In this document: one piece after another, positions 1-64,000 of the stretch
Layout: every line of letters starts with the position of its first letter
Numbering within the stretch: the stretch's first letter is position 1
Assembly (NCBI GenBank): GCA_028386065.3
Contig: JAKUCV010003526.1
Coordinates: 250,253 to 314,252 of the forward strand
Direction: 5' to 3'
Length of the DNA: 64,000 nucleotides
Origin: Turnera subulata
Taxonomy: Eukaryota; Streptophyta; Magnoliopsida; Malpighiales; Passifloraceae
Position numbers and translations under genes: made by a program
Notes under the pieces: generated by a model
The model's database searches: none
Told to the model about the DNA's origin: nothing
The model's input: only the letters and a program-made list of their open reading frames with translations

Positions 1-198
1 TACATGGATTTCCTATAGATGAACTCTCTATATATCTTCATCCTTGTTGCTTCAAATCTTGTACTCCTTTGTCTTAGACTTGTGCTTCATTGATTGATGT
101 CTTTTTGCTTTCTTCAAGGAATGAATTCATGAATGGAGCTTTGGTTAGTTTGTCATTATCAAAACCCTGAAATGAAACATGGAAGCATTAGTCCTAAC
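1..198. other. Unassigned sequence left of the gypsy LTR
   Basis: AT-rich sequence with no convincing ORF. Homology between the two gypsy LTR copies stops at about 199, so this is either the flank exposed by a truncation or a different insertion. Nothing recognisable. Confidence 0.4.
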
Positions 199-796
199 AG
201 CGAAGACGAACACATGGCGGCGACGGCGCTTTGAGGCGAGAGAGAATAAGAGATGGAATGCGGGGATGGTTGCCGGCGTTGGGGAAAGAAAAAGAAAAGA
301 AAAACTAAAGAAGAAAAAGAAAAGAAGGAGAAAAGAATACTGGTGGCCGAATCGGGGGAGAAGAGAAGGGGGGGAAAAAAAAGGAGAGAGGGAGAAAAGA
401 ATGATTTATATATCACTAGGGTTAGGGTTGATTTCGGCCGGGACCAAAACGACGTCGTTTTGGTCTTAGGCGCGATCAACCCTCTTCCCTTGGTCAAAAC
501 ACAGCCAAACCATGAGTTTTATGCCTTAGCTCTCACAAAACGACGTAGTATAAGGCAAAACTACTTCAAGCTATGTGTTTCTCCTTGGAACACAAATTAA
601 TTCCAAAACCTTAATCCCATATAGGATTATTCCACATAAAAGATATATTTCCAAGGAAATAAATTAGAAACAACAATTTTTTTTTTCCTTCACCAAAAAC
701 ACCCCTTTAACTTCCATAAGGATAAAATTGGAATTTAAATTCCAATTTTTTTGAAAATTCCATAAAAATCAAATTCCGAAAATTCGGGGCGTTATA
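199..796 (-). mobile_element. Truncated 3' LTR of minus-strand gypsy element
   Basis: About 600 bases match 5004-5601 almost base for base: GA-rich tract, TATATAAATC box, an AAAACGACGTCG palindrome, and the LTR start reading TATAACGCCCCGAATTTTCG on the minus strand. Only the first ~600 bases of the 3.3-kb LTR remain; the rest is missing at the left. The near identity of the two copies suggests a recent insertion. Apparent ORFs here translate the GA/CT-rich tract and are not genes. Confidence 0.85.
442..465. promoter_or_regulatory. 24-bp perfect palindrome upstream of LTR TATA box
   Basis: A perfect palindrome centred on GACGTC and flanked by AAAAC/GTTTT and GACC/GGTC. It lies just upstream, in minus orientation, of TATATAAATC at about 404-415. 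An ACGT-core palindrome next to a TATA box is the expected form of a plant bZIP site in a U3 promoter. The 5' LTR copy (5242-5265) has one mismatch. Binding is inferred. Confidence 0.5.
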
Positions 797-2257
797 GTTC
801 TACCCCACTTAAAAAAATTTCGTCCTCGAAATTTACGTCATAAATCAAGCAACCAAGTGCTAACAGACACAAACAAGTGCCACCCGATATTAAAGTACCG
901 TTGGCCGAAACTACCAAGTAGAACAGTCATGTCCCTCAATCAAATTTCCAGGCAAGATCTCTGATATGACAGGTCAATCATCGACTTTAATCAAACATGG
1001 ACAAAAGAGCAAAAGATCAAAGCCTCAACCAAAGAGTTTCATCCAATCATTATCAATATTATTAATACTAGAATCCATAAACCATTCCATTTATCATCAC
1101 TCAACTAAATATACCCAACTTTTAATCCATCAAGCATATCCTCGGATAACAGAACCCAAAATTTGTTACCTAAGTAACAAGATCATCACTCCCATTGCGA
1201 ATACCCCAAGACCAAAAATCCATAATCAATTTCATGATCTGAACCTCAATGTATTTTCTCTATCACACACTAATTCAACCAAAAATCGGATATACATAAA
1301 TCCCAGATCATAATTTAGTCACTAGAAACGAATCATCACCGAAATATCATATTTATAATTCTATACCTTAGATTCCTCAAGACCCAAACATCCTTTCATA
1401 GCTCATATTATGAATCTATTCCTCAAGTCATTCTTAGCATGAACTCCAAAGTTTCCTTGATAAAAAACTTAAAACATCAACGTATTTCACATCACGTAAT
1501 TTAACAAACTAGCAACTAAATCATAGTTCCCGAGATCACCTCAAGATCAAACCTGAATATGAACATACTACCAGCATTCTCATCAATCACATGAACTATA
1601 ACCTCGACAAAGATCCATGACCAAAACCTTTTAATCACAATCACCATCAATATCTCAATTCTCAACAAAGTGAAGTACTTCAAATATCATCAAAAGATAT
1701 TTTTCCAAACATATCATTCGATTAACCTCAAATTAATTCAAGAAATTATCAGTTCCCTTTCCGAACAAGATTTAATCCATATATAATTCACAAGTAAATT
1801 CAAATCCTCGAGCTTAGCAAATCAGACCACAAATAACATGATCACCAAGATTACAAGAATCATATCCACAAGTGTCATATCAAATCATCTCTTGACAGAT
1901 GTAACATCCAAAAACAAAACAATGGTTCTTACTTGTATTGGCCAGTTCCACACAGACACGAAACATAAACAAAGAGTCAAGAGTCTACACTGACTCCAAC
2001 AAAACAGTGGATATTCCACAAAAATAAACTTTGCTACAGTTTTAAGTTGTAAAAACAAGAATGTCATTTCAACAACAATACCGGGTCGCTCCAACCCTCA
2101 GCAGGTGCGTGTCCTCCACCGGATCCATAGCAGGACTCACTATATGAATGTATATGACCATGCAATAACCAACACAAAAAGGAGCAGACTCATGCACATA
2201 AGAGCACAAAACACATCAACCCAACTCGAAGGATCAACAGCCTGCTCCGCTACCAAC
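797..2257 (-). mobile_element. Deleted internal region of gypsy element, PPT and PBS kept
   Basis: At 797-830 the minus strand reads a GAGGACGAAATTTTT motif and a purine tract immediately before the 3' LTR. This is the typical end of pol plus polypurine tract in long-LTR plant gypsy elements of the Del/Tekay type. At 2244-2257 the minus strand reads TTGGTAGCGGAGCAGG, a primer-binding site resembling the initiator-tRNA-Met site TGGTATCAGAGC with two differences. Only 1.46 kb separates them, and I find no gag, protease, RT or integrase, so the element is non-autonomous. Confidence 0.7.
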
Positions 2258-5200
2258 TGAAACGCCCGTGTCCCAATTTATAATATAAAATAGAATTTAA
2301 ATATAAAATGACTAAATTGCCCTTACCATTCCCGGGACACGAAAATCATCAACCAAACACTCGTATCCCAAATAACCCATTAAATTAATTAAAACATGAG
2401 AAGTGACCAAAATGCTCTTCTACCCGGGACACGATATCAAACAACATAATCAACATACAATTATACAATAAATTATACAAGAAAGCGAGTATGCAGCGGA
2501 AGACAAAACATATAATAACAAGTATGCAATGAACTCTATGGATCCGACCCGAGGAGAGGTTAACGCCGCCACCAGCTATTATGCATCACTGCTCAATGAG
2601 CAGTTAACCTGAAAAAGACTGTGAGGGGGTGAGACCAACCACTGTCTCACCGCAAACAAATAAACCAAAGTATACAAATACAAATCAACCACAAATACCG
2701 GCATCAGGCAGAAGTAATCATAGTGCACAAACAAGTCACAATGCATATCACAAGTCATCAACAGATTTCAAACCATCTCTTGTCTTTTATCATCTTATTA
2801 TAGTTATACTTTATTATTTTCAGAGTTTTAACATTTTATTAGGGCCCTCTACTGTGTGCGTCGAGCTCGGTCCCGTCTCATGAGACAACCAGGCATAAGC
2901 CTAATATAATCAGGGCAAGGTCCAATACAATCACTGAGAGAGAGATAGACAGAGAGAAAGAGGGAGGTAGAAAGGGGGAGATAGAAAGAGGGAGGTAGAA
3001 CCGGTCATCATAGACCCATATGCTAAACCACATATACCATGCTATCCCGCATGAAATCCCGAGGGGTATCACTTCCTGCTCGAATCAACCAGTCAACAGC
3101 CCCACAGTAGAATTATTATAATTCGTTATTCTCAATTATGCATAAAGAGTTTTGCCATACGTTATTATCAAACAGGTTGTGTGGATTTAATATCTTATTC
3201 TCAAATCCGGGCCTCCAGCCCTCAAGTCACCACACGAACCACAAAGTCATATCACATGTTATATCTCATAACCAACAAACTCATGCTCAACTGGCATATC
3301 ATATCAAACAGGCACGTAATACACATAATCAGACATACTGCATCATTAAGATGTAAACGCAAACAAGAACATCAGCACAGCAGGCATATAAGCGTATAGC
3401 ATTCAATACCAACCAAGTATTACCACTTCCTGTTCCAAGTTTATTAACCGAGCATTGTAGGCAGTAATGCATACAAAGGTTTATAAGTCCTCACCTGGAT
3501 CATGTAGAAGCTACAGCTCTATCCAACTACTCCTCAAGTACATCCAGTGCCTAAACATATAGTCACATGTACCACTTAAATATTCATTCAAAAGACAAAG
3601 AACGCATTCATGCTGTGTACTTAGCTATATGAATTTAGCGACCATAACCTTCAAGCCGACCCGGGATACTACACGAACTAAGAACTAGGCCCAAAATCTT
3701 AGTAAAATCATGGATCCACTTAAGAACCAATTTAATCAAGTTCGAGAAATTGTCAAGTGTATAAGCCACGGCCTCAAAGCCGGAAACCAAAATATAATAT
3801 TTACTAATTGTTCCATGTGATAATAATTTCTTTAGAAAACTTTCCCACATAATGTTATGAAAATCCCAGTAATAGAAGACATGGTCATTGGCGCAAAACC
3901 TCATGACAAAACTATTAGGCTGGTAAAACTTTTGAATTCTTAATCTTGCATTGGAAACATTTAATAGCCACTACAATTGCCACCTCACGTTTAGAATATA
4001 TGAGTTACTAGGTGTCACTATTTTAGTATCAAAGGAGCTCATAAACATGATTTTGATAACAAAGAATTCCAGAAACCATATAAACCCATGTGAGACGCAC
4101 CAAGTTGAACTTGATACCATTCCCGACAAAAGCAATGTTAAATCTCTGTTTCTTTTAATGTATAAGTGTCAATCTTTACTCCACGTGTTCTTCTTGCCAA
4201 CATAGATAGGCAGTTAAATGCATATTCCTATAGTTAAATGACCAAGGAAGCCACTTTGCAACATGTATCAATATAGGATTTGATATTCTGTAAAGAAACC
4301 AGAAGCATTGCTTTCGCTAAACCTCTTAATAAATTCACCTAGGCTTGAAAATGACTTCCTAGTCATGTTGCGCAGCACTAAGAACCCCAAAACCCAAGCA
4401 ACAATATTTTAGAATTATTATTATTATCTACTTGAAAACCCGAAAGAATTTTATTGCATTCTCATGAATCAACACAATAATTTACAAAGGATTAGCAATT
4501 GGCTCCTTACCAGTAAAAATCCAAATTGCCTAGTGATTAACTGGCTCGCCGGAGTCGAACCGACTCTCACAAAACACGAACCCGGAGCATCGCCTACAAG
4601 AGCAGCAACTCGAGGCCCCTCCAGCAGCGTTACCAAACAACCCATCACATAACACAGCACATTTAGAGTCGATTCAACCCAACATATGCGAAGGAGATAG
4701 AATGAAGAAGAGAAAAGAAAACTGAAAAGGAAGAGAAGAAAGGTATTAAAGCGGGTCCTTACCCGATTGAGCCACGCTTTCCAACTTTGCAACCCGCTGC
4801 CCGGTAAGAAAACCATGGCGGCGAACCCAAGTCCAATGGCCACCATCGTCACTAGACACTGGACCACCAAAAACACAGCACAACTAGCACCATTACGAGA
4901 CCAGTAGTCACCTTCCTCCTTCAATCGCCGATGGTGGATGACGGCGGCCGTACATAGGGCGGCTCTTTACGCCCTTGATACCTCCCACCAGACGCGAACA
5001 TCAAAGTCGCGAAGACGAACACATGGCGGCAGCGGCGCTTTGAGGCGAGAGAGAATAAGAGATGGAATGCGGGGGTGGTTGCCGACGTTGGGGAAAGAAA
5101 AAGAAAAGAAAAACAGAAGAAGAAAAAGAAAAGGAGGAGAAGAGAATACTGGTGGCCGAATCGGGGGAGTAGAGAAGGGGAAAAAAGAGGAGAGAGGGAG

Positions 5201-5601
5201 AAAACAATGATTTATATATCACTAGGGTTAGGGTTGATTTCGGCCGGGACCAAAACGACGTCGTTTTAGTCTTAGGCACGGTCAACCCTCTTCCCTTGGT
5301 CAAAACACAGCCAAACCATGGGTTTTATGCCTTAGCTATCACAAAACGATGTAGTATAAGGCAAAACTACTTCAAGCTATGTGTTTCTCCTTGGAACACA
5401 AATTAATTCCAAAACCTTAATCCGATATAGGATTATTCCACATAAAAGATATATTTCCAAGGAAATAAATTAATAACAACAATTTTTTTTTCCTTCACCA
5501 AAAACACCCCTTTAAATTCCGTAAGGATAAAATTGGAATTTAAATTCCAATTTTTTTGAAAATTCCATAAAAATCAAATACCGAAAATTCGGGGCGTTAC
5601 A
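2258..5601 (-). mobile_element. 5' LTR (3.34 kb) of minus-strand gypsy element
   Basis: The minus strand starts TGTAACGCCCCGAATTTTCG at 5601 and ends GGGCGTTTCA at 2258, directly before the PBS. The sequence just outside (5602-5606, AATAC) would be one TSD copy; the other is lost with the truncated 3' LTR. Inside are a TATA box (about 5209-5222, minus), a CT-rich leader, and a GTCTCAC block near 2630 that recurs in the LTRs at 9574-14229 (about 13870) and 55035-59796 (about 55345), marking one LTR superfamily. ORFs inside (for example 4469-4924) have no recognisable domain. Confidence 0.85.
2936..3000. repeat. GA-rich microsatellite-like tract
   Basis: A purine run made of GAGAGA, AGACAGAGA and two near-identical AGAAAGAGGGAGGTAGAA units inside the gypsy LTR. 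Low-complexity sequence. Confidence 0.8.
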
Positions 5602-5949
5602 AATACGCTCCAAAAGAGCATAAGTTTGAATATGTTCCCGAAGAACGCAAGCTTTACTATGATCTAGAAGACCATATATTTATGCTCTGGAAGAGCTAAT
5701 ACTCTTGAAGAGTACAGAAACCCCCATTTACAGTAATAAAAAAAATTATTATGGATCCTGTTGAATTGACTCTGCTCTATTCCCAGAAGCAAATAAGACA
5801 ATATAATTGATTGTGCTTATGGCCCTGGATGAGGTTATAATGGAAAAGGGAAATTATACATATTATTATTGCATAATGGATCCATAACTGGAGAACATTC
5901 AAAGAGGAATGGTCCTCATACATAAGTTTAAACAGATATTTTTTTGTTG
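5602..5949. other. Unassigned sequence between gypsy LTR and LINE remnant
   Basis: AT-rich sequence without a long ORF. It borders the LINE remnant on its right. Nothing recognisable. Confidence 0.4.
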
Positions 5950-6260
5950 GGCACAACATTGACTCTAAAACTCTAAGCCTCGTTATTGATGCTGACCCTA
6001 ATACTGTCGTTCCAGGAGAACCACATACCACCCATGTTGTTTTCTCCAGGTATCTCAAACCGATTCGTTGCAGGAAAACGGAGTGGGACTACACCATGAT
6101 TTTCTCCTGCTTGCCACAAAGTCTCAGTAATCAGTACCATATTGTGCTTGTACTGATTCTTCAGATCCCTTAAGGTACGCACAAAGTCTTGAGACCTTCT
6201 TGCTACACCCCTTGTAATTCCACAGTAACAGTCGTACCTTAGGCCATGTAGGCGGTAACC
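5950..6260 (-). pseudogene. LINE (L1-type) endonuclease fragment, frameshifted
   Basis: Two overlapping minus-strand frames give pieces of an L1-type apurinic-like endonuclease. The first has VRLLLWNYKGC, the N-terminal start of the domain. The second has LKNQYKHNMVLITETLWQ, holding the conserved TET-type catalytic glutamate, followed by GGMWFSWND. In family members these follow one another in one frame, so at least one frameshift lies near 6170-6185. No reverse transcriptase follows, so this is a short dead piece. The assignment rests on recognising the motifs. Confidence 0.75.
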
Positions 6261-6489
6261 CAGAAACCCTCGGGATACTCCGAGCCATCATTGAAACCTG
6301 ATAATAGCAGTTTTGATTCAGAAATTGACAAGTAGGCTCTAGCTGGAATTCCTGCAGTCTATTAGATATGAAAAACATAATAGAGTTAGGCGAGCCATAA
6401 CTCCCCTGTGGTGGATGCAATTACTTTTAAGTCTGGCATAATATGAAAGGAATTAGTAATGCGTCAAATGGATGCTATTATAGCCTATT

Positions 6490-7209
6490 TTTACGGATCC
6501 ATAAGTCATGACATATGGATGTGAATCCCTGAAGGATTCAAGCTGATTGAAACAACTAATTCCCGAGAATAAACAAGAATAAGCTAACTTAATCTGTACA
6601 TGGTTTAAACCAATTTGAGTATGTATATTATAAGTACATAAAATATTATTGCTTATGTTGACGATACATATTTATATGTGACTTTTACTATTTTGTGATT
6701 TAAATATTATTGGAACTCCCGAAGAAGCTTCCAAATGCCGTGTTATATTTTAAGAAAGAATTTGAGTAGAAAAATCTCATGAAAGAATTAGATTGGTCCT
6801 AGAGTACCCTTTCAAAGTGCTAGTAACATGAAGCCTGCAGCTTCTGCCACAAGCCTATTGGCAAGATATGGCTATGATTTTATCTTCGGGATATAATGAA
6901 ATATGGCATTATATTAACCCTGTAAACCCGAAGAAAATATAGTTTGTTTTGCAGGTGCAGATCATTGATTTGATCCATATAAAACTCAAGCTGACACCTG
7001 AAGTATCATGGCAAGCACAAAACGCTACCAATAGTGCAGAAATTATTGTTATATACGAAGCTAGTGCTTGGCTACATTCGAAGATGCTGCATACTCACGA
7101 CTCATATGGAAATGATAGCAAGGTTGATGCTCCAAGAAGAAATTATGAAGATAATACTGTCTACATTGCAAAATGTCACCAAAGGTTGACAAAGAAGATT
7201 GTCATGTGA
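6490..7209 (+). pseudogene. Copia RT and RNase H remnant
   Basis: Degenerate plus-strand Ty1/copia pol. Around 6510-6570 the reading IPEGFKLIETTNSRE matches the copia RT segment before the active site. At about 6655-6680 AYVDDTYLY is the YVDD catalytic box. Further on, AGAD, FDPYKTQADT and NSAEIIVIYEAS correspond to RNase H (first catalytic Asp region and the AE helix). Stops and frameshifts are frequent. It is followed in order by a 3' UTR and an LTR, confirming orientation. No upstream integrase or gag is visible. Confidence 0.75.
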
Positions 7210-7617
7210 TGACATCAAGATATCACAAGAGGCCAAAATGAGGGGGAGTAGAATACGCACTGTACTCTTTTTTCCTTCACCAAGTTTTTATCCCACTGGG
7301 TTTTTCTTGGTAACGTTTTTAATGAGGCAGTACTCCCTAAGCGTATTCTACCCAATACACAATGACATTCAAAGGGGAGTGTTATAAAATAAGTATGTAT
7401 TGGTGAATGTCACGTGGATAAAAATCCACCTGCCAAGATATTTCTTTGTGTATATATATATCTACACTATCATCAATAGATGTGAATAACTCAGTTCTCT
7501 CCTCCCCTTCTGCCAGTTCTCTTCTTCCTTTCTGCCTGCCCCTTTTTCTTCATATTTCCTGTTTCTTCCTTCTTTCACACAGAGATTAACATAATTATTT
7601 CATCTTATTTACACACA
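7210..7617 (+). mobile_element. Copia 3' UTR, PPT and 3' LTR
   Basis: After pol come a GAGGGGGAG tract and the block TTTTTATCCCACTGGG/TTTTAATGAGGCA, a recurrent 3'-UTR sequence in plant copia elements. The polypurine tract AAAGGGGAG at about 7371-7379 is followed by TGTTATAAAATAAG, the LTR start at 7380. A TATATATATA box lies at about 7447-7456. The LTR end is not fixed: TTAACA near 7592 or ACACACA near 7617. No 5' LTR is present, so no TSD can be tested. Confidence 0.65.
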
Positions 7618-7624
7618 TCGCTTA

Positions 7625-7843
7625 TATTAGACTATGAGTTTCTGGTATTTGTGGCACCCGCTCTTCCTCCTCTTCATCTTTCTTTGCCCTTTTCCCTTCC
7701 CCTAAGTTGCCTCCCAGAAGTAGACTCTCCTGCTTCTCGTGCATTTAATGCATTATGCGGTGGCTGGTGCTCATACAGATTTGCAGTAGCTTCAGTATTA
7801 TCATTGATTTGATTATTTGCTCAACATTAAAGAAATGATGAAG
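7625..7843 (-). pseudogene. Possible downstream exon of the MULE transposase
   Basis: Read on the minus strand this gives an open, hydrophilic stretch including NQINDNTEATANLYEHQPP and GRQLRGREKGKER. It resembles the low-complexity C-terminal tail that follows the zinc knuckle in many MULE transposases. It sits directly downstream of the SWIM/zinc-knuckle ORF and could be its last exon. This is inference; no splice sites were verified. Confidence 0.35.
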
Positions 7844-8554
7844 TCAATAATAAAAATCTGGAACGTAAATGGCTAAATTGTTAAAAAGATGAGATAGTAT
7901 TAAGGCCACCTCATTGATAGCATCAAGGCATTGAGGCTTTGTATGGCCATGGGAGCGGCAGACATTACAATGCATAACTCTTCCCTTTCTGGACATTTTG
8001 GTGGCAACTTTTTTAGGCTCTGTTTCCTTCCTAATTTGCATTTTCTTTGGTCTACCTGGTTTTCTTGGCTCGGGTGTAGGCTCTATTGCAGGTTGACTAA
8101 TTTTAGCCCAAAACTTCTTCCCTGGAATTGGTTGCATTGTCCAAGCATATGTTCTATCAAACATCTCTTTCTTGTACCACCTATCTACATACTTCATCAC
8201 ATCAAACTTTCTTGTCCCTATAATGCACATTGCATGAGCGCATGAGATCCCTGTTAAATCCCAAGACCTACAAAGACAAGTTAAGTTCTCCAAATTTATA
8301 ACATTTCTGTCATCTCTTGCGCCAGTCACCTCCCAGCCATCATCACTAATGAAAACAATTTGCATTCTCAAGGCTTCGGTTCTGTTGTCTTTAATTTTTT
8401 TCCACACAGTGGGAGACAACCCCCCTATAAACTTGTCATCATAATTACTGTCACGCTCACGCTTAAGCATGATTGGGCAGGTACTGTGTGCACCTACATC
8501 GTGCCATAAGGCACCCCAAGGCCTGTATTCAATCTCACAGAAGCTAGTCGCCAT
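7844..8554 (-). pseudogene. MULE (MuDR-like) transposase, C-terminal part
   Basis: A 236-residue open frame. Residues 93-107 form a SWIM zinc finger (CxC at 93/95, CxH at 105/107) as found downstream of the catalytic domain of MuDR/FAR1-type transposases. WKKIKDNRTEA precedes it. An AT-hook-like KPGRPKK lies at 165-171, and residues 196-209 are a CX2CX4HX4C zinc knuckle. The MULE DDE transposase domain that should lie upstream is absent, so this is a truncated remnant of a protein several times longer. The ATG is probably not the original start. No terminal inverted repeats were seen. A domesticated FAR1/MUG-like gene is possible, but the missing catalytic domain argues for a dead transposon. 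Confidence 0.8.
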
Positions 8555-8946
8555 TGCCTAGCGAGATACTAACCAAATCATATGCGTAGCGTAATCGAAT
8601 GCTAATCCAAACAAAAGCAAAGGCAACACCAATACTAAAAGTATCAAAACTCAATATCCTTCATGTTAAAAAATTCTTGCTACAAGGGACACTATTTCTT
8701 AATCCAAGACATAACCGCTTTAGTGTATAAATACAATAAAAAAATGAAGGAGATCGACTCGGCTATACCTATTGACCTACTACCCGTACACAGATTCTCG
8801 CACCTGTAATGCAAAGGGAGATATGGGGGTGAGTATAAAACTCAGCAAGTAAAAAGGAGATGCAAGAGAGTAATCACACGCTGCACACAAAGCTTGGTAT
8901 GAGCAGCACATAGTCATGCAGCACATAATATAATGCAAAGAATCAA
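8555..8946. other. Possible gypsy LTR remnant
   Basis: No gene. At 8822-8850 GGGGGTGAGTATAAAACTCA resembles the GGGGGTGAGACC...GTCTCAC block of the gypsy LTRs elsewhere in the window, so this may be a decayed minus-strand LTR piece. Confidence 0.3.
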
Positions 8947-8948
8947 TN

Positions 8949-9019
<71 letters not shown>
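8947..9019. other. N plus 72-base C homopolymer
   Basis: One N followed by 72 uninterrupted C residues. Such a run beside an N is most simply a consensus or gap-fill artefact. The glycine-only frame opposite is not a gene. Confidence 0.85.
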
Positions 9020-9020
<1 letters not shown>

Positions 9021-9089
9021 ACCAGCAAGGGTATGATGCGCCCCAAGGCAGCCTATGTAGTTTGGTAGTATATACAGGTCTTACTCCTT

Positions 9090-9480
9090 AGCCCACAGCC
9101 CCACGTACGAGGCATAACCGAGAAGTCACGGGAAGTGCGCGTGACTTGCTACCACAACTCCCATAGCTCCCGGCGGACATCGTGTCACATCTGTAACAAA
9201 CCAAGCGGGCAATATCCTCCGCAAGGTTCCCCACGGGTAAGCCAAGTGATGTACTCCAGGCCTACTTGCATGTCTTGGCAACCCTGCACACATGCACAAC
9301 CATATACCACAACCCCATGTACGAGGCATGGCCGAATAGCCCACAATGTGCATATGGCTTGCTACCAAGGCACACACAGCGCCCTTCGTAGCACCAACCA
9401 ATGACCAAGCAGATCCCACTCCGCAATGACCTAACTTGTCAACAAGACCAAGCGGGCATTATCCTCCGCAAGGTTCCATA
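9090..9480. repeat. Two-copy degenerate tandem repeat (~220-240 bp)
   Basis: CACAGCCCCACGTACGAGGC at about 9097 recurs as CACAACCCCATGTACGAGGC at about 9309. ACCAAGCGGGCAATATCCTC at about 9201 recurs with one change at about 9439, each followed by CGCAAGGTTCC. No coding signal. Confidence 0.75.
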
Positions 9481-9573
9481 ACATGTAAAAGGAACCCAAT
9501 GCCAAGATCTCGTGGTGCACAAGGGTTATGCAAGTGCCCACCATCTCTTCTCACGGTGCGTGCAAGCCTCGCA

Positions 9574-12500
9574 TGTAACACCCCTGATTTTCGTTAATTA
9601 TTTTCTGTGGATTTTTTTGAATTTTTAAAATTTAATTTCCAAATTTACCCTCGAGGAATTTCCGGATTTTTTGTTATGGAGAATAAATTATTTTCCTTGG
9701 GAATATCTGTATTAGGTTGCAATTATAACATGTTCGAGTTTCGTTGGGAATAAGTTGCGTTTCGATGTGAAAAGCGGGTCAAAGTAGTTGAACCTAGAAC
9801 TACATTGTTTTGAGAAGAAAAGAAAGAAATGAAAAAAAAAAACGTTGACCAGGCTAGGGCGGTTGACCGCGCCAAGCCAAAACGAAGTGTCGACATTTTG
9901 GGCTTGGCGGGTCAAAACCTTAAGCCTCTTTCTTTTCTTCTCTTCTTTTCTTTTCTTTTCTGTTGTCACAGCCTTCCTCCTCCCGCTTTTTGCTCCTCAC
10001 AATTTCTTCTCCCCTTGAATCATGGCTAGAGTCGTTGATGCCCATTATCTTGTGCGCTTAATCTTTTTTATTTTATTTCTTTTTCTTCTCCATCTCCTTT
10101 TCTCCATAAGTCGCCGCCATCACCTCTTTGTTCTTCCCTCCCTCTTCAAATCGCTGCCACCTGGGTCACACGCCGCCGCTGCGACGAGGACGGAAGAGGC
10201 GCCGTAGGTCTCTCACCCGCGCGAGGACTAGTTCGCGACGGGGTCGTCGCCGTTAGCAACTTCTGTCGGGTAAGTCTCTCCTCTGTTCCCTATTTGCTCG
10301 TCTTTATGGGTTCTTGAGTTCGTTTGGTTGGACTCGATTTGGATTTTTAATGGCAATTGGTTGTTGATTTCGTGTTGTGGACGTTGACCGAGCCATTGGT
10401 GGCCGGTGGTGGCAACCTCGTTGTGGAAGGCAGCGGGGGTTTGTGCGTGTATGACGGTGGCGAGCTAGTGGTTCGTTGATGAGTGCGCATTTTGCACTCT
10501 TTTCACGAGTTCTGTTTTTAGCTTGTAAAACATTATTTATTTTATTAATCCATCTTGTTTCTAATATATTTCTCCCTTTTATCTTTATATTTCCTTTTCC
10601 TCCGGTTTTAACATTTTTATAGAATTTAGAAATAAAAGTTAGATTTTTCGGACAAGATGTGCAGTTCCAGCATAGGCTGCCCATGTGAACTGTCTCAACA
10701 TGAGTAGCCTGTGGACACGTGGCAAGACAAGGTGAAGTCGTCCAGAATTTAGGCCAAAAATCCTTCATTGTGCAGCCCAAAATCTTGGTGGACCAGTTTA
10801 TGGAGGCCCAAAACCCATGGAGAAGAAGACAAGAAGAAAGGAGAAGTAAAAGTCCACACTTGGACTTTGCCTAAAATCCTTCACGAGAGAGCACATCTAA
10901 TTCTGTTTGGTTTGTGGCTCTTGCTTGCTGATGTCATCCAAAGGAATTGGTCTTGGTGATGTGGCACCCCATGCGTGAAAAGAGGACAACCATCACGTTG
11001 CAGAGAAGATGGAGGGAAGGATGTTGTTCTGTTGGCTAATTTGGGTGGGAAGAAGCGGTCCTCCACTTCCTATTTTCGGTGCAAAAAGAAGTAGCCACAC
11101 ATGCTCCACTTTTGACTTTTTTTTTTATGACATTTCCAGCCACATGATGGTCCCCTCCTGCACTATAAAAGGCAAGAAACATGAAGACAAAGACATCAAG
11201 TTCTACATCCAACTCAAATGGGCAAAACACAAAAACAGCTTAGGAATTGTACTTTCCACTTCACTTTGTAATTCCTAGTTTGGCTTTAGCTTTTGAAAAA
11301 TTCTTGTCTTGGAGATTTGTCTTATTTGGTTTAAGGTTGGCTCCATCTACTGATAAGTTCATTCCTTGAATTAATTATGTTGAATTATTTCCAAGTAAAG
11401 GTTATTTTCTTTAAGGCTATCTCCTGCTAGAATTCTTGTCTAGGATTAAAGGTTGAGCTTGTTAATGTTTCCATGCATATTTAATTAAAGTTTTATTTCT
11501 GAATTTATTCTCTTTTAATCCGGTAATGAAACTTCACTATGTTAATTGACTGGCCATCGTTTAGCATAAATTCATAATAGGGAAATGTTAAGTGACAACG
11601 TTGTTTGCCTATAGAAAAACATTAACCGGGCTATAAAAACCGACCTCGAGGGAGGCATGATTTTTGTTGGAGAATTAGTAGGTAAATTTCTTAATGCTCT
11701 TAATTTACCTCGTCACTGGCAAATGGACGGTTGACGTAAATTAGGAAGGAATTTTACGACACTACGAGAGTAGGTTATCGATCTAGCTTAGATTTAGCGT
11801 TTCTTTTAAAAGAGTTTATTTTCAGATTTAATTCATAAATTTTACATAGGCTAGCTGTGTAGTGACAGAACATGGGCTACTTATGTGAGGCTTAATTTCA
11901 TGGAAATGTTGGCAAGGAATTCCCCGAAGTCCTAGATGTTTAATATTATCGACTTTAATCACTTCTATATGCTTTAGTTTTCCGTTCTAATCATCAAACT
12001 CATCACTATTAATTATTCGTCTAGATAATCATAAATTGTTCGGTTAAGTGGCAATTAGCAAAGATCCCTGTGAGGCGACCTTGTGTGCTACAACAACCCT
12101 GTATACTTGCAGGAAGCTATCATTCGACTTGGCTGTTTCAACGTGGTTGTTGGCGGCAGTTGCTGGTGTTGTCCGGTGGTGACGAATCGATGGTGGCTGG
12201 TGGTCGAGTTTTGGTTGCCGGCAGAGGATGTGAGGCTCGAGATTTGCATTGTTGATGCCAGGTTTAGGCTGGTCAAAGCGAGGTTATTCACGGGCAAGAG
12301 TTTTGTAGCTGGGTCGTGGAACCGTGGTCAAGATCCGAGTGCTTGGAGTTTGGATCTAATACTAGGCAGTGCGAGTTTGGCTTTCCAGCAAGGATTCCAA
12401 CACCTCTTCCCGTTTTTGGATTCTTTTTGCTGTTCTGTGGTGGCAGTGATGTTGGATTCAACTTTAGATTCATGTGTGTCGGGTTCTGTTATTGCTGGAC

Positions 12501-14229
12501 AAATAGTGGATAAGCGTTTCCAGGGACTCGGGTTGCGTTCTGACGTAGCTGTCCGGAATTCGGCGGTCAAGCACTATTCCGACAGATGGTGTGCTTTCGG
12601 CCAGTACACGGTAATCCCTGGGCAATGACATGCATTTCATTTCCTGTACAAGGCATGTACTGGAAATGCATTTATTTAGTGTATTAAAATGAAAAGGAAA
12701 GAATGGAAACCGAGTGTGACGAATTGAGAGGCGTGTGGCCGGGTTACTCCAATGTGGATAGAACTTTTATGCTGGCAAGTGTGGCTCGAGAGTTCTATTA
12801 TTACAATCAGGTGAACACAGTCCAATTAAGGTTTATGAAGTGTTTATGGGCTTATGGCCCAATGGGTATTAATGATATGGGCTTTAAGCCCAATGCGGTT
12901 TTGGGATTTGAGATAATACTTTTTAAGTTCAACCGGCTAGAACCTGGTTTTAGTTTGAACACAGGATTCTAGGATTTGAGGATATTGATTGGGTTTAGGA
13001 CTCAAGGCGGTACATTGAAATAAGCACGGTTTTAGCATGCATTTATCATTTTGTTATGTGAACCTTTTGTGTGGTCGTATTTTGTTTCTGATGTTGAATG
13101 CTGTATGCATGTATGCCTGTTGTGCTATTGTTTTGTTTGCGCTATGTTACACAATTAACGGTTTGTTGTTATTGGAATTCTGTGCCTGATTTCTCTTACA
13201 TGCCTAAATTTTTGATAAAGGAATTTGATATGGAATATAACATGTTATTATGTTTTGGTGATAGCGTGAGGTTGTATAGGGCGAAAGCCCAAATATGAGA
13301 ATAATACATTAAGTTCACACATCCCTGGATAAACATAATGTATGGCACACGGAACTATATAAGAATAACTGAAAGTAAAACACTTAAATTCTACTTTGAA
13401 GTTGACCGGTAGCCCGAGGGAATGTTGGGTACCCTCAGGTCACTTTATGCGGTTTAGCATCGATATCCCAGGGGAAGGTAGGTGCACCCCTGGAAGACTT
13501 GCACTAGTTAGGTGTGACTGAGCGCACCCTCAGGGAGCTAGCGGCCACTAGAGGTTTATCGGTGGTTTATGCCTCAGAATCTACCCCTTCTGAGGTGCGT
13601 TACTTGGGTTTTCACACCCGGATCTAGACATATACGCTACCGAGACTTTACTCACAGTAGAGGGCCCTGAATAATAAAATACTCAAACTACAAAATGATA
13701 TTTAATGATAATAAACTTTCATCATTGATAATCCAAATAAGCATAATAAGTAACAGAAGATTCTGTGTTGTGCATGGCGGCTTGCTTGTGCTCTGTGGCA
13801 GTGACTGCCAGGTACCGATGTATTGTAGTTGACTTGTATATGTATACTATTGGTTTATTATGGTATGGTGAGACAGTGGTTTGGTCTCACTCCTCACTTT
13901 TACTAATAGGTTGGCTGATCGAGGATCAGGAATGCATTCAGATAACTGTGCCTACTTAACTTTAAATTGGATTCATAGTCGGCATGCATTTTCATTGTTG
14001 ATTTGATTAAATGAATTTATATATTCCGCTGCATTTCCTTGTAAGGTTATTATTTTGGGCATGATCTTGACATGTTGTTTTATTTACTCGGCGGTAATGC
14101 TGGTCAAAGTGATTTGCAAGATAAGGTGTTTTGATTAAAATTTGCGTGTCCTGGGGATGTTAAGGGTAATTTGGTCACTTATTATTTTATTTATATTTTG
14201 TAGTAATAAATTAGGACATGGGCGTCTCA
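9574..14229 (+). mobile_element. Long gypsy LTR, plus strand, split by a solo LTR
   Basis: Starts TGTAACACCCCTGATTTTCG and ends GGGCGTCTCA immediately before a PBS-like TTGGTAGCAGAGCAGG. After removing the insertion at 10477-12127 the LTR is about 3.0 kb. A second, truncated copy at 14907-16571 confirms the structure and shows the uninterrupted sequence across the insertion point. It shares the GTCTCAC block with the gypsy LTRs at 2258-5601 and 55035-59796. The 5 bases before it (TCGCA) would be the left TSD. ORFs within (for example 12083-12628) repeat at the second copy only as drifting frames and are not genes. Confidence 0.8.
10477..12122 (+). mobile_element. Solo LTR (1,646 bp) inside the gypsy LTR
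   Basis: Begins TGATGAGTGCGCATTTTGC and ends CAGGAAGCTATCA. It is flanked by TTCGT on the left and TTCGA on the right (4 of 5 match); the uninterrupted sister copy reads GGTTCGGCTTGG here. A CTATAAAAGG box at 11163-11172 marks the promoter. No PBS, coding region or second LTR is present. Its 3' end (GTGCTACAACAACCCTGTAT, then CTTGCAGG) resembles that of the LTR at 47059-48979. Confidence 0.8.
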
Positions 14230-14906
14230 GCTTGGTAGCAGAGCAGGCTTTAGGTCTTTGGTTTTAAGTGTGATGGAAAATTTTGCTTTTTTGTGCATTA
14301 GTCTGCTCCTTGTCTATTATCTTTTGAAAGGAAAAAAAATAAAAATTGAGTTTGACATGCATATGCATTCATGTAGGAGTAGATATGGATTTGATTGGCC
14401 AGTACCTAAATGCTAAGGGTCGGAATGACTCGGAAATGAAATTTTCGACTTGGTTGTCGATGACGGTTTTAAGTGGTGCATCCATCGTTTTACTAGAACG
14501 TAAGTGAACTCTTAGGCTTTGGTTTGTAACACTTTCGGTATATCAAGGGATTACATTGTTTGAGGTCCGGAAATGCCTGCTCGTATTGCGAGTGGATTGA
14601 CCGGCGTGGTCAATGAATCCTTGTGTTGGTTATAATGCTGCAATCACTCTATGCTTTTGGAATCGGTTCGAGGCGGTTTTCATGCACCACGTGGAATTGT
14701 CTTTCCGTCGGGATGGAGTCATCGCTGTTTGTACCTTGTCCTTCAAGTGATGTGTCGTTGTTACGGTACAACTGCATACAGAACTGCTAAAGTATGGTGT
14801 GAATGAGTTCTATTGCCGGTTTGGGGTAGTGTTGATAGCAAGGTATGGGGTTGTACCTTACTTAGTTTTGAAATCAGATAAACGACGGTTTGTGCGTACG
14901 GTATTA
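14230..14906 (+). mobile_element. Remnant internal region of plus-strand gypsy element
   Basis: PBS-like TTGGTAGCAGAGC at 14232-14244 follows the LTR end. The next ~660 bases have no convincing gag or pol frame and run straight into a second LTR copy. This is an internal deletion derivative. Confidence 0.55.
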
Positions 14907-16571
14907 GGAGGCACCGCAGGTCTGTCACCCGCCATTAGCGCCTTCTGTCGGGTAAGTCCCTCCTCTGTTCCCTGTTTGCTCGTCTTTGTGGGTACTTGAG
15001 TTCATTTGGTTGGACTCGAATTGAATTTTTGATGGCAATTGGTTGTAGATTTCGTGTTGTGGACATTGACCGAGCCATTGGTGGTCGGTAGTGGCGAGCT
15101 CGTTGTGGAAGGCAGCGGGGGTTTGTGCATTTATGATGGTGGCGGGCTGGTGGTTCGGCTTGGCGGTTTCAGCATAGTTGTTGGCGGCTGTTGCTGGTGT
15201 TGCCCGGTGGCGACGAATCGATGGTGGCTGGTGGTCGAGTTTTGGTCATAGGTAGAGGATGTGAGGCTCGGGATTTGCATTGTTGATGCCAGGTTTAGGC
15301 TAGTCAAAGCGAGGTTGTTCGCGAGCAAGAGTTCTGCAGCTCAGTTATGGAACCGTGGTCAAGATCCGAGTGCTTGGAGTTTCGATCCATTACTGGGCAG
15401 TGCGAGTTTGGCTTTCCGGTAAGGATTCCGACACCTCTTCCTGTTTTTGGATTTTTTTTGCTGTTCTGTGGTGGCTGTGATGTTGGATTGAATTTTAGAT
15501 TCATGTGTGTCGGGTTGTGTTTTTGCTGGACAGATAGTGGATAAGCATTTTCGGGGACTCGGGTTGCGTTCTGACAAAGCTGACCGGAATTTGGCAGTCA
15601 AGCACTATTCCGACGTGATGGTGTGCTTTCGGCCAGTATACTGTAATCCTCGGGCAATGACGTGCATTTCATTTCCTGTACAAGCCATGTACTGAAAATG
15701 CATTTAACTAAAGTATTAAAATGAAAAGGAAATAGTAGAAACCGAGTGTGACAAATTGAGAGGCGCGTGGCCGGGTTACTCCGATGCGGATAGAACATTT
15801 AAGCCGGAAAGTGTGGCTCCAGAGTTCGGTTACTACAATCATGTGAACAAGGCTCAATTAAGGTTTATGTAGTGTTTGTGGGCTTAAGGCTCAATGGGTA
15901 TTAATGATATGGGCTTTAGGCCCATTGCGGTTTTGGGATTTGACATAATACTCTTTAAGTTCAACCGACTACAACCTGGATTTAGTTTGAACACGGGATT
16001 CTAGAATTTAAGGAAATTGATTGGGGTTTGGACTCAAGGCGGTACATTGAAATAAGCACGGTTTTAGCATGCATTTATCATGTTGTTGTGTGAACCTTAT
16101 GTGTGGTCGTACTTTGTTATAGAAGCTGAATGTTGTATGCATGTATGCCTATTGTGCTATTGCTTTGTTTGCACTGTGTAATACAATTAATGATTTGTTG
16201 TGACTGGAATTGTGTGCCTGATTGCTCTTACATGCCTAAATTTCGGATAAAGGAATTTGATATGGAATATAACATGTTGATATGTTTTGGTGATAGTGTG
16301 AGGTTGTATGGGCTGAAGGCCCGGATATGAGAATAATACATAAAGTTCACACATCCCTAGATAAACATAATGTATGGCACACAGAACTATATAAGAATAA
16401 TTGAGAGTAAAACACTTAATTCTACTGTGAAGTTTACCGGTAGCCCGACGGAAGGTTGGGTACCCTAGGGTAGCTTTATGCGGTTTAGCATGGATATCTC
16501 AGGGGAAGGTAGGTGCACCCCTGGAAGACTTGCACCAGTTTGGTGTGTCTGAGCGCACCCTTAAGGAGCTA
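14907..16571 (+). mobile_element. Second gypsy LTR copy, truncated at both ends
   Basis: Matches 10200-10476 joined to 12123-13545, lacking the first ~0.65 kb and the last ~0.7 kb of the LTR. It crosses the solo-LTR insertion site without interruption. At 16571/16572 it changes abruptly into the Tat-like LTR C. It is either the 3' LTR after deletion or a duplicated piece. Confidence 0.7.
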
Positions 16572-17688
16572 CCCCTACAGCTACAGATATGGCGATTCTT
16601 CTGGGACAATTTGCATAGGAGTTCTCTACTCGTGTTCCTCCTCTGCTTCTCAACAAGCTTGCTCCAATTCTCCTCCTTCTTCTCATTTTCTTGCTCTCCT
16701 CTTGCTACTGCCTTGCTACTACTCCTCTCCACGCAATTCCTCCAGAATTTCAACCATGGAAGGGTTCCTAAGCTTTGAATTATAGAATTATCCCAAGCAT
16801 CTAAGCTTTTGTGTCTATAGAGACAGAAGAGAGAAATTGTGTGTGAATGAGGGCTAATAGGGGGCCTATTTATAGTGTTCAGGGGGTCTGGACGTGGTTT
16901 TGATCTAAGGGTCGGGATTGAATCCCTAGATCCAACGGTAGATACCCAGAATCAAGAGAACAAGAAAAATCGGGAAAACTGCCAAAACCAGGAGCGATGT
17001 CCACCAAGCGCTGGCGGTCGTCTCGCCAGGTGCTGGCGGTTTTGTCGCCATGTCCGCCGGCACCTGTTTCCAGAACTGTTCTTTCCTTTCCGGTTTTGAT
17101 CCTCGTTATTCTGGACCAAATTGATTCCCACGCCCTTCATAGTTGGTTTTTTACTTGTTTTGAGCTCCAGAAATCCTCCTAACTTGTAGCCTTCCCCCAC
17201 CCATTTTCATAATTTCTTTACTTTCTCTCTACTCCACTCTAATTACCATAAAACACCAAAAACACTTAAGGAAATAATTTAATTCGAATTTTGGACAAAA
17301 ATTCAGAGTAAATTCACCCCTAAGTCCAGTGTTTTGATGGGCCAAAAATGCTAGAGGATCCATATTTAATTGGTTCAGGCTCCTAAATTATTTTAAACTC
17401 AAAATTATCTCAAATGGGTCCAAAATAAATAAAAAGGCCTAAAACAACTAAATACCCATATTTTTATTAAATCCAGAATTTAAATATACTTAAACTCAAA
17501 ATGAAATCATCTCAATAATCCCGAGTTAATACACAAAAATCCAAAAATAATAAAAATATTAAACTCATCAAATTAAATTATAAACACATTTTTTCTAAGG
17601 ATCAAATCATCTCATTAATCCACGGACGAAAACACATTTATAATTCCATAAAACGAATTATTAGCAGGTCAAATTTGGGGCGTTCACA
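16572..17688 (-). mobile_element. LTR 'C' of Tat/Ogre-like element, truncated
   Basis: Matches LTR D (about 51100-52234), including the TATTTATAG box (16866-16875, a TATAAATA box on the minus strand), GGCGGT-rich blocks and the terminus GTTCACA at 17688. The ~610 bases that open LTR D on the plus strand are missing. The sequence to its right (GATGCCCCTCG...) matches the one beside LTR A, so this is the 3' LTR of a minus-strand element. Confidence 0.75.
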
Positions 17689-17819
17689 GATGCCCCTCGT
17701 TGATGAATCTTTAGGAACTGAAGACAAACCAACGAAAAGAAGAACGTCCAAATTTGATGGAGTAGGTGTTGATACTGATGCTGACGTATGTGCCATGGGT
17801 CGGGAATCATCCCAACTCG

Positions 17820-18200
17820 GGCTTTAAGGAATTTATCGTCCTCCTTAAGGGACTCAGTTTGTGATAGAATCATCTCGTCTATCGGATCGTCAACAAATAA
17901 TCTACTTTGTCAACTAGGGATATGTCTCCTCCCTTAGGGGTGATTTCGGGGTTACCTACTTTCTAGGGATTTTATCGTCCTCCCTGGGGAACTCGGGTTT
18001 GGTAGAATTATCTCATCTACCAGGCCGTGAACAAAGAATCCTCTCATCTCAGCTAAGTAGGGATATGTCTCCTCCCGTGGGGGTGATTTCGGGGCTACCT
18101 ACTATCTAGGGATTTTATCGTCCTCCCTGGGGAACTTGGGATTTATCTTGGTTGTGGAAATTGTCTCATCCCTCCCATGGCATCACGTGTCTTCTCATCA
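17820..18200. repeat. Hairpin-repeat array in C-D 3' UTR
   Basis: A series of short inverted repeats with related loops. TTAAGG/CCTTAA at 17824-17848 has a 13-nt loop. GATAG/CTATC at 17863-17883 has loop AATCATCTCGT. TGGTAG/CTACCA at 18000-18022 has loop AATTATCTCAT. CTAGGG-type stems follow with loops ATATGTCTCCT and ATTTTATCGTCCT. A unit of roughly 140-150 bases (GGGATATGTCTCCTCCC ... GGGATTTTATCGTCCTCCC) is repeated twice. Confidence 0.75.
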
Positions 18201-18227
18201 GCCGTCAACAAATTTTGGGGTATTACA

Positions 18228-18860
18228 TACCCCTCGGGGTAGTATGCCCCAAAGAAAACCATCTCTAGTAATGGGGTTTCATATTCCAGAAATTTGATTT
18301 AGAACGAGGTAGCATGCCCCGTGTATTGATTCAGAACAGGGTAGCATGCCCCAAGTGAGCCTCATCGACACATGCGGTAGCATGCCCCGAGAAACAAAAA
18401 CATCATCTAACGGGGTAGCATGTCCCGAAAAATAAACACATCACATAACGGGGTAGCATACCCCGAGAAACAAAAACACATCACATAACGGGGTAGCATG
18501 TCCCGGAAGACAGAACACATCACATAACGGGGTAGCATGCCCAGAAAAAATGTTTCAAACCAATGGGGTAGCATGCCCTAGAAATTAAAGACTCAAAACA
18601 TGGGGCAGCACGCCCCAAAAAGAATCTGAAGGCTACATGAAGAACATAAGCCAGATAATGGAACAAATAGAACAATCAGGGTAGCATGCCTGAAAAGCGA
18701 AACAATCAAACCATGGGGAAGCGTGCCCAAAAATTCAAACAAATGGGGTTGCATGCCCCGGAGAGATCAACTCAGACAAGCAAAAAAAAAAAAAATACAT
18801 ACAAATGGAGCATGCCCAAGAAAATTCATTAAAGTCGTGGGGTAGTATACCCCGAAAAAT
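18228..18860. repeat. ~40-bp tandem array with GGGGTAGCATGCCCC core
   Basis: About 15 copies of a unit whose core is a small hairpin (CGGGG/CCCCG around TAGCATG) separated by A-rich spacers such as AAACAAAAACACATCACATA. Variant cores keep pairing: TGGGGC/GCCCCA at 18601-18617 and TCAGG/CCTGA at 18676-18693. Position in the 3' UTR next to the 3' LTR fits the tandem subrepeats known from Tat/Ogre elements. Confidence 0.85.
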
Positions 18861-19757
18861 TCAAACAAATTGGGCCTGTCGTGCCCTTCCAGCTAATAAC
18901 CCTAAGATATCCATGTCTACACAAGATGGTGAATTTCTGGTGTTATCACTGCCATCAAAAACATATTTTCAACCAAATGTGTCTCATCTAAGGAATCCAC
19001 GTCCTATGTTTAAGTGATGCATGAGCATGTCTAAATATGTCGTTTTTCAATACATGGGGATACCTTTAGTTTCTACATGCAAGTGCCATGACATGTTTGC
19101 TCTCTCTGCCCCTATTTTGTTTAGTTCTTTTCACTCTTCTTCTTTCTTTTCTTTCTTTCTCCTTTTCCTCTTCTCTCTATTTTCGTCTCGCTCTTCTTCT
19201 CCTCCTCCACTCCCTTCCCTTTTTCCTCTCATCTTATCTCTCTCTCGATTTTCTTCTTTCACTCTACCCTGCCCATTCTCTTCTTCTCTTCCCCTTTTCT
19301 CTTTATGCAAATGGACATGATGCAAGTGCTTTCTAGTTCTACATGATGCTTGTTTTTTTTTGTTCTTTTTGTTTTCTTTTGAATGCTAGTGCTCTCTTCA
19401 TGGTGTGCAAAATGCCCCTATCACGATGTATGAACTTTGAAAATTATCTGGGCTAAGGCAGAAATCAAGCTATTTCAAAACGAAGGTGAGTTATCCCATC
19501 AAAAACATAAAAGCTTCCAAGAGAAGGATTCCGAACGACTATGAACTCATTCACTTCTAATCCTAACTAGGACCCCAGAGGTGAGCATTTTTTGTTGAAA
19601 GGTTTGTGGATAAATGGAGAATCTTCTAATCAGGAAAAGCAAATGGATGGGTGGAAATCCCAAAAATGGGTGGAGGCGACAGGCCCGAAATGTTTGTGCA
19701 TGGCTGACTGGGCGATTTATCTTCAATGAGCAGTCTACGTCTCGAGGAGCGACATGA
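18861..19757. other. C-D internal sequence, non-coding
   Basis: No supported gene. 19120-19310 is a strong pyrimidine tract (TTCTTTCTTT, CTCTCTCTCG). Remaining sequence is unassigned interior of the C-D element up to the TSD of the TRIM-like element. Confidence 0.4.
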
Positions 19758-19762
19758 TCTAG

Positions 19763-20793
19763 TGTGACACCCCGGGGTCTATGAGGCCGGGAAGTGTACA
19801 CCGGTTCCGGAATGAGCATGGATAAAGAGCGGCTTCCAGCAGGCTTTAGACGAAGGGGCACATGAATGAACCAAATCCACGCTGGAATAGGAAAGATCCT
19901 GAGACTATGTAGGGATGGGGTTGCACAGTTGGAGCGATTTCGTAATTATACGGGTATGGGACTGTACAATTGAGAATAGCTCAAATGAAGTGATTTCGAG
20001 GTTGTATAGGTAAACGGTTTTATGGGTATTAACTATATCAACAAGGTGAACATACCTTTTCGGTGCTCATTCTAGAAAAACTCCAAAGTTAAACGTGCTT
20101 GACATGGAGCAATTCTAGGATGGGTGACCTCCTGGGAAGTTTTCTCTAGAAATATGCGAGTGAGGACAAAGCATGTGGAAAGGTCCCGTGTTGGTCTGTA
20201 GTGACAGTAGACAAGCCGGGACGTTACAGTTGGTAGCGGAGCTTCAAGACTCATCTATTACGGTGCAAGGTTCGGGGACGAACGTAGCGGAAGCTGGTGG
20301 GCCTGTGACACCCTATGGTCTATCTGGGAAGTGTACGCCGGTGTCGGAATAAGCATGGATAAGGAGCGGCTTCCAGCAGGCTTTAGACGATGGGGCACAT
20401 GAATGAACCGAATCCACGCCGGAATAGGAGAGATCCTGAGACTGTGTAGGGATGGGGCTGCACAGTTGGAGCGATTTCGTAATTATACGGGTATGGGACT
20501 GTATAATTAAGAATAGCTCAATTGAAGTGATTTCGAGGTTGTATAGGTATGGGACTGTACAATTGAGAATAGCTTAAATGGTTTCATGGGTACTAACTGT
20601 ATCAACAAGGTGCACCTACCTTTTCGGTGCTCATTCTAGAAAAACTCCAAAGTTAAATGTGCTTGACTTGGAGCAATTATATTATGGGTGACCTCCTGGG
20701 AAGTTTTTCGTGGAAACATGCGAGTGAGGACAAAGCATGTTGGAAAGGTCCCGTGTTGGTCTGTAGTGACAGTCGACAAGTCGGGACGTTACA
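19763..20793 (+). mobile_element. Complete TRIM-like element, TSD TCTAG
   Basis: LTR1 19763-20228 (466 bp) and LTR2 20304-20793 (490 bp) both begin TGTGACACCC and end GACGTTACA. Between them are only 75 bases: PBS-like TTGGTAGCGGAGC (20230-20242), a TTCGGGGACGAACG motif and a purine-rich tract before LTR2. Exact 5-bp TSD TCTAG flanks it (19758-19762 and 20794-20798). There is no coding capacity. LTR2 has an extra internal duplication of the TATAGGTATGGGACTGTA segment. PBS and pre-PPT motif match the long-LTR gypsy family, so it probably depends on such elements. Confidence 0.9.
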
Positions 20794-20798
20794 TCTAG

Positions 20799-22011
20799 TG
20801 CTCAAGTATGTCTTCGCCATTGGCTACTATCCTCATTCTCATTTTAGCCCTAACTTTTGCCTAGGTCGCCCTCTCGGGTTTTGAACCCAGTGGACTCTCT
20901 TCTTTTTTTTCCTTTCTTTTCCCTTAGGGACAACAGCCATAGACACGAAGAATGTACCAGCATTGATAAGTTCAGGGAAGATGGAGGCCATTCGGGTCGG
21001 GTACGCTCGGATGACCCTTGGAGGGGTAAACTATCAACTTCAAGGATTGATGAGAAATCCAAGAGTCATTTGGGGCGTGAGGGACCACCATTGGAGGAGT
21101 ATGCTGACTGAATACTAGGTGAATCTATTTGAGAGAGGCATGTTTGAAGAAATCGAGGCTGCTTTAGCAAGGCGCATTCGGAATACCATCAGAGGACTAA
21201 AGAACCGGGGAGAGGAGCAAGTCTATATTCAATTGAATTCATCAAGTCATTTAAAATTGAAGAGACCCATCCGGCCGTCAACCCATTCCACTGAGAGAAA
21301 CAATTCAATCATCAATCAAATCCATGCAACCGTCAAAACCAAGAAGTTGACCGTCAAAGCAATCCGCCGAGAAAAGTGAGGCGATCACCAATCCAATTCG
21401 TAATACCACCAAGACTGAGAAGTCCTAGGCAACCAGTAAATCATTCCACTGAGAAACTGCAGTAGTTGGCATTTCGGTCCACCGAGAAAGAGAGTCAGCT
21501 CAACCAATATTGGGTGCATCATATAATCAACTATACCGGGGAATAATCTCATTTTCGTCCAAATACAAGGATAATACCTTAACCAAATTGGCATTTGAAT
21601 ACCCTCATGGCACGTTAAACATAAACTCCAATCTTGTCCATTGAAACAACCTAGAAACCAAATTGACCGGGTCCGTTGCCTGGTTACCTACATATCTATA
21701 AATGTGGTATTTGTCATGACAGTGTTTTGTGGAAGGCTGTGTTTTGTAGAACGGTGTTTGATAGAACACAAAAGGTGGTGGGAGAACACTTGCCTTGTTC
21801 GTTATGACTTCTTCCTTCATTCCCAGTTTCAGGGTACGGGTGATGAATCAACATTCAATCACTAAGGGGCACCTTCTCATTCTCACTTTTTTTTCAAATT
21901 TTTTTTCTTCTCTTTTTTTCTCTTCCCTTTTCCGATCGAAGTGACCTTTTTTGAACAAGTTCATTCGGATAGAACTTTTCCGGAAATCAGATTCATCTTT
22001 GGAAAGCAACT
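20799..22011. other. C-D internal sequence, non-coding
   Basis: CCTAACTTTTGCCTAGGTCG plus the following GCCCTCTCGGGTTTT at about 20845 recurs at about 38895-38995 in element A-B (twice), showing both belong to the same Tat-like lineage. An 86-residue frame at 21119-21379 has no recognisable domain. No gene is supported. Confidence 0.5.
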
Positions 22012-22738
22012 TGTGAAAAAACCGAATTTACCTCTATATGAATGATTCCTTTGGGAAGGTCCTTGTGCTTGTAGAACTGGAGAGAGTAGGACCTAGGAAG
22101 GTTGCCTGTAGGAACTGCAAAGACCAACAAAGAGTAGGACCCGGGGAGGTCCAGGGTTTGTGACCCGGGGAGGTCGAGGGTTTATGACCCTTGATGACAC
22201 TCCGATGCCTAAGTCAGATAGGGGATTTTCTCTGTGGAGAAGAGAGGCAAGAGAGAGAGAATTTAGAGAAATAAGCAGTCTATTTATAAGGAAAATTAGA
22301 CTCTATGTCTTCCCAGCTGGACTTGGTCCTAGAATTTTACCTTGGACCTGGGCCTGACCTTGTTGGTGGGCTGAAGGTGAAATTCCATATGTTATCACTA
22401 GTCCCTAACTCTGAGGAATGTTGTGCAGCAACATTCCTAAGAGTTTATTTCCTCCAAGATAAGATTTTATCTTCTTACTTGATTTCTAAGCTCGTTGAGT
22501 TTTTTAATCACCCCCTTGTTGATGTCAGTTCATCAAGTGACCAAAAGTTTGACTTGAATTTTGTCTTGTCCAAATTGAAAGCCCGTTAAGCCCTCTATAC
22601 AAGCTAGTGGTCCTTATGTAAGGCGATTGAGGACTTTGTTGAGCTTATGTTAACCTCATTTTGGCTTTTGCACCTTTCTCTGGACCTACAAGAAGTCTCA
22701 TTTGGATTTGTACGTAGCCCCCATTCTAAGTTGTAACA
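22012..22738 (-). mobile_element. LTR 'E' of gypsy element E-F
   Basis: 22012-22400 matches F (45164-45561): it starts TGTGAAAAAACCGAATTTACC-like, includes GACACTCCGATGCCTAAGTC, and runs to CATATGTTATCAC. Beyond this the copies differ. E continues, possibly to GTAACA at 22738; F ends shortly after. The right boundary is therefore uncertain. Next to it lie the hairpin array and the rest of the interior, so it is the 3' LTR of a minus-strand element. Confidence 0.6.
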
Positions 22739-23519
22739 AGACTTTTTGCCTTTTTGATGTCCCTAGGTGGTCTTCTTCTTGGGGATTTTTTTTATTTAGA
22801 ACGTTTTCTTTTCTCGCCTGGATTTGGTTGCATGGCCTATAGCCATCCTTTAAATGGATGCTACCAATAAGTCGAGGCCATTTCTGAAGGAGTTTCATGA
22901 CTGATAGGTACTTATAGTTCCTCAGAGGCATGGTGGGAGGACTTTTGGTGGGATGTTCCTAGTAACTCAAGGTCCTTGACGGTCCTTTTTAGGGTTTTCC
23001 ACGACTCTGGAGCTCTTGCTAATGGGAGCTTATTTAGTTACACTTTGAGTTTCCCTAGAGGTCCTTAACTGTAATTTAAGTTATCCAAGAGCTTCTGCTA
23101 AGGGTTTCCTAGTTCTCCCCTTTCTTATAAGGCATATATGAAGACCCGAGAAAGATTTTCTTACCAAAGAATTTTCCTCATCTATAGAGACTTGAAGTAA
23201 TTTTATTAATAATGTAAACTTAAAAAGAATACTTATTGCAAACCCATTAAGGAGGGCTGCTCAAAGTTTGGAGTAAGGACTTATGATCTCTGCCTTAATG
23301 AAAAAATTTTGGCTTACTGCGTAAGACATGGCATAAGGTTTTAAGAAGGAGAAAACTACCGTTGAAAAACATTAGTACCTTAGATTTTTAATGTTTTTTT
23401 TGGAGATTTTGGTACTTCGAATTACAAGGACATTTGGAGAAAGCAGTTCAAGTCCCTCTGTGGAGGGTTTGGAACCTCGTACTTCAAGGAGGTAGGACCT
23501 CCGAGTAAGATGAAGGTCC
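22739..23519. other. E-F 3' interior, non-coding
   Basis: No ORF with recognisable content. GGTCCTT/AAGGACC-type words become frequent toward the right, grading into the tandem array. Confidence 0.4.
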
Positions 23520-24170
23520 TTCATTTCAAGGTCCTTTTAGGAGGTTTTGAATTCTTGGATGTCAAGAAAGTAGGACCTCCGGTTTCAATGAGGTAGGACT
23601 TCCGGTCTCAATGAGGTAGGACTTCCGGTCTCAAGCAGGTAGGACCATCGGTCTTAAAGGGTAGGACCCTCGTCTCATGGAAGTAGGACTTCCAATTTCA
23701 AGGAGGTAGGACCTCCGGTCTTAAGGGGCTAGGTCCCCTTCTCAAGAAAGTAGGACTTCCGGTCTCAAGGGGGTAGGACCCCCGTTTCACGAAAGTAAGA
23801 CTTCTGGTTTCAAGGAGGTAGGACCTCCGTCTAACAGAAGTAGGACCTCCGGTTTCAGGGAGGTAGGACCTCCGATCTTAAGGGGGTTAGGACCCCGTCT
23901 CACGGATGTAGGACCTCCGATTTCAAGGAGGTACAACCTCCGGTCTCACGGAGATAGGACCTTCGTTCTTAAGGGGGTACTACCCCATCTCAAGGAAGTA
24001 GGACTCCCGGTTTCAAGGAGGTAGGACCTCTGTCTCACGGAAGTAGGACTTCTGATTTTAAGAAGGTAGGACCTCTGTCTCACGGAAGTAGGACTTCCGA
24101 TTTTAAGGAGGTAGGACCCCGTCTCATGGAAGTAGGACCTCCGATTTCAAGGAGGTAACTTTGCGCAGGG
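23520..24170. repeat. Tandem hairpin array with TAGGA loop
   Basis: Roughly 25 units of about 23-30 bases. Typical cores are GGAGG/CCTCC (23702-23716), TGGAAG/CTTCCA (23678-23694), AGGG/CCCT (23658-23670) and GGGGG/CCCCC (about 23770-23785), all around the loop TAGGA, plus AAGGGG/CCCCTT around CTAGGT (23723-23740). Spacers are variants of GGTTTCAA or GTCTCACG. Many but not all units pair perfectly. Confidence 0.85.
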
Positions 24171-24383
24171 TATACTGCGGCTTTTTACGTTATATAGATC
24201 GCAACGCGAGTTAGATCGCGGCTTAGGAGGTACGCGAGCTAAGTCGCGACTTTGTATGTACGCGGGTTAGGTCTCGACGCGAGTTAGTTCGCGGCTTTAG
24301 AGAAATAAGAGTTAGGCGGCTGCTGAGTGCATGAGGCTAGAACAGAACTTTGAATGTGTCATTAGTATTCAGTAGCTGGTCAT
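24171..24383. other. E-F interior next to the A-B insertion
   Basis: Short irregular repeats of CGCGAGTTAG and TCGCGGCTTT between 24200 and 24300, then unassigned sequence up to the A-B TSD (TTGTG, 24384-24388). Confidence 0.5.
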
Positions 24384-24388
24384 TTGTG

Positions 24389-25962
24389 TGTGAATACCCG
24401 ACCCAAAATCACTTGGGCATATTCACCTATTCCATTCACCTTCTTCCTCGGGTCAATCCCATAACATTGGAGTCGCCACCCAAGTTTTATTAAGGAACAA
24501 ACTTGGGAAAAACCTTAGTGTGACTCCTTTAGGCTACATGGTCATGGCGAACCAAAGTCATGGGATCGGGGGTTCGTCACAGATGGGAAGGTGTTAGGCA
24601 CCCGTCCATGTTGGGTCGAGACTATGTGCAATTACAAAATGCAAGTGTGCCTGGTGTTAGTGTGCATGTGTGGAAAAGTAAAGAGAAGGGGAGAGGAAGA
24701 AGATTTGGCTTGCATCCCATTGTAAAACCGAGACTACCTACGTACCTGAGTGATCGGGGTCAAAGCCACGTAGTTCTAAACTTGGCACTTATCGGCCACT
24801 TACATCATCAAAAGCATCAACATATAATCAACAAAGATCAATAAAAAAGAAGGTTTAGTGTTACCTCTTGTAGCTCTCCTCTAGCTCCTTGCAATGGTGA
24901 GTTCTACACCCAACTTCTTGCCACTTCTAAGCTCTATAGTTGATCTTCTTCTTGACCTCTCCTTGCTAGACTACTACTAAAGCCTCCCACAAAATTCCTC
25001 CAGAGTTTCTGCCTAAAGAATGTATTTCTAGGCTTGGAGAAGTAGAGTTTCTCCAAGCACTCAAGGCTTATAGGTGTATATGTGAGAAAAGTTTGTGATC
25101 CCCATGAAATGTATGTGAGGGGTCCTATTTATAGTGCTCTGGGATGCCTAGGGGTGTGGACCTGCTTAATGGTGAAGATTATGCCCAAAAATCTGGTCCA
25201 AAACCGCGTAGGAACGAAATTAAAAACAAAATTGGAGAATTGGGCGAATCTGGAAGGACAAGACCGCCGCTTCCGGCGGTCATCCACTGCTTGACCGCAA
25301 GTGCCAGCAGTCTTGAGTGGATGCCCGCCAGGACCTAGCAGTCGTCTCGAGAGGACCGCCGGTGGCCCCGCGTGTCACCCATTCTTTCTATTTTCGGACC
25401 CCCAATCCCCCTAATTAACCCTTACTCAACCAGAATCAGTCAATTACTTGATTATCACTCCCCCTAAATCATTCATTAACAGATTGATTACACCCTAATG
25501 CCTTTTTCATACTAAGTCTTGCCAAAAACAACATTTCTACATAAATGATGATTTAACTCTGATTTTCCACGAAAATGAGAGCCAAAATTAACCTGCAAAA
25601 AATGTGTCAATGGGCTGGGTAAACTCTGGAGAATCCATTTACCTGGACCCTTAAACCCATTCCAAACCCAAAAATAAATCATCAGATAATTGGGTTAAAA
25701 ACAACTAAAAAAGCCCAAGCAATGAAAATGTATCCTAATATAAATAAACCTTATTATATATTTTACCCTAAGACTAAGTCATCTCATTAATCCTAAGGTT
25801 GGGATGCACAAAGGTTTAGATTACCAAAAACACATTAATTCTACTAAATTAAATTCTTATCATGCCTTGACTTAAAATCAAACCAACTTATTAACCTCAA
25901 GTTAAGCATGTTTGGAATATAATTTTAGCAAAACATTCATGGGTCAAATTTGGGTATTCACA
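24389..25962 (-). mobile_element. LTR 'A': 3' LTR of Tat/Ogre-like element A-B
   Basis: 1,574 bp with terminal inverted repeats TGTGAATACCC and GGGTATTCACA. It closely matches LTR B. The minus-strand TATA box TATAAATAG lies at 25125-25134. Upstream of it in minus orientation is a perfect hairpin, GACCGCCG/CGGCGGTC with loop CTTC (25262-25281). The 3' UTR hairpin array lies at its right edge, consistent with a minus-strand 3' LTR. Confidence 0.85.
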
Positions 25963-26069
25963 GATGCCCCTGAGTCCTTAGGAACCAAGGACGAAACAAC
26001 GTAAGATAGGAACCACCAAATTTGAATGATGAATGTATAGTGTGTGTTAAGTTTTGGAGCAACACATGA
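25963..26069. other. A-B sequence between LTR A and the array
   Basis: GATGCCCCTGAGTCCTTAGG and following bases match the sequence right of LTR C, confirming common descent. The purine-rich strand adjoining the LTR would be the polypurine tract region. Non-coding. Confidence 0.5.
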
Positions 26070-26935
26070 GATAGAATCATCTCATCTATCAGGTTGTTGA
26101 TAAGGAATAATCCCACCCTTGTCAGCTGGGTTTTGACTTGGGAATCATCTCATCCCAAGTCTCGAGAATCATCTCATCCCGAGGTGAAAGAATCATCTCA
26201 TCTATCGGGTTGTCGACAAGGAATAATCCTACCCTTGTCAGCTGGGTTTTGATGATTCCCAAGTCTCGGGAATCATGGCATCCCGAGGTGATAGAATCAT
26301 CTCGTCTATGGGGGTTGTCGACAAGGAATACTGTCACCCTTGTTAGTTGGGTTTCGACCTGCGAATCGTCTCATCCCATGTCTCAGGAATCATCTCATCC
26401 CGAGGTGATAGAATCATCTCATCTATCGGGTTGTCGACAAGGAATACTCCCATCCATGTCAGCTGGGTTTCGACTTGGGAATCATCTCATCTCAAGTCTC
26501 GGGAATCATCTCATCCCGAGGTGATAGAATCATCTCATTTATCGGGTTATCGAAAAGGAATACTCCCATCCTTGTCAACTGGGTTTCGACTTGAGAATCA
26601 TCTCGTCCCAAGTCTCGGGAATCATCTCATCCCGAGGTGATGAAATCATCTCATCTATCGGGTTGTCGACAAGGAATACTCCCATCCTTGTCCTCTGGGT
26701 TTCGACATTGGAATCTTCTCATCCCAAGTCTCGGGAATCATCTCATCCCGAGGTGATAGAATCATCTCATCTATCGGGTTGTCGACAAGGAATACTCCCA
26801 TCCTTGTCAGCTAGGTTTTGACTTGGGAATCATCTCATCCCAAGTCTCGGGAATCATCTCATCTATCAGGTTGTCGACAAGGAATACTCCGATCCTTGTC
26901 AGCTGGGTTTCGACTTGGGAATCATCTCATCCCAG
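26070..26935. repeat. ~115-bp tandem array built of four hairpins per unit
   Basis: About seven units. Each contains four short inverted repeats: ACTTGGG/CCCAAGT (26136-26160), CTCGGG/CCCGAG (26265-26287), GATAG/CTATC (26070-26090) and GACAAGG/CCTTGTC (26215-26239). The first three share the 11-nt loop AATCATCTCAT; the fourth has the related loop AATACTCCCAT or AATAATCCTAC. Open frames across it are a by-product of the repeat period. Confidence 0.9.
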
Positions 26936-27890
26936 AATTTGGTTTTGCATGTACCGGGTACACGGCTTTGGTTTTATTCTCTTCTTCCCCTTGCTTGTGA
27001 AAATTGGGGTCCCCGACTTCTGGCTTGTATATCTCAAGGCCGACTCATCTCAAAGTTTGCAAGGGTCGGCCCCTTGGCTTATTGATTTCCGTCATGTCTG
27101 GATCTACTCTCGAGATCTTCTCTCGTCTTGTGATTTGCGGGAGCTGGATCCCTGCCTGGGTCCTCTCATCCTTTTGGTTGCAAGGACTGGGTCCTGGGCT
27201 CTGGGTATCTCACCTTCGGGTGTCTCAAATTCTCTCGTTGTCTTATCGATTTTCTCTCAAATTAGGTCCTTCTCATTTCTCAGATCGCGGAGCTGAGTCC
27301 CGAATTTTGATTTGCTCGCCTTTCGTCTCTCTCTCTCGTCTCATAGTTGAACTCACTCTCTTCAGGGTTTACTCTTACTTGGTTTATCTCACCTTCATCA
27401 TCTCGCAGCTTGTGGATACTGGGACTCGGCTTTGGGTTCACTCCTCTATGGGTATTCTCTCATTTTCGGGTTAGGGTTGGATGTGTTTTTAAAATCATCC
27501 TAGTGTTTCTGGTCAACTCGCAATCTCACGGTATTAAGAAGGATGTTTCCTCATGGTCAGGTTGTCTGGGTCTCATGCCCCTGCTTACTGGACCTAATGT
27601 TGTGCCCCTTGAGACATACAAATCAAAAGTGGGATGCGATGCCCCTAGCAACTCGTCATGGTCTTAGAGATGAGGTTCTGGTGAGCCCATAGTACCATCT
27701 TTTCAAAACCAATGGGAACCGTGCTCTTAATTCAGGATTTTTAGGGAATCGAGACAATGAATATAATAAATGATTAATTCAAACAATGTATCTCATTATT
27801 CGGGACTCAAAAATATGCATACAGGGTTTTATCTCAGTAGAAAGGCCGTTTCGGGGCGCGGGGCCCGTAAAAACTGAGGTGGGACACCAA
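26936..27890. other. Degenerate continuation of A-B 3' UTR
   Basis: Rich in CTCATCTC, GGGTC and TCTCGGG words, which look like decayed array units; GGCCGAC...GTCGGCC at about 27040-27075 can still pair. Overlapping open frames (to 157 residues) are low-complexity Ser/Leu-rich and have no domain. No gene. Confidence 0.45.
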
Positions 27891-27895
27891 AACAG

Positions 27896-28010
27896 AGGCG
27901 GCGGTCATGCTAGAAGGCCCGCCAGAGCCCGACGGTCATGTGGGGATGACCGCCAGGGCATGGCGGTCTTCTCGTGATGTCAGTCGGCCCTATTTTGGGT
28001 TTAAAAACCC
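27896..28010 (+). promoter_or_regulatory. Putative promoter of the antisense PMD gene
   Basis: Contains hairpin GACCGCCA/TGGCGGTC (loop GGGCA, 27948-27968), then GGGTTTAAAAACCC at about 27997-28010 as a TATA-like box, then a CT-rich leader. The same GC-rich motif type lies upstream of the TATA box in LTRs A and B. Promoter activity is inferred from arrangement only. Confidence 0.4.
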
Positions 28011-28424
28011 CTTTCCATCTCTCTCTCCTCATTCTTCACTCATAACACCCCAAACACCAAAATCCTTTCGATTTTCTCTTCTCCTCCTACCCTCAAAACA
28101 CTCTAAAACACCTCTCAACTTCTCCCATTCCTCACCCATGGCATCACCATCATGAAATCCTTCCAAATTGCGGGAAGAGACTGTGAGGAAATATCGTCCC
28201 AAATCTAGCCCAGGGGAGAATCCAAGTTTGTTGCTGAAATCTCCTAGTAGGCACATCTCCATCAAACTCCATAAGGTTTAAGTAAGTGATTTCTTCACCA
28301 AAAACCCATTGGATTACATTTTTGATTGAATCTTTGAGCCTATGCCCCTATGCCTTTAGAATCTGAATTTGTGTGATGCATGTTGTGTTTGGATTTTTAA
28401 AAGATGCTCCTAGGATGTTTATAA
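28011..28424 (+). other. Putative 5' leader and first intron of PMD gene
   Basis: CT-rich, C/A-rich leader-like sequence (28020-28140), short frames only, then GTTTAAGTAAGTGATTTC near 28275, which includes a donor-like AAGTAAGTG. The copia inserted downstream at 28424. No coding domain before the copia. The exon-intron reading is a guess. Confidence 0.3.
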
Positions 28425-29801
28425 TGTTAGTAATATGCCCAAAAGCCAATCAATGGATGATTGTAGTCATGTATATACATTGAGGTTATTCCAATAAATA
28501 TGATTATGAGATAATCGCTTGCACATATTTATAACCCTAGAATACTTTGTATTCTTAAAATGTCCCTAGTCGATTATTATTATGGATGGGTTGTAATAAT
28601 AAATTAAGACTAGCGTATGTTGAGAATTATATGAGATATGAATTCTACATACGGGTATAAGTTAGAGAACTTGTGGACTGGACCGACCCGCATAAGAACC
28701 CTACATGGAACGTTATATTATTGTCATTAGTGGTTCTTATATGTATTGTCCTTAGACCTGAGATCACCAAGGTTCCCAACATATGAGTCATATACTTTGA
28801 TATTATTCCTAGTCATCTGTAACTGGGTGAACTTAAGAATAATCAATGGGTATATGATAAATGTGTAGTGGATTTTGATTGATCAAGATGGGATTCGTCT
28901 GACCCATATAACGAGTATATTATCAGTTGGGCCTCTTGATAGAGTTGAACTGTAAATGCATGGCCATGCTTGGATTATATGATATGGTGATATCATTAGG
29001 ATACCTTTTACACAGTTAACTCGGGGATCAAGAAGCTAAGAATAAATATATACGAGATTGACGTTTTCCATGTCTCGGTTTAATCTTGATAATGGGATGA
29101 AAGGACGATGACATGTTCCGAGGCATATAGAATCAGTACTGATCTTGTCATTCGGGTAGCAATGATGTGTTGCTAGACGCCACTCTTTGCTTATAATTGT
29201 AAAATGAGATTGGCGGTTGAACCGTGGTTGGACCATGGTTCGATCGGCTGTGGTTAGACCATGGTTGGACCGTGGTTGGACCAGGGTCGTTTTGGCTGGT
29301 TTGGTTCAGTTATTGACAGAATTATTGGACCAAATTAGTGCTGTGATGAGTGTTTGTACATTAGTAGAGACATGGTTTTTTGGAGACATAATCATAAATG
29401 ATAATGGGCCAATATGTTGGCCATTATTCCATTGTCTCTTAGCAGTAATTGGGGGTAGAGTAATCAAATTACTCTTGACCCTTCTCACTCTCTCTTGCAT
29501 TATGAATTCTAAGTTTTTCAGAGCAAGAAAGACACACACATCTTTCTCTCTTCTTTGTGAAAGAAAGAGATACCATAAACACCATATGTAGCTCCAGGAA
29601 ATCCGTAGCTAACACCACGGTTCGGGAGTGCTCGGGGGTTGGAGCTCTAGCTGATTCAGTTCTTCAGTTGGGTGAAAGATCCTAACCGTTTCATGTATGT
29701 TTGTTTTGTAGTTCGGTTTAGTTGCTTCACTTGGATCCTCCAAGGTTTCCGGGTCTTTCCGCTGCTCTTTATTGTCAAGTTTGCATGCCTGGATACTTAC
29801 A
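28425..29801 (+). mobile_element. 5' LTR of copia element
   Basis: 1,377 bp, starts TGTTAGTAATATGCCC, ends GATACTTACA. TSD TATAA lies at 28420-28424. It is about 130 bases shorter than the 3' LTR because of two deletions: one in the ATTTTACAATTATTG region and one after GGGGGTTGGAG. A run of GGTTGGACCAT-like units lies at 29215-29285. Confidence 0.95.
29215..29287 (+). repeat. GGTTGGACCAT short tandem units in copia LTR
   Basis: Six degenerate units (GGTTGAACCGT, GGTTGGACCAT, GGTTCGATCGG, GGTTAGACCAT, GGTTGGACCGT, GGTTGGACCAG). The 3' LTR has five at about 35850-35930, and the second copia LTR has a comparable run in reverse at about 61225-61290. Their position well inside the LTR suggests U3 enhancer-like repeats; function is inferred. 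Confidence 0.7.
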
Positions 29802-31277
29802 GTGGTAGCAGAGCCTCTTGTCAAGCTCTAAACCGAATTTAGTTGTGCATATGTGTGATATGTTCTTCTTAATGTGTGCGATATGCTGAATTCATTTTTG
29901 TATATGCGATATATGTTGAGGTTGGTTGTGTCAAAAGGGTTTTGACAACAAGCACTTGATTGGTATGTGATATCAACCAAGAGGTTCTTGGTAGTAAATC
30001 GAAGGGCTTCGACAAAAGGAAAATCGATTGTCGATTTTCATAAGGAACGATGGTCGTTCTAGTGCATCGAGGCCAGAACATCGATGTTCAATAACTCATG
30101 TGAACATCGATGTTCAATGGTTGAACATCGATGTTCACATGAGTTTTGGCCTTGGCAGAAGTCTGAAACATCGATGTTCAGTAGGGAACATCGATGTTCA
30201 GGGCAGAAATATCGATGTTTAGGGCCTATACATCGATGTTTAAAAGTACTGCCATGAAACTTGAATTGGAAGAGGTCTCCAACATCGATGTTCATGAGTC
30301 CTACATCGATGTTTAAGGGTTAGATATCGATGTTTAAAACTACTGCCTAATTCTTGGACTTTCAGAACCTTCCAACATTGATGTTGAGGTCTAGACATTG
30401 ATGTTCTTGTGTTCTAGAGGCCAAATGACATCGATGTTCAGGATAGGACATCGATGTCCACGAGCATTGCCAGGTTGTTGGGAGAATCAGATTCTCAAAA
30501 CATCGATGTTCATATAATTTTTGGGCCGGGGCTCTGCCCCGAGCCCTGGCAAGGGCGCTGCCCCTTAGCGGGACCGCCGTGCTACCTCTGCATAGCGGCT
30601 TATATTGTATATGATGCATTGTTATTGTATATGAGAAATATAATTTGTGAATTACATGCATGACATGTATGGATACAATTGTTGACAAGTATTCATCATT
30701 GCTTAGATCAACATTTGGTAGGTTTTGCCAAAGCAAGGTGCCAATGTTTATCCTAGCAAGAAGTGATGGCATAATTGTTATGCATGGAAACAATTGTTGA
30801 TATAAATATTAAGTTCTTAGTTGCCTTCCATGATAAGCACTCATCATTGCTTAGATCAACATTAGGTAGGTTTTGCCAAAGCAAGGTGCCTATGTTTATC
30901 CTAGCAAGGTGCGATTGGATAATTGTAATATCTGAACTGCTTATTGTGGGTTTGGACTTAACTAGGTCATCTTAATAGGATTAAGGACTTAGAGGCAAGG
31001 AGTTGAGTAATGTCTATGAGATAGACAAGAACAAGTGTTGTTCGCTCAACTATTCAAGAGTTACATGAGATGTAATTGGCAAGAGTTGTCTACCTAAATA
31101 GCTATGATGTAGGCGATCAGCCAAAGCTGACTTATATTGTAGTGAAATATGGATCTTGGCCTACACATGATTATTTTGTTTTCGTAGTAGGAACATCATT
31201 TAATAGAATTCCTTGTTAAATGATTTTTGTATACATGACTCTGATTTGTGTGAGTTGATCATTGTTGTAGAATTTCC
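29802..31277 (+). mobile_element. Copia leader with PBS and palindrome array
   Basis: PBS TGGTAGCAGAGCC at 29803-29815 (one difference from the initiator-tRNA-Met site). A ~1.46-kb leader without ORF follows. It includes the ATCGAT array (30078-30511) and a direct duplication: CATCATTGCTTAGATCAACA with GGTAGGTTTTGCCAAAGCAA at about 30690 and again at about 30840. Confidence 0.8.
30078..30511. repeat. 15 dispersed ACATCGATGT palindromes
   Basis: Cores at about 30078, 30104, 30125, 30168, 30188, 30209, 30230, 30282, 30303, 30324, 30374, 30395, 30428, 30448 and 30499. The best form is the 14-bp perfect palindrome GAACATCGATGTTC; 30448 reads GGACATCGATGTCC, still fully self-complementary. Spacing is often 20-21 or multiples, otherwise irregular, with non-identical spacers. 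Confidence 0.9.
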
Positions 31278-32078
31278 ATGACACAAAACACTAGCACATT
31301 ATCATTGCGATCGGTCCTTGAGAAGGAAAGCTGAATGGAAATAGTTTCCTAAAGCGGCATCGCATTTTGAGGATAGTCCTCAAACAAGAAAAGAAGCTGT
31401 ATGTCCTTGAAGGGCCTGTTCCGATTGAACCAGCGCCTAATACTCCTAAGGCAGAAAGGGATGCTTATAAGAAGCATCTTGATGATGCATTGGATATCGC
31501 ATGTCTTATGCTAATAGCCATGGAATCTGGGCTTTCAGAAGCAACATGAGAACATGGGGGCGTTCGATATGATCGAACACCTAAAGATGCTCTTTTATGA
31601 GCAAGCAAGGCATGAGAGGTGTGAGACCTCTATGGCATTGTTCCAATGCAGGATGGCTGAGTCATCACCCGTGAAACCTCATGTGGTCAAAATGATTGGT
31701 TACATTGAGAGCCTTGAGGGTCTTGGTTTTCCTTTGCAAAAGGAGTTGGCGGTTGATCTAGTCCTGCAATCGTTGCCGAACAGTTACAGCCAATTTGTCA
31801 TAAACTTCAATATGAATCATCTTGACAAATCCTTGTCTGAGTTGCTCAAAATGTTAGGAACAGCTGAGCAACAGATGAAGGCATACAAATCCAACAGCAT
31901 TATGATGGTTGGAAGTAGCAAGGGAAAGGGTAAGGGAAAGGTGAAGAAATTAGCCAAAAAGTTTGGTGCATGTGCATCTTCTTGTGACCACGTGCTGAAA
32001 CCCAAGGGTGGTATTGCAAAGGAAGGACATTGTTTCCATTGCAACAAACCGGGCCATTGGAAGCGCAACTACCCTTGA
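31278..32078 (+). pseudogene. Copia gag, frameshifted
   Basis: Begins at ATG 31278 (MTQNTSTLSLRSVLEKE), shifts frame near 31330, continues as RIVLKQEKKLYVLEGPVP, and returns to the first frame near 31550. From there 175 residues are open, including the gag core (LPNSYSQFVINFNMNHLDKS) and a basic KGKGKGKVKKLAKK stretch. The C-terminal zinc knuckle CFHCNKPGHWKRNY should be CX2CX4HX4C, but the final Cys is Tyr, and a stop follows shortly. Gag would package the element RNA; this copy cannot make a full protein. Confidence 0.9.
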
Positions 32079-32159
32079 AGAGGTAAAGAAGAAGAAGGAA
32101 AGTAAGACTTTCCACTTCAGGTATTTTTGTTATATAAGCAAATATCTCTATCTCTGCAA

Positions 32160-32540
32160 CATGGGTATTTGATACCGAATGTGGTTCTCACATTTGTGTA
32201 AATGTGATGGAATTGAGAAAGGAGATTGGCAAAGGGTGAGATAGACCTACGTGTTGGAAATGGAGCAAGAGTTGCTGCATTAGCCGTAGGAACTTACTAT
32301 CTATCCTTACAGAGTGGTTTGGTTTTAGAACTGGACGATTGTTATTATGTACCTACCATAAGCAGAAATTTGATTTCTGTTTCTTGTCTGGACAAGAAAG
32401 GCTTTTCATTTGTAATAAAGAACAAATGTTGTTCTATTTATTTCAATGATATTTATTATGGTGGTGCATATTTGAGCAATGGTTTGTATGTTCTAAACCT
32501 AGAAACGGCAATCTATAACGTTAATACGAAGAAGGTTTGA
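32160..32540 (+). pseudogene. Copia protease remnant
   Basis: WVFDTECGSHIC at 32162-32197 is the aspartic protease active-site region, where the usual D(T/S)G reads DTE. A frameshift at about 32220 follows, then YVPTISRNLISVSCLDKKG, the conserved end of the domain. An in-frame TGA at 32538-32540 separates it from the integrase part. The glycine loss and breaks would inactivate processing. Confidence 0.85.
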
Positions 32541-33330
32541 ATGAACGATTCTAATGAAACCTACCTTTGGCATTGTCGTTTGGGCCATATAAACGAGACT
32601 CGTATTGCTAAACTTCATAAAGATGGACTTTTAGACTCATTTGATTTCGAATCGTTTGAGACATGTGAGTCATGCTTATTAGGCAAAATGACGAAAGCTC
32701 CCTTTACTGGTAAAGGAGAAAGAGCTTCGGACTTATTAGGTCTTATACATTCTGATGTATGCGGACCTATGTCTACACAGGCTAGAGGTGGTTTTCAATA
32801 CTTTATTACATTTATTGATGATTACAGTAGATATGGCTTTGTGTATCTAATGAGACACAAGTCAAAATCCTTTGAAAAGTTCAAAGAATTCAAGAATGAA
32901 GTACAGAATCAACTCGGTAAAAGTATTAAAATGCTTCGATCTGATCGAGGAGGTGAATACTTAAGCCTAGATTTTCTTGATCATCTAAAGGATTGTGGTA
33001 TAGTATCACAACTTACTCCACCAGTAATAGCTCAATCGAATGGTGTGTCCGAAAGGAGGAACAGAACCTTGTTAGACATGGTTCATTCTATGATGAGTCA
33101 AGCTGACCTTCCTTCTTCATTTTGGGGACATGCATTATTGATGTTGCATTTACACTTAACCGTGTTCCATTGAAATCGGTTGAAAAGACACCATATGAGA
33201 AATGGACTGGGAAGCGTCCCAATTTGTCTTTCATGAGGATTTGGGATTGTGAGGCTTACGTGAGACGTGAAGCATCAGTAAACTCGGCTCTAAATCCGAG
33301 AAGTCCCTCTTGTAGGATACCCTAAGGAAA
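32541..33330 (+). pseudogene. Copia integrase (GAG_pre-integrase plus DDE core)
   Basis: The HHCC zinc-binding region shows as LWHCRLGHINE and CESCLLGKM. The core has HSDVCGPM (first Asp), RSDRGGEY (second Asp) and SERRNRTLLDMV (catalytic Glu), so the DDE triad is still present. A frameshift near 33145 moves the continuation (NRVPLKSVEKTPYEKW) to another frame, and a second break comes near 33290-33325. Integrase inserts the cDNA, leaving the 5-bp duplications seen at this element. Confidence 0.9.
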
Positions 33331-33368
33331 CTAAAGGGTATTACTTCTATAATCCCACCGACTACAAA

Positions 33369-34985
33369 GTGTTTGTTGCTCGGACTGCTATTTTTCTAGA
33401 AATAAAATTTATTTCTAGAGGAATCAGTGGGAGGAAAATAGAACTCGAAGAAGTTCGAGATCTAGAGGCCGAGATGGAACAAGGACAGGAACCACAAGAT
33501 GTTGTGGATGAGAATCCTGTACCTGTAACACATGCACCGCGTAGGTCTGATAGGATTCAGTATGAGCCTGAGAGATATGGATTTCTCATGACTCATACTG
33601 GGGACATGATGCTCATAGAAGAGGATGAGCCCACTTCCTATCAGCAGGCCGTCACGGGTCCAGACTCTAAAAAGTGGCTGGAAGCCATGAATTCGGAAAT
33701 GGAATCCATGTATCATAACAAGGTATGGACCTTGGTTGATCCACCTGAAGGGGTAAAACCCATAGGGTGCAAGTGGGTCTTTAAGAAAAGACCGACATGG
33801 ATGGTAATGTGATTACCTATAAAGGGCGATTGGTGGTAAAAGGTTTTAAGCAAGTTCATGGTATTGACTACGATGAAACTTTCTCACCAGTTGCCATGGT
33901 AAAATCCATCCGGATTCTATTGGCTATAGCGGCATCATATGACTATGAAATATGGCAAATGGATGTCCAAACCGCTTTCCTTAACAGAAATCTTTTAGAG
34001 GATGTGTACATGACACAACCTGAAGATTTTGTCGATCCAGAGAATGCCAATATGGTATGCAAGTTGCAGAGATCCATTTATGGATTGAAGCAAGCTTCTA
34101 GGAGTTGGAATCTTCGTTTTAATGAAGTGATCAAAGAGTTTGGTTTCATTAAGAACGAAGATGAACCATGTGTTTACAAGAAGGTTAGTGGGAGCATTAT
34201 TGTTTTCTTGTTGTTATATGTTGATGACATTCTACTCATTGGGAATGACATTCTGACACTACAGTCTGTAAAGACTTGGTTAGGGAAGAATTTCTCGATG
34301 AAGGACTTAGGAGAAGCTGCCTATGTGTTAGGTATAAAGATCTATAAAGATAGATCCAAAAGGCTTCTCGGGCTAAGTCAGAGTACGTATATTGACAAGG
34401 TGCTAAAGAGGTTTAGCATGCAAGATTCCAAGAAAGGATTCTTGCCCATGTCACTTGGCGTATCTCTCTCTAAGAATCAATGTCCTAGTACATCCAAGGA
34501 GAGAGAGCGGATGAGTAAGATCCCTTATGCTTCGGCAATAGGATCTATCATGTATTCCATGCTATGTACTCGACCGGATGTCGCTTATGCTTTGAGTGTC
34601 ACAAGCAGATATCAATCTGATCCCGATGAGAGTCACTGGACAGCGGTTAAGAACATCCTTAAGTACATGAGAAGGACTAAGGATGCATTTCTTGTCTATG
34701 GAAGCGTTGATGAGCTAGTTGTAAAGGGTTACACAGATGCTAGCTTCCAAACTGACAGGGATGACTTTAGATCCCAATCAGGTTATGTGTTTTATCTTGG
34801 AGATGGTGCTGTGAGCTGGAACAGTTCTAAGCAAGAAACAGTTGCCAATTCTTCAACTGAGGCTGTACAAAGTTCCTTCTGAGAACTATGTAGCAGATCC
34901 TTTGGCTGAGCTTTTCACACAGCGGAAGCATGATGGTCATGCTACAACCATTGGTATTAGATACATGGATGATTGGCTTTAGTAC
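33369..34985 (+). pseudogene. Copia reverse transcriptase and partial RNase H
   Basis: 33369-33800 carries the linker and RT start (SYQQAVTGPDSKKWLEAM, GCKWVFKK), then a frameshift near 33795. The next frame, 361 residues, has QMDVQTAFLN (first catalytic Asp), IYGLKQASRSWN and LLYVDDILLIGND (YVDD box), then RNase H opening with GYTDASFQTD. RNase H is broken: after STEA the sequence jumps to VQSSF/VPSEN-type sequence, losing about 75 residues that the minus-strand copia at 62276-62510 keeps. The reading ends just before the PPT AAGTGGGAGAT. Confidence 0.92.
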
Positions 34986-34996
34986 AAGTGGGAGAT

Positions 34997-36500
34997 TGTT
35001 AGTAATATGCCCAAAAGCCAATCAATGGATGATTGTAGTCATGTATATACATTGAGGTTATTCCAACAAATATGATTATGAGATAATCGCTTGCACATAT
35101 TTATAACCCTAGAATACTTTGTATTCTTAAAATGTCCCTAGTCGATTAATATTTTGGATGGGTTGTAATAATAAATTAAGACTAGCGTATGTTGAGAATT
35201 ATATGAGATATGAATTCTACATACGGGTACAAGTTAGAGAACTTGTGGACTGGACAGACCCACATAAGAACCCTACATGAAACGTTATATGATTGTCATT
35301 AGTGGTTCTTATATGTATTGTCCTTAGACCTGAGATCATTGAGGTTCCCAACATTTGAGTCGTATACTTTGATATTATTCCTAGTCATCCGTAACTAGGT
35401 GGACTTAAGGGTAATCATTGGGTATATGATAAATGTGTAGTGGATTTTGACTGATCAAGATGGGATTCGTCCGACCCATATAGCGGGTATATTATCAGTT
35501 GGGCCTCCTGATAGAGTTGAACTGTAAATGCATGGCCATGCTCGGATTATATGATATGGTGATATCATTAGGATCCGTTTTACACAGTTAACTCGGGGAT
35601 CAAGAAACTAAGATTAAATATATACGAGATTGACGTTTTCCATGTCTCGGTTTAATCTTGATAGTGGGACGAAAGGACGATGACATGTTTCGAGGCATAT
35701 AGAATCAGTACTGATCTTGTCGCTCAGGTAGCAATGATGTGTTGCTAGACGCCGCTCTTTGCTTATAATTGTAAAATGAGATTTTACAATTATTGTCGAA
35801 CGTTACAAGCGCCTACAGGGTCACACACATAGAATCGTTGATTCGAGCAGGTGGTTGAACCGTGGTTGGACCATGGTTCGACCGGATGTGGTTAGATCAT
35901 GGTTGGACCAGGGTCGTTTTGGGCTGGTTTGGTTCAACTATTGACAGAATTATTGGACCAAATTAGTGCTGTGATGAGTATTTGTACATTAGTGGAGACA
36001 TGGTTATGTGGAGACATAATCATAAAAGATAATGGGCCAATATGTTGGCCATTATCCCATTGTCTCTAAGCACTAACTGGGGGTAGAGTATTCAGATTAC
36101 TCTTGACCCTTCTCACTCTCTCTTGCATTCTGAATTCTGAGTTTTTCAGAGCTAGAAACACACACACATCTTCCTCTCTTCTTTGTGAAGGAAAGAGATA
36201 CCATAAACACCACATATAGCTCCCGGAAATCCGTAGCTAGCACCACGGTTTGGGAGTGCTCGGGGGTTGGAGATCGTGAGACGATTCCAGCCGGTGATTG
36301 ACGGTTCGGGTGGATACCGCAGAGGAGCAGGATATCCTTCCGGCTCTAGCTGATTCGGTTCTTCAGTTAGGTGAAAGATCCTAACTGTTTCATGTATTTT
36401 TGTTTTGTAGTTCGGTTTAGTTGCTTCACTTGGATCCTCCAAGGTTTCCGGGTCTTTCCGCTGCTCTTGATTGTCAAGTTTGCATGCCTAGATACTTACA
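34997..36500 (+). mobile_element. 3' LTR of copia element, TSD TATAA
   Basis: 1,504 bp, preceded by PPT AAGTGGGAGAT, starting TGTTAGTAATATGCCC and ending GATACTTACA. The right TSD TATAA at 36501-36505 exactly matches the left one, so the element (28425-36500, 8,076 bp) is structurally complete. A perfect 13-bp hairpin (ATAATTGTAAAAT/ATTTTACAATTAT, loop GAG) lies at 35765-35793. Confidence 0.95.
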
Positions 36501-36505
36501 TATAA

Positions 36506-36890
36506 TGCCATTCTATATGCCTTTTTTGTGGATTAAACACAAGAAATCGCAAATTGAGGTTTTGCCGAAATTGAGGGTTTAGGGTTCTTGGCAAAATTTA
36601 GAGATTTTGGGTGTTTCTGGTGTTGTTTTGACATTGTGAGTGCTTAAGGTTGATCTTGGGTGACTAGGTATTGGTGGGTTTGTCTGAATTTTGATCAATT
36701 TTGAACTTCGCCGGGGCGGATTTTTGTGATTTTCTTGCGTTTTGACCCGTAAATGAAACTGTGCTACGATGTTTGAATGCATGATGCAAGTGCGTAATCC
36801 CATCCCTGTGATGCATGTCTTGATGTATGTGGCCTCGGTTTAGTCTTGGCGAACCCGGGTTGGCATGTGTGTTGACCTCTTTTGGTGTTT
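36506..36890 (+). other. Putative intron before the PMD exon
   Basis: Non-coding T-rich sequence after the copia, ending TGTTTCTACACAG near 36898, an acceptor-like site directly before the PMD frame. Reading it as intron is inference. Confidence 0.35.
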
Positions 36891-37640
36891 CTACACAGGA
36901 TTCGAAGGACAGGCAGCGAAACCATACCTGGGCTAATGCACGCCATCTCATCCGTGAACATGTGAGGAAGGATAGGCCTGTTCGGCAGATCACTCAGAGG
37001 GTCGGGTTGTGGGACTTCTTTTGCACTTTCCGAGGAGACAAAGTCGACCTGCATGCTGTATCGGCTCTATGTGAGAGATGGTCGGATACCACCAATACCT
37101 TCCACTTTGCTTGTGGTGAGATGACTATGACTCTTTCGGATTTTACCCACATTACCGGGCTACTATTCCATGGTGATCCGGTCGTCTTTTATCAGCATCT
37201 AGGCCTCGATCGTTTTCAAAAGTTGGTGGGACTTGTCTCTGACTGGGTCCGCACATGTGAGGTATCTCCTACGTGGCTACAAAACGCCTTATTTGATCCT
37301 CAGTATCCTGGGACGACTGAGCAGAGAGCTCGAGGCTTGATATTGGTGAGCTTGAGTAGATCCCTCTTTGCTTCCAGCAGTGATCGGGTTCGGTGCGATT
37401 TATTGGCGTCGCTTGTCCACCTGGACAGACCGTAGATTGATTGGGCTTCGGTGGGTTTCGTAAACGCCTACCGGGAGATGTGAAATTTTTCCCGGGTTGC
37501 GGCAAAGTACTTTTATGGTTTAGGTTGGATTTGGGAGGTCATGGCCTGTTTCTCTTCGTTGGGGCTCCCCGAGTCGCGGGGCCAGGAGTAACGCCCACGA
37601 CCGGGTACGGGCCCGTCACTATATAGACCAGGTTCCCATG
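36890..37640 (+). pseudogene. Plant mobile domain (PMD/MAIN-like) pseudogene, main exon
   Basis: The frame through 36827-37435 matches the plant mobile domain family (Arabidopsis MAIN/MAIL1 and many transposon-borne relatives). It has VRQITQRVGLWDFF, then the family hallmark FHFACGEMTMTLSDFTHITGL (about residues 92-112 of the frame), then FDPQYPGTTEQRARG. It stops at LVHLDRP (TAG at 37433), but the same frame goes on with IDWASVGFVNAYREM, another stop, and YFYGLGWIWEVMACF, which still looks like the family. So it is a decayed gene with at least two nonsense changes. It lies antisense to host element A-B. PMD proteins act in the nucleus in silencing and gene regulation; their role in elements is unclear. 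Confidence 0.8.
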
Positions 37641-37724
37641 TCGGGCAAGGTATCTTTTCTCCCTCATCTCTCGTCTCCCGAAACATCCTTTTGGTAACAT
37701 TGTCTTACCAAATATTTGTTGGCA

Positions 37725-38499
37725 GATCCAGTTTTCTCCTTTTGCGACTTACCAGGACATATTCGAGAGGATTGACTCCATGACCCTAGTGATGGATCAT
37801 TGTCGGTGCGTGATAGGCTATCCAGACTTGAGGGTGTGGTACCTCGGAGACTGTATTTGTGCGTAGACCATAGAGATGCTATGTATACAACCTGATCCAC
37901 CGATCTCCATGCGGGACATTAACGACCGGGGTGAGGCCCTCGATGGAGAGTGCTTGGATTGGAACGCCGATGACTTGGCCTACTCAGGTGACTATTCTTC
38001 TTTCATCCGTGATTTTCTGAAGCCTCCCTTGACTACCCCAGAGGCAGTTGGGTCGGTACCTAGCACTGGTCCCTCTCGGCAGAGTTTCGCCTCTTGGAGG
38101 AGGAAGGGTACTGGGGCATCTTCTTCTACTTCTGGCCCTATCCTCCCGACCTGTGATGCTGATTTTGAGTCTTTCGATGACTCATATAGGCGTTGTCGGG
38201 TACTTTTTTCCGAGGACCTACCTCCTGACTGTCCATCATTCCCGGCTGACATTATCACAGTACCATCTCTATTATTATCCCCAAATATCTTCATTCTTCT
38301 CCTCTTTTGTAGCTTGGTTGACCTTCTCTATCATCCGGATACGAGAGTTGACTTCCTGTGTAAGAGAGGGGGATGTGCTCGCCCCGTGCCATTGTCCAGA
38401 GATCCCCGTCCTCCAGGGCCTTCGGTACCACCTTTTGCCCCTCAGCCGATTCCTCATCCTACTGATCCTACCTCGGGTGATTCTAAGGATACAATATAG
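37725..38499 (+). pseudogene. PMD pseudogene, C-terminal part
   Basis: After an intron-like gap ending in GGCAG, the frame reads FSPFATYQDIF and VIGYPDLRVWYLGDCI, a C-terminal segment seen in transposon-borne PMD proteins. A stop follows at 37864. From about 37876 a 207-residue frame (QPDPPISMRDINDRGE, YSSFIRDFLKPPLT) continues into a Pro/Ser-rich tail ending at 38499. There is no recognised catalytic motif. Frames suggest one protein broken by point changes. Confidence 0.65.
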
Positions 38500-38559
38500 G
38501 AGCACACTAGGCCGGTTCACCAAACCCGGAGTAAGAAGAGACGGTCTTGATTGATGCAT

Positions 38560-39797
38560 GTTTGCCCTATCTTCTAGATGCTTATACTATGGTGGACTAT
38601 CCTTTCTTTTGTATGCATGCGTGTGTCCTAAGTTCTAGACTCAAGTATTTGGATGGGATTACTCTTTACGAATGCATGTCTTATTTCTCCTTTTCTCGAA
38701 ATGTAATTATGCATGCAATTTAAAAGACCGCCGAATCGTGTGCCATGAGTAATGGGACAAGTCAGGTATAAGCTTTAAAGGATTTGCACAAGGTCGCACA
38801 AGACACCTATTTCTCTATGTTGGGTTTATCAATGAGAATTATTTCAAGCAAAGATTTCCACGAACATGAGCATGCCCGGAGTCTCCCCAAACACCATTTG
38901 GCCTTAATTTTTGCCTAGGCCGCCCTTTCGGGTTTTCAACCTAGCAGGCATGTCCTAACTTTTGCCTAGATCCCCCTTTCGGGTTTTCAATCTAGCGGAC
39001 TAATCCCCCTCTCTTTCTCCGTTTTCTTTTACTTTCTTCCTCCGAGGATGGTGGTCAAAACTTACCCAGGTGATGGCGAGTTCCAATTCTTTTTATCTAG
39101 TGGTGATACTTTTCCGGTGATGGCTCGATTTTGGTCCTTCTTCGACTTAACAACATAACCAGGGACACTGCTCTTAAGCATTGGAGGAGATCTCTTCAAT
39201 AGGTGGAATCCAAACCTAAACCCTATCATCTTTTACCAACTTAGCTTAGGAACCAAACATTATTTAGACCGGGCTCTTTGATAGAGTTACCTAGCGTACA
39301 AGTAGAAAATATTGTTCATCATTTGTCCAATCACATAGAAGTGTTTTTCTCGAGAAATTTTAAATGGCACGTTGGTTGTGGGTACACATTCCTTTTTTCC
39401 TTTTTTTTCTTTTTTTTCTTATTTTCTTTTTCTCCCCCCCCCCCCCTCTCCCCTCCCCTTTTTTTTTGGGAGAAATGACCTCACAAGCCAGGCTTATTAC
39501 TCTTAGAAAAAGCACTTGATTCAAAACAGATTTGATTTACTGGATCAGGTCTCTGTAGTTCATTCTATAGTTCCCAAACTAAGTTGATAAATTCTAATAA
39601 GACTTAAGACATCATTTTTTAAAATAAAGGGATGAGAATATCCATTACACGAATGTTAATGAAAGACAAACAACATTGACTCCTCGAGGTGAAGTTATCA
39701 TGGATAGGCTTCAACCCTTTTTTATTCTGAGAACATAAAAAAAACAGACTCGACATTTTAAAACCCCTAAGACTTCTTATCCTCCCTATTAACTGTT
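38560..39797. other. A-B internal sequence, non-coding
   Basis: Includes two copies of the CCTAACTTTTGCCTAG...TTTCGGGTTTTCAA block (about 38905 and 38950), shared with C-D at about 20845, and a T-rich/C-homopolymer stretch at 39390-39470. ATCAGGTCTCTGTAGTTCAT at about 39545 matches 45745 with a few changes, a piece common to both Tat-like elements. No gene. Confidence 0.5.
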
Positions 39798-40379
39798 CTA
39801 AGCATCCTCCTCCATCTCCCATTCGATCTTATCCGGGTACACGAGCTTTCTTCGTGGGACTATAGTGACGGTTTCCTTCGGGTCATCATGTTGGACTTCA
39901 ATCGTCTTTGTCTCGTCTCCCATCCCCGGACTGTCTTCATCTCCTTTATCGGTCATCATGTCATCATCCGATTTTGAGTATTCCTCGGATCCTGTGGCAT
40001 CATCCCAATCATCCCACTTGCTTTCCCGCGACTCCTAGATGCATTCCCAGAGACTTTCTTTAGCCTTTATGCTTTCTCGAGTGAGTGCGACATTCCGGAG
40101 TTGGATGCCCCTCATCACTTCTTCAACAAGTGCATACTGTCCCATGGGATCCAGGAATTGCTTCATGGCTACATGGGCAAATGGTTGGCCAAGCAAGACC
40201 CCACGGAGGATCGCCTCCTCTAATTGGCCCATCAAAGTCCAGAATGTTGATTGCACCTCATTCTCTTTTTGGAGAGTCCGGTCTTCATAAGTTGGAAAAT
40301 CGTCCTCCGTGGGCTTTCCCCTCAGGCTCGTTCTTATGCCGGTAGAACCCTCTGATTGGTTAGCATGCTCATTGCTCAT
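39798..40379 (-). pseudogene. Short ORF of A-B element (unknown, gag-proximal)
   Basis: Begins MSNEHANQSEGSTG at 40379 and runs 114 residues to a TAG at 40035-40037. The same frame then stays open to 39798 with a strongly acidic tail (SKWDDWDDATGSEEYSKSDD). It is therefore probably one ~193-residue protein with a premature stop. It lies about 740 bases downstream of the PBS in element orientation, where Ogre-type elements carry either a small extra ORF or the start of gag. I do not recognise a domain; the middle (STFWTLMGQLEEAILRG) looks helical. Function unknown. Confidence 0.55.
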
Positions 40380-41116
40380 GGTTCCTCTTGAGTGTCAAAA
40401 GTGAAGAAGTAGGTTTTAGTGCCTTGCTCAGGTGGGCTTAAAAGGGAGGCTAGAAACAAATGGTTGGATAGGACATGGGCTGACTCTTGATTCGGCATAT
40501 TATCTTTTCCAAAACCTAATGGAAAATGACATGTGATATGCACTCCTAACTCCTCAAACTCTTAGGGCAATTGGGCAATCACTCAAATCATCACGATGGA
40601 CTTACTATGAGTTTTGGTGAACCACCGCTTGAAAACATGGAATCTCTTCCCTTTTAATAGCCATGGATGGTTACCCTCCATTCCTCCCTTCTCAAATCCC
40701 CATATATGTATGGATTCAAATCCCAAAATAACAAGATACAACACATACGTATAACACACCAAAGTCCATACACATGCACGTACCACTTATTGATTCATAG
40801 TGCATGAGATGATCAGGGTATGCAGTTGGTTGGGGGCCAAAAGAATGTCGCTAGGGAATAGGCTGACCTACTCACATGTGATAAAGGATATCACGTGAGG
40901 TCCGAGGCTAATTAATCCCCATCATTGCTAAACATTGAGAAACGGGTTCACTCAAACCACTATCGCTTAAGGAAAGCATGTAGCGGATTTGGATTCCCTC
41001 GCCCTCTTAAGGTAAAGGCTTCACATCAACTGTTATAAATGCAAGGCACTTATGATGACAAGTAAAAGGCACACAAGATTTCAACAATTGCATAAAGTCT
41101 CTTGAACCCACTACTT
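40380..41116 (-). other. A-B 5' untranslated region
   Basis: GCATGAGATGATCAGGGTAT and GGGGGCCAAAAGAATGTCGC (40803-40855) match the 5' UTR left of LTR D at 50150-50200, showing shared leader architecture. No ORF. Confidence 0.6.
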
Positions 41117-41135
41117 CCCTAGTGGAGTCGCCAAC
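41117..41135 (-). other. Primer-binding site of A-B
   Basis: The minus strand reads TTGGCGACTCCACTAGGG directly after LTR B. This is the TGGCGACTCC-type site of Tat/Ogre gypsy elements, usually assigned to tRNA-Arg. LTR D has the same site at 50467-50484 with CCGCTGGGG. Confidence 0.8.
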
Positions 41136-42737
41136 GGTGAATACCCGACCCAAAATCACTTGGGCCTATTCACCTATTCCTTTCACCTTCTTCCTCGGGT
41201 CAATCCCATAACATTAGAGTCGCCACCCAAGTTTTATTAAGGACAAAACTTGGGAAAAACCTTAGTGTGACTCCATTAGGCTACATGGTCATGGCGAACC
41301 AAAGTCATGGGATCGGGGGTTCGTCATAAATGGGAAGGTGTTAGGCACCAATCCATGTTGGGTCGAGACTATATGCAATTATAAAATATAAGTGTGCCTG
41401 GTGTGAGTGTGCATGTGTGGAAAAGTAAAGAGAAGGGGAGAAGAAGAAGAATTGGCTTGCATCCCGTTGTAAAACCGAGACTACCTACGTTCCCGAGTGA
41501 TCGGGGTCAAAGCCACGCAGTTGTAAACATGGCACTTATCGGCCACTTACATCATCAAAAGCATCAACATATAATCAACAAAGATCAATCAAAAAGAAGG
41601 TTTAGTATTACCTCTTGTAGCTCTCCTCTAGCTCCTTGCAATGGGTTGAGTTCTACACCCACCTTCTTGCCGCTTCTGAGCTCCAAGGTTGATCCTCTTC
41701 TTGACCTCTCCTTGCTGGACTACTGCTAAAGCCTCCTACCAAACTCCTCCAGAGTTTTCTGCCTAAAGAGTGTATTTCTAGGCTTGGAGAAGTAGAGTTT
41801 CTCCAAGCACTCAAGGCTTGTAGGTGTATATGCGAGAAAATTTTGTGATCCCCTTGAAATGTGTGTGAGGGGTCCTATTTATAGTGCTCTGGGAAGCCTA
41901 GGGGCGTGAACCTGCTTAATGGTGAAGATTATGCCCGAAAATCTGGTCCAAAACCGCATAGGATCGAAATTAAAAACAAAATCGGAGATTTGGGCGAATC
42001 TGGAAGGACATGACCGCCGCTGTCGGCGGTCATCCACTGCTTGACCGCCAGTGCCAGCGGTTTTGAGTGGATGCTCGCCAGCACCTAGCGGTCGTCTCGA
42101 GATGACCGCCGGTTGCCCTGCGTGTCACCCGTTCTTTCCATTTTCGAACCCCCAATCCCCCTAATTCAGCTCTAATTTGATCCTACCGTAATTAATCCCT
42201 AATCAACCCAGAATCACTCAATTACTTGATTATCACTCCCCCTAAATCATTCCATAACAGATTGATTACACCCTAATGCCTATTTCATACTAAGTCATGC
42301 CAAAAACAATATTTCTACAAAGATGATGATTTAACTTTGATTTTCCACGAAAATCAGAGCCAAATTAACCTGCAAAAAATGTGTCATTGGGCTGGGTAAA
42401 CTCTGGAGAATCCATTCACTTGGACCCTTGAACCATTCCTAACCCAAAATGAATCATCATAAAATTGGATTAAAAACAACTAAAAAGGCCCAAGCAATGA
42501 AAATGTATCCTAATGTAAATAAACCTTATTATATATTTTACCCTAAGACTAAATCATCTCATTAATCCTAAGGTGGGGATACACAAAGGTTTAGATTACC
42601 AAAAACACAATAATTCTACTAAATTAAATTCTTATCATGCCTTGACTTAAAATCAAATCAACTTATTAACCTCAAGTTAAGCATGTTTGGAATCTAATTT
42701 TAGCAAAACTTTCGTGGGTCAAATTTGGGTGTTCACA
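41136..42737 (-). mobile_element. LTR 'B': 5' LTR of A-B
   Basis: 1,602 bp, a close match to LTR A. The first base is changed (GGTGAATACCC instead of TGTGAATACCC), and the right end is GGGTGTTCACA. TATAAATAG box (minus) at 41875-41884; hairpin GACCGCCG/CGGCGGTC (loop CTGT) at 42012-42031. The right TSD TAGTG is at 42738-42742. Confidence 0.85.
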
Positions 42738-42742
42738 TAGTG

Positions 42743-44520
42743 CCACCCCGTGTACTTTGTTTAAAGGAACTTTGACCAACTATCGAGTTCTTCTTCCGCA
42801 GGTCATTTGGATCCAATATCATTTAGGTTCTTCTGAGAGAAAACTTTGATCAAAGTTTGAGAAGAAACAAAGCTACGGAGCTCATTTAGTCAATAAAAAA
42901 GGTGATTTTAGATAATATTTTTTTTGTAAAAGAGAGAAAAAAGACCATTTGATGAATTATAAGAAAAGAACCTGTGGCGCTTTCAATTCCATGAGTGTGG
43001 AGTACTTTTAGATTCTCCATATTTCATACATGACGGAGTAACTCTTTTTGCTCTTGAATTTTGCAATCTTCTTCTTATGTAATCTTCTTCTTCCTTTTGC
43101 ACGACACATCTAGTTTGTAGGCTTCTAAATAAGAACCTTGATGAGCGTCTTCCCAATTTTAGCTCTTTTTTTTGGACCAGTTGGTCTACTCACTTGAAAT
43201 TTTGGTTCCCATGTTGGGTCGGTCGAGATCTGAACTTTCTATCATAACACCTTACTACTATCTGGCTTTGTCGAAAATAGAAGAAACACGCCAATTTTTT
43301 GTGCTCTCCCTTGTTATTTCTTGGACTGCTTTGTCCTTGTCCAGAAGAAAGTCCCGACTATTGGCTACTCCATGGTGGTCGTGCCATCAAGTGGCTCTAT
43401 AGGTCTTGCTATGAAGGAGGTTCGATGTTTTCTAGTTTTTGGATGATGGAGTTTCTTTCAAAGAAGGCCTTCAAGGGTTTCTTTCAAAAAAGGCCTTCAA
43501 GGGTTTCTCTTTGTACTAGCCTTAAGAGTTTTTGTGTGAAACCTCCCAAAATTCCCAAAGATTTAACTCATTCCTCCATGCATCTAAATTGATAAGCATT
43601 AAATCGAATCTCAGGCCTTGAAAAGCATATGGCTTCCTACATCACCTTCTGGATAACTTTTTTGTAGGGAAGTATGTTTTAGCAATCGTCGCTAGGGGCT
43701 TTGGGTTTAGGATAGGTTAAGGGCAGAGGGAGGTCGAGTTAGTGAGTAGGAGATTAATATGTGGAGCTTTTTTGAAAAGAATTCCACATAAAAAAAGGAA
43801 TTTGTCTGCTCCTTTTAAAGGACGTTAGTCCTAAGGGTCCCTTCTAAGAGAGATGGATGACCTTTTCATTTCATGTAGACACTTTGATTTGGCAGCTCTT
43901 CAGACGCTGCTTCTTTCAATACAAAATGAAATCTTTTCTCCATAAGAGTAAATATTTGAGTTGCACGAGCCACCAACTCAAGAAAGAGGAGTTTTACAAA
44001 GTTACGTGGCAAAAATTTTGAAGCTCAATGTGTGGCGTGAGCTTTAGCTCCTCCGTCTTTCTTATCTTTGTAAGGTCTTCATTTCAATGAGACATCCAAG
44101 GTCATGACTGCTGTGTTGGACACTAGCCTTACAAATAGATCGGGCATTCTATGCTCAAGCGTTTGTTAGACGAGTGAAGGACCCATAGGTGTAATGCTTG
44201 GGTATTGAATTTCCTCCTCTTTCCTTCATGTCCCCTTGTCTTTCTATAGAAGGACCTTGTACATCTCTATTTCTCTTCAACTCTAGGTGACTCTATCACA
44301 CAGATCACCTTGTTTTAATAAGAATTTTAGGTGGCTAATGCCTCTTCTAAGAATTCTTAGAGCTGAGGTCCCTTCGATCGGGGAGCCTTATCGTGGAGAT
44401 TCTAGGACCTAGAAGTCCTAGGTCCTTGTATTGAAAAGCCTTTTAGACACTTTAATAACACACCGATTTCGATAATACACCCTAACCTCCCTCCGGATAC
44501 TCTACGTTTATAGTGAAGGG
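42743..44520. other. E-F interior, non-coding
   Basis: No recognisable gene. A 26-base direct repeat containing AAGAAGGCCTTCAAGGG is duplicated at 43448-43505. Short frames (43172-43592) have no domain. Confidence 0.4.
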
Positions 44521-44534
44521 GAGGTGGATAGCCA

Positions 44535-45110
44535 TGGCTAATTCAGAACCTTACTCTTCCTCATTTTAATGAGGGTGCTTGGGCTTTTTTCCCAACTCTT
44601 TTGTTCATGTGCTACCTCAGCAATATCCCCTAATGGGTGATAGGTTCGTATGTCATGCAGACCTACTAGTATTTCTTGCCTAAATTGCATAAGCTCCACC
44701 CATCTTACTATTTCATTACTTTGCTGATTAGTAGTATTGGAGGTACTTGGAATTCCGATTCCATTGTTGGTGGGATTCAAGTTTGTACTAGACGTAGGTC
44801 CAATACTAGTGTTACTCGGAATAGTTCCGCCTCCACCGTTTACGGCGGGATCAAAGCCTGTAATGGACGTAAGTCCTGCACTAGTGTTATTAGGAATATT
44901 TTTGGCACCACAAAGGTCTTAAGAATGTGTTGGTAGACCCCTCCTCTTGTCTATCAAAAAGAATATCATTGTCGTACCTTCATTGGCCGGAGGTCCTTCA
45001 ACGGTCGGAGGTCTTTCATCTGTCGGAGGTCCTACATCGGCTGGAGGTCTTCCAGTGTCCGGAGTTTTGTTAGCTCTAGACCCGCTGGGATGGGATCCAC
45101 GATAAAGCCC
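44535..45110 (-). pseudogene. Gag N-terminal remnant of E-F
   Basis: From the PBS leftwards the minus strand gives MASSLPWALSWIPSQRV, a stop, then a Pro-rich repeat (GPPTDERPPTVEGPP), a Ser/Asn/Thr-rich segment (GIGIPSTSNTTNQQ), and VRWVELMQFRQEILVGLHDI, ending at 44538. A low-complexity N-terminus then a helical segment is compatible with a gypsy gag start, but no zinc knuckle remains and stops interrupt. The position next to the PBS supports gag; sequence alone does not prove it. Confidence 0.45.
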
Positions 45111-45144
45111 AAGGTAGAGAAGAAGCCATGGCTTTTTGTTCAGT

Positions 45145-45163
45145 TTCCCACAGGCGGCGCCAA
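45145..45163 (-). other. Primer-binding site of E-F
   Basis: The minus strand reads TTGGCGCCGCCTGTGGGAA adjoining LTR F. TGGCGCCGTCTGTGGGA-like sites are common in plant gypsy elements. It fixes the E-F orientation as minus. Confidence 0.75.
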
Positions 45164-45575
45164 TGTAAAAGAGCCGAATTTACCTCTATATAAATGATGC
45201 CTTTGGGAAGGTTTGTAGGACTTGCAAGGATGAGTAGAGGCTAGGACCTGGAGAGTAGGACCTAAGAAGGTTGCCTATAGGACCTGCATAGACCAACAAG
45301 ACCCGGAGCGGTCCGGGTTTGTGACCCCGGATGACACTCCGATGCCTAAGTCAGATGAAGGATATTCTTTAGGGAGAAGAGAGGCAAGAGAGAGAGAATT
45401 TAGAGAAATGAGCAGTGTACCTCTCTACTTGGCATAAGGAGTCTGTTTATAACGAAAATTAGACTCTACGTCTTCCCAACTGGACTTGGACCTAAAGTTT
45501 TATCTTGGACCTGGGCCTGACCTTGTTGGTGGGCTGAAGGTGAAATTCCATATGTTATCACGACTCTTTTAGACA
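45164..45575 (-). mobile_element. LTR 'F': 5' LTR of E-F
   Basis: Starts TGTAAAAGAGCCGAATTTACC-like and matches E for about 390 bases, to CATATGTTATCAC (45561). It then reads GACTCTTTTAGACA, an imperfect inverse of its own start (TGTAAAAGAGCC), which may be its true end at 45575. If so, E has foreign sequence after the shared part; otherwise F is truncated at 45561. No TSD match was found. Confidence 0.6.
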
Positions 45576-47058
45576 AGTGTTCAAGGTGGATGTGATGGGG
45601 TTAACGTGGATATTGGGACGAATAGGTGTTCAAAGGTCAAATTGGGTAGGTGTGTGAAGATCGGTGAAGGTAGGTATTTTGGGGACCTGGGTTGGTCGAA
45701 TGTGAGTTAGGCAGGGTTAGGTTACATCCACAGAATCAGGTCTTTGTAGTTCATGAGAAAGGTTCCTGGGCTGGGTCAATGAACTTTCATGAAGTTTATT
45801 AAATTCAACACATATGCATACATAAATGAGGAAATGATTATTCCATTACTCTTGAGATAAATCACACTTATTTAAGCAATTGCAAATTCAAAATTCTTCC
45901 CTATTCCCACATCCATTAATAACCCTATTGAACATGTCAACCATCATCTCAGAGTAGATTCTTCCACTAGGTATTTTCATTGGTGCGGACCAGTCTCTTG
46001 TTGTTGAATTCTGATGCATTCGTTTCTTCCAACATGACCTCTCAGGTAGGACCAATAATCCTTTGTCAATCAGTATTTTGATAGTGATGCAAAATTCCAG
46101 GCATGTGCCTATGGTATGCCCCTGGCATTGATGATAATCAGAATAATTTTTTGACCCTTTGAGGGGAAGGGATCTTCAGAGGGCCCTTGTGGATCTACCG
46201 GTCTCAGCAACTCCTCATTGATGCACAATTGGAGTAATTCTTTAGTTGGAAATAGTAATGGATCGAGTTTCTTCATCAACTCCGAAGGTTCTCTTTGCAA
46301 CCCATTGGATTTGGAGGGCAGCGGAGTGATTTCATTATCATTGACCGGCATGCTTTTGGAAGGCCATCTTGTGATAACATCGTCGGCTGATTCACTTGAT
46401 CCTTTGAACTTATCCATTTCCTGTTGGGGTTCTTGCAAGTCCTCCATCCCCTCCAGGTAATTAGATTCTTTAGGGCATTCACTTCCAAGGCACTGTTTCT
46501 TAAGGTCTCGCCCCGTCTCATCTTCTAAGGGGTTCATCTTTCGCTTCTGGTTCTCGTTTTGCTGTGCATTTTCGTCAGGATTTAAAGGGATTAGTGTCAG
46601 TTGTATACTATCCTTCAGTGCTCTATCCATGGCCACCTTTTCTCCTTTCTCGAACAATGATACCTTTCCCTCCACTTGCTCAGCCCCCTTAGTCAATATC
46701 GGGTATCCCAGCATCTCGTTTTTCTAGGTCCTCAAATGCGGCCATCTTTGCCTTCAGGCCTTCAATCCTCTTATCTAACTTCTGCCTCCATTTTTTGTCC
46801 CCTTCGAAAAATATGAGATCGTCCTTTGTCGGACTCTATATACGCCCTCCATAGACGCATGACCCCATATCAACTTGCTTTTCCAGCTAATAACAAATTC
46901 CTTCCGGTTAATGTTCTTGAGTGCAAATTCCAGAAGTCGGCCCTTGAAGGTTGATGAAAGTTCCGGGTTGCCAGACCTTTTAGCACCTCGCCTACTAGCT
47001 TTGGGTATGCTTACTGTCCCGCTTAGTGTCTTCACCATCACATTCCAACTGAAGTGCA
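45576..47058 (-). pseudogene. Gag remnant of Tat-like element C-D
   Basis: Minus-strand frames 47068-46775 (FSWNVMVKT, GRLLEFALKNINRKEFVISW, GHASMEGVYRVRQRT) and 46714-46109 (a charged, helical region). At 46148-46153 a run of six A marks a one-base shift, after which the other frame reads SDYHQCQGHTIGTCLEFC, the YHxxxGHxxxxC knuckle at the gag C-terminus of Tat-type elements, then ILIDKGLLVLPER. The 5' end is split by the solo LTR: MDDMH continues across its TSD into HFSWN. No pol follows. Confidence 0.6.
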
Positions 47059-48979
47059 TGATGCACATGAAATATGCATGGTTTTAGATATATTTGCTCT
47101 CAAATTCATCATGACTATATGCCTTACTTTGTATTATTTCATCATATTCCTTTAAATCCTATCCCTTCCTGTATGATTAGTGAGTTCAGGCGCATTTTGA
47201 AGGATTTTGGAGATTTTATTGGAGAATTCGAAGAAACAACCTCTGGCACAGCATGAGCCTGTTTCGGGCTTGTTGTTCATTGCAAAATCAGTGAAAAGCC
47301 ACGAATCCCCCTCCAATTACAAGTCATCCACTGGATTTCACCACTTTTGCCTTGATCCACGAAGCCATCACACCACTACATCAATCTCAAAAAGAGCTGA
47401 ATTCAAATGCACAGAAAAAATGGAAAGAGATTGCACACAGCCTCAGGTACAGGCCCAGCACAGGCTGAGCCTGTGGAATCTGCAGATAACCAGGAACACA
47501 GAGAAAGGAATATAAAACTCAGCCACTTGCAGAGCTTCACCACTTGCAAAACCTTCAACTCTGCAATTATGACCTGAGTGTTTCAGAAGACTTTAAGCAT
47601 GGGAAAGAGGGGATAATCATTACACCCAAGGAATATTATAACTAAACAACTATTATCCTCCTCTTAAGTCTTCCAAAATCTGCAGATTTCACCATATCGG
47701 CACACCTCCCATGGTGCCTTATCTCGATGAGCAAGATGGGCAACTGAAACTGAACTTGCCCAACTGTCATGCCTTCCAACACGTGTCAAAAGAGAGGAGA
47801 AGAAGATCCACGTGTATAAATAAGAAGAAAGAAGGAAGAACTAAGGATCGAACACACCATCGATCAAGCACCCATATCTGCAGAAGTTTTGGAACAAAGG
47901 GTTCAAGTGGAAACACGATTCTGCAGCCATTTCTGGGTAGAAATCGTGTTGTCTCTAACCTCCAGATTTGTTCCAATCCTTATACTAACCTCTATCCCCA
48001 TTGATTTTGCAATTTTGATTATGAACTAAACAACCCCTCTTAGGTTGAAGGGGTGAAGCATGTCTCTGTTCTTATTGCAATAAATTGCTCTTCTTATGCT
48101 GTTAACCCGATTTTCTTGTTTGGTTGTTGCAAACTTGCTCCATGTTTGGGTCTTGATCAAACCCATACATGATTATAGGTAGTTAGGTGAAGGACCAAAA
48201 GGAGAAACCATAGTTGCTGGAACAAGAACAACCAACCCTTAGCTCTTAGTTTTGAAAGAAACTAGGAACTAATTGGGGAATTAGCCTCAACACCAAATCA
48301 TAATCCCCTTGGTTTGACCAATGCAAAAGCATTAGGATTAGTGAGAGCCTTGGGAGGAACCTGTGAGTGAGAACAAATGGGTTCAGTATAGATTGAGTAG
48401 CCTATTTTTAATCTTTTAACAGCTTGGTGGAGGATCGAAAGGAGAAGCCAAGTGTGCCAGACCAACAATAGTCAACCTTTACTCTCTAGCCGTTCGAAAG
48501 AAGATAGGGAGAGATTGTGGGTACCTAGCACCAACACTAAACTTCACCCCTAAGTGGACGTCTATTCTAACGGCAAGGGGCAGAAGGAAGCTTTGGGAAC
48601 TATCAATAAGATCGAAAGTCGTTGGTAGTACTTTAGGTTGGGAGCCCCTTCAAGATATCTCATTAAACACAGGGCGTCAAATAGGCTTAGCCTGTTATGA
48701 TGCTGTTGAGCAATTTAAAGCATAAAACAGGGCATGTGAACCCCGGATGCCTAAGACTTCACCAAATCTGATCCTTCCCTACTTCAGCACTGTTATTACT
48801 TTCTACTTTTGCTCATTTTAAATTTCAATTGCACTCACCCAAATTTCCACTTCTAATTTACTGTTTCAAGCCTAATTTGTCTAAATTAAGGAGTAACAGG
48901 CCCATCCCAGTCCTTGTGGATACGACCTTGATAAAGTACAACAACTACCCTTTGCACTTGCAGGACTCACTCCACATCT
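47059..48979 (+). mobile_element. Solo LTR (1,921 bp) splitting C-D gag, TSD GTGCA
   Basis: Starts TGATGCACATGAAATATGC, ends CCACATCT (last base probably changed from CA), and is flanked by GTGCA at 47054-47058 and 48980-48984. Removing it joins the gag reading frame across the site. TATA box TATAAATAA at 47815-47823. A second LTR of the family starts at 59885. The 3' end resembles the solo LTR at 10477-12122. The 63-residue frame 48829-49020 is not a gene. Confidence 0.8.
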
Positions 48980-48984
48980 GTGCA

Positions 48985-49522
48985 TGTCATCCATGGTTTC
49001 CTGAAGATTCAATTTTCTAATGATAAGATTCAAGGTCGTCGGAAATCCCTAACTTAGGCATCATTTACAAATCATAGTAGGAAAACATGATGGAATGCAT
49101 TCGCAAACAGTTTTCTCCTCTATTCTCCAAAACAAGTTTCTCCCTTTTTCTTTGGAAATCAAAAGTCAAGAAGATGAAAATTTTTCTTAAAACGGGACAC
49201 CTCAGCTCGAATTCTTTTCCTTTGAAAACATGTGATGCAATGTATGCAGCTATAGATTCCTAAACAAAATAGGCTGATAACAAAGGAAACAACACCAAAA
49301 ATCATCATGTATAGACTTACATCCCTAGAGTGTGTTCGCTAAGCTCGTCAATTCACACTACCCAATACTACACCTGCGTAGAGTTGGCACGGCAGTCCCG
49401 CTAGCCGGTTAGCGGGCGGGGTCAAGAGAAAATTTTTTTTTCATGGTTATTCTCTTTTCTATATTTTGATTAAGGTTTTTCGGTTTTATCAAAACAAAAA
49501 GTACTAAAATCCACAACAAAAA
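48985..49522 (-). other. C-D gag start and 5' UTR
   Basis: Minus strand: the gag-like ATG GATGACATGCAC lies at about 48994. Sequence to the right is UTR, present as an inverted copy at 53720-54090. No other ORF. Confidence 0.5.
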
Positions 49523-50111
49523 TATAACGCCCCGAATTTTCGGTATTTAATTTCTATGGATTTTTGGAATTTTTTAAAAATGTTGTTTCCAATTTTACCC
49601 TTGCGGAATTTTCAGATTTTTGGTCATGGAAATGAATTATTTTCCTTCGGAAATATTTATTCTATATTTATTTTATTCTTGTTCGGGTTCCTTTGGAAAT
49701 GAAAACGTGCTTTGGTGTGAAATGTGGAGTTTATAGTAGTTTTACTATAACTACGTAGTTTTGGGTGTAAAGGAAAGAAAAGAAAATATAAAATAAAACC
49801 TAAACTCTATGCTCGCGTTGACATAAAAGAGTTTAGGTTTTATTTTATATTTTTTTTCTTTCCTTTACACCCGAAACTACGTAGTTTTAGTAAAACTACT
49901 ATAAACTCCACATTTCACACCAAAGCACGTTTTCATTTCCAAAGAAACCCGAACAAGAATAAAATAAATACAGAATAAATATTTTCGAAGGAAAATAATT
50001 CATTTCCATGGCCAAAAATCCGAAAATTCCGCAAGGGTAAAATTGGAAACAAATTTTAAAAAAATTTGAAAAATTTATTGAAATTAAGTACCGAAAATTT
50101 GGGGCGTTATA
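49523..50111. mobile_element. 589-bp foldback element from gypsy LTR ends
   Basis: Left arm 49523-49808 and right arm 49828-50111 are near-perfect inverted copies around a ~19-base loop (ATGCTCGCGTTGACATAAA). Both outer ends read TATAACGCCCCGAA..., the start of the gypsy LTRs in this window. AAAAA flanks it on both sides (49518-49522, 50112-50116), in an A-rich context. The related UTR copy at about 53615-53660 lacks it. Confidence 0.9.
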
Positions 50112-50116
50112 AAAAA

Positions 50117-50484
50117 TTACACAAAATGCACGTACTACGTATTGAGTTATTATGCATGAGATGCTCAGGGTATGCAGCTGGTTAGGGGCCGAAAGACCGT
50201 CGCTAAGGGATAGCTTGCCCTACTCGCATGTGACGTAGGACGCTGCGTGAGGTCGCTGGCCTATTAACCCCTATCATTGCTAAACGGCAAGAAATGGGTT
50301 CACTCTGGCCAATAACCCCGTAGGACGGTATGTACCGGACCAGGATCCTCTCACCGTCTTATGGTAGAAGTTTTACAACATAACAAATGAATGCAGGCAC
50401 GTACATGACACACAAAAGGCATATACTAATCAATAATTGCACATAATCTCTTAAACCCTCTATATCCCCAGCGGAGTCGCCAAA
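50117..50484 (-). other. C-D 5' UTR and primer-binding site
   Basis: 5' UTR matching 40803-41110 of A-B and the inverted copy at 52512-53590. The PBS on the minus strand, TTTGGCGACTCCGCTGGGG (about 50466-50484), directly abuts LTR D. Confidence 0.7.
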
Positions 50485-52234
50485 TGTGAGTACATGTCCC
50501 AAAATTGATTGGGCTTACTCACCACCTTCTTCTTAACCGTCATCCATATCTTTGGAGTTGCCACCTGAATTTTATTAGAGGGCAAAATTCGGGGAAAATC
50601 TTCCTTAGGCAACCAATGACTCCTTAACCCGACCAATAAGCGAACCAAAGATGTGGACCCCGGGCTTTGTCATGGATGGGAAGGTGTTAGGAACCCATCC
50701 ATGTTGGAGCGAGATCATGTGCAATTAAGGATCAGCATATGCCATGCAAAAAAAATAACAAAAACAAAACAAAAAATAAATAAAGCTTGCATTTCCACCA
50801 CTAGAAACTGCCTACGTACTCCCTGATAATGGGTTCAAAGGTCACGCAGTTCTTAACATGCATCACATGCAATCACATACGCAGCATCGTCATAGCAGCA
50901 ATCAATCAAGAAAATTACAACGAGTTACCTCTTGAAGCCCTCCTCTTGCTCCTACTTGCTTACCACCCTTTGGCAGCATTTTGGCAGAACTTCAACGAGA
51001 AATTCGATGTGGACGGATACCGAATTGGTCTCTAGTGCCAACAGAAAACTTGTAGAGGTACGTCTCAGCTTTCCAAGAACTTATAGAACACAACAATTCG
51101 ACATCTACAGCTCCATATATGGCGATTCTTCTGGGACTGCCTGCATAGGAATTCTCTACTAGGGTTCCTCCTCTACTTCTCAACAAGCTTGCTCCAATTC
51201 TCCTCCTTCTTCTCCTTTTCTTTCTCTCCTCTTGCTGCTTTCTTGCTACTACTTCTCTCCACAAAATTTTTCCAGAATTTCAACCCTTGGATAGGTTCCT
51301 AAGCTTAGAATCAGAGAATCATCCAAAGTACCTAAGCTTATGTGTGTATAGAGCGGGAAGAGAGAAATTGTGTGTGAATGATCGTTAATGGGGGGTCCTA
51401 TTTATAGTGTTCAGGGGCTGTGGACGTGGTGTTGATCGAAGGGTCGGGACTGAATTCCTAGATCCAACGGTAGATACCTAGAATCAAGAGAACAGGAAAA
51501 ATCCGAAAAATTGCCAAAGCCGGGAGCGATGTCCGCTAAGCGCGGGCGGTCCTCTAGCGACGACGGCCATCTGCTGGTGGTCATGTCGCCATGTCCGCCG
51601 GCACCTGTTCCTAAAACTGTTCTTTCCTTTCCGCTGTTAATCCTTATTATTCCGGTCCAACTTGATTCCCACGCCCTCCTCAGTTGGTTTTTTGCCTGTT
51701 TTGAGCTTCAGAAACCCTCCTAACTTGTAGCCTACCCCCACCCATTTTCCTAATTTTCTTTACTTTCTCCCACCTCCACTCTAGTTGCCATAAAACACCG
51801 AAAACACTTAAGGGGATAATTTAATCCGAATTTTTGACGAAAATTCAGAGTAAATTCACAGCTAAGTCTAGTGTTTTGATGGGCCAAAAATGCTGAAGGA
51901 TCCATATTTAATTAGTTCATGCTTCTAAATTGTTTAAAACCCAAAATCATCTCAAATAGGTCAAAAATAAATAAAAAAGCATAAAAAAATTAAATACTCA
52001 TATTTTTATTAAATTAAGAATTTAAATATACTTAAACTCAGAATTAAATCATCTTAATAATCCCGAATTAAATACACAAAAATCCTAAAAATAATAAAAA
52101 TATGAATAATTAATCAAATTAAATTATAAATACATTTCTTCCTAGGATCAAATCATCTCATCAATCCACGGACGAAAACACATTTATAATTCTATAAAGC
52201 GAATTATTAGCAGGTCAAATTTCGCGTGTTCACA
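50485..52234 (-). mobile_element. LTR 'D': 5' LTR of C-D
   Basis: 1,750 bp, left end TGTGAGTACATGTCCC, right end GCGTGTTCACA, with a TATAAATAG box on the minus strand (51398-51407). It is homologous to LTR C and more distantly to A/B. The CGGCGGTC hairpin of A/B is here only degenerate (GGGCGGTCC, GGTGGTCATG). Confidence 0.8.
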
Positions 52235-52244
52235 GTCTTCAATT

Positions 52245-52511
52245 TTTGTTTTGTTTTCTTTTGTTTGTTGTTTGTGCATGAGGCATACTTTGGTCTTCAA
52301 TTGCACATGATTTCGCCACAACACAGATGGGTGCCTAATACCTTCTCATCTGTGACAAACCCCTGATTCCTACATCTTTGGTACGCTATGACTAGTTGCT
52401 GTGGGTAATGGATGTCAAGGTTTTTTCCTAAATTTTGTCCTTAGTAAAATTCGGGTGGCGACTCCTTTGATGTACTGAGGGATCAAATTATTTTTTGGTT
52501 GGGTCCTCACA
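52245..52511 (+). mobile_element. Truncated Tat-like LTR, plus orientation
   Basis: Matches the reverse complement of the first ~260 bases of LTR D (CACATGAT, CTTCTCATCTGTGACAAA, AATTCGGGTGGCGACTCC) and ends GGGTCCTCACA at 52511. The following GCTGGGGACTTAG is a PBS that lost its TTTGGCGACTCC half. It lies head-to-head with LTR D. Confidence 0.75.
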
Positions 52512-54095
52512 GCTGGGGACTTAGAGGATTCAATAAATTTTGTGCAATCATTGATTACTATGCGAAGCTTCTATCTGAAGAGGGTATGGGGATCCTTTTC
52601 CGTTACATACCGTCATACGGGGTTATCGGCTAGAGTGAACCTATTTCTCGTCGTTTAGCAATGATAGGGATTAATAGGCCTGCGACCTCACGCGGCGCAC
52701 TGCGTCACATGTGAGTAGGCCAAACTATCCCTTAGGCTGCGTTTGGTTGCAAAACAAGATGGGACGAGACTGGACTAGATTGGACTGGACTAGACTGAAC
52801 TGTGTCTTGAAAGGCTGTTCGGTATGCTATGGACAGAAATTGTAGTCCTATGGACTAAACTGTATAATATCTATTTTGCCCCTGATACAATTTTAACGTA
52901 TTATTTGTCATTTCCAATAAAATATACAGACCAACAACCTAGTGACTAAAATTATTAGATATGAAAATTTCTGAATATTTAGATAATAAAATTTTAAAAA
53001 ATAATATTTTTACTAGTTTAATATTTTTAAAGTAAAAATAAAAAGGTAAAATAATTGATGAGCTTTGAGTTGAGGAACACTATATTATCTTTAATATTTA
53101 ATATCTGATTATTATTATTATTATTTATTTTCATTCTAACTTAATCCTTAAAAAATAATTTCACCCCATGATGTCTAAAGTGAATAAAATTGAATAATAT
53201 TAATATTATATTATATTTATTTTATTTTTATTAATATTTAGTATATTTAATATTATTAAGATAATACTTAATTTAAATTTTAATTATTATTGTTAATCTT
53301 ACTATTATTATTTATAAATTTAAATTTAATATAATTGGAGGGTACTTTGGGATTATTACAAATTAGGAAGGGTTAGTATTAGAACCCCTCGTGTCCATAA
53401 TTCTTGGAGGGGACAGAAATTTCGAAAATCTGTCCCAACCTGTCCCGTCGTGTCCCAAGCTCGCGTCCCATCTATGCTGCACCAAACGCGGGACAAATTT
53501 TTTTGTCCCGTCCTATCCCGCGTACCAAACACTACCTTAGAGACGGTCCTTTGGCCCCCAACCAGCTGCATACCCTGAGCATCTCATGCATAATTAATTA
53601 ATACATGGAACGTGTATTTTGTGTGATTTTTATTCAGAATTTTTATGCTTTTTGTCTTGATAAAACCCAAAAAACCAAAAACAAATTAGAAAAGAGTATA
53701 AGCAACCAAAAAAATTTCGCTGGGCCCGCCCCTCACCGGCAACAGACCCCCGTGCTAACTCTACGTAGGGTGCCATATTGCGAGGTGTGAGTTGACACGT
53801 TTAGAAAACTCACTCTAGGGATGTAAATCTATACATCAGCAATGATGATGATTTTTAGCGTTGTTTTCCAAGCTGTCGGTCTACCTTGTTTTAGGAATAT
53901 ACAACCACATACATTGAACATTGCATCCCATTTTTTTCAAATAAAAAAAAATCGAGCAAAGGTGTGTTGTCCTCAAAATTTTTGGTTTTCTCGAGAAGAA
54001 AAAAATGTTTTTCCCCGTCTTGCTTTCCGACCACGTTTTGAGAAAACAAAACTTGAGTTCAGGATTCCCAATGGCCATGAACTTTACCACTAGAG
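52512..54095 (+). mobile_element. 5' UTR of truncated plus-strand Tat-like element
   Basis: Inverted copy of the C-D 5' UTR (50484 down to about 49060), interrupted by a MITE at 52735-53536. The last recognisable homology is near CCCAATGGCCATG at about 54066-54078, about where gag would begin. It lacks the foldback. Confidence 0.7.
52735..53536. mobile_element. PIF/Harbinger-like MITE, TSD TTA
   Basis: 802 bp. Left end GGCTGCGTTTGGTTGC; the right end read inversely is GGTAGTGTTTGGTACGC, imperfect terminal inverted repeats of the GTTTGGT type. TTA flanks both sides (52732-52734, 53537-53539), and homologous sequence at about 50205 has the uninterrupted CCCTTAGCGACGG-type site (read in reverse). 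The centre is very AT-rich; subterminal GGGACGAGACTGG and TGTCCCGTC blocks are inversely related. No transposase. Confidence 0.88.
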
Positions 54096-55029
54096 AATTG
54101 AAGCCTTAGGACACCATGGGTGAGTAGCGCTTTAAATGGAAGGAGATGATGAAGACATTAGAAATCATGGATATAGGTGATGACTTTATAAGTGGGGAGT
54201 AAACATGGAGATGATGAAGACATTAGAGATCATGGATGTATCCCAAGGCGATGATTATGAAAAGATGATTAAGTTGAGGCGCTGAATTGAGAAGCTGAGG
54301 AACGAGGAGAGTTGGTGTTCGGGCCTTCTCATGAGAGGAGATGTAAGTCCCAATATTTTAGAGAAATGAGGTGAATTGGTGAGATGAATTTTAGAGGAGA
54401 TTAAGCCTCAAAGATTAGGTGATGATGAGACGTCGGGTTGACTTTCGGCATTCTCCCAGAGAGGGAGATGTAAGCGCTAGTTTTTATTTGTGAACAGAGT
54501 TGATGAGCCGAGCCGAGGAGCCGCACTGACAAGCTAAGTTGTTAAGTCGAGATGATGAGTAGAGTTGAGGGGTCGAGTTAGTGAGTGGAGTTGAAGCAAT
54601 AAAGATGACGGTGAGAACGAAGATGGAGATGATGATGAGGGGACAATGAAGAAGGATAGGAGATGATATTGAAACGATAAAGATGAGGCAATGGGGAAGA
54701 TACATTCCAAGGACTGGACAAGGATTGCAAGTGAGGAGAGAACCGACTAGAGACCATAGGCTGAATTGTTAAGTATGGATAGATGACGACCAAGAATTGA
54801 GAGAGGCGGTGTGGTTGCTTTTTGGAATCCAAACATTGAGTCGAGTTGAGAGGAGTGATGATTTGATTATACAAGTTTCCTATCTTTAGTGGCAAGTTGA
54901 TTGTGAGTGGCTTCATGAATTCCATCGGATTAACAGAGGGGACCACAATCCGAACTATGAAGAACTGATTCTGTGGGTGAAATCCAACCTTACCCGACCT
55001 ACATTCGACCATCCCCAGTCGATTCCGAA
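54096..55029. other. Unassigned repetitive sequence
   Basis: Contains a near-duplicate GGAGATGATGAAGACATTAG (about 54140 and 54210) and many GATGA/GAGTTGAG words. A 144-residue minus-strand frame (54578-55012) is low-complexity Ser/His/Pro-rich without a domain. No gene supported. Confidence 0.4.
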
Positions 55030-57472
55030 ATGCTTGAAATGCCCCGACTTAAATTTACCGCACAAATAGTACTTACCATACAACAGTACCGACACATGGC
55101 ACGAGCTGTGTAATTACAATAGATAACCGGCCCAATGGCCCCAAGATAATAATAATATCATGTCACCCGATCCCGGGAATATCATCAATAGCAATAGCAC
55201 AACGAAAGCATTTATAAACTCAGAGACAACATATGCAAGGCCCGATGCAACTAATGGATCCGAGTCCTGCCCGAGGGTACATTGCAGCCGCTAGAATGCT
55301 ATCCTGATCTATCCTACAAGGACTCTGTAAGGGGTGTGACCAACCACTGTCTCACCGATAAACAAATAAACCGAAGTATGCAAGCAACCGTAATAACACC
55401 AAGCATCAAATCCAAGAGCGTCAGCACAAGAGAAGAAATTATCAGAATAACAATATGGACACAACAACGCACATGCAGTAGTGGAAATAAAGTGATCACA
55501 ATTACAACCAATTACAGTAACCATCAAGCAGGAGTAACACTTCTCAAAATCATTTCATCACGAATAACATCGATAACAACAATGTGACTCCACTTCCCCA
55601 CACCCGACTGGGACACAACAGCCGTCCTCCCACTTCTAGACATCCTACATTAGATTTGAGGAGTTTTATTAATGATTTATTAGGGCCCTGTCACAAGTTA
55701 GAAGTTGGTCGTGCCGTGGTAGCCAAGCTAGCTAGCCCGTGAATCCCGCACTGGTACCTCCACGTAAAACAATCACAAGACCGTTACGGGTCCAAAACAA
55801 ATCATAGGCCGTTACGGGCCAAATCAAAATTACAGGGTCGTTACGGACCTAGACTACAACCTCGGGTCGTACCATCATCTAACCGTGACATTTAGTATTT
55901 TTATTTTTCTCTCCGACTTCCAATAATCTGGTGAACCTCACGTGATCAGCTTTGGTCGTACCAGGTTATCAACTCATTCCGGGTGCCAGATCAAAACAGA
56001 ACCCGGGATAGACATCCCAATATCAAATCAAACAAGGATAGACATCCCAAGCATAGACATGCTTATCACAAGTAACCCGATCATGGCCACCACAAAATAG
56101 TCTCTAACCATCTAGTCGTACCTCTACCTTTTCACGTGTCGTCGAAATACTGAGATTATTACTATTCCAGTATACCTTCTCAATCACAGTTCCCGAGCAG
56201 GCTCTCTGCCTCACAGCTCATTTGGGAAACATATCTCAAAATACAACTGGAATCTCAATTATGCTTAGACCACAGTTAACAGACTCACAACCTCTGATAG
56301 CAGTCTAACATCAACAACAAACCGTGACTCACAAGGAAGTCACTGAGCTCAGTCATATGATTCAAACCATCAACAATATTCACAGAATTCATAACCACTC
56401 AGCAGTTCAATCAAGCAGTTCAAGCAACAGAAATATCATAACAGTATTATAGGCAACATATCAAGGGTTTTCCATCCTCACTATCAAATTACAAGTCTCA
56501 ATCGACTCCACACAATTATACAAACTGCAATAGTCACCAAGCACACAGAGTCCAGATATCACAGTAGGAAGCGCAGTAGGATCCAGTATATCATAATCAA
56601 AGAAAGTATCAAAATACGAACATAATAGCAACAATTGAAACAACAGGTCGAGTATCACAGGCAGCATACCGAAGTTTATAAGTTTATATCCTCACCTGGT
56701 ATGTCTCTGAACCAGCAAATAATCCATATGGCTTTATCTGACCCTATATCATATCAACACGTATAATCACATACGATGCACATCGGGAAATGCAATGCAT
56801 GAGGTTAACTTTTATTATTCTGCTTATCCACAATTACATCGTTATCGTCGTTCCGAGATCGTTTCCATTATACGTTGCTTTTACTGCTGTAAAGTAATTA
56901 TAACCCATAAAATACTCGTAGTCTATAATATGAGGTCAATAGTATCTCATAAGATAATTATTCCGAGTAAAATATTAATAAATGGATTATAGCATTTTTT
57001 CATCCTTGTGTTAGACCATAAAGTTGAAAGTCATCCTTGTATTGGTTTTGGTCTATTTTCATCTCTTTGTCTATGGGTTTTGGCTTGTTTTCATGCATCT
57101 AAATAGGCCAAAAAGTCGAACACAAGGATGAAAATAAGACAAAATTCACAAATAGAGGGATGAAAGCAAGCCAAAATCTAATAGAGGGATGACTTCCAAC
57201 TTTGAGGTCTAATATAAGGATGAAAAAACACTTTATTCCATTAATAAATACAGTAAATTTAATATTAATAATATGTTGGTTATTTAATATTTAGTAAAGC
57301 TCGTACATAATAAGTGGTTACGTTAATATAGCTTATAGTAATAATAAAATCAGTAGGCGAAATCAATATAGTGTAGTAAAATAATATTATTGATAGTATT
57401 TTTTTTGACAGAAAAAACAATAATATTACCATTAACAAAACATTATAACCATTAATAAATTTCATGCTGGAT

Positions 57473-57498
57473 ATGTATATATATATATATATATATAT
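57473..57498. repeat. (TA)n microsatellite
   Basis: About 12-13 TA dinucleotides in the solo LTR. Confidence 0.9.
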
Positions 57499-59499
57499 TA
57501 GACATATATAATTATTCATAAAAATTTATATTGTAACAAAATGACGTTATGACCCATCTCTATATACATATACTAGCTAGAAGAAATAATTATTGTAAAA
57601 TATACTTACCTTTAGTAAATCTTATATAATCGTAAGCACATATATACATAAAGCTATAATTGTTAGAAAAATAAAAATATAGTCTAGCAATATCTAAGCC
57701 GGTGAAAATAGTTGCAATACGTTATACAATGCATATGTACATACTTGTATAAGATTAAATTTAGTAATTAAATTAAGGTATAGGTCTAATATTATTTTAG
57801 CCTAGGATTACGAAAATAAATATAATATAAATATTTATATCTAGGCGTTTTATAATATAAATCCAATTAAAACATAATTAAAGAGATTTGGGAATTAAGC
57901 TCGGTAGGCCTTCACGAATGTTCAGCCCGACAGAGGATAAGTCTATATTAACTTATTTTTGAAAATTAAATAAGAGACATAATTAAAATAAATAAACAAC
58001 ATAGGCCTTTTATTAATTAACCCAGATAAAATTAAAGAACCGAAAATTAAAAACAGTGGGCCTTGTGCGAGCCTAGGCAAAACGTAAATAAAACCGAGAA
58101 ATTAAATACAATGGGCCTTTCTAATAGCCCAGAAAATGAAATTAAAAGCATGATTAAATAAATAAAAGAAGCATAGTTAAAATACAAAAAGGCATAAAAT
58201 ATTGTCATAGGTTAAAATTTATTTTTTTATTTATTAAGGTTTTTTTAATTAGTCCGGGTCCGTTAGGTCGTTCAATGGTCCGTTAGATGCATATGATCCG
58301 AAGGCTCGGGATTTACCCAAAGGTCCGTTTCCGCACTCGCCGGAAAAATACCCGAGACACCGGAAGCTCGCCGCGTTCCGTCCAGCACAGATCACAGCAG
58401 TCCCAAAACTCCTCTGTTACTGTTCATCGTCAAACAGAGCACCATACCCGCAGCACCAAAACAACAATCCGATCCCTAACAAACACACCATCTCATGGCT
58501 ACATGCTGGTGACCGGAACACCACCACACAGTAGCGTCCGCTGCCTGGAACAGCATAACCCACAACCGCAACAACACCATTAACGCCATACCACACACAT
58601 CCACCTCGGCCACACCAAACACAAACTAGAAACAAACAAACACACTAAACCAAGACCCGATTAGTCCAAATCGTCACGAATCGGGTTCAGGAAGAAGAAA
58701 GAAGAAAGAAAGGGAGAGGGACAAGGATCGTCGCCAGTCCTTACTCACGCGGTCACGAGATCGGCGACGGCGGAAGGCAAGAAGGGAGGAGGCAGCGACG
58801 TGTGACTGTCGGCAGAAGCAGATCGGGGAGGACTCGTCGGCTCTCCTCGTTTGGTCGGCAGCGCGGCTGGGTTCGCTGGCCTGCAGCGACAGGGAGCGAG
58901 GCGGACACGGCTGAGGAGGAAATGACGTGGGAGAGAGGGCTTGGTGGCGGCGGTACATGAGGTGATGGCTCGGGTGGTGGGGGTGGTTCACTGGAGAAGA
59001 AAGGAAAGAGGAAGAAAGAAAAGAAAAGGAAGGAGGCAGGGGAGCGTGAGGGAATCGATGAAGGGGAAGAGAAGATAAAGGAAATGAAGGGGAAAAAAGA
59101 AAAGAGAAAAAGAATGAAAAGATGGAAGTGGGGGTAGGGGCCGGTTGGGAGGAAAACGGGAGAAGGGGTTGGAAAAAAAATAAAATAAAACAAAGTTAAA
59201 GAGAGAAGAAAGGAAGTATAGGAAAGCTGGTGTTGTCGGGCAAATTTTAGTGCTTGCCGACACATGGAACGTAGTCGTTTTGGACGACGACGGGCTCGGT
59301 TGACGCTCCCCATAATCTCGTGTTTTAAGTCTTTGTTTCAAACCAAATTATAATTTTAGAAAACTCATTAATAGTATTTAAATTCATTTATGACTTTCAA
59401 AATAAGTTCCTAAAACACGTTTATGCGTCAAGAATACATTTCTTTTTAGATTTTGATTAGTGAATTATTGGAATATGAGCCAATAAATATCTTGGCATA

Positions 59500-59655
59500 A
59501 TGTTAGTAGTAATAACGATAATGATAACGATAATAATGATAACAATATTAATAATAGTAACAATAATAATAATGATGACGACGATAGTTGTAATGAAATA
59601 ATAATAACGGTAATATTATCAATAACAACAATAATAATATTTATAATAATAATAA
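59500..59655. repeat. Imperfect (TAA/TGA)n tract
   Basis: Long run of AATAATAAT, GATAACGATAA and AACAATAATAAT triplet variants near the start (minus) of the solo LTR. Frames through it are artefacts. Confidence 0.85.
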
Positions 59656-59884
59656 TCAAAACTTCCGTAAGGAAGACGGTATAGAAATTTACTCGGAAAG
59701 AATGAATTCTTAATTAAGTGCGATAAAATTTTATCAACCTCCGTAAAAGTCAAAACAACTTGGTAAAATCACAAAAATTTTACCCGAATCGTTATAATGC
59801 TTACCCACACTAACCTTCAAAAAGATACTTGAATTAACCTTTGAACAACCATCCAACCCGACCTTCATGTTGACCCATCGCATT

Positions 59885-60642
59885 TGATGCACATGAAATA
59901 TGCATAGTTTTAGGCATGATTTTAGATATATTTTCTCTCGATTTATCATGACTATATGCCTTACTTTGCATTATTTCATCATATTCCCTTAAATCTCATC
60001 CCTTACTGTATGATTAGTGATTCCAGGTGCATTTTGAAGAATTTTTGAGATTTTATTGGAGAATTCGATGAAACAGCGTCTGGCGTAGCATGAGCCTGTT
60101 TGACAGCCTGTTGTTCATTGCAGAATCAGTGAAAGGCCACGAATCCCCCTCCAATCACAAGTTATCCACTGGATTTCACCACCTTTGCCTTGATCCACGA
60201 AGCCATCACGCCACTCCATCAATCTCAAAAAAAGCTGAATTCAGCTGCACAGAAAAATTAGAAGAGATCGCACACAACCTCAGGCACAGGCCCAGCACAG
60301 GATCAGCCTGTGGAATCTGCAGATGACCAGAACGCGAAGAAAAAATATTAAACTCAGCCACTTGCAGAGCTTCACCACTTGCAAAACCTTCAACTCTACA
60401 ATCATGACCTGAGCGACTCAGAAGACTCTAAGCATGGGACAGAGGAGATAATCATCACACCCGAAGAATTTAACGACTAAAGAACCATTATCCTCCCCCA
60501 TAAGTCTTCTAAAATCTGCAGATTTGCAGATTTCACCCATTCGGCACACCTCCCAAGCTGCCTTACCTCGAGGAGCAAGATGGGCAACTGAAGCTCAACT
60601 TGCCCAACTGCCGTACCTTCCAGCACGTGGGAGAGAAGAGGA
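59885..60642 (+). mobile_element. Second LTR of the 47059-48979 family, interrupted
   Basis: TGATGCACATGAAATATGC onward matches 47059-47800, including CACTGGATTTCACCAC and CAGCCACTTGCAGAGCTTCA. It is broken at 60642/60643 by the copia LTR; the remainder presumably lies beyond the N gap. Small differences include a duplicated GCAGATTT at about 60519-60534. Confidence 0.85.
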
Positions 60643-62152
60643 TGTAAGAATCCGGGCATGCAAATTGACAATCAAATGCAATAACATACGCAGCGGAAAA
60701 ACCGGATAAACATGGAGGATCCAAGTGAAGGGTAGCTAAACCGAATAACAAATACGAACATACCTGAAACGGTTGAGGTCCTTCACCCAACTGATGAACG
60801 GAATCAGCTAGAGCCGGAAGGATATCCTGCTCCTCTACGGTATCCACACAAACTGTCAATCAAAAGCCGGAATTGTCACACGATTTCTAACCCCCGAGCA
60901 CTCCCGAACCGTAGTGCTAGCTATGGATTTCCGAGAGCTATATGTGGTGTTTATGGTATCTCTTTCTTTCACAAAGAAGAGAGGAAGAAGTGTGTGTGTT
61001 TCTTGCTCTGAAAAAACCAGAATTCAGAATACAAGAGAGAGTGAGAAGGGTCAAGAGTAATCTGATTACTCTACCCCCAATTAGTGCTAAGAGACAATGG
61101 AATAATGGCCAACATATTGGCCCATTATCTTTTATGATTATGTCTCCACATAACCATGTCTCCACTATTGTACAAACACGCATCACAGCACTAATTTGGT
61201 CCAATAATTCTGTCAATAACAGAACCAAACCATGGTCTAACCACGGTCTAACCACACCCGATTGAACCATTGTCCAACCACGGTTCAACCACCTGCTCGA
61301 ATCAACGATTCTATGTGTGTGACCTTGTAGGCACTTGTAACGTTCGGCAATAATTGTAAAATCTCATTTTACAATTATAAGCAAAGAGCGGCGTCTAGCA
61401 ACACATCATTGCTACCCGAGCGACAAGAACAATACTGATTCAATATGCCTCGGAAACATGTCATCGTCCCTTCGTCCCATTATAAAGATTAAACACGAGA
61501 CATGGAATATGTCAATCTCGCATATGTTCAATCTCGGTTTCTTGATCCTCGAGTTAACCGCGTAAAATAGATACCTATGATATCACCATATCATAATCCG
61601 AGCATGGCCATGCATTTCCGGTTCAACTCTATCAAGAAACCATCCGATAATATACCCGTTATATGGGTTGGACGAATCCCCTCTGGATCATACAAAACCC
61701 ACTACACATTTATCACATACCCAATGATTACACTAAGTCTACTCATATATGAAATAGCCAAGAGTAATATCAAAGTATATGACTCATATGTTGGGAACCT
61801 TGATGATCACAGGTCTAAGGACAATACATATAAGAACCGCCAATGACAATCATATAACGTTCCATGTAGCGTTCTTATGTGGGTCGGTCTAGTCCACAAG
61901 TTCTCTAACTTGTACCCGTATGTAGAATTCATATCTCATATAATTCTCAACATACGCTAGTCTTAATTTATTATTACAACCCATCCATAATAATAATCGA
62001 CTAGGGATATTTAAGAATATATAAATATTCTAGGGTTATAAATATGTGCAAGCGTTTATCTTATAAACGATAATTATTGGAATAACCTTAATGTGTATAC
62101 ATGGTTACAAATAAACATCCATTGATTGGCTTTTGGGCATATTACACTAACA
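60643..62152 (-). mobile_element. 3' LTR of second copia element (minus strand)
   Basis: 1,510 bp. On the minus strand it starts TGTTAGTGTAATATGCCC at 62152 and ends GGATTCTTACA at 60643. Same family as the copia at 28425-36500. It keeps the ATTTTACAATT hairpin region and the segment near CGGTATCCAC that the first element's 5' LTR lost. The left flank GAGGA (60638-60642) would be one TSD; the other lies in or beyond the gap. Confidence 0.9.
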
Positions 62153-62166
62153 ATCTCCCACTTGCA

Positions 62167-62706
62167 CTAAAGCCAATCATACATGTATCTAACACCAACG
62201 GACGCAGCATGACCATCATGCTTCTGTTGTGTGAGCGGCTTAGTCAACAGATCTGCTACATTGTTCTCAGATGGAACTCTGCACAGTCTGACATCGCCTC
62301 TATCTATAATCTCTCTAATATGATGATAGCGTCGGAGAATATGTTTGGATCTCTGGTGGTATCTAGGTTCTTGAGCCTGTGCGATTGTCCCAATGTTTTC
62401 ACAATAGAGCTCAATCGGACTCTCATTGCTTGGAACTACCCCAAGTTCAGTTACGAACTTCTTGATCCAAACAGCCTCTTTCGCTGCATCTGAGGCAGCA
62501 ATATACTCAGCCTCGGTTGTAGAATCGGCAACTGTCTCTTGCTTTGAACTCTTCCAGCATACAGCACCACCTCCAAGACAAAACACATAACCTGACTGCG
62601 ATCTAAAATCGTCCCTATCGGTTTGGAAGCTAGCATCTGTGTAACACTTTACAACAAGCTCATCCACGCTTCCGTAAACCAGGAATGCATCCTTAGTCCT
62701 TCTCAA
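62167..62706 (-). pseudogene. Second copia: RNase H end of pol
   Basis: A 179-residue open frame containing CYTDASFQTDRDDF (first RNase H Asp), STTEAEYIAASDAAKEAVW (catalytic Glu helix), RSKHILRRYHHIRE and the end KPLTQQKHDGHAASVG, stopping 14 bases before the LTR at the PPT. It retains the ~75 residues deleted from the first copia. Frameshifts just upstream (62706-62860) separate it from the RT. Confidence 0.9.
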
Positions 62707-63202
62707 GTACTTAAGGATGTTCTTAACTGCTATCAGTGACTCTCACCAGGATCAGCTTGGTATCTACTTGTGACACTCAAAGCATAAGCTACATCCGGTC
62801 GAGTACATAGCATGGCATACATGATAGATCCTATTGCAGAAGTATAAGGAAGCTTACTCATCCTCTCTCTCTCTCCTTAGTCGTACTAGGACATTGATTC
62901 GTTGAGAGAGCTACGCCATGTGATAAGGGCAAGAATCCTTTCTTGGAATCTTGCATGCTAAACCTCTTTAGCACCTTGTCAATATATGTACTCTGACTTA
63001 GCCCGAGAAGCCTTTTGGATCTATCTCTATAGATCTTTATGCCTAACACATAGGCTGCTTCTCCTAAGTCCTTCATTGAGAAATTCTTCCCTAACCAAGC
63101 CTTTACAGACTGTAGTGTCGGAATGTCATTCCCAATGAGTAGGATGTCGTCAACATACAACAACAAGAAAACAATAATGCTCCCACTAACCTTCTTGTAA
63201 AC
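62707..63202 (-). pseudogene. Second copia: reverse transcriptase part, cut by gap
   Basis: Minus-strand frame from 63166 with LLYVDDILLIGND (YVDD box), MKDLGEAAYVLGIKIYRD and STYIDKVLKRFSMQDSKKG, ending at a frameshift in an expanded GAGAGAGAGAGA tract (62863-62875). The next segment (CTRPDVAYALSVTSRYQ) is in another frame and meets a second shift at about 62738. The 5' part of pol is lost in the N gap from 63203. Confidence 0.9.
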
Positions 63203-64000
63203 NNNNNNNNNNNNNNNNNNNNNNNNNNNNNNNNNNNNNNNNNNNNNNNNNNNNNNNNNNNNNNNNNNNNNNNNNNNNNNNNNNNNNNNNNNNNNNNNNN
63301 NNNNNNNNNNNNNNNNNNNNNNNNNNNNNNNNNNNNNNNNNNNNNNNNNNNNNNNNNNNNNNNNNNNNNNNNNNNNNNNNNNNNNNNNNNNNNNNNNNNN
63401 NNNNNNNNNNNNNNNNNNNNNNNNNNNNNNNNNNNNNNNNNNNNNNNNNNNNNNNNNNNNNNNNNNNNNNNNNNNNNNNNNNNNNNNNNNNNNNNNNNNN
63501 NNNNNNNNNNNNNNNNNNNNNNNNNNNNNNNNNNNNNNNNNNNNNNNNNNNNNNNNNNNNNNNNNNNNNNNNNNNNNNNNNNNNNNNNNNNNNNNNNNNN
63601 NNNNNNNNNNNNNNNNNNNNNNNNNNNNNNNNNNNNNNNNNNNNNNNNNNNNNNNNNNNNNNNNNNNNNNNNNNNNNNNNNNNNNNNNNNNNNNNNNNNN
63701 NNNNNNNNNNNNNNNNNNNNNNNNNNNNNNNNNNNNNNNNNNNNNNNNNNNNNNNNNNNNNNNNNNNNNNNNNNNNNNNNNNNNNNNNNNNNNNNNNNNN
63801 NNNNNNNNNNNNNNNNNNNNNNNNNNNNNNNNNNNNNNNNNNNNNNNNNNNNNNNNNNNNNNNNNNNNNNNNNNNNNNNNNNNNNNNNNNNNNNNNNNNN
63901 NNNNNNNNNNNNNNNNNNNNNNNNNNNNNNNNNNNNNNNNNNNNNNNNNNNNNNNNNNNNNNNNNNNNNNNNNNNNNNNNNNNNNNNNNNNNNNNNNNNN
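63203..64000. other. Assembly gap (N)
   Basis: 798 Ns. The rest of the minus-strand copia (integrase, gag, 5' LTR) would be expected here and beyond. Confidence 1.

Follow-up and report, generated by a model that had tools for sequence, protein, structure and literature searches.

How can a hairpin loop stay constant through a tandem array when the stems around it differ and still pair? The question is raised by positions 26070 to 26935 of the window, by which we mean the whole 64,000-nucleotide stretch of Turnera subulata DNA analysed here. A sequence-only reading had described a unit of about 115 bp with four paired stems and an 11-nt loop in three of them. This description is confirmed by the repeat period of 116 bp, by shuffling and by the loop counts.

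Units, hairpins and loops of array 1

Tandem Repeats Finder gives array 1 a period of 116 with 5.2 copies at 26257-26863, and its rows span 26070 to 26934. The hairpins of a full unit follow each other on the plus strand in the order H3, H4, H1, H2. Their arms are GACTTGGG/CCCAAGTC (H1), CTCGGG/CCCGAG (H2), GATAG/CTATC (H3) and GACAAGG/CCTTGTC (H4). H1, H2 and H3 have the loop AATCATCTCAT in common, spaced by 24 bp in the unit, and the loop of H4 is AATACTCCCAT. Each class is represented by an intact example:

26820..26846: H1, GACTTGGGA-ATCATCTCA-TCCCAAGTC
26498..26520: H2, CTCGGGA-ATCATCTCA-TCCCGAG
26407..26427: H3, GATAGA-ATCATCTCA-TCTATC
26668..26692: H4, GACAAGGA-ATACTCCCA-TCCTTGTC

With at most one mismatch, AATCATCTCAT has 33 matches on the two strands of the window against 1.94 expected; 20 of the 33 are inside 26070-26935, every one on the plus strand. 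From the array we extracted 29 hairpins (7 H1, 6 H2, 7 H3, 8 H4 and one chimera), a count that excludes an overlapping spurious match at 26225 and the destroyed H1 site at 26251-26265. All core pairs are intact in 13 of the 28 classed copies, and at least one is lost in the other 15. A coding array was rejected by inspection, because 116 is not divisible by 3.

The element that carries the array

Array 1 belongs to an old LTR element on the minus strand (element 1). It begins 107 bp from the 3' LTR, between that LTR and the internal part; the initial assignment to the 3' portion of a Tat/Ogre-like element was correct. The element consists of the following features:

24391..25962, minus strand: 3' LTR of element 1
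26070..26935, minus strand: array 1, 116-bp units in tandem, each with four hairpins
28425..36501, plus strand: Ty1/copia element nested in the internal region, with gag-pre-integrase, integrase and RVT_2 domains
36824..37432, plus strand: ORF with the plant mobile domain PF10536 (E 2.9e-18), antisense to element 1
41116..41133, minus strand: putative primer-binding site TGGCGACTCCACTAGGGA, identified by eye, with 4 nt between it and the inner edge of the 5' LTR
41138..42737, minus strand: 5' LTR of element 1; the two LTRs are 91.7% identical

The LTRs differ by 99 mismatches in 1,568 aligned bases (6.3%), and their ends are TGAATACCC and TTCA/TTCACA. No target-site duplication was found, the 5-bp flanks, read by eye, being mismatched. 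Element 1 is read from right to left, on the minus strand, because TGGCGACTCCACTAGGGA lies beside the right-hand LTR on that strand.

The Tat lineage is marked by two RNase H domains (aRH), by RT/INT phylogeny and by a primer site for a non-Met tRNA. No Pfam pol domain was found in the 15 scanned of the 39 ORF pieces of at least 60 aa in element 1, which is therefore called Tat/Ogre-like and apparently non-autonomous. It looks like a Tat/Ogre element but is not a proven member of the lineage. Element 1 has a tandem array on the inner side of its 3' LTR, a frequent but not universal Tat trait, and an Ogre-like extra ORF with a plant mobile domain, in antisense. Such an ORF is common in Ogre elements (57%) but does not define them, according to the available text of PMC6317226. 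None of 125 candidates was a protein homologue of this ORF at E 0.001. A second open frame antisense to element 1, at 37867-38496 on the plus strand, has no Pfam match.

Arms covary between hairpin classes, not between copies

In the unit consensus, contiguous pairing extends over 5, 7, 8 and 6 bp, 26 bp in total. When the loops were kept and the remainder of the unit was shuffled, this total was reached in 0 of 200,000 shuffles (mean 1.4, maximum 15). The sequence-only reading was right on the real stems, the constant loop and the classes that differ yet remain paired. The arms of H1, H3 and H4 match their own partners at 8, 5 and 7 positions, but only 2-3 of 8 when crossed with one another. 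Those of H1 and H2 cross-pair at 5 and 6 of 8 positions, and over nine pairs the two hairpins differ by one two-sided change from one Watson-Crick pair to another and by two outer changes giving G.T; H1 and H2 are close relatives. Among the 24 arm permutations of the four classes the true pairing gives 23 of 24 pairs, and the runner-up, in which two are swapped, gives 21.

Among the copies, 156 of 176 core stem cells agree with the class consensus. The other 20 are altered, 19 of them on one side (8 mismatches, 6 G.T and 5 A.C), and the single two-sided cell is unpaired. Departures from the consensus affect 15 of 308 loop bases and 21 of 352 stem bases, and the four units on a regular grid differ at 22 of 464 bases. 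The arms of array 1 thus covary between hairpin classes, not between copies, and the claim that both arms differ together is true of the four classes inside the unit and untrue of the copies. The LTRs of element 1 differ by 6.3%, so the copies probably diverged in large part by decay after the insertion, and this divergence therefore cannot test selection before it. The one-sided changes have no strand preference (G.T 6, A.C 5), and at the class level an excess of G.T rests on too few events.

The break-up of one long ancestral palindrome had been named at the outset as an alternative that would refute the reading. It is not supported, because such a break-up would invert some loops, yet all 20 loop matches of array 1 are on one strand.

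A distant relative in the same window

A further element in the window, element 3, has a 3' region that is homologous to that of element 1:

16575..17693, minus strand: part of the 3' LTR of element 3
17694..18216, minus strand: homologous 3' region of element 3, with hairpins of the same loop family and partly different stems

The 3' LTRs of elements 1 and 3 align at 58-64%. The H3 region of element 3 aligns with the array 1 copies at 71-85% over 35-73 columns, and a longer piece at 62% over 193. Conservation goes beyond the hairpins: 55 columns next to the LTR align at 76%. The leader and LTR start align at 67.5% with a copy near 50100.

We took all sites in 17694-18216 within four substitutions of AATCATCTCAT, ignoring the arms, and kept seven after removal of overlaps. 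Within these sites 24 of 42 arm positions pair, and 4 of 5,040 permutations are as high. Without the two H3 homologues the five remaining sites give 13 of 30 pairs, a weak result (4 of 120 permutations as high). For the 11 loci made up of the four class consensuses of element 1 and the seven sites of element 3, 47 of 66 pairs are Watson-Crick, against a permutation expectation of 24.9 (sd 4.5), and none of 100,000 permutations reaches this value.

Between homologous hairpins we found two-sided changes from one Watson-Crick pair to another in H1/H2 (one), in H3a/H3b (one, GATAG/CTATC to GGTAG/CTACC) and in C0/Ca (two). One-sided changes that break pairs are found in Aa/Ab, in Ba/Bb and in the outer part of Ca/Cb, and one H4 of element 3, inspected by eye, lacks one arm. 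Compared with random positions, the flanking stems of element 3 give p 0.011 for 8 TCTC sites and 0.026 for 20 ATC sites. By eye, H4 apparently has a further two-sided change.

Both elements also carry the 11-mer AATCATCTCAT in their LTRs, at 17605 and 52151 and at 42552 and 25777 (the last with one mismatch), where it is followed by TAATCC or CAATCC. No stem of at least five pairs was noticed by eye around these four copies. Because it recurs in these LTRs, the loop 11-mer may itself be a signal at the level of sequence.

One fold-back footprint and one chimera

Two sites in array 1 deviate from the four classes:

26251..26265: template-switch footprint, 15 nt that replace an H1 hairpin with the reverse complement of the left half of H1
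26844..26870: chimeric hairpin, left arm of H2 and right arm of H3, mostly unpaired

The footprint reads GATGATTCCCAAGTC, which is what the first 15 bases of H1 give when reverse-complemented, without a single mismatch. The final eight (8 of 15) equal the normal right arm of H1; the new part is GATGATT, the inverted loop half, which replaces the left arm and loop. The footprint pairs with the neighbouring H2 arm and forms a new 9-bp stem at 26252-26276. It is the sole novel inverted word of at least 12 bases in array 1. In arrays simulated with point mutation and indels, an inverted 15-mer appeared in 0 and 1 per 4,000 at two mutation settings, in a test devised after the site was seen, and inverted 9-mers were common by chance in the same simulations (P 0.64-0.69). 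A novel nearby reverse-complement copy beyond point mutation is therefore found once, post hoc. It indicates that a fold-back switch between matching hairpin arms happened at 26251-26265, and gives the suspected arm-rewriting by copying a concrete trace there. The footprint does not show that switches made the other stems of array 1. The chimera, at 26852, represents an exchange through the shared loop and may be a trace of loop-mediated homogenisation.

Other arrays and repeats

A second hairpin array precedes the 3' LTR of element 1 in window coordinates:

23485..24157: array 2, unrelated 22-23-bp units

Its stem variants include GGAGGT-AGG-ACCTCC, GGAAGT-AGG-ACTTCC and GGGGGT-AGG-ACCCCC. 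Over 28 sites taken together, left arms match their own right arms at 98 of 140 positions (80.0 expected, sd 3.9, p 1e-4), and among 25 chosen units, 24 of them distinct, 10 cells are two-sided against 4.2 expected (0 of 500 shuffles). The covariation score is 0.239 against 0.172 (1 of 500 shuffles), a control slid by +1 gives 0.234, and kinship among the copies inflates such scores. The number of pairs bearing a two-sided change is not unusual (208 of 500 shuffles). We regard the stem covariation of array 2 as suggestive. Folding of the array lies 3.2 sd below that of 20 shuffles. Array 2 probably sits in the 3' region of another LTR element; an LTR-like pair around it, at 22012-22398 and 45164-45561, is 74.8% identical.

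Array 4, at 18217-18800 in the 3' region of element 3, contains GGGG-TAGCATG-CCCC boxes mostly 30-40 bp apart. Covariation there is not significant (53 of 78 against 50.8, p 0.21), and the array was left out of the support. The ratio of G.T to A.C among all wobble cells is 12:14 in array 2 and 6:5 in array 4, and over the three arrays no strand asymmetry of wobbles was found (24 G.T against 24 A.C, counted in two ways).

The idea that all tandem arrays here are hairpins was rejected. We tested 23 consensus units from 44 Tandem Repeats Finder rows, and apart from array 1, two rows of array 2 and two rows in the copia element, none reaches an uncorrected p of 0.05. Older hairpins in 26945-28400 were rejected as well, the 41 TCTC sites there having a mean stem of 2.49 against 2.63 at random (p 0.85). 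The array 1 pattern is not enriched elsewhere in the window, with three site pairs outside the array (seven inside) against 0-5 in eight block shuffles. Searches for exact relatives of the array, with one 20-mer in viral contigs and one 21-mer in prokaryote genomes, gave none.

In the nested copia element the palindrome ACATCGATGT occurs 15 times in 432 bp at 29929-30509 (11 exact, 4 with one mismatch). These boxes begin about 280 bp inside the copia 5' LTR and are preceded by several hairpins with 3-nt loops and unrelated stems. At 8948-9019 a single N precedes 71 consecutive C, which may be an artefact of sequencing or assembly.

Folding

The whole of array 1 folds better than 20 shuffles on each strand (z -4.4 sense, -6.5 antisense), values that tandem repeats inflate. 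Two single units, folded as RNA on both strands, have z-scores from -1.1 to -2.3, and one unit folded as single-stranded DNA gives -2.4 and -1.9. For element 3, two units as RNA range from 0.0 to -1.4, and the whole region reaches -1.4 (7 of 100 shuffles as low). Single-unit fold stability in array 1 is modest. With the covariance models of Rfam 15 no match reached the gathering score in the window, and none was found up to E 1 in 25900-27000.

Origin of the array

Ordinary tandem duplication and drift, with chance pairing or one long palindrome broken up, is a very improbable origin. The copies of array 1 do behave in this way, with 19 of 20 altered cells one-sided, and H1 and H2 differ little, but the stem total is never reached by shuffling and the arm permutations, both over the 11 loci and within element 3, contradict plain drift; the single strand of the 20 loop matches speaks against a palindrome. 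We also find it improbable that the hairpins are boxes of double-stranded DNA, palindromic protein-binding sites like the Sirevirus motifs, in which pairing would be a mark of dyad symmetry. Array 1 conserves an asymmetric loop and varies the symmetric arms, the reverse of a dyad binding site, and has four different arm pairs within one unit, even though repeated palindromic boxes are described for Sireviruses (available text of PMC2829016) and the nested copia element bears 15 boxes of ACATCGATGT.

The main rival to template switching is selection alone, on the structure of RNA or single-stranded cDNA, and we consider it quite possible. The same loop would be offered to a protein or partner RNA, any pairing stem would suffice, and compensatory changes would come by ordinary mutation. 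This would fit a loop that is constant over H1-H3 and recurs in element 3, the pairing retained in that distant element, and the better-than-shuffled folding of the whole array in either orientation (z -4.4 and -6.5). It would also agree with the wobble steps that separate homologous classes, mostly G.T when read on the plus strand, antisense to the element, but the wobbles of arrays 1, 2 and 4 lack a strand bias (G.T:A.C of 6:5, 12:14 and 6:5). The modest z-scores of single units and the z of -1.4 for the element 3 region also argue against selection alone, as do the LTR copies of AATCATCTCAT, where no stem of at least five pairs was noticed by eye, and the loss of at least one core pair in 15 of 28 classed copies.

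The reading that we favour, with a probability of roughly 40%, combines tandem duplication and fold-back template switching with some selection on the loop or hairpin. We infer that a hairpin module was first duplicated in tandem and that its arms were kept complementary, or made so again, by short fold-back switches, in which a polymerase, the element's reverse transcriptase or the host's, would copy one arm to make the other. Such copying would change both arms together and could leave the loop alone. In RNA genes, template switching creates stems, fixes pairing and keeps the loop, according to the available text of PMC8794818. Because pairing and a constant loop occur in two distant elements, we suggest that the hairpin or loop also served the element while it was active, for instance by binding a protein or by acting as a site of strand transfer in RNA or cDNA. 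The 116-bp unit with its four settled hairpins would then have been amplified, and the copies in array 1 would have decayed one side at a time since insertion. In favour of this reading are the stem total that no shuffle reaches, the arm permutations, the two-sided changes between homologous hairpins, the inverted 15-mer at 26251-26265 and the chimera.

Template switching does not by itself explain identical H1-H3 loops with differing arms; the constant loop would require selection or homogenisation through the loop. Several results weigh against switching. There is one clear footprint only, the switch destroyed its hairpin, 8 of the 15 bases are normal arm and the test is post hoc. Element 3 also has one-sided changes that break pairs, the five loop-picked sites give a weak 13 of 30, the four-class swap still gives 21 of 24, and the hairpins are not the sole conserved part. 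Single-unit folding is unremarkable and the independent hairpin classes are few. Taken as a whole, the sequence-only reading stands in its placement, stems, loop and suspicion of copying, and proves too strong on covariation among copies and on folding.

A bolder version, which we consider unlikely, would make the hypervariable 3' arrays of certain plant Gypsy elements into hairpin satellites that template themselves. Selection would keep the loop constant, fold-back copying in reverse transcription would rewrite the stems as pairs, and strand transfers promoted by the complementary arms would lengthen the array. The window would then contain two unrelated cases, array 2 on the one hand and array 1 together with the element 3 region on the other, and any satellite that began in such an element would carry the same structure.

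Comparison with known systems

SatA of Paphiopedilum is likewise tandem DNA with several inverted repeats per monomer, but the available text of PMC6090851 gives it no constant loop, compensatory stems or stated retroelement location. The RM boxes of Sireviruses come nearest to the pattern: many short palindromes in non-coding parts of plant LTR elements, with a conserved core and symmetric flanks that differ between elements (PMC2829016, available text). Sireviruses keep a paired core CGG-CCG (except Tnd-1), whereas array 1 keeps an unpaired loop and varies the arms (same text). Array 1 has no constant CGG-CCG core and lies outside the copia element, and element 1, unlike the Sireviruses, is not copia. 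The Tnd-1 box ACAATCGATTGT, as printed in that text, resembles the box ACATCGATGT of the nested copia element.

Hairpins made by template switching resemble those of array 1 in that the arms change jointly, the loop is retained and inverted-copy footprints are left; in the available text of PMC8794818 they are known from rRNA and microRNA genes, not from a tandem array in a retroelement. Array 1 offers a tandem-repeat setting where selection on structure and template switching can be separated, and its constant loop hints at a possible function.

Counterparts in position are the 3' arrays of Tat elements (Ogre, Retand), which are also found beside the 3' LTR as family-specific tandem units of variable copy number (PMC11963269 and PMC7004042, available text). 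In the same texts about half of the recently active Retand elements surveyed bear such arrays, antisense ORFs occur in the region, and Retand units measure 8-100 bp, against 116 bp in array 1. The word "hairpin" is absent from the available text of PMC11963269, where "palindrom" occurs in a cited title only, and both are absent from that of PMC7004042. Hairpin arrays with a constant loop and compensated stems in Tat/Ogre 3' regions were found in none of the matches listed from the open-licence literature, a scope outside which the older Ogre and Retand papers fall. The statement that 3' subrepeats of Tat/Ogre elements are known, and that stem covariation with loop conservation is not known to be described, thus agrees with the listed matches for Tat/Ogre but goes too far for RNA genes, where paired hairpins that arise by template switching and keep their loop are described (PMC8794818, available text). 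The available text of PMC7004042, citing earlier work, ascribes Tat 3' arrays to illegitimate recombination or abnormal strand transfer; both this text and that of PMC11963269 state that their origin is undetermined, and most of the Lathyrus sativus satellites studied in the former derive from such arrays. If hairpins with rewritten stems are common in Tat 3' arrays, fold-back switching would be a concrete route to new units.
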